Virus record (IMG/VR): IMGVR_UViG_3300028536_000036
Location: 1 to 22,008 of that record
From: a virus
Strand: one strand, 5' to 3'
Length of the DNA stretch: 22,008 nt
Position 1 is the first letter of the stretch. Each line of letters begins with the position of its first letter. Shown piece after piece: positions 1 through 22,008 of this stretch. Made by a program: the position numbers and the translations under genes. The notes beneath the pieces were generated by a model. It was not told where the DNA came from and made no database searches. It saw nothing but the letters and a program-made list of their open reading frames with translations.

Positions 1-746
1 GTCTGGTCAGGATTCGATGAAGTGAGTTGTAAGATTAGGCCATCTGTCGAAGTGGCTGCCCCACCTAGAATACTTATTTGCGGACAAGATATTCCGTTTG
101 TAATGCCATAGCAGACAGGACTTGATTGAAGCGTGGTCCCATTCGTTGTTGTGTATTCCGCGAGAGCAGAAGCATTTCCCGATGTATTTGGATTGGTGGT
201 TCCGCTTCCACTGGGACTAATCCATCCTGATCCGGTATATGTCCGATTCAACAGAGTTGTAAGGCTGAAATATGTGCATCCAGGAGGGGGGTTCGACATC
301 TCCACATCCGCATAGGCGTTCACAGGGCTACCACAGGTAAGCCGTGGTGCCACGATGGCTGCGTTGATAACTGTCGAAGCATTGAATGTTGCCCCTGTAA
401 TCGTCATGGCGGCAGTGCAGTAGGTATGTGCTCCGCTTACTGCAGGTGTCGCACAAAATACCCATCCCGATGCCGGAGGTGCGGTCGTCGGAATAATACC
501 GCCCGTGCTGGTAAGTGCCTGGCTGAATGCGCCTGATCCGTTGAGTGAGCCAGCGAACGACGTCGTGAATGATTGCCCCGCAACGACTGGCTGTCCAAGA
601 GCAGGATTGTAGAGGTAGGTTGCTGACCATGTACCGTTGGCCCATGCCGTTCCATCTGAATCCACGATCGTCGCGCTCACAGTCGTCTGCGACCACAAGC
701 GTCCTGCAAATATGACGAGCACGAGCATTATGATTAACTTTTTCAC
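1..746 (-). CDS. Secreted phage protein, C-terminus beyond the left edge
   Basis: An open frame starts at a GTG (746-744) and runs off the left edge with no stop, giving about 248 residues. The start is supported by a GAGGAG ribosome site at 757-752 and by coupling to the gene before it, whose TAA ends at 760. The N-terminus is a clear Sec signal peptide: MKKL, a hydrophobic run IIMLVLVIFAG, then LWSQ before a Thr/Ser/Gly/Asn-rich extracellular-type chain with several Cys. No enzyme motif is visible. Style and position match the secreted protein immediately upstream, so the two probably work together as surface, appendage or exported proteins. Function unknown. Confidence 0.72.
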   Translation of the reverse strand, partial: MKKLIIMLVLVIFAGRLWSQTTVSATIVDSDGTAWANGTWSATYLYNPALGQPVVAGQSFTTSFAGSLNGSGAFSQALTSTGGIIPTTAPPASGWVFCATPAVSGAHTYCTAAMTITGATFNASTVINAAIVAPRLTCGSPVNAYADVEMSNPPPGCTYFSLTTLLNRTYTGSGWISPSGSGTTNPNTSGNASALAEYTTTNGTTLQSSPVCYGITNGISCPQISILGGAATSTDGLILQLTSSNPDQ

Positions 747-759
747 TTTGACTCCTCTA

Positions 760-3066
760 TTATGGGCATGTCGTTGCCGTCCCTCTATACAAATTTCCGC
801 TCGCATCCAAACACGCCAATGCGTTTCCTGTTCCAGCAAGAGGACTGATCTTCAAAGTTCCTCCGCTTGAGACAGAAAACTGTCCAGTAGAACCAGCTGT
901 AAAAGCATTGAGCACATCAACCGGAGCTGAATGAAAGTAGAAATGGTTTGCGGTAGTGTCGAACCCGAAGCTTCCCACTCTATCTTCAAATGATAAGATG
1001 TTCACGTTTTTGGGAAAGGTGCTGGAACGGATGCATATTACAGAACCTATACCTGTAGTATAAGGTCCGGCATTTCCTTCTATGCAACTACCTCCCAAGC
1101 CAGTTCCACCTAGAGGCATATCCATCACAATTCCATTTGCAAATGGACCGAAAAGATTGATAGAGTTTGGTGCCTGCATATGGCCACCATTGAAGTTATA
1201 CCGCGGCGTTCCTCCCTGCGTATCAACGAAGTTCTGGATCTCAAAAACCATGTTTCCACGAGAAACATTGTTGCCTGCAAGTCTCAATGACATTGCCGCT
1301 GTTCCAGAACCCGGAATGGACATAGTGTTTCCGGTTGTCTGTAGGAAAATGTCTTGCTCTAATGCGGCAGCATTGGCGGGGTTTTCTACCGCTGCTCCGG
1401 CAGTCCAAGGAACATTGTTGGTTTCAAGTATTTCGTTTGCACCGTTTGTATCGACTGAGAGTATTTCTGCACCGTCAACTACATGATAAGTCGAGCCAAC
1501 AATCGTTTGCTGAGAACCTAAAATTGGAGGGCATGAACTAAAAATTCCTGCTTCTAAAAGACCGCAAATGTAATGTGAGGAATCGGCTGCTCCAAACATG
1601 AAATATGACGTTCTCCAAATAACATCTGGATCATCACTCATGAAACCATGAGTCCCGCCTTGGATGATGAGCGAACCGACGATATGAGGCTTTTGCGATT
1701 GAAAGGTAAGAGGACTGACGGCGGTTATACGTATTTGTTCTGGATTCCCGTTTTGGCTGATAATCCAAGCATATCCGTTATTATTTGTGGTGTTTACCGT
1801 TCCCTGAATAGCGGTACAGCCAACCGTATGCGTCAAAAGAGTCTGCACGGGAAAGCTTTGCGCAACATCTGTCGTGGTTGTACAGACCGCACTAGGGGTC
1901 AAAGTGCTAGACACTTGAAGGGTATATAAAAATGTTGAACCAAAACGTACAGAACCAGGTTGACTTGGATTTCCGTTATCCATAATCGTTCCGGTATCGA
2001 CTGCACTTTGTGTCAGCAGAAGATAGTTTCCAGGCGATAGATCATTGACGCTTAATACTGGACTCCTATCACCGGTACCCGTAGTCGAAGTTACGGTTCC
2101 CACGGGATAAGAAGTATTCTGAGTGCCGTTCATTTTTATCATGGAACAACCTTCAGAACTTGCAGAGACCCAACCGCAGTCCATACTTCCATAAACGTAT
2201 TTCCACGCACTATCCCCAGCAGCGCGAACATTGAAATTGGCGCTCTCTCCTTGGCTTATTCCGAGTCGCCGATAAAATCCGCCTTCATAGATAGTCTTGC
2301 TGGTTGTTTCTGGCTGATAGGAACTCGGCAATGTTCCAACGAATCCCACATCAGAACCGGGACCATAACTATTTCCATTGAGAAATAGCAACTGATTGAC
2401 AAAGTCTGTTTGTGCCACCACTGGACCGAAGAAATTTCCAGTCATATCAACGCAAACGAGGCAATTTGCAGTCAGGAAGTAATTATTGGCTCCGTTGATA
2501 TTAGTAGTTCCAGGATTGCTTGTGATTATCTGATCGGCTGTCGGATCAAGAAGCGCGGCTCCAGGCTGGCTGGCAAATGGGCCCCAATTGCTTGGACTCG
2601 AGCTTGGCGTATTTCCCCTATTGTTGAAAGTCAGAGAGGTGTAGGTAGTTGCATTGTAGATAACCACATCTCCCAAGTTGTAGGTCGTCGTTGGAGAGTA
2701 TGTCCCGCGAAAGGTGAAGCTTCCAGAATACGCTGTGATCTGATAGCTGTAGATCACGAACGGAGCGACCGTGATCTGGACAAGGTATGCTCCAGGTGTA
2801 ACGAAAAACGAGTAGTTTCCAACCTGATCGGTTGTGTATGGATTCGATACAGAATGCGTCAGCGCTAAATCTGAATACAGCGACGAAAGTGGAGAGCATG
2901 GAAGTCCAGATCCGGTATAGGCGCAGACGCGAACTTTTCCGAATGGTACAGGCTTTCCTAGTTCATTGACCACCTGCCCATAGATCGATGCTCCCTGCGC
3001 CTCAGCATTCGTCGTCAGGAATAGACCTGCGCTTGCAAGCAGGGTGCACAACACCATTTTCGCCAT
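760..3066 (-). CDS. Large secreted, beta-rich appendage-like protein
   Basis: From ATG 3066 the product has about 768 residues and begins with a typical Sec signal peptide (MAKMVLCTLLASAGLF, cleavage near AEA-QG). Next is a carboxypeptidase-regulatory-like beta domain (ASIYGQVVNELGKPVPFGKV, then the GNYSF / PGAYLVQI strands). A small carbohydrate-binding-like segment follows (TYNLGDVVIYNATTYTS with a later W), then a long Gly/Ser/Thr/Asn-rich part. The C-terminus (LACLDASGNLYRGT) is the kind seen on fibre-like proteins. The open frame extends to ATG 3216, which has a good GAGGAG site at 3227-3222; that would place 50 residues before the signal peptide and overlap the zinc-ribbon gene in another frame, so I prefer 3066. 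Likely role is surface binding or decoration; a tail-fibre role is inference. Confidence 0.72.
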   Translation of the reverse strand: MAKMVLCTLLASAGLFLTTNAEAQGASIYGQVVNELGKPVPFGKVRVCAYTGSGLPCSPLSSLYSDLALTHSVSNPYTTDQVGNYSFFVTPGAYLVQITVAPFVIYSYQITAYSGSFTFRGTYSPTTTYNLGDVVIYNATTYTSLTFNNRGNTPSSSPSNWGPFASQPGAALLDPTADQIITSNPGTTNINGANNYFLTANCLVCVDMTGNFFGPVVAQTDFVNQLLFLNGNSYGPGSDVGFVGTLPSSYQPETTSKTIYEGGFYRRLGISQGESANFNVRAAGDSAWKYVYGSMDCGWVSASSEGCSMIKMNGTQNTSYPVGTVTSTTGTGDRSPVLSVNDLSPGNYLLLTQSAVDTGTIMDNGNPSQPGSVRFGSTFLYTLQVSSTLTPSAVCTTTTDVAQSFPVQTLLTHTVGCTAIQGTVNTTNNNGYAWIISQNGNPEQIRITAVSPLTFQSQKPHIVGSLIIQGGTHGFMSDDPDVIWRTSYFMFGAADSSHYICGLLEAGIFSSCPPILGSQQTIVGSTYHVVDGAEILSVDTNGANEILETNNVPWTAGAAVENPANAAALEQDIFLQTTGNTMSIPGSGTAAMSLRLAGNNVSRGNMVFEIQNFVDTQGGTPRYNFNGGHMQAPNSINLFGPFANGIVMDMPLGGTGLGGSCIEGNAGPYTTGIGSVICIRSSTFPKNVNILSFEDRVGSFGFDTTANHFYFHSAPVDVLNAFTAGSTGQFSVSSGGTLKISPLAGTGNALACLDASGNLYRGTATTCP

Positions 3067-3286
3067 CCAAGATGCTCTCGCCATCCGCAAAAAGACACTC
3101 GGCCAAGCCAACAGGCTCATCGCAAAGCTGGCACAGTCCGCCATCGCGCTGCCAGAGGTGACGTTTCCGCCGGCGCTTCTCTTCTCGTCCAGCATCGTTC
3201 TGCAGGGTGACTTCATGGCCGCTCCTCGTTGTCTTCACTGCTTGCTGCCTCTTCGGCCGCTGAAACCTTGTCTTGGCGTATCTCAT
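3002..3286 (-). CDS. Small zinc-ribbon / HNH-like protein, overlapping frames
   Basis: 94 residues. The start ATG 3286 has a strong GGAGG at 3298-3294 with a 7-nt gap. It lies inside the end of the upstream gene (74-nt overlap), and its last 65 nt overlap the signal-peptide region of the next gene. A very basic N-terminal half (EEKRRRKRHLWQRDGG) leads into CQLC, and HPAC follows about 30 residues later, giving a Cys4/His-type metal site. The stretch RDGGLCQLCDEPV closely resembles the first zinc knuckle of HNH nucleases, but the usual DHxxP catalytic segment is not visible, so it may only bind nucleic acid. It could also be a relic. Confidence 0.55.
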   Translation of the reverse strand: MRYAKTRFQRPKRQQAVKTTRSGHEVTLQNDAGREEKRRRKRHLWQRDGGLCQLCDEPVGLAECLFADGESILDGENGVVHPACKRRSIPDDEC

Positions 3287-4031
3287 CGAGCAACCTCCGG
3301 GACTTTTTCAGCAGGTACATCTCTTCGGTGATCTCTTTGACTTCCCGGCGCTCGAGCAGTCTGATGGCGAACGCCAATATCCGACGCGACTCGATCAGGG
3401 TCTCCATGAAATTTGGGGTATCGTACCGATCGGCAACCATGAATTCGAGCGCCTGAGACGCGCTGGCGAGCTCGTTCTTCTGGCGGAACGCCTCGACAGC
3501 CTCTTCGATGAACTTCTTGGCGGTGTACGGTACCCGGCAGCGGTAGTAGGAGTAGACCTCGCGGCTGCTTCCTGACTGGCGATTACGCTGCGCTACTAGC
3601 CCGGCGAACGAAGTGGTATCAAGCTGTTTCGCTTCCGTCACCCACGGGTAGTCGTTCCAGAGGATCGGATCAATCTGGATAAGGAGCTCGGCATTGCCGG
3701 TGGAAAGAGCTTGAAGGTCCACAAGCGGGAGTTCATAGAGTGCTTCTCCGATGCGAACTGCCTTGTACCATGTCGATCGGGGAACGTCTATGCTATCCCG
3801 ATAGACATCCTCGCTCTCAAAGCCGAGCTGTGCGAACATACCCAATGCCCGCATCCGAGCTCCGTAGTAGGCGATGGCCATGATGGCGCTTTTGAATGTT
3901 CGTGCCGCGCGGCGCACTTCCCTGTCGTAGAAAACAGCCTCTCCAGCCGGAGGCAGGTACTCCGGTTGGGCGCAAATTGGCGGACTGATCGCAAGCGTAA
4001 GCACGCCAAGAGTGTACCTTGACGGCGACAC
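3213..4031 (-). CDS. Helical phage protein with HTH-like segment, unknown function
   Basis: 272 residues from a GTG at 4031, which has no good ribosome site, so the start is uncertain (another GTG at 4004 is no better). The previous gene stops at 4050. The middle is all-helical with a helix-turn-helix-like stretch (VYRDSIDVPRSTWYKAVRIG), then a segment around NAELLIQIDP and WVTEAKQLDTTSFAGLVAQR that recalls the helical DNA-binding middle of ParB/KorB-like proteins. The C-terminus is a charged coiled coil rich in Glu/Arg/Lys. It follows the initiator-like and loader-like genes and may act with them. I do not recognise a family with confidence. Confidence 0.65.
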   Translation of the reverse strand: MSPSRYTLGVLTLAISPPICAQPEYLPPAGEAVFYDREVRRAARTFKSAIMAIAYYGARMRALGMFAQLGFESEDVYRDSIDVPRSTWYKAVRIGEALYELPLVDLQALSTGNAELLIQIDPILWNDYPWVTEAKQLDTTSFAGLVAQRNRQSGSSREVYSYYRCRVPYTAKKFIEEAVEAFRQKNELASASQALEFMVADRYDTPNFMETLIESRRILAFAIRLLERREVKEITEEMYLLKKSRRLLDEIRQDKVSAAEEAASSEDNEERP

Positions 4032-4049
4032 GGAAGAAATACGGTTGCA

Positions 4050-4640
4050 CTACTTTGGTGACAATTCCGTTCCGGGGGACTCCGAAAATAGCTCTTTGAA
4101 TGCCCTGTACCGTTCTGGAAGCCACTGCGGATCGCAATCGGCCAGCGCCGTCCACCCGCCTAGCGCGGCCACCGCCTGCCTCACCCCGGCGGATATCTCT
4201 GGTATTGGCTCCGTGACCGCCTTGCCGCCAACCATGCGCGTCTTGGGGGCCAAAACAGCCATTCCGTTGCCGTCTCGGTCGATATGTCGTCGGAGAATCA
4301 AGACGACCAGGTTCCACGCCGCGGCCACCGGAGAAAGAGGAGTGTCCATGCGTAGACTGGCCAACCGCCGGAAGGTAGCGATTGTGGGGCGGCGCTCGCA
4401 GGTGTCGATGATCTGGATAACGACCTTCTCGAACGCTTCTGGACCAATTTCGACGGCAATAGCAGTCATCCGATCGAGGTAGAAGGAACGGGCTTCGTCC
4501 GACATCAAAGGACCGGCAATCATCTCCCTGATCGCCTGGTCCTTGCCCACCACCCATCTACGCAATTCGGTGTAGTTGGTCGCGCTCGGAAGAGAAGCCG
4601 TTTTGCGGAGTTCGAGTCCAGTGGGCATCTTGTTGCTCAT
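4050..4640 (-). CDS. Putative helicase loader / replisome organiser
   Basis: 196 residues, ATG 4640 with AAGGAG at a 7-nt gap. The gene overlaps the end of the upstream initiator-like gene by 83 nt. The layout is that of phage helicase-loader or G39P-like proteins: a helical N-terminal half (FEKVVIQIIDTCERRPTIATFRRLASLR), a second part with SPVAAAWNLVVLIL, and the typical C-terminal block where PEISAGVRQAVAALGGW is followed by PERYRAFKELF. No Walker motif is present, so it is not a DnaC-type ATPase. It would bring the DnaB-type helicase encoded at 5980-7320 to the phage origin. The assignment rests on pattern and context, not a search. Confidence 0.55.
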   Translation of the reverse strand: MSNKMPTGLELRKTASLPSATNYTELRRWVVGKDQAIREMIAGPLMSDEARSFYLDRMTAIAVEIGPEAFEKVVIQIIDTCERRPTIATFRRLASLRMDTPLSPVAAAWNLVVLILRRHIDRDGNGMAVLAPKTRMVGGKAVTEPIPEISAGVRQAVAALGGWTALADCDPQWLPERYRAFKELFSESPGTELSPK

Positions 4641-5223
4641 AGCGGCGCTCCTTGAACCATTTCATGATGCCGGGAACATACTGCAAGTCGCATTCTGGCC
4701 ACCTTGCCACGCATTCCGCATAGCGAATCACCCGCGTCCGAAGGTACGATGTCGACGCCTTGCCGTGCGTAGCCTGAATGTATCGGATATGCTCGTCGAT
4801 CAGTTTGATGGCGGGCATGTGGGCTTCTACATCGGCCATTGTAAATTCACTGTACTTCGCAATGCCGGGATAGCACTGCAGGATGGTGATAGCATCTTCG
4901 ACGTAAGCAGGCATGGATTCTGTCATCATGCGGAGATATCGCGACTGGTGATAGAACGTCGTCGCGTGAGGGATATACCGTCGCTCACGGCCATAAAGCT
5001 TGGCCCGGGCATCGGAAGTCTTTTCTCTGAGGTAGGCAATAGCCTCTTCCTGCGTTCGCGGCTTACTGTCGATCTCCCCGGCAACGATCCGGTCTAGAGC
5101 TTCGCGGATGCGCTTCTGCTCTTCGGCTTTCTTTCGGCGGACTGGATACAGGGTTCGGATAGATTCTATGGCGACATTCGGCCAAGGGCCGCAGGCAGGA
5201 GCAAGCAGTTCTTGCTGTTCCAT
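4558..5223 (-). CDS. Putative phage replication initiator-like protein
   Basis: 221 residues from ATG 5223, preceded by GAGG at a good distance. A TTG four codons further upstream overlaps that ribosome site and is unlikely to be used. The region around residues 20-100 (IRTLYPVRRKKAEEQKRIREAL, later IPHATTFYHQSRYL) matches the C-terminal element of many phage replication proteins, where YPR-K-KK-A-A and P-ATWFNQxRYL recur. The long N-terminal DNA-binding domain of full-size initiators is missing, so this is a short or accessory version. It is first in a unit that starts just after a terminator and continues with the loader-like gene. Confidence 0.5.
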   Translation of the reverse strand: MEQQELLAPACGPWPNVAIESIRTLYPVRRKKAEEQKRIREALDRIVAGEIDSKPRTQEEAIAYLREKTSDARAKLYGRERRYIPHATTFYHQSRYLRMMTESMPAYVEDAITILQCYPGIAKYSEFTMADVEAHMPAIKLIDEHIRYIQATHGKASTSYLRTRVIRYAECVARWPECDLQYVPGIMKWFKERRYEQQDAHWTRTPQNGFSSERDQLHRIA

Positions 5224-5241
5224 GGATTTCCTCAAGAGAAA

Positions 5242-5265
5242 CGGCGTCAGTGGGCACTGACGCCG
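5242..5265 (-). terminator. Rho-independent terminator ending the early operon
   Basis: A perfect 11-bp inverted repeat (CGGCGTCAGTG, loop of 2) lies between the stop of the 95-aa gene (5274) and the start of the initiator-like gene (5223). Read on the minus strand it is followed by TTTCTCTT. It would end the long operon that includes the helicase. The downstream replication genes then need read-through or their own promoter; I see no strong promoter in the remaining 18 nt. Confidence 0.75.
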
Positions 5266-5273
5266 CTATTGGA

Positions 5274-5561
5274 TTAGGAGGTGGGTGCGTCTGGTGCGGA
5301 GAGTGGGGCAGCATTCGGCATCAGCGCCGCTACGGTTGTGGCGTTGATTGTAACACCAGCAGCAGCACCATATGCGGTAAGAGCCTGCGACGCCAGCGTA
5401 GCAAGTAGATCCACTACAACCTGTGCCGTACCAGCCTCAAGCGCGACGCCAGGATCAGCGGCAGAGATGATTGTGAGAATGCTGTCTGCCGTCGCCTTGA
5501 CTTCGGTTACGGCCGTTGCCGCGGTCGTGGCGGCTGATGGTGTTGGGTTTGTGGTGGACAT
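5274..5561 (-). CDS. Small Ala/Thr-rich phage protein, unknown
   Basis: 95 residues, ATG 5561 with GGAGG at an 8-nt gap; the ATG directly follows the TAA of the lipoprotein gene (TAAATG), so the two are translationally coupled. Composition is dominated by Ala, Thr, Val and Ser. A predicted helix around residues 20-70 (TADSILTIISAADPGVALEA, QVVVDLLATLASQALTAYGA) could be amphipathic or weakly membrane-active. It resembles the other Ala/Thr-rich protein at 16548-17150 in composition only. Pairing with a lipoprotein just before a terminator could suggest lysis or membrane functions, but no holin or spanin signature is clear. Confidence 0.65.
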   Translation of the reverse strand: MSTTNPTPSAATTAATAVTEVKATADSILTIISAADPGVALEAGTAQVVVDLLATLASQALTAYGAAAGVTINATTVAALMPNAAPLSAPDAPTS

Positions 5562-5933
5562 TTATTTGCCTCCGGTCGTGGGTAGGGTGTAAAGAGCTTT
5601 GACGTCCGCAATCGCCGGCGGCAAGTTTGCCAAGGCGATGATGACGACTTGCTGTTGTAGGGAGAGGGCGCTTGCGCTGCCGTTGGCGGACTTGATCTCC
5701 TCGTAGACCACCATCCCCTGCACTGCGGTCGCCTGCACAGCTTTGGCCTGCGTAATGACCGTGAAGATGGCTTGGGTATGCGGAATGGTCCGAGCCTCGT
5801 AGTCGACCTGCGCCTGGTCGATCACCGCCTTGGACGCGGCAAGCGTCTGGAAGGTCGTTCGCTCGAACGACGAGCACCCCGTCTGGAACATCACGGCAAA
5901 CAGGATGAGGGCTGATACTGCGATTCGCTTCAT
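5562..5933 (-). CDS. Small phage lipoprotein
   Basis: 123 residues from ATG 5933, with AAGGAG six bases upstream. The open frame extends further 5' but only this ATG has a ribosome site, and it gives a lipoprotein signal (MKRIAVSALILFAVMFQTGC, lipid-modified Cys about residue 20, though Gln at -3 is unusual). The mature part is helical (ASKAVIDQAQVDYEARTIPH, AVQGMVVYEEIKSANG). It would sit anchored in a membrane facing the periplasm. It lies directly after the helicase gene and is coupled to the 95-aa gene. An outer-membrane spanin role is possible but unproven. Confidence 0.72.
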   Translation of the reverse strand: MKRIAVSALILFAVMFQTGCSSFERTTFQTLAASKAVIDQAQVDYEARTIPHTQAIFTVITQAKAVQATAVQGMVVYEEIKSANGSASALSLQQQVVIIALANLPPAIADVKALYTLPTTGGK

Positions 5934-5970
5934 ATGGGGCTCCTTGTGAAACTCGTGTCTGAATACTACC

Positions 5971-5980
5971 ATGCAAGCAT
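5971..5980. promoter_or_regulatory. Operator-like inverted repeat ATGC-AA-GCAT, site 1
   Basis: ATGCAAGCAT lies between the helicase gene and the lipoprotein gene; its last base is part of the helicase TAA stop (5980-5982). On the minus strand a possible -10 (TATTCA, 5965-5960) follows 5 nt after the motif, but the -35 is poor. It is one of several copies in this window. Confidence 0.6.
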
Positions 5981-7320
5981 TATTGCCGGTGCAAATTATC
6001 AAATCTGGTCGCATCAGCGGAATAAGCCAAGTCCACCTTGCCTGTCGGTCCGTTTCTGGCCTTGGCGATAGTAATATCCGCCAAGCCTCTAACCTCTTCA
6101 TCGTCTGGCCTGTAATAGCTCTCCCTGTGGATGAAAGCGACAATATCAGCATCGGCCTCGATTGATCCAGACTCTCGCAAGTCGCTCAACTTGGGTCGGT
6201 TATCACCATGTTTTTCACTGCCACGGCCCACCATGGCGAGGGCAACGACCGGCACTTCAAGTTCCTTCGCCAATGCCTTTAGGGACCGGGAGATGCCTGC
6301 AACTTCCTGCTCTCGATTTCCGTATTTCTTCGATCCCTGCATCATCTGGAGATAGTCGATCATCACCAGATCCAGCCGTCCCATAGTCTGCTTAAGCCGA
6401 CGGCACTTCGCTCGCACCTGAGTCGAAGTAATGCTGGCGGTCTCGTCGATCATCAGGTGTTTATCTGCAATCGCCAGCAATGCCCCGCTGATGCGTCGCC
6501 GCTCCTCTGCACTGATATGGCCCGCCTGCGCTCGCCGCGCGCTGACATTGGCCAAACTGGCAAGCATACGACGGTACAGAGAGTCTTTGCTCATTTCGAG
6601 CGAGAAGATAGCAACAACTTTTTTGATATCCGCCAAAACGACGTTTGTGGCAATATTCAACATGAGGGCCGACTTGCCCATGCTGGGGCGCGCCGCAAGA
6701 ATCACTAGTTCCGACGGCTGTAGCCCCCCTGTCATGGCATCAAATTCCGTGTACCCGGTCGCCAGCCCTGTCATCTCTAGCGGATCACACATCTTGCTGA
6801 CAAACTCGTCGATCGTGCCGACTTCTTTCACCGCATCGAGGATCGTTCCGAACGCCTGCTGGCTGTAGCTCTGAGTCAATTCGAGGATGGATTCCTCCAT
6901 GTCGCCCAAGATGCTGGACCCAGATTCAGACTGATCCATTGCCCTAGCTTTTGCTATTTCGCTGATCGCCATGACAGAGCGAAGAATAGCCTTGTCTTTG
7001 ACGATACGGGCATAGCTTACAACGTTGAAGTTTCTCGGAATGCCTTCCGTCAAAAACAAAAAATATCCAAGACCGCCAATAGAATCTAGCTGTCTTCTCT
7101 TGCGAAGTTCAGCTTCTACGGTGATGTTGTCGGCTGTTTCTCCGGACTCAGACAGATCGAAAATACAGGAGTAGACCCTGCGATGTGATTCAAGAAAAAA
7201 GTCATCAACTTCCAGCAGTTCAGTCGCATCATTTACCGCATCTGGGTATAGTAAACATGCTCCCAAGATAGCGACTTCTGCGTGGACTGATGCTGGAATC
7301 GACGACTCTTCTACATTCAT
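5980..7320 (-). CDS. dnaB: DnaB-family replicative DNA helicase
   Basis: 446 residues from ATG 7320, which shares its A with the TGA of the upstream KTSC gene (TGATG coupling). The N-terminal helical DnaB domain spans about residues 1-110. The RecA-like C-terminal domain has Walker A (RPSMGKSA, near 211-218), SLEMS (240-244), Walker B (LVMIDYLQ, 318-325), DLRESGSIEADAD (380-392) and the arginine-finger region KARNGPTG (420-427). As a hexamer it would unwind DNA at the phage fork. One oddity: the sensor motif, normally ALSQL(N/S)R, reads ALAMVGRG here, so the conserved Gln is Met. The loader-like gene at 4050-4640 is its probable partner. Confidence 0.95.
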   Translation of the reverse strand: MNVEESSIPASVHAEVAILGACLLYPDAVNDATELLEVDDFFLESHRRVYSCIFDLSESGETADNITVEAELRKRRQLDSIGGLGYFLFLTEGIPRNFNVVSYARIVKDKAILRSVMAISEIAKARAMDQSESGSSILGDMEESILELTQSYSQQAFGTILDAVKEVGTIDEFVSKMCDPLEMTGLATGYTEFDAMTGGLQPSELVILAARPSMGKSALMLNIATNVVLADIKKVVAIFSLEMSKDSLYRRMLASLANVSARRAQAGHISAEERRRISGALLAIADKHLMIDETASITSTQVRAKCRRLKQTMGRLDLVMIDYLQMMQGSKKYGNREQEVAGISRSLKALAKELEVPVVALAMVGRGSEKHGDNRPKLSDLRESGSIEADADIVAFIHRESYYRPDDEEVRGLADITIAKARNGPTGKVDLAYSADATRFDNLHRQ

Positions 7321-7535
7321 CAAATTCTCACAATCACGTACAGACCGCGGATGTTTTGGTTGTAAAATTTCCCAGAACTGGCCGCTGATTCGAACTCTTC
7401 CGGCAGGGTTGTAGGAACATTGGAGACGACGTAGGTGGCTCCGCCCTTGAAGACTACGGTAAGCTCCAAAGTCTCGTCGTCATAAAAAGCTTCGGATAAA
7501 TTACTGCTCGGTGCGATCGATAACTGTCTCTGCAT
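7320..7535 (-). CDS. KTSC-domain protein
   Basis: 71 residues from ATG 7535, with AAGGAG six bases upstream; longer starts run back into the repeat-like leader and lack a ribosome site. Almost the whole chain is one KTSC domain: SSNLSEAFYDDETLELTVVF, then YVVSNVPTTLPEEF, then GKFYNQNIRGLY. The Lys and Cys that name the family are not conserved. KTSC domains are small and common in phages, sometimes beside nucleic-acid enzymes; their activity is unknown. Its stop overlaps the helicase start by one base. A second KTSC domain lies in the 424-aa protein at 8390-9664. Confidence 0.85.
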   Translation of the reverse strand: MQRQLSIAPSSNLSEAFYDDETLELTVVFKGGATYVVSNVPTTLPEEFESAASSGKFYNQNIRGLYVIVRI

Positions 7536-7545
7536 GGATTCTCCT

Positions 7546-7630
7546 TTTATACTGCTCATACCTTGCCTTACCACAACTCGCCATACCTTGCCTAGCCAGG
7601 CCACGCCGATCCAAACCCGACCTTTACGTG
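7546..7630 (-). repeat. G-rich leader with 5-nt periodicity, copy 1
   Basis: Upstream of the KTSC gene, the minus strand reads as pentamers of NGGYN type (AGGCA AGGTA TGGCG, later AGGCA AGGTA). CATACCTTGCC on the plus strand occurs at 7557-7567 and 7582-7592, exactly 25 nt (5 x 5) apart. The stretch lies between two genes of the same operon and has no open frame of its own. Confidence 0.5.
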
Positions 7631-7637
7631 CCCAACG

Positions 7638-8279
7638 TCAATCTTTTTGAATCTCGAAACTCGTCACCTGGAACCGTCCGTAAGTTGGGCGGAAATCGCC
7701 GACACCAATCAGCCGACCAGCCGAGGATATTACCTCGTGAAGTTCACGCGGAGACACATACTCGGGAAGATTGACCATCAGCGCTATATCCGCCTTCCAG
7801 CCTTCACGAAATGCAGGGCGACACCGAGTGATGCCGTTACGCTGCACCTGGACGCGGCAGCGATGCTCATAGTCCCACACCTTCGGAAGTTCCCCGGCGA
7901 CCGTCGTAATCGGCGATAGAGGACGCAGGCTAACCAGCGCAGCCTTGTAGAGATCCATCGCCGACTTGCGCGGTGAACGCGGGTCTTGCCGGAACTTCGC
8001 AGCATTCACCACTGACATCCGCAGGTACTCCGTCGGCAGGCAGATGACGCCATCCCCATTGCGACGAACGTACGATTCTACGTTATCGGACTTCTTCGCC
8101 GCTGAACCCTTCTTGGCGGCCGACTTCTCTTCGATCGCCTCAACATTCCACGCGTGCAACAACATGTCTGCCACACCTTCAATTGTGATTAGAGCAATGT
8201 ATGGAAATGAGTTTTCAATCACTTCCTTCGCCCCGTTGGACACTTCGCTTATCGCTTCTGCCGCTCCAGCCTTCGCCAT
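7638..8279 (-). CDS. Conserved-type phage protein of unknown function
   Basis: 213 residues from ATG 8279, with GAGGA six bases upstream (GAGGACGATATATG). After an Ala-rich start come FPYIALITIEGVADMLLHAW, a basic linker (KSAAKKGSAAKKSD), a block with ICLPTEYLRMSVVNAAKFRQ and DPRSPRKSAMDLYKAALV, and a C-terminal beta-rich part (RCRVQVQRNGITRCRPAF, ALMVNLPEYVSPRELHEVI, RFQVTSFEI). I know this arrangement from phage genomes beside recombination genes but no function for it. It sits between two 5-nt-periodic leaders. Confidence 0.72.
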   Translation of the reverse strand: MAKAGAAEAISEVSNGAKEVIENSFPYIALITIEGVADMLLHAWNVEAIEEKSAAKKGSAAKKSDNVESYVRRNGDGVICLPTEYLRMSVVNAAKFRQDPRSPRKSAMDLYKAALVSLRPLSPITTVAGELPKVWDYEHRCRVQVQRNGITRCRPAFREGWKADIALMVNLPEYVSPRELHEVISSAGRLIGVGDFRPTYGRFQVTSFEIQKD

Positions 8280-8304
8280 ATATCGTCCTCGATTTGATTT
8301 ATGA

Positions 8305-8388
8305 AACCCATACCTTGCCCTAGCATGCCGAGCCCCGCCTAAACCGGCCGAAACATACCGCACCTAACATGACCACGCCACAATAAAA
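8305..8388 (-). repeat. G-rich leader with 5-nt periodicity, copy 2
   Basis: The gap upstream of the 213-aa gene has the same design as 7546-7630: on the minus strand, pentamers such as TGGCG TGGTC, AGGTG CGGTA and GGGCA AGGTA TGGGT. It shares the exact 11-mer CATACCTTGCC (plus strand, 8309-8319) with copy 1. Confidence 0.5.
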
Positions 8389-8389
8389 T

Positions 8390-9664
8390 CTATCTCCCTC
8401 GCACGCTCATCACGGCATCGTTGAAGGCCCGGCATCCAGGGACGTTGAAAACAGACTCCTGTGCCTTAGCCTGCTGGTTGATAGCAGTTCCATTAGGCAG
8501 AAGGAACGATGCCGGTGCGTGCCCGCCAAGGTTCTTGTGCTTGCGGAAATGCTCAATACCTGCAGCGACGTCGAGGATAAGAGCGTCGAGATCAGTAACC
8601 TCGACCTTCCAGTTCTTACGGGTTGACTTGCCCTGTACGGACGGTGCCTGATACTCCTGAACGCGCGGAGCATAGACCTGCATCGGCGGCGCTTCTATCG
8701 GGTTTTGGAAAATCTCCTCTGCCCGCTCTGTATCTCCAGAGACGAGAGCATCATTCATCTCCGCCAGCGTCATCTCTTCGCTGATCCGCTTGCGTTCTGC
8801 CTCGGCATCGGCGATAGCCTTCTCGTCGGCGATACGCTGCGCTTCAGCCCGCTTCCGCTCCTGCTCTTGGTCGTAGGCCAACAACGCCCGCTTACCAGCC
8901 GTAATCGCGTTGTCCAGTGGCTCAAGTGCCATCTTTTGACGCGACTGCATCAGGTTGTAGGCCTTGTACATGGCGTCGCGGATAGGATCAAGGAACTCAA
9001 ACAGCCGCTTGCGCTTTGCCGTCATGTCCGCGACATGATCATAGACGCTCTGGTAGGTCGCCGCCGTCACAATGATTGGCTTGGCCGCAAGCTGCTTTGC
9101 CTCTTCAGTCATGGCGGTGATCTGCGTGTCGTTCTGTTTAGGCAATTCAGCCTCCGGTGGTAGAATTTCGGCAATGACAGTCTTCGGCGCGGAAGGGCGT
9201 TGGGTTTCCACGTCAGCGTCAAACCCGTTCAACTTCGGCGCAACGACCGTAACTGGTACGTCAAACAGATTGCCTTCGACCGGATTGGACGACGGAGGAA
9301 TGGATGCAAATGTTGGACTGACCGCGTCCAAGACCTGCCTCATCTCCTGCGCCGACCGCTTCGCCCACCGCGCTTCCGTAGCCGCGATGTCAGCTTCAAG
9401 CTGGGGATCAACCTCGACCTTCTCCGGTACGTATCCCTCGATATCCGGTGCAACTTCCTCGCGCTGGACAGTGAACTTCTTGGCGATGAACTGGTTGAAG
9501 AACTTCCCCTTTGACTGCGACTTTTCAAAATCGTCGTACAGGTCTGGGGGAAATCCGCTGTAGTGCCGCACTTCTTTCGTGCCGCGAAAACGAAGCGAGA
9601 AAATCCATTCGCTGTCGTTATACTCAAATTCTTCGATGAGGCTGGAATCGCACTGATGTTTCAT
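8390..9664 (-). CDS. KTSC domain fused to coiled-coil recombination-cassette protein
   Basis: 424 residues from ATG 9664, with AAAAGGAG upstream. Residues about 6-66 are a KTSC domain (SSLIEEFEYNDSEWIFSLRF, HYSGFPPDLYDDFEKSQSKG, KFFNQFIAKKF). After a Pro-rich linker comes a long charged coiled coil (about 230-335; AKRKRLFEFLDPIRDAMYKA, then runs of Glu, Arg, Ala, Lys). The C-terminus (KNWKVEVTDLDALILDVAAG, LLPNGTAINQQAKAQESV, NVPGCRAFNDAVMSVRGR) is the end typical of a phage protein found near RecT/exonuclease genes. The KTSC fusion is the unusual part. The role is probably DNA recombination or replication support; no catalytic motif is visible. Confidence 0.78.
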   Translation of the reverse strand: MKHQCDSSLIEEFEYNDSEWIFSLRFRGTKEVRHYSGFPPDLYDDFEKSQSKGKFFNQFIAKKFTVQREEVAPDIEGYVPEKVEVDPQLEADIAATEARWAKRSAQEMRQVLDAVSPTFASIPPSSNPVEGNLFDVPVTVVAPKLNGFDADVETQRPSAPKTVIAEILPPEAELPKQNDTQITAMTEEAKQLAAKPIIVTAATYQSVYDHVADMTAKRKRLFEFLDPIRDAMYKAYNLMQSRQKMALEPLDNAITAGKRALLAYDQEQERKRAEAQRIADEKAIADAEAERKRISEEMTLAEMNDALVSGDTERAEEIFQNPIEAPPMQVYAPRVQEYQAPSVQGKSTRKNWKVEVTDLDALILDVAAGIEHFRKHKNLGGHAPASFLLPNGTAINQQAKAQESVFNVPGCRAFNDAVMSVRGR

Positions 9665-9691
9665 TGACGGGCTCCTTTTCTTGCTAGGTGA

Positions 9692-9721
9692 AGCATACAC
9701 TTTATGCAAGCATGAGTGCAA
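9692..9721 (-). promoter_or_regulatory. Promoter for the 424-aa gene, with operator in the spacer
   Basis: On the minus strand TTGCAC (9721-9716), an 18-nt spacer and TATGCT (9697-9692) precede the gene starting at 9664. The operator-like motif ATGCTTGCAT fills the spacer, so a bound protein would block polymerase. Confidence 0.6.
9704..9713. promoter_or_regulatory. Operator-like inverted repeat ATGC-AA-GCAT, site 2
   Basis: ATGCAAGCAT between the -35 and -10 of the promoter at 9692-9721. A second copy starts 12 nt away, about one helical turn, which would suit side-by-side binding. Confidence 0.65.
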
Positions 9722-9725
9722 GCAT
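9716..9725. promoter_or_regulatory. Operator-like repeat, site 3 (one mismatch)
   Basis: GTGCAAGCAT overlaps the -35 of the same promoter and its last base is part of the TAA stop (9725-9727) of the upstream gene, the same placement as site 1. Confidence 0.55.
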
Positions 9726-9997
9726 TATTTCTTGAACCGAGAATTTCCCACATGCCACTTTTTACAAATCTCGCAGATGTAACATCCAGCCTTTACGCCA
9801 GGTCGCGGCTCCAAACGACTCACCACCCAAGCCGCTTCCATAAATCCATCAAACGCCTGCTTACCCCAACATCCTCGCACGATACGGCCACGCTGCGCCG
9901 GAGTCCAATGCAGATGCTGCTTGCGCCACTCCAGATACACTACGCCCCATTCTTTTCGTGTGGGGCGATGGCCGGCCTTGGGATCACATTCTTCCAT
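9725..9997 (-). CDS. Small zinc-binding phage protein
   Basis: 90 residues from ATG 9997, which overlaps the TGA of the upstream gene by one base (TGATG). An AAGGA lies upstream. Residues 8-60 are helical and Trp-rich (RPTRKEWGVVYLEWRKQH, GKQAFDGFMEAAWVV). The C-terminus holds CYICEICKKWH followed by a basic tail, probably a small zinc-binding knuckle. Such short proteins are common in phage early regions. Binding to nucleic acid is inferred. Confidence 0.68.
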   Translation of the reverse strand: MEECDPKAGHRPTRKEWGVVYLEWRKQHLHWTPAQRGRIVRGCWGKQAFDGFMEAAWVVSRLEPRPGVKAGCYICEICKKWHVGNSRFKK

Positions 9998-10209
9998 CAC
10001 ATATCCTTGGGAGCTAGCACATGCCTATGACCCGCTTCCAAATCGCGTGATCCGCCAGCGACCAATTCTGATACCCAAAACTCACGTCCGCACCGGCACT
10101 TGCCATCCGCCACTACATGCTCGCCTGAACTCCAGTACGTGCAGGGTTGGATTGGATCTCGGAAGGCGAAAAGGTCAACTTCGCGGAGAGTTAGGTATTT
10201 TCCGGTCAT
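9997..10209 (-). CDS. Small phage protein with CxC motif
   Basis: 70 residues from ATG 10209, overlapping the TGA of the ASCH/HNH gene (ATGA), with GGTGG upstream. Contains YLTLREVDLFAFRDPIQPCT, then KCRCGREFWVSELVAGG and a His-rich tail (EAGHRHVL). The Cys and His residues could hold a metal ion. It is coupled at both ends to its neighbours, so it is probably made at similar levels. Function unknown. Confidence 0.65.
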   Translation of the reverse strand: MTGKYLTLREVDLFAFRDPIQPCTYWSSGEHVVADGKCRCGREFWVSELVAGGSRDLEAGHRHVLAPKDM

Positions 10210-11255
10210 GATGCCACCATCGAAAAGCTGACAACCCACACCCATGGATTCGCCGCCCAACTTCTAGCACCGTTGATGTCCTCCCACAATGCTCTGTAGC
10301 GCGCAACAGGACTGGGACCGAGCGGCGGAGCGATATTGGACAGAGCAAGCCGTTTCCACTGCGCGTGCTCCGCCGCATAAGCTGGGAAGTGTCCATCTAT
10401 CCATTCGTGGCCAAGTGATAGTACGCCTTCGTAAATGGCGTCTACGGCGCTAGTTTCTTGCAATCGCTGTACGCGTACCTCTGCGATCTCCAGAGTGCGA
10501 TGTCCCAATAGAGGCATAGGAGCTACTGCTGGAAGCCATCGTTTTCCAGATAGGATTCTGGATATCTGAGATTGCGTGACACTGTGGCGTTCCGCTATGT
10601 CCTGCTGTCTCCATCCTTTATCCGACAGGAGTTTGATAGATAATATTTCCGCATCATTCAAGATGGACATGCCGTTGACGGACCCATTTTGTTTCGATAC
10701 CCGCCCATGAGCAACCTTGTCGGAAATATTGTCATCGTTATTCCCGAGATATAAATGATCGGGATTCACGCACCACCGCAGGTCGCAGGTATGCAATACA
10801 TGCTTCCCGGCAGGTATGTGACCATTAGCCAATTCCCAAGAAAGTCGATGTGTAGATATCTGCTCGCCAGCGTTTCTTATACGTCCATATCCCTTCCGAT
10901 CGACCAAGCCAAACCATTCCCAGCATGACTCGAACTTATAAACGCGCGACCAAAATCTCTCTGCGATAGGAACGGTTTTGGAATATGTTTCAGCCTCTTG
11001 CGCCACCCACAACCTATCTCCAGGCTTGCCGTATGGGCATATACGACCTTCATCTTCATCCGCAGCGCCGTAGACATCAGTACCGGGATATTCTTCGCCG
11101 TGCTGATCGACTCTCGTAGGCGCATACAAGCCGACACCTTCGGGATGCCAGTCTTCGCTCGGTTGATCCTTCACGATCCGCCGCGTCTGCACCTTCCTGC
11201 CTGCAAGGATTGCTTGAACCATGGGTGAGCTGAAAAGTATGGGCCGTTCTTTCAT
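10206..11255 (-). CDS. ASCH-type phage protein invaded in frame by an HNH endonuclease domain
   Basis: 349 residues from ATG 11255, with AGGAG upstream. Residues 1-90 are the start of a common ASCH-type phage protein (RPILFSSPMVQAILAGRK, TRRIVK, CPYGKPGDRLWV); 241-349 are its end (LGHRTLEIAEVRVQRLQE, DAIYEGV, ALWEDINGARSWAANPWVWV). Between them (about 95-240, nt 10973-10536) sits a complete HNH homing-endonuclease unit: CWEWFGLVDRKGYG, HRLSWELANGHIPAGKHVLH, CDLRWCVNPDHLYLG, DDNISD, then a helix-turn-helix (GWRQQDIAERHSVTQSQISR). There is no stop, intron or intein splice motif, so the fusion should be translated as one chain. Whether the ASCH part still folds is unknown. Confidence 0.85.
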   Translation of the reverse strand: MKERPILFSSPMVQAILAGRKVQTRRIVKDQPSEDWHPEGVGLYAPTRVDQHGEEYPGTDVYGAADEDEGRICPYGKPGDRLWVAQEAETYSKTVPIAERFWSRVYKFESCWEWFGLVDRKGYGRIRNAGEQISTHRLSWELANGHIPAGKHVLHTCDLRWCVNPDHLYLGNNDDNISDKVAHGRVSKQNGSVNGMSILNDAEILSIKLLSDKGWRQQDIAERHSVTQSQISRILSGKRWLPAVAPMPLLGHRTLEIAEVRVQRLQETSAVDAIYEGVLSLGHEWIDGHFPAYAAEHAQWKRLALSNIAPPLGPSPVARYRALWEDINGARSWAANPWVWVVSFSMVAS

Positions 11256-11263
11256 CTCTTCTC

Positions 11264-11917
11264 CTATGCCGCCAGCTTCGCCAGCAAGTCCTGTCCTGCA
11301 TTCATGCGTCCGTACACCGTAGTCGTAGCCGCGATAAACTGGCTGACGTCGTAGGCACCGTTCTTGTGCGAGCACAAATGATACTTGCCTGATTTCTTCA
11401 ACTGCACTGCAATCCGTATCGCCCGGCCAGCCCGCGTCGACTTGTAAACTCCGAGTTCCTGGGCGGCCGTCTGGAAAGCCCATGATGGCTGTTCGGCCTC
11501 AACACATTTAAGTTCAAGAACGCAATCATGGCCGTTCAGTTTGCCGAAGCGATCTGGCGTCATAGCCACCTTCATTCCGAATAGCGTAGCGATGATGCCT
11601 TTTTCGATCCACTCGGGATCGGGCACGAAGTGGTTCTCCGCGCGGAACTTCATGTATGCCTGGTAGTACGGCCTCACGCGATCGGTAATCCACGATTCGT
11701 CAATCTCTCCGTGAGTATCATAGGCGGCGGTCAAGTCGTGAACTTCGGTGCCTCTTTCCTGGGCGTTTCGGAGGACGTCGGGTGCGATCATGGAGTAGTC
11801 AGTGAGGCCTTGGAGGCGGAGGATTTGCGTAATCGAAGGGACGAGCACACCTGTTGAATCGCGGTAAATATGGCCTTCCCGCTGGAAGGTTCCGCCATCG
11901 ATGGAGATGATGCTCAC
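11264..11917 (-). CDS. PD-(D/E)XK exonuclease (phage recombination nuclease)
   Basis: 217 residues from a GTG at 11917 that overlaps the TGA of the upstream gene (GTGA). Nuclease-core motifs are visible: GTEVHDLTAAYD near residue 56, the metal-binding segment TPDRFGKLNG..VLELKC near 119-138, and AFQTAAQELGVY after it, as in RecB/Cas4/RecE-like phage nucleases. It would resect DNA ends so that the RecT-type protein encoded at 13592-14461 can anneal strands. Lambda-type exonuclease is the closest functional analogy. Confidence 0.85.
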   Translation of the reverse strand: MSIISIDGGTFQREGHIYRDSTGVLVPSITQILRLQGLTDYSMIAPDVLRNAQERGTEVHDLTAAYDTHGEIDESWITDRVRPYYQAYMKFRAENHFVPDPEWIEKGIIATLFGMKVAMTPDRFGKLNGHDCVLELKCVEAEQPSWAFQTAAQELGVYKSTRAGRAIRIAVQLKKSGKYHLCSHKNGAYDVSQFIAATTTVYGRMNAGQDLLAKLAA

Positions 11918-12117
11918 CGGCTGCTCACCGTATAGATAACGTTAGAGACTGAACCAAATAGGAAAATTGCGATAAATATCTGAGCCGTCAATGAGCCGTT
12001 AACCGCAATCCGCAGGACAATACAGAAAATAACAATGGAAAGGACGAAGAACCAAAACATTAACACCCCTTTCAGCCCTTTCTTGTTTATCCCTAGCCAT
12101 GTTTTTCCGTTTGTCAT
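11914..12117 (-). CDS. Small two-helix membrane protein
   Basis: 67 residues from ATG 12117, with AAGGAG five bases upstream. A short basic N-terminus (NGKTWLGINKKGLKG) is followed by two hydrophobic helices (VLMFWFFVLSIVIFCIVLRI and LTAQIFIAIFLFGSVSNVIY). It would sit in the inner membrane. The size would suit a holin or an exclusion protein, but it lies between DNA-metabolism genes. Not assigned. Confidence 0.62.
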   Translation of the reverse strand: MTNGKTWLGINKKGLKGVLMFWFFVLSIVIFCIVLRIAVNGSLTAQIFIAIFLFGSVSNVIYTVSSR

Positions 12118-12119
12118 CA

Positions 12120-12290
12120 CTACTCCTTCACCATGTGAATCTCTTTGAACACCGTGGCTATCAATCCAGGATGGTATCCCTTATCGTAAAGCGACCTCAT
12201 GCCCTCAATCGCTTCGAGTCTCGGCGTAGACGGAACCCCTATAAGCGCAACGATATTGTCATACCATTCTTCAATCGGCTCCGGCCTCAT
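12120..12290 (-). CDS. Small phage protein, unknown
   Basis: 56 residues from ATG 12290, overlapping the TGA of the upstream gene (ATGA). Helical and acidic (PEPIEEWYDNIVALIGVP, RLEAIEGMRSLYDKGYHPGL). The overlaps on the 5' side and 2-nt gap on the 3' side mark a tightly packed operon. No motif recognised. Confidence 0.55.
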   Translation of the reverse strand: MRPEPIEEWYDNIVALIGVPSTPRLEAIEGMRSLYDKGYHPGLIATVFKEIHMVKE

Positions 12291-12508
12291 GGCTTCACCG
12301 AGAACAAGGCCGTCGGATGTTCCGTATCGCCAACTCCACGCAAGGCACCATCCGCTCGCAATGCTCCGTACCATGCCATTGCCCGCACAAGTTCTTCGTA
12401 TCGCAAGGAAACGATCTCATGGCCTTCTGGCCTATCACGGAGCCACAGGTTATCGAGGAAGACGCTGGCCGCTTCCAGTTGCTCTGGAGTTACGTCGGTT
12501 CCACGCAT
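12287..12508 (-). CDS. Small phage protein, unknown
   Basis: 73 residues from ATG 12508, with GAGGT six bases upstream. Helical; contains TPEQLEAASVFLDNLWLRD and YEELVRAMAWYGALRADGAL. Ends in the ATGA overlap with the 56-aa gene. No family recognised. Confidence 0.6.
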   Translation of the reverse strand: MRGTDVTPEQLEAASVFLDNLWLRDRPEGHEIVSLRYEELVRAMAWYGALRADGALRGVGDTEHPTALFSVKP

Positions 12509-12511
12509 GGA

Positions 12512-12697
12512 CTACCTCTTTCTCGCAATGGTTCCGTAGGTGGGCGGGTTGCGAATAGAGTCCGCGAACTTCGGGCGAATCGGGCGCTCCGCCTCAGTGC
12601 ATAGGCCAGCATGGAGACCGAACTCAAACTCCAGACAGTCCGAGTAATACTTGCTGATCTCGGCCATCCTCGCCTCTACGGTTTCGACGATCGACAT
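12512..12697 (-). CDS. Small phage protein, unknown
   Basis: 61 residues from ATG 12697, two bases after the TAG of the membrane-protein gene. A TTG at 12718 would add seven residues and overlap that gene; the ATG is the more natural choice. Helical start (VETVEARMAEISKYYSDCLE) and a basic end. Function unknown. Confidence 0.58.
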   Translation of the reverse strand: MSIVETVEARMAEISKYYSDCLEFEFGLHAGLCTEAERPIRPKFADSIRNPPTYGTIARKR

Positions 12698-12699
12698 GG

Positions 12700-13065
12700 C
12701 TAATTCCCAATCATCCAAAGATGGATAGCGTATCCGGTGAAGAGCAGGAGTAGCGGGCCAATCACAAGCTGACCAATCATCTTCATCGATTTATCCCAAC
12801 CGTTCTCATTCTCGTCTTTCTTGGAGTCGCTGCTGGTTACAGTTTTGAACGCTGTAACGATACAGTTTATTCCATACATCGGCCAGAGCGTGATCTGTGG
12901 CGCGTGCAGGTAGGGAACCGCGAACCATGTCCACAGATGAACCTTGATCCAGGCATCGAAGATGCCGAATGGGATCATCAGAAACCACATCACGGCAATC
13001 ATAGTCACCGCAGCAGGGAATACAAAAAACGATTGGGTTACCGAAAGCTTCGTATCGCTAGCCAT
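12700..13065 (-). CDS. Membrane protein with about three transmembrane helices
   Basis: 121 residues from ATG 13065, with GAGGA five bases upstream; the same GAGGACGA leader is used at 8279. Hydrophobic segments: FFVFPAAVTMIAVMWFLMIP, then WTWFAVPYL to YGINCIVTAF (less certain), and QLVIGPLLLLFTGYAIHLWM at the end, with a charged loop (SSDSKKDENENGWDKSMK) between. Probably inner-membrane. No family recognised; superinfection exclusion or lysis control are guesses only. Confidence 0.68.
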   Translation of the reverse strand: MASDTKLSVTQSFFVFPAAVTMIAVMWFLMIPFGIFDAWIKVHLWTWFAVPYLHAPQITLWPMYGINCIVTAFKTVTSSDSKKDENENGWDKSMKMIGQLVIGPLLLLFTGYAIHLWMIGN

Positions 13066-13093
13066 GTTCGTCCTCGATTGACAGAGATGTTTA

Positions 13094-13129
13094 GAGGGTG
13101 GCCACCGCAGCCATGCACCGACCACCCTC
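13094..13129. other. Intergenic hairpin
   Basis: GAGGGTGG (13094-13101) can pair with CCACCCTC (13122-13129) across a 20-nt loop, between the secreted coiled-coil gene and the membrane-protein gene. No T-run follows on the minus strand, so it is a weak terminator at best; it could be a processing site. Confidence 0.35.
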
Positions 13130-13174
13130 ACCCGCGCAGGGAACCCGTCAAGATACCCACGCGAGAACTTGTGA

Positions 13175-13561
13175 CTACTTTCCAGCCGCAGGAGCCGGAG
13201 CAGGCTTCTCGAACTTGTGGGTCTGCCGGTTGAAAACGACGTCATCACCCCAGCCGTTTTCCTTCTTCACCTTGAGTTCGTATGCCGCCACAACCTTGTC
13301 TGCATCCACGAACTGCGTCCGGAGCTCGTTGAGCTGCTTGTCGAGTTGCTCCTTCACCTGGGTGCTGATGATCTGCGCTTTGAGTTGCACGTTCTCTTCT
13401 GTGGCCAGGGCCAGCTTGACGGAATCGTCGATCGCAGCCACCTTCGGCTTGACCTCAACCATCGGTGTACCCGTATGCGGTTGATTGACCGCCGGTGATT
13501 GTTGCGCGAATGCTACTGCCGCGAAAAGAAGAACTGCCGTAATGACGAAAATACGCTTCAT
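13175..13561 (-). CDS. Secreted coiled-coil phage protein
   Basis: 128 residues from ATG 13561, with GGAGG four to five bases upstream. Sec signal peptide (MKRIFVITAVLLFAAVAFA, cleavage before QQSP), then a Pro/Val-rich spacer and a heptad-type coiled coil (ENVQLKAQIISTQVKEQLDK, QLNELRTQFVDADKVVAAYE) and a Pro/Ala-rich end. It would be periplasmic. It lies between recT and the membrane protein. An inner spanin is possible in size and shape, but a cleavable signal argues against it. Confidence 0.7.
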   Translation of the reverse strand: MKRIFVITAVLLFAAVAFAQQSPAVNQPHTGTPMVEVKPKVAAIDDSVKLALATEENVQLKAQIISTQVKEQLDKQLNELRTQFVDADKVVAAYELKVKKENGWGDDVVFNRQTHKFEKPAPAPAAGK

Positions 13562-13591
13562 GTTTCCTCCGTAAAACTGTCTATGCCTAGA

Positions 13592-14461
13592 TTACTCGGC
13601 GTCGGGGTTGACTGGAATTTCAGGATTGCGCGTCTCGGCCCATGCCATCGCATCATCGAGCTTCGATGTTGGGATGCTGCGCGAGTCCAGGGGCGGCTCT
13701 ATGCCGATGCCCTTCAGGTACACGGCGGCGTCATCGCGGTTCCAGCCAGAGGCAGTGTAGGCCTTGTACCACTTCGTTGCCAAAGGAGCACCGATGGGTT
13801 CGTCTACTGGCTCTTGGGTGGCAGGGGTATCGGCAGAGACCGAGGACGACTGCATTGCGTCTGCCTCGATGATCGGATAGTCGCGCGCTTCCTCGACAAG
13901 AACCATGCCCTTCATGATGTCAGGGAAGGCATTGCGGAGAGCGAATCCTCGGGCCCTGAGTTGAAGCATCCTGCTCGGATACTTGCCCCACGTAGACTCC
14001 TTCGAAAGCAGTCCAGCAGTCTTGGCGTCGTCCATCGTGAATGTCACAGACACTTCGGTCGGGGAATCCCGCCGCTTCGCCTTGCACGTCGCCGAACCGC
14101 GCTGCTTGATTTCCGACAGATCCATCTCGGTGACATACTGGCAGATGTGCGGCTTGGAATAGCAAAGAGCGAGTGCAGCATCTCCCCAGATTGCCGGGTT
14201 ACCGTTAATGCTGGAGATGTTCTGAATTGCCTGCATGGGTTGCAACCCAACTTCTAAACCGTGCTGGAGCACAACGACAATCGTCGCACGGGCAACCTCT
14301 GGCTTCATGGATGCATAAGCTTTGGGCGCCATCCCGGAAGTAAGGATGATGTCGGCGAACTCAAATGCTTCTTTGAGCGACCGGGGGGCGAAGGTTTCAG
14401 ATCGAGACACTTCGATCTGGGCGGGCTGGATGGTTTCGAGAGAATATGGGTTCGATGACAT
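13592..14461 (-). CDS. recT: RecT-family single-strand annealing protein
   Basis: 289 residues from ATG 14461. The RecT core is clear: GLEVGLQPMQAIQNISSING, NPAIWGDAALAL, a Cys/Lys/Arg strand (SATCKAKRR), FTMDDAKTAGLLSKESTW, and YPSRMLQLRARGFALRNAFP with KGMVLVEEARD. The last ~90 residues are a Pro/Glu-rich linker and a small C-terminal segment (WYKAYTASGWNRDDAAVYLK). It anneals complementary strands during phage recombination, with the exonuclease at 11264-11917 as partner. Transcription probably starts at the operator-bearing promoter at 14500-14528. Confidence 0.92.
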   Translation of the reverse strand: MSSNPYSLETIQPAQIEVSRSETFAPRSLKEAFEFADIILTSGMAPKAYASMKPEVARATIVVVLQHGLEVGLQPMQAIQNISSINGNPAIWGDAALALCYSKPHICQYVTEMDLSEIKQRGSATCKAKRRDSPTEVSVTFTMDDAKTAGLLSKESTWGKYPSRMLQLRARGFALRNAFPDIMKGMVLVEEARDYPIIEADAMQSSSVSADTPATQEPVDEPIGAPLATKWYKAYTASGWNRDDAAVYLKGIGIEPPLDSRSIPTSKLDDAMAWAETRNPEIPVNPDAE

Positions 14462-14499
14462 GGTTGACGGGTTCCTTTCAGTTCGTTCTTACTTTCACA

Positions 14500-14528
14500 A
14501 CTCTAATTCCATGCAAGCATCATGTCAA
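14500..14528 (-). promoter_or_regulatory. Strong promoter for recT operon, operator in the spacer
   Basis: Minus strand: TTGACA (14528-14523), 17-nt spacer, TAGAGT (14505-14500), about 40 nt before the recT ATG. It is the best sigma70-type match in the window. The operator-like ATGCTTGCAT lies inside the spacer, so repression by steric block is likely. Confidence 0.72.
14511..14520. promoter_or_regulatory. Operator-like inverted repeat ATGC-AA-GCAT, site 4
   Basis: ATGCAAGCAT in the spacer of the recT promoter, ending 5 nt before the -10 in the minus-strand reading. Confidence 0.68.
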
Positions 14529-14533
14529 TAGAA

Positions 14534-15169
14534 TTATTGCTTGCGGCGGTATTCTCCGTGTAACTTCTCCGCTGCCACCTCATAGGCGGCTTGCGCGTCC
14601 GATAATTCCTTGTACCTGCCAAGATTGATTTGGATGTTGTTGACGGTAATATGCACCTGAAACCGCTGACGTGATTTATCCCAAGAAATGCCCCTACATC
14701 CGCTAGTGTTGTCTTTTCGTAGTTTAGTGTTTATCCCATTCTGCCTATGTGTTGATGGGCGTAGATTATCGTAACGGTTGTCCAACGTATTTCCGTTGAT
14801 GTGGTCTGCCCTTCTTCCCGGCGGCGGATTCAATATCGCCGCGTGCATCTTCATGGTCTGATTACTTGGCAATCCCCTCTCGGCATAATACTGGTCAAGC
14901 TTGGGGTCGTAGAGGGCATACCACTTCCACTGCATCAGCCATTCGTATCGTGATGCGTCAACAATCGCAACCTGTCCTTGCGTGAGCGCAATATAGCGAA
15001 TCATCGGGTCATCTGGTTGGACAATTACTGGGCGCTCCATGAACCCCTGATGCCCGAAAATGTATGGGTTTGGCTTGCCGCGCACGGTTCCGCTTCTTGT
15101 ATGGTTATCTGTAGCTATTCTGGTTTTCTGGCCGCAACCGCAGTGGCACTCGCCGTAAGCAATTTCCAT
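14534..15169 (-). CDS. HNH homing endonuclease with AP2-type DNA-binding domain
   Basis: 211 residues from ATG 15169, with a perfect AGGAGG five bases upstream. The N-terminal knuckle CHCGCGQKTR precedes KPNPYIFGHQG; the HNH core is around residues 105-150 (MKMHAAILNPPPGRRADHIN, NTLDNRYDNLRPSTHRQN); an AP2 domain follows at 155-205 (GCRGISWDKSRQRFQVHI, YKELSDAQAAYEVAAEKLHG). Free-standing homing endonucleases of this design nick DNA and spread between phages. It sits immediately upstream of the recT promoter. Its ribosome site is partly inside a hairpin (15178-15207), which may limit translation. Confidence 0.92.
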   Translation of the reverse strand: MEIAYGECHCGCGQKTRIATDNHTRSGTVRGKPNPYIFGHQGFMERPVIVQPDDPMIRYIALTQGQVAIVDASRYEWLMQWKWYALYDPKLDQYYAERGLPSNQTMKMHAAILNPPPGRRADHINGNTLDNRYDNLRPSTHRQNGINTKLRKDNTSGCRGISWDKSRQRFQVHITVNNIQINLGRYKELSDAQAAYEVAAEKLHGEYRRKQ

Positions 15170-15177
15170 GTCATCCT

Positions 15178-15207
15178 CCTGAGTAGGGCGGCGGCCTAGA
15201 GCTCAGG
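15178..15207 (-). promoter_or_regulatory. Hairpin touching the ribosome site of the HNH gene
   Basis: CCTGAG with CTCAGG, plus inner TAGG with CCTA, form a two-part stem. On the minus-strand transcript its last three bases (AGG) are next to or part of the AGGAGG Shine-Dalgarno of the endonuclease, so folding would partly hide it. Confidence 0.4.
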
Positions 15208-15250
15208 ACTCCAAGCCACCTGATCGGATCATGACTTCCGACGTTACCTC

Positions 15251-15279
15251 ATTCTACATCTTCATTTTGACGCTTGCAC
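15251..15279. promoter_or_regulatory. Divergent control region with operator half-site
   Basis: The minus strand has a good -10 (TAGAAT, 15256-15251) and a weak -35 (TGCAAG, 16-nt spacing). The plus strand has TTGCAC (15274-15279) as the -35 of the plus-strand unit. Both -35 elements overlap CGCTTGCAC, a partial copy of the ATGCTTGCAT operator, which suggests shared control of both directions. Confidence 0.45.
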
Positions 15280-15302
15280 CATCTTTCTGCAACCATTACA
15301 CT
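15274..15302 (+). promoter_or_regulatory. Promoter of the plus-strand unit, nearly leaderless
   Basis: TTGCAC (15274-15279), 17-nt spacer, TACACT (15297-15302). Only nine bases separate the -10 from ATG 15312, and no Shine-Dalgarno is present, so the mRNA would be leaderless or nearly so. Confidence 0.58.
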
Positions 15303-15311
15303 GTATTCATT

Positions 15312-15512
15312 ATGGCGTCCAAGAAAACGACAAATGAAAGATCAAAAAAGTCTAAGCCCCTTACCAAGAAAAACGACCGCTTCTATGAAATTGTCGGCGG
15401 ACTCGGTGGGAATGCGACGCTCCAGAGCAAGGGCAAAGAGCACTTCTCACGCATGGCAACGCTTCGTCACCAGCGCAACCGCGAAGCAAAGCTGCTCGCA
15501 GGGAACGAGTGA
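15312..15512 (+). CDS. Small basic KGG-like peptide
   Basis: 66 residues from ATG 15312, chosen because it follows the promoter at the spacing of a leaderless message. Very basic start (SKKTTNERSKKSKPLTKK), then GGLGGNATLQSKGKEHFSRM, resembling the Gly-Gly / Lys-Gly-rich repeats of KGG-type stress peptides. It is the first gene on the plus strand and divides the two minus-strand blocks. It stops with TGA at 15510, where a GTG overlaps (GTGA), just where the conserved part of the next frame begins. Regulator or DNA-binding role is inferred. Confidence 0.55.
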   Translation: MASKKTTNERSKKSKPLTKKNDRFYEIVGGLGGNATLQSKGKEHFSRMATLRHQRNREAKLLAGNE

Positions 15513-16149
15513 GATATCGCTCCACGACCTTGCAGCCGAACTCGGGGTATCGCTCGACCGCCTGCAGCCACTGCTCGATCACCAGTACCTCCGCTTCACC
15601 CGCCAGAACTTCGTTGTGCGGCCCAAGCCGGCGGCAATCGCATGGCTCCGCACCATGTTTCAGCCACTCACGATGCGCCCATGGCTTTCATCGCAGATGG
15701 TGGCGGACCTTACCGGCGTTCGCATAGGCGAGCTTCAAACCCTCTGCCTGATGTACGACGTCCCACTTCAGTCCGATCCCGTCTTCGGCGAGCTGATGTC
15801 AATCGCATCCTTTCACCGCTTCTTCAACTGCCTGCATCACTACCGCGACCCATCCAGATTCGACCGCCAGGCCCTGCTCCGGGTGCTGATGGAGGCTATT
15901 TCCTACAAAGACGATCAGGAGATGGCAATTCCGAAACTGCCATTCAGTCGACGGCTCGATCATGAGATCCGGCGCATCGCACGGCTGGACGAACCAGACC
16001 GCACATTCAGGGCTACAGCACTCTTGGAAGCCTACCGGGATGCTAAGGGTGTCGCAGACGCTTTCACGCGCTACAAAGGGCTTGTGGAGCCAGATATTGA
16101 AGGTATGGTGAAGTTGGAAGAAGTGGTGAGAAAATCTACTGGGATTTAG
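15385..16149 (+). CDS. Helix-turn-helix-like protein, start unresolved
   Basis: The convincing coding part runs from about 15511 to 16149 (212 residues): ISLHDLAAELGVSLDRLQPL, a first helix-turn-helix-like block, then RPWLSSQMVADLTGVRIGEL, a second one, followed by an all-helical charged end. No ATG, GTG or TTG with a ribosome site opens this frame near 15511; the nearest ATG (15385) overlaps the KGG-like gene. Either translation starts unusually, a frameshift joins it to the small gene, or there is an indel. Being the only plus-strand unit, with an operator half-site on its promoter, it is a candidate for the regulator of the ATGC-NN-GCAT sites. That is inference. Confidence 0.6.
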   Translation: MKLSADSVGMRRSRARAKSTSHAWQRFVTSATAKQSCSQGTSEISLHDLAAELGVSLDRLQPLLDHQYLRFTRQNFVVRPKPAAIAWLRTMFQPLTMRPWLSSQMVADLTGVRIGELQTLCLMYDVPLQSDPVFGELMSIASFHRFFNCLHHYRDPSRFDRQALLRVLMEAISYKDDQEMAIPKLPFSRRLDHEIRRIARLDEPDRTFRATALLEAYRDAKGVADAFTRYKGLVEPDIEGMVKLEEVVRKSTGI

Positions 16150-16255
16150 CTAACTGCTTTTCCAGTTCCTTGTGATGGCGATTGCATAGGTGTCCCGGGG
16201 TTGGATTACCGGTACAGACACGGCACATAAGGCGTGTATCAACTTCGAATTTCAT
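16136..16255 (-). CDS. 39-residue zinc-knuckle microprotein
   Basis: ATG 16255 overlaps the TGA of the upstream small gene (ATGA), with GGAG six bases upstream. The product has CRVC near residue 11 and, 12 residues later, GHLCNRHH, giving a Cys/His metal site, then a Lys/Glu-rich helix. It converges with the plus-strand gene and overlaps its last 14 nt. Such microproteins are easily missed by length cut-offs; the coupling, ribosome site and Cys/His pattern argue that it is real. Confidence 0.6.
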   Translation of the reverse strand: MKFEVDTRLMCRVCTGNPTPGHLCNRHHKELEKQLAKSQ

Positions 16256-16437
16256 CGGCTGCTCCGTCGTGCTTGACTGGCCCTGCGCTGGTTGCGCTTG
16301 CCGTACTTGCCTCGTCCAGCAGCTTTCATCAACCTAGCAGGTATTGGCCTACCGGCAGAGGTTCCAGTTGCGCGCTGGAGTGCACCGCGGCGTTTGCCGG
16401 AAGCTTGCGCGCCCCATCTGGATTTTGTCCGAGCCAT
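16252..16437 (-). CDS. Small, very basic phage protein
   Basis: 61 residues from ATG 16437, with AGGTGG upstream. Very rich in Arg and Lys (MARTKSRWGAQASGKRRG, then PIPARLMKAAGRGKYGKRNQ). It probably binds nucleic acid. It is first in a two-gene unit with the 39-aa zinc protein and has its own operator-bearing promoter. Confidence 0.6.
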   Translation of the reverse strand: MARTKSRWGAQASGKRRGALQRATGTSAGRPIPARLMKAAGRGKYGKRNQRRASQARRSSR

Positions 16438-16454
16438 AACTGCCACCTGTCCAA

Positions 16455-16489
16455 CTGCAAGCATAACAGAAATCCATGCATGGACGCAA
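16455..16489 (-). promoter_or_regulatory. Promoter and operator for the small basic gene
   Basis: Minus strand: TTGCGT (16489-16484), 18-nt spacer, TATGCT (16465-16460). The motif ATGCTTGCAG (16464-16455), one base off the consensus operator, overlaps the -10 and the start of transcription. CCATGCATGG in the spacer is a related palindrome. Confidence 0.5.
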
Positions 16490-16495
16490 CAGAAA

Positions 16496-16513
16496 TCCCA
16501 CCCGAAGGTGGGA
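16496..16513 (-). terminator. Terminator with UUCG loop
   Basis: TCCCACC paired with GGTGGGA around a TTCG loop (minus-strand reading), followed by TTTCTGTT. It ends the coiled-coil gene (stop 16548), and the next promoter begins right after it. Confidence 0.72.
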
Positions 16514-16547
16514 CTCTGTTACCTGTCTGCTGGGGGATATCTACAAA

Positions 16548-17150
16548 TTATACGCCGTGAACGACTCCGGGATCAGTCCCCACAGCTTCCGTGCCGGGCT
16601 GACTTGCAGTGCCAGTCCCGGTTGTCCCCGTACTTACGGGAGCAGTAACCGAGGTTCCGACAGGAACAACAGTCGGATTTGGAGCGGGGATTGCCGCCGT
16701 CAGCGCACTTGTGCTGCTGGCAATGCTGGTGTTCGACGTCTCGATTGCAGTGTTGTTTGCACTGATGGTCGTGGCGCTGGCGCTGATACCCTGGGCAGCC
16801 GCTTCGATCTGGGCGATCAGAGCCGACTGGTCAGGAGTAGGGCTGCTGTTTTGCAAGGCGGTGATGGCATCGGCAATCTCTGTGGTTGCTGCGGTGATAG
16901 CAGATGCCTCTGCTGTGGACGCAGCGGTGTTCTCGGCCACGGCCGCAGTCTCGGCGGTAACGGCTATGGTCAGGTCGGAAACGGCTTGTGAGAGGGTTAC
17001 GGTAGCGGTCGACATGGTTTTTATTCCCTCGAGGATGTGGTGTTGGTTTCGGATGATGATGCTTTGATTCTCTTCGATGCGGTGAAGCCGTTGGGCGACT
17101 GGCTCGAAGAAACGAAAGAACCGGGCTTCGAACGCAGAAAACTCACTCAT
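16548..17150 (-). CDS. Ala/Thr-rich coiled-coil phage protein
   Basis: 200 residues from ATG 17150, with AGGA seven bases upstream. An internal ATG (17015) with GAGGG upstream would give a 155-residue form. Residues 1-45 are an amphipathic helix (FEARFFRFFEPVAQRLHRIE), then a long Ala/Thr/Ser helix with regular hydrophobic spacing (LSQAVSDLTIAVTAETAAVA, AIEAAAQGISASATTISAN), then a Pro/Thr/Gly-rich tail. It looks like a trimeric or dimeric coiled coil. Function unknown. Confidence 0.68.
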   Translation of the reverse strand: MSEFSAFEARFFRFFEPVAQRLHRIEENQSIIIRNQHHILEGIKTMSTATVTLSQAVSDLTIAVTAETAAVAENTAASTAEASAITAATTEIADAITALQNSSPTPDQSALIAQIEAAAQGISASATTISANNTAIETSNTSIASSTSALTAAIPAPNPTVVPVGTSVTAPVSTGTTGTGTASQPGTEAVGTDPGVVHGV

Positions 17151-17164
17151 GGGGATATCCTATC

Positions 17165-17174
17165 ATGCTCGCAT
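17165..17174. promoter_or_regulatory. Operator-like inverted repeat ATGC-TC-GCAT, site 5
   Basis: Perfect arms with a different centre. It lies 15 nt before the coiled-coil gene; on the minus strand a possible -10 (TAGGAT) follows two bases later, with only a weak -35. Confidence 0.5.
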
Positions 17175-17287
17175 AGGAGCGCAGTTGCTTTTCCGTTAGA
17201 TGCAGGATTATCAATTCGTGTCTCGTTTATCCTCTGAGACCAGAGCGACAACGCTTTTCGTGCGCCATCCCCATTTTATCGCAAAAC

Positions 17288-17321
17288 AAAAGGGTAGGGG
17301 CTGGTTAGCCTCTACCCTTTT
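17288..17321. terminator. Strong terminator ending the tRNA / ornate-RNA unit
   Basis: AAAAGGGTAGGGG (17288-17300) faces CCTCTACCCTTTT (17309-17321) across an 8-nt loop, 13 bp with one G-T pair. It has A-runs and T-runs on both sides, so it can work in both directions. In the minus direction it ends the RNA that covers the structured region. Confidence 0.8.
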
Positions 17322-17326
17322 CGCTA

Positions 17327-17439
17327 TGGCTGCCTACAGATTTGAACTGTGGACTTCCTTCACTTGGCGCTTCATCTATGGATATCGCCATAGCGAGAGG
17401 CGTTGCTGGAGGCACTCTACCTAACTGAGTTATGCAGCC
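17327..17439 (-). tRNA. 113-nt tRNA-like element with enlarged anticodon arm
   Basis: The acceptor-type stem is GGCTGC / GCAGCC and extends to nine pairs with the flanking TAT / ATA. A normal D arm (ACTC-AGTTAGGTA-GAGT) and a T arm with TTCAAAT loop are present. No CCA follows. Between D and T arms are about 61 nt instead of the usual 22-24: CCTCC can pair with GAAGG as an anticodon stem, but the loop is replaced by some 46 nt containing hairpin CTATGG-CGATAT-CCATAG. No U33-anticodon pattern is visible. It may be a degenerate tRNA, a tRNA with an insert, or a tRNA-like end domain of the large RNA. Confidence 0.55.
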
Positions 17440-18240
17440 ATACCGAAACTCTTGCAGCGAGTAATTCGCAATACCCGCATTTGGGATTTGCCGGAGGCTT
17501 CCAACCGGACCATGCTCGCTGCAAAACTTTTGCGGGTAGCGGTCCCGCCCTTTACCTCTGCTCGGTCAGCATTTACTCCGATGTGCCTTGGCTTCCGAAT
17601 CTTACTGCGACGCCGCTATTCGTCTCGACTCGGTTGCTGGCAGCCCACTGACCTTTGCCTTTCGGCCATCGTCGGTTTAGGTTATGTCTTTCAATGGGTC
17701 ACACATAAAGCGGCACAACGGAAGGTACACTGTCCCTTCCTCTCGTCATGCGCCGGTTATTAGCCGGGCGCTTTACATGCTCAGGGACATCCGATCCGAA
17801 GATCGCTGCCCTAAAACTTTGCCCTGGCACCCGTACTGTGCCTCGCGTCTACCATGACGCGCTCCATGTGCGGAATCCACACATCCGGGAGTTGAACCCG
17901 GTTGCCCTATGGGGTTGGATTGGTTTTCTCTCCAACTAGTATGTCGGTACTTACCGTATACCATCCCCAACTCAAACTTGAAGCAGTTCGGTTTGATTAC
18001 CGAAACGTCTCATTTGCCCCGCATGAGACCCCTATCGCGTGTACTCACCCTTGCTACCGGGCTTTCTGGTCAGGTCTTGGATCGCCAAGCCGCTGCAACT
18101 CATAACGTGTAACGCCTCGTATTGCACTCGCGGGATAGTCTTAGGAGACCTCCACAACCCTCATCGTTCGTAGACATTTAGAGGCCGTCTTGAACAACTC
18201 GACAAAGTCATCCAGCCTACTTGCTGTGCCGAAGCACATT
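17440..18240 (-). ncRNA. Candidate giant structured RNA (GOLLD/ROOL-type setting)
   Basis: Some 800 nt without a credible gene lie between tRNA-type elements. The minus strand folds into many local hairpins: GTGC-UUCG-GCAC (18226-18237), CTTGG-CGAT-CCAAG (18076-18089), GTCTCAT/ATGAGAC (18007-18029), TTCGGT/ACCGAA (17987-18004), CGGTA/TACCG (17945-17956), CCGGG/CCCGG (17885-17901), GCGTC/GACGC (17845-17860), GGCAC/GTGCC (17826-17842), CGATC-UUCG-GATCG (17792-17805), GGAAGG/CCTTCC (17720-17740), GCC-GAAA-GGC (17657-17666), and a pseudoknot at 17452-17538. AGUA and GAA elements of loop-E type recur. Size, phage origin and tRNA neighbours match GOLLD or ROOL RNAs; I cannot assign a class from memory of sequence. 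Confidence 0.58.
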
Positions 18241-18244
18241 CCAA

Positions 18245-18315
18245 TGGTTGCGTGAGGATGACTCGAACATCCGTTCCATGGCTTATGAGACCTGGACACC
18301 ACCGTGGTCCTCGCA
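18245..18315 (-). tRNA. Degenerate tRNA, Met-type (CAT) anticodon
   Basis: Good T arm (GGATG-TTCGAGT-CATCC), acceptor TGCGAGG / TCACGCA (one mismatch, one wobble), discriminator A and encoded CCA. The anticodon loop CTCATAA gives CAT, but its stem has only three good pairs and the D arm is short, so the fold is weak. The element starts about six bases after the -10 of the promoter at 18321-18350. Confidence 0.55.
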
Positions 18316-18320
18316 AAACC

Positions 18321-18350
18321 AATGTATCATACATGCGAGCATCTGTGCAA
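18321..18350 (-). promoter_or_regulatory. Promoter inside the tRNA cluster, operator in the spacer
   Basis: Minus strand: TTGCAC (18350-18345), 18-nt spacer, TACATT (18326-18321). Transcription would begin at or next to the 5' end of the Met-type tRNA and continue into the structured RNA. The operator-like ATGCTCGCAT fills the spacer. Confidence 0.62.
18333..18342. promoter_or_regulatory. Operator-like inverted repeat ATGC-GA-GCAT, site 6
   Basis: Perfect ATGC / GCAT arms inside the promoter spacer, between tRNA-Tyr and the Met-type tRNA. Confidence 0.6.
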
Positions 18351-18358
18351 CTAAAAAA

Positions 18359-18446
18359 TGGTGGACTCGGAGAGATTCGAACTCTCAATGCTCGATGAGC
18401 TCCGGGGTTACAGGCCGGTAGGGCTACCAATTGCCCCGTCGAGTCC
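18359..18446 (-). tRNA. tRNA-Tyr(GTA)
   Basis: Acceptor GGACTCG / CGAGTCC with all seven pairs, discriminator A and encoded CCA. Anticodon loop CTGTAAC gives GTA. The long variable arm (GCTC-ATC-GAGC) fits bacterial Tyr tRNA. T arm GAGAG-TTCGAAT-CTCTC. Six T's directly follow the CCA on the minus strand and could help end or slow transcription. Confidence 0.9.
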
Positions 18447-18450
18447 AATT

Positions 18451-18544
18451 TGGCGGTAGAGACAGGAGTCGAACCCGCTTGTGATGGGATCGCCACCACT
18501 GACTAGTTTTCAAGACTAGCGCCCCACCGTGGAGCACCTCTACC
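18451..18544 (-). tRNA. tRNA-Ser(TGA)
   Basis: Acceptor GGTAGAG / CTCTACC, discriminator G and encoded CCA. Anticodon stem CTAGT / ACTAG with loop CTTGAAA, anticodon TGA. Long variable arm as expected for Ser. Only four bases separate it from tRNA-Tyr. Confidence 0.92.
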
Positions 18545-18548
18545 ATGT

Positions 18549-18636
18549 TGGCGGAAACGGCTGGATTCGAACCAGCGGCACCCGTAGGTGCTTCGCGTTA
18601 GCAGTGCGATGCCATAGACCACTCGGCCACGCTTCC
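18549..18636 (-). tRNA. tRNA-Ser(GCT)
   Basis: Acceptor GGAAGCG / CGTTTCC (one G-T), discriminator G and encoded CCA. Anticodon loop CTGCTAA, anticodon GCT. Variable arm GCACC-TAC-GGGTGC. T arm GCTGG-TTCGAAT-CCAGC. Confidence 0.92.
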
Positions 18637-18641
18637 GTACT

Positions 18642-18725
18642 TGGTGCGGATGAGGAAGTCGAATCCTCACGTCCGTAGACACTGCGTTTTGAGTGCAGCG
18701 CGTCTGCCTGTTCCGCCATATCCCC
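18642..18725 (-). tRNA. tRNA-Leu(CAA), imperfect acceptor
   Basis: Anticodon loop CTCAAAA gives CAA; Leu-type D arm (GGCGGAACAGGCAGACGCG) and variable arm (GTC-TAC-GGAC); T arm GAGGA-TTCGACT-TCCTC; encoded CCA. The acceptor (GGGGAT / ATCCGC) has a G-G mismatch and fits only six pairs, so charging may be poor. Confidence 0.8.
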
Positions 18726-18731
18726 AAAACA

Positions 18732-18759
18732 AAACCCTCACCGGTTAGGGTGAGGGTTT
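18732..18759 (-). terminator. Terminator-like hairpin just before tRNA-Leu
   Basis: AAACCCTCACC pairs with GGTGAGGGTTT (11 bp, 6-nt loop); on the minus strand it is followed by TTTTGTTTT, which runs into the first bases of tRNA-Leu. It would stop transcripts from the 86-aa gene, or act as an attenuator for the four tRNAs. Confidence 0.68.
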
Positions 18760-18903
18760 GCACTCGTCGAAAACTTTGGCCTATATGCCTCTGCCTCGCG
18801 CGCGCAAACCCACTCCCAATGAGGAGAGCAGATATAACGAACTGAGGCATAGGTTCTTCACGATTTTGAGTCTATGCGTAGACGGCGGATGAAGTCAAGA
18901 ACT

Positions 18904-19164
18904 TTATTTATGCTTTCTCGTATATCCTTCCTCGAAGGCTGCTGCCGGAGAGTAGCTGTAGTAGCCATCAGGATAAACAATGTAGTACCAGCCTGCCTGC
19001 GGCATTGGTCTTCGGTGTGTACTGGTCATGAACTCCGGGTAGCGAACGTCTTCGGGCGTGATGAAGATGTCGCAAGAGTTTGGTAGCTCGCGGATGCACT
19101 TGATCTTCAGGGCGTGAACCTCTTTGTGGCACACGTAGAGCGGAAGTTCTTGAATGTTTTCCAT
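18904..19164 (-). CDS. Small conserved-type phage protein
   Basis: 86 residues from ATG 19164; no Shine-Dalgarno is present, but a promoter -10 ends only seven bases upstream, so the message may be leaderless. Contains VHALKIKCI, a central acidic strand (DIFITPEDVRYPEF) and the ending WYYIVYPDGYYSYSPAAAFE-EGYT, a pattern I know from small phage proteins of unknown function. The 145 nt between its stop and the terminator at 18759 hold nothing I can name. Confidence 0.72.
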   Translation of the reverse strand: MENIQELPLYVCHKEVHALKIKCIRELPNSCDIFITPEDVRYPEFMTSTHRRPMPQAGWYYIVYPDGYYSYSPAAAFEEGYTRKHK

Positions 19165-19170
19165 GGCTGT

Positions 19171-19204
19171 AGTCTATGCCGGGACTCGCGTCTCATGCAA
19201 GCAT
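19171..19204 (-). promoter_or_regulatory. Promoter and operator (site 7) for the 86-aa gene
   Basis: ATGCAAGCAT at 19195-19204; on the minus strand its TTGCAT (19200-19195) can serve as -35, with 18-nt spacing to TAGACT (19176-19171). The motif's last base is part of the TAA (19204-19206) of the 51-aa gene. Confidence 0.5.
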
Positions 19205-19359
19205 TATCTTCGGCTAGACTTCCGCTGCTTCACTCTCTTAGGAAGTCGCTTGCCTTTGGGGGTAGCGCGCTCCCATCGTTTTACAGTTGCACGGCTGATT
19301 TCGCCACGACGTGCTTTGGCATAGAACAGTTTCCTTTGAGATTCGCTCCGAAACGGCAT
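19204..19359 (-). CDS. 51-residue basic phage protein
   Basis: ATG 19359 with GAGGTGA at the right distance, four bases after the stop of the large upstream gene. The chain MPFRSESQRKLFYAKARR is followed by GEISRATVKRWERATPKGKR and a Lys/Arg-rich end. This matches a widespread small phage protein (MPFKSxAQRRxFYA ... KWExETPKGKKLPERV) of unknown role, often found beside virion genes. Likely real despite its length. Confidence 0.8.
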   Translation of the reverse strand: MPFRSESQRKLFYAKARRGEISRATVKRWERATPKGKRLPKRVKQRKSSRR

Positions 19360-19362
19360 ACA

Positions 19363-21678
19363 TCACCTCACCAAATGTCTTCCTCTACGTGCTGGCCGTC
19401 CGTGACGGGTAGGCGTGAAACCTGAAGCTATAGCGGCTGGCTTGCTTCTTCCTGCAATACCTTCGATCGACTTTTCCAGCGGCAAGACGCTGTGTACAAA
19501 GTTCAACGCGGCATCCTTGCGTCTCTCTCCTGGGGTCTTCCTGTGGTTCACGCCATCGTCGTTGAACGTCTCTGCTGTCTCAAATACAGCCTTGCCAAAT
19601 GCGTGGGCGTCGGAGCCGATGATGCCACCAGAAGCCTCATCCATAAGCGCGTACTTCAGCCGCGCATTGGCTTTCTTCTTGTCCTTCTGATCTTCCGTTC
19701 CAAGCGTGTCGAACACCATCTTGGCAGGGTAGAGTCCGACCGCGAAAGAAACGTTAGCGAGCTCCAGCCATAGTGCATCCTTCGGATTGTGAAGGGCGGT
19801 CTCCAGTCTGCGCTTGTCTTCTTCGGCTCCTGCTGGGTTCGTCTTCGACTTGACGCCAATCATCATCAACTGCATTCCGAGACCGGCGGCACCGGCATTG
19901 ACCATAAATCGCCCCAGCGACCTGAATTCCTTGTCGCTCCACTTCGGATCGCGCAGGCCTTCGATGACCGTGCGGTTAACGAGGTTCATTGTCTTGAACG
20001 TGAACGTCTTCAGTTGCCACGTCAGGCGGACCATCGCATTGTAGGTCTGCGCCATCTTCTCATCGGAATGCAGTCTCATGACCGCTGGTAACTCCGACGG
20101 CCGCCCGCTGCCAGTTGTCCAGTCCGCCGCAGCGATCATGGCGCGCTTCACATCGTTTGCGTCTACACCGTTCTTGGCGATGCGGTCGATATCCTCGTCA
20201 GAGAATGCGTACAGATCCTTCAATTGGCGACGCAGCGCCGGGTTCGATGGATTCTTCTTCAGTTCCGGCTCAACGTATCGTTCGAGATAAACGCGACCAG
20301 AGGCTCCAGAGAACAGGCGTGTGACCCAGATCATCGGCGTGAACCCGGTAACAGTGAGCATCTTCTGCGCCCAGCCACCTGCATGGAGGCCCTGCTCCAT
20401 CATCATCTGCTGACGCACGTAGTCGTTCAGGATTCCGGCGTCCTTCGCCATACGCTTCGCTTCGACAGGGTGTGCAGCAACGCTCAGAACTCCCCCAAGG
20501 AGCGACCGCGTGTTCGTCACCATCGATGTCTTCCATCCGTGGAATCCAACCTTCAGGAAGCTCAGGCCCATCTTTGTCAGCACGGTCCATTGCGACGCAA
20601 GGCGCAGGGTTGTGCGGTTGTCGCGGCCCATCGACAGTGGGTTAAGGTCTGCGGTCACGATACCGTCAACTACGCGCATACTGGATTCTGGCAAGGCGTG
20701 GATGAATGGGTTGATCTTTTCGCGCTCCTGGCCGACAGTCTTGATGTTCGCCAGCATCTCGCTTGCCTGGCTGATGTAAATGTTCAACTCGCGGGCAGAT
20801 TCACCATAGCCAGCCATAGTGGTCCGGCGGCCTTTTTCAAGGTTGCCAGCCAGCCGCATGTCGGAACGGTTCTTCTCGAAAAACTCCGCGGCCTGCATCT
20901 TGTTGATGCCCATCTTGCCAGCGTACTTCTCGATCATCTTCTCGCGGCGCTCATCGCCGATCGGCATGTCCTTGATCTTCGCTAGCGTCGTCACCTCGCC
21001 GTTGAGGATGAACTCCTTGTTCCAGTCGTAGATGTGCGGCCAATAGTTCGGGTTTTCCTCGATGTCCGAATAGGGAATGTACCGCTTTTTCCCGTCCTCG
21101 TACACCGGCATCTTCGCTCCGGCATCGGCCAGACGCTGGCGGACATAGCCAAAGAAATCCTGCAATCCCTTTGCTGCTTCTGTGATCTTCGGATCGGCGC
21201 TCGTCTCCTTGCCTTCGAGCACACGAACAACCTTTGGGAAGTCTGATTCCGGCGTAGCGGCGATGGTCTCAGCCACATGCGACATGAACTCACCCTGATA
21301 CTGCGTCTTCAAATGGCTGCGCTCGATGAGCTTCCGCTGAATCTCACGACCTTCTTTCGCATACCCAGAGTCGGCCATGTACTTGCGGATCGCCTGGTCG
21401 CCTGAAGTGTGGTACAGGCGCACCCAGTCGGTCACGAAGTTCTTGACGGCATTCGTCTCTGCCTTACGCTTGTAGAGCGCGACCTTGGTCTTGTCTGGAA
21501 GCCTGCTGTAGAGGCGGTCCAGCACGGCACTACGCTCGCCAGCGTCCGCCTTGTGCTCGTCCATGGCCAGCCGCAGCCCAATCTGAGCATCCTTCACTAC
21601 CCGATCAACCTCTGGCTTTCCCGGCTGACCGGATTCGATAGCATCACGCCCTGCTGCAACCGCCTTGGCTTGGATTCC
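19363..21678 (-). CDS. Large helical phage protein, N-terminus lost to an IS insertion
   Basis: The frame is open from 21990, but the phage part begins near 21678 (about 771 residues); the first ~105 codons upstream of it are IS sequence read in the wrong frame. The chain is almost wholly helical and charged (e.g. GKPEVDRVVKDAQIGLRLAM; MGLSFLKVGFHGWKTSMVTN; FKTMNLVNRTVIEGLRDP), with hydrophobic stretches (MVNAAGAAGLGMQLMMIG-like region, near 19890). It resembles the C-terminal part of large phage 'polyvalent' or internal-virion proteins ejected with the DNA; no enzyme domain is visible. Missing start and upstream domains make it a broken gene here. Confidence 0.6.
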   Translation of the reverse strand, partial: GIQAKAVAAGRDAIESGQPGKPEVDRVVKDAQIGLRLAMDEHKADAGERSAVLDRLYSRLPDKTKVALYKRKAETNAVKNFVTDWVRLYHTSGDQAIRKYMADSGYAKEGREIQRKLIERSHLKTQYQGEFMSHVAETIAATPESDFPKVVRVLEGKETSADPKITEAAKGLQDFFGYVRQRLADAGAKMPVYEDGKKRYIPYSDIEENPNYWPHIYDWNKEFILNGEVTTLAKIKDMPIGDERREKMIEKYAGKMGINKMQAAEFFEKNRSDMRLAGNLEKGRRTTMAGYGESARELNIYISQASEMLANIKTVGQEREKINPFIHALPESSMRVVDGIVTADLNPLSMGRDNRTTLRLASQWTVLTKMGLSFLKVGFHGWKTSMVTNTRSLLGGVLSVAAHPVEAKRMAKDAGILNDYVRQQMMMEQGLHAGGWAQKMLTVTGFTPMIWVTRLFSGASGRVYLERYVEPELKKNPSNPALRRQLKDLYAFSDEDIDRIAKNGVDANDVKRAMIAAADWTTGSGRPSELPAVMRLHSDEKMAQTYNAMVRLTWQLKTFTFKTMNLVNRTVIEGLRDPKWSDKEFRSLGRFMVNAGAAGLGMQLMMIGVKSKTNPAGAEEDKRRLETALHNPKDALWLELANVSFAVGLYPAKMVFDTLGTEDQKDKKKANARLKYALMDEASGGIIGSDAHAFGKAVFETAETFNDDGVNHRKTPGERRKDAALNFVHSVLPLEKSIEGIAGRSKPAAIASGFTPTRHGRPARRGRHLVR

Positions 21679-21875
21679 TGCGCGCGCAAACAGACTTCGA
21701 TGTCGCGCAGACTTTCCCGAAACGTCAACTGCGCAAACGCCATACACAAATACTGATCCAAATGCGAAAAGGTTTTGGTCGGATAACTCGACGGATATCG
21801 CGCGATGCAACGCCGGAACGTATGGAGCGGGAGAAAATCCATAAGCTGGGCGAAAACCAGTTTGCCGGTGAACAT
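21678..21875 (-). pseudogene. IS4-family transposase, N-terminal fragment (DUF4372)
   Basis: ATG 21875 begins FTGKLVFAQLMDFLPLH, then TFSHLDQYLCMAFAQLTFRE and SLRDIEVCLRAQ, the typical N-terminal DUF4372 domain of IS4-family transposases. The likeness ends at about residue 66; the catalytic DDE part is absent and phage coding sequence follows at once. It is either a real deletion derivative or an assembly join near a contig end. Confidence 0.82.
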
Positions 21876-22008
21876 TGAGAAACCCCGAGGCCGAAAAACC
21901 CCAGTTTCTCAAATCGGCGTTCAAGTCGGTGACACCCCTAAAATCCGTTTTCTTAGTCTTTGTCAGTGCGTTACACTGTGCGCCCGGCAAAATTGCCGGA
22001 CAGCAGTG
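21678..22008 (-). mobile_element. Partial IS4-family insertion sequence
   Basis: Contains the transposase fragment, its upstream region and, near the window edge, the hairpin CCGGCAA-AA-TTGCCGG (21984-21999) of the kind found at IS ends. The outer end lies at or beyond 22008; the inner end is missing. No target-site duplication can be checked. Confidence 0.65.

Follow-up and report, generated by a model that had tools for sequence, protein, structure and literature searches.

A candidate structured RNA with a conserved pseudoknot module downstream of phage tRNA genes

A non-coding, structured stretch behind the phage tRNA genes

The window analysed here is the whole 22,008-nt stretch at positions 1 to 22,008 of IMG/VR record IMGVR_UViG_3300028536_000036, a virus contig that encodes a DnaB helicase, RecT, HNH nucleases and many orphan proteins. 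On its minus strand, four tRNA genes are followed by a degenerate tRNA-Met-like gene and then by the region under study (Table 1). ARAGORN calls the tRNA-Met-like gene only when the threshold is lowered to 85%, and the Rfam tRNA model gives it 13.1 bits against a cut-off of 29. It aligns over 51 nt at 80.8% identity to a Serratia phage tRNA-Met (E-value of 0.3). A second contig, IMGVR_UViG_3300012927_000013, represents nearly the same virus: it is 99.99% identical over window positions 3595-17743 and begins within the RNA, where one base differs across the 474 shared positions. Neither a homologous prophage nor a host link was found for this phage, which the first-pass annotation had tentatively placed in Acidobacteriota.

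Directly upstream of tRNA-Leu lies a second hairpin-rich non-coding stretch (18869-18732, minus) with its own terminator-like site; the 200 nt at 18741-18940 have a folding z of -3.2. This stretch stands behind the sole promoter-like site (18898-18869) that a sigma-70 scan of 16900-19400 returned, where 1.4 sites are expected by chance. The first-pass annotation had given the downstream RNA an operator-bearing promoter of its own; the palindrome is present, but the scan does not support a separate promoter. That perfect 6-bp palindrome (ATGTAT-C-ATACAT, 18322-18334), just upstream of the tRNA-Met-like gene, is the sole match in the window when up to two mismatches are allowed (0.42 expected). 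An 875-aa protein is encoded at 19363-21990 (minus), and no relative of it was found in Pfam, PHROG, viral contigs, phages or genomes.

Table 1. Features of the tRNA cluster and the candidate RNA, in window coordinates
Feature	Positions	Strand	Basis or remark
tRNA-Leu(CAA), tRNA-Ser(GCU), tRNA-Ser(UGA), tRNA-Tyr(GUA)	18359..18726	minus	ARAGORN; same strand as the RNA, upstream of it
Degenerate tRNA-Met-like gene, anticodon CAU	18245..18317	minus	T-arm good; D and anticodon stems poor
UUCG-capped 5-bp hairpin, between the tRNA-like gene and the pseudoknot	18225..18238	minus	Fold and motif count
Conserved pseudoknot module (71 nt), 5′ end of the RNA	18156..18226	minus	Covariance model and covariation
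Module P1	18218-18215 with 18185-18182	minus	Alignment
Module P2	18198-18193 with 18168-18163	minus	Alignment
Module inner helix GAC/GUC	18189-18187 with 18175-18173	minus	Alignment
Structured middle of the RNA	17443..18155	minus	Stem excess and folding energy
T-arm-like hairpin CCGGG-UUCAACU-CCCGG, inside the RNA	17885..17901	minus	T-arm hairpin scan
Second UUCG-capped 5-bp hairpin	17792..17805	minus	Fold and motif count
tRNA-like domain: 9-bp acceptor-like stem, D-arm-like sequence, T-arm (17350-17336)	17325..17442	minus	Fold
Terminator-like hairpin, then TTTTGTTTT	17281..17320	minus	Sequence and helix probability

The first-pass annotation had seen no convincing gene at 17440-18240, and we find no clear coding signal there either. 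The longest minus-strand ORF lying entirely within the region has 65 aa, and five ORFs within or overlapping it gave no PHROG match better than an E-value of 0.32. Codon scores in 150-nt windows over six frames reached a maximum of 0.05, compared with a median of 0.22 for 83 windows of known genes; as the 10th percentile of these genes is only 0.02, this test is suggestive rather than absolute. On ORF length, codon score and PHROG searches, a coding gene is not supported as an explanation of the region.

Local structure is in excess on the minus strand. Perfect Watson-Crick stems (at least 5 bp, loops of 3-9 nt) number 11 in 18240-17443, close to the dozen first proposed; shuffled sequences have 3.5 on average, none of 200 reaches 11, and the maximum in 46 other windows is 7. 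With G-U pairs permitted there are 23 stems against 15.8 expected (2 of 200 shuffles). The two UUCG loops noticed at the outset also withstand the comparison, as 0.046 capped stems are expected and 1 of 500 shuffles has as many. Two further proposed elements do not: a single GNRA-capped stem, against 0.56 expected, gives no weight to the GAAA loop, and the recurrent AGUA/GAA elements find no support in shuffles, with AGUA present six times against 3.1 expected, a count that 40 of 500 shuffles match, and GAA below its expectation of 18.6 with 11 copies.

The folding energy of the 798-nt stretch has a z of -3.08, which none of 60 shuffles equalled and which is the lowest of 26 window and strand samples (minimum of -2.55 in the 24 samples elsewhere). 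The 961-nt fold gives a z of -5.3, from 20 shuffles only. Stability is uneven along the RNA: the 5′ third shows no excess (z about +0.8 in 200-nt windows over 18041-18440), and the halves folded separately reach a z of -1.7 (5 of 100 shuffles as good). The plus strand of the same stretch is nearly as stable (z of -2.81), and the evidence for the strand lies in motifs, namely T-arm hairpins, not in folding energy. The minus strand of the whole window contains seven such hairpins, every one within this cluster. The annotated tRNAs account for four; the other three, in the Met-like gene, the interior and the 3′ end of the RNA, all fall in 18350-17324, where none of 2000 shuffles has even two.

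At the 3′ end lies a tRNA-like domain in which a long arm takes the position of the anticodon arm (pair probability of 0.95, folding z of -2.52). ARAGORN calls a tRNA here at the 85% threshold with the intron option, and the Rfam tRNA model makes no call on the domain. The strong terminator of the first-pass annotation corresponds to a terminator-like hairpin followed by a T tract (mean pairing probability of 0.96); the hairpin is absent from the list of a simple terminator scan. Because the tRNA-like domain and the terminator are then included, the RNA unit is better drawn as 18240-17281.

These tRNA-like traces could have another origin, the middle being a graveyard of decayed tRNA genes and chance hairpins and the pseudoknot described below the only selected RNA. 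The three T-arm hairpins, one of them interior, would fit such an origin, as would weak tRNA calls in the region at lowered ARAGORN thresholds and a middle without homologues. We consider it improbable: the same low thresholds call tRNAs on the opposite strand too, the Rfam tRNA model finds nothing in the interior up to an E-value of 10, and the stem excess, UUCG caps and minimum free energy all lie beyond shuffles.

A pseudoknot module common to other tailed phages

We queried three genome samples with 17324-18240 by blastn. Among 398 genomes from the phylum of Bradyrhizobium, one contig matched over 54 nt at 82% identity (E-value of 8.9 × 10−7, for one genome); a tRNA-Met lies about 120 nt further downstream on it. 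Samples of 396 and 400 genomes returned a single match (L356), which was rejected as chance, being 28 nt inside a 553-aa ORF. A pattern derived from the blastn match, TTCAAGAC-(6 to 14)-ATGTCTAC, occurs in at least 119 stretches of viral contigs. Among the matches listed, CTGGATG lies no more than 40 nt upstream in 18 of 119, and these 18, with no others, also carry GG, AA and AA flanks; neither feature had been demanded by the pattern. The 101 listed stretches that had neither CTGGATG nor the other flanks were dropped before counting, and the number of viral relatives, at least 18, is a lower bound.

With one relative as query, 13 of 50,697 phage records matched, of which 11 covered at least 80% of it. 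These 11 represent six distinct phages: RiverRider, Paxi, Piffle, Pokken, PB119 and Mica. Two Campylobacter phage matches were rejected (25 nt, E-value of 0.3), and two loci at about 26 bits (L484 and L485) were set aside as chance from 120 nt of each. None of the six named phages has an RNA annotated at the module. In Xanthomonas virus PB119 (L481, 3036-3125), a 90-nt 'hypothetical protein' is drawn over the end of the pseudoknot and is probably a mis-annotated RNA.

The alignment comprises 21 distinct sequences, from RiverRider, Paxi, Mica, 16 IMG/VR contigs, the one genome contig and the window; L400 and L422, whose module is identical to that of L431, were left out. It has 77 columns, 31 of them invariant and 15 of these 31 within the two pattern strings, and its conserved blocks are CUGGAUG, UUCAAGACGG and AAAUGUC.AC.AA. 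The 5′ strand of P1 pairs with a strand located inside the hairpin P2, which makes the fold a pseudoknot. P2, most commonly CCCUU/AAGGG, runs on into the invariant GAC/GUC helix. P1 positions 2 and 4 each occur as A-U, G-C or U-A and are paired in all 21 sequences, while position 5 is paired in 12 of 21 and pairing fades further on. In the window itself, P1 has 4 bp and P2 has 6 bp, including two G-U pairs.

Covariation supports this fold. Pairing holds for 75 of 84 cells at P1 positions 2-5 and for 60 of 63 at P2 positions 1-3, levels that none of 5000 permutations reached, and the three-helix structure pairs 98.3% of cells, against 87.7% in shuffled alignments and at most 56% when the helices are slid. 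Permuted, shuffled and slid controls were exceeded for cells paired, double-changed cells and covariation score, in statistics that ignore kinship among 21 sequences that are not independent. Further pair types exceed their control only weakly (28 of 500), and pairs with double changes show no excess (4 against 3.0, with 151 of 500 controls); seven of the 11 module pairs never vary. The check on covariation that the first-pass annotation had proposed is thus positive for the 71-nt module, while the rest of the RNA has no homologue to align. The first-pass proposal that the phage tRNA cluster contains a structured RNA finds support, which at the 5′ end of the RNA comes from pseudoknot covariation in other phages.

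When the covariance model is built from the other sequences alone, the window scores 52.6 bits (E-value of 3.1 × 10−13; next best place 11.9), a figure inflated because the pattern strings, with 15 of the 31 invariant columns, are conserved partly through sequence selection. The model found nothing above 14.6 bits in 85 other loci (1.24 Mb). It gave one strong match in the 398 genomes from the phylum of Bradyrhizobium and none in 337 genomes from the phylum of an Actinobacteria MAG, and blastn on plasmids found no module; it looks predominantly viral. Rfam searches gave no family that covers the module, at gathering thresholds in 15 loci, up to an E-value of 5 in three loci or up to an E-value of 10 in the window. 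Searches by text and by six motif strings, with subscription papers and most preprints outside their scope, returned no published description of it.

For the middle of the RNA, some 700 nt, no homologue was detected outside the same virus. The 875-aa neighbour led to no relatives, and RecT led to the near-identical contig and to distant phages; over the full length of 50 records, the RNA had no match below an E-value of 0.01 (best 0.012, over 16 nt). A 217-aa neighbour protein has, beyond the same virus, one relative, whose contig ends before the place of the RNA. An exact 29-mer from the RNA recovered the same virus only, and two spaced patterns gave no relative among the matches listed. A 15-mer recovered 19 stretches, one from the same virus and 18 judged chance, 17 of the latter in open frames of at least 130 codons.

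Genomic setting and comparison with known RNAs

The module is linked to tRNA genes. With ARAGORN at a 90% threshold, 17 of 24 loci have a same-strand tRNA within 1.5 kb, and at least two of the seven without a recognised one lie close to a contig or locus end; these counts are not independent, because six of the 24 loci are of the related Pokken/RiverRider type. P1 begins one nucleotide after the CCA of a tRNA-Ser in one contig (L461) and two nucleotides after a predicted tRNA-Thr end in another (L444). The gap from tRNA to module is about 26 nt in the window and about 80-420 nt in Pokken/RiverRider-type loci.

What follows the module also varies. In five Pokken/RiverRider-type loci it is about 450-540 nt of tRNA array up to the next tRNA-Arg, and in RiverRider the tail ends at a terminator-like hairpin and a CDS. 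Burkholderia phage Mica has the order of the window: module, annotated pseudo-tRNA, terminator. An alignment of the Pokken/RiverRider-type tail (six rows, five distinct, as Pokken and L465 are identical over the stretch) gives a covariation term of +0.46, which is no net support; 29 of its 125 pairs change on both sides somewhere, and several helices have double-sided changes (for example columns 278-286 with 366-374). A profile of this RNA matches the window at the pseudoknot only. As the tails behind it differ greatly, the module may be an independent small motif. We nevertheless infer that module and long tail form one functional RNA in the window, because the two are linked, the tail stands out in its structure statistics and has a tRNA-like end, and named phages hold an analogue.

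Other elements were seen in the relatives. A recurrent hairpin near the pseudoknot consists of GAC and a stem with a GGAAAGAC-like purine loop (for example TGACAGCCGGGAAAGACCGGCA). Seven of the 24 loci (L357, L381, L408, L427, L431, L375 and L458) hold 11 copies within 1 kb of the pseudoknot, all on its strand, and no copy lies on the opposite strand of the 24 loci; 80 other viral loci contain 11 copies on both strands together. The hairpin was not found in the window. One pseudoknot-bearing contig (L395) carries an Rfam RT-15 RNA at 8068-8249 (161 bits).

The near-exact tRNA adjacency at two loci raises the question of whether the pseudoknot acts at tRNA 3′ ends, as a self-cleaving ribozyme or another processing element, with the long RNA as a trailer only. 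The blocks conserved within the module junctions would suit this reading, as cores that catalyse or bind ligands typically have such blocks. In HDV-like ribozymes, which fold as a nested double pseudoknot, a P3 hairpin separates P2 from P1; in the 21 sequences, by contrast, about 7 nt lie between the P2 5′ and P1 3′ strands, which leaves no room for a P3. Theta ribozymes, which are HDV-like, are pseudoknots at the 3′ ends of phage tRNAs (PMC10879173), and our module likewise is a pseudoknot 3′ of phage tRNAs. Its 5′ end lies within 5 nt of a tRNA 3′ end in only two of 24 loci, the window not among them, and the wide Pokken/RiverRider-type gaps and the seven loci without a nearby tRNA also speak against it. 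We regard such a processing role, in which the module would take the part of theta ribozymes in gut phages through a different fold, as a main rival reading but an unlikely one.

A cis-acting switch, riboswitch-like or protein-bound, is the other main rival and similarly unlikely; it would govern expression or termination of the downstream RNA or tRNAs. Upstream of the module, a strand can pair over 7-10 bp with the P1 5′ strand in six of 21 loci (L476, L395, L436, L381, L431 and Mica/L478), in a hairpin of changing sequence with loops of 15-20 nt that looks mutually exclusive with P1. These six were chosen by eye, without a shuffled control, and three others (L434, L357 and L367) reach 7-12 bp through other, partly G-U-rich pairings. 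No hairpin of this kind is present in the window, where the best pairing is 5 bp, and the downstream neighbour differs between loci.

The setting also recalls two large RNAs named in the first-pass annotation, which had proposed a divergent GOLLD or ROOL member or else a new class. According to PMC12286853, GOLLD is a large phage RNA near tRNA genes, with the env-38 example downstream of a Met-tRNA and a linker that can contain tRNAs; ROOL is a large phage or prophage RNA near tRNA islands; and both form RNA cages for which a folded-scaffold role has been proposed. The window RNA is likewise large and encoded next to phage tRNA genes. It has no match to the model of the conserved 3′ region of GOLLD (RF02032) at gathering or relaxed thresholds (E-value up to 10), a result that rests on a model without a positive control. 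ROOL (RF03087) was unmatched at both thresholds as well, in a search that gave 130.4 bits on plasmid pMP118 (NC_007930), and the pseudoknot model in turn finds nothing in the pMP118 ROOL locus. To our knowledge, no pseudoknot module of this kind is known in GOLLD. Membership in either family is not borne out; of the alternatives first proposed, a new class fares better.

YrlA and other bacterial Y RNAs, which occur in phages too, contain a tRNA-like module, as the window RNA does, and tmRNA joins a pseudoknot and a tRNA-like domain in one RNA, a combination also present here. With YrlA (RF02553) the window reaches 17 bits, where the cut-off is 69. For tmRNA, ARAGORN makes no call in the window, and the permuted tmRNA model scores 13.8 bits against 47, over a tRNA gene. 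No covariance model for group I introns or other Rfam ribozymes matched the window, and a plain tRNA array is not supported as a reading of the region. The RNA shares its genomic setting with GOLLD, ROOL and theta ribozymes and fails the tested defining features of each.

A possible scaffold RNA of the tRNA operon

We conclude with high confidence that the region holds a structured non-coding RNA at roughly 18240-17281 (minus), after the tRNA genes of the phage, which begins with a pseudoknot module common to other tailed phages and unmatched by the Rfam families tested, and which has a tRNA-like domain and then a terminator-like hairpin at its 3′ end. Its identity as a phage RNA with a putative new pseudoknot module is well supported.

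As to function, a tRNA-operon scaffold RNA is the best explanation overall, and we give it an even chance. Somewhat less assured is the mechanism that would go with it. The RNA would be transcribed together with the tRNAs, cut free by tRNA-trimming enzymes at its tRNA and tRNA-like borders, and then act in trans as a stable folded RNA of its own. The conserved pseudoknot may be the shared part, used for recognition or assembly, and the long middle a lineage-specific scaffold; the action of the RNA might in this way resemble that of GOLLD and ROOL, as a phage RNA distinct from both. More speculatively still, it may belong to an undescribed class of phage RNAs, in which a conserved 5′ pseudoknot core is joined to ornate tails specific to each lineage. 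These tails would reach about 900 nt at most and could close with a tRNA-like domain. Such a core would have a new fold, for catalysis or for recognition, through which the RNA is freed and assembled while the phage infects its host.

Large RNAs encoded in phage tRNA islands pose a standing problem: the cages formed by GOLLD and ROOL have no established purpose. The RNA described here would join them as a further candidate class, independent and unannotated, whose module is small, conserved and covarying. This module is present in cultured phages (Pokken, Paxi, Piffle, RiverRider, PB119 and Mica), and tests of structure, cleavage, deletion and binding are therefore feasible. Should the module prove catalytic, it would represent a new ribozyme fold; should it prove a binding platform, it would indicate a shared partner.
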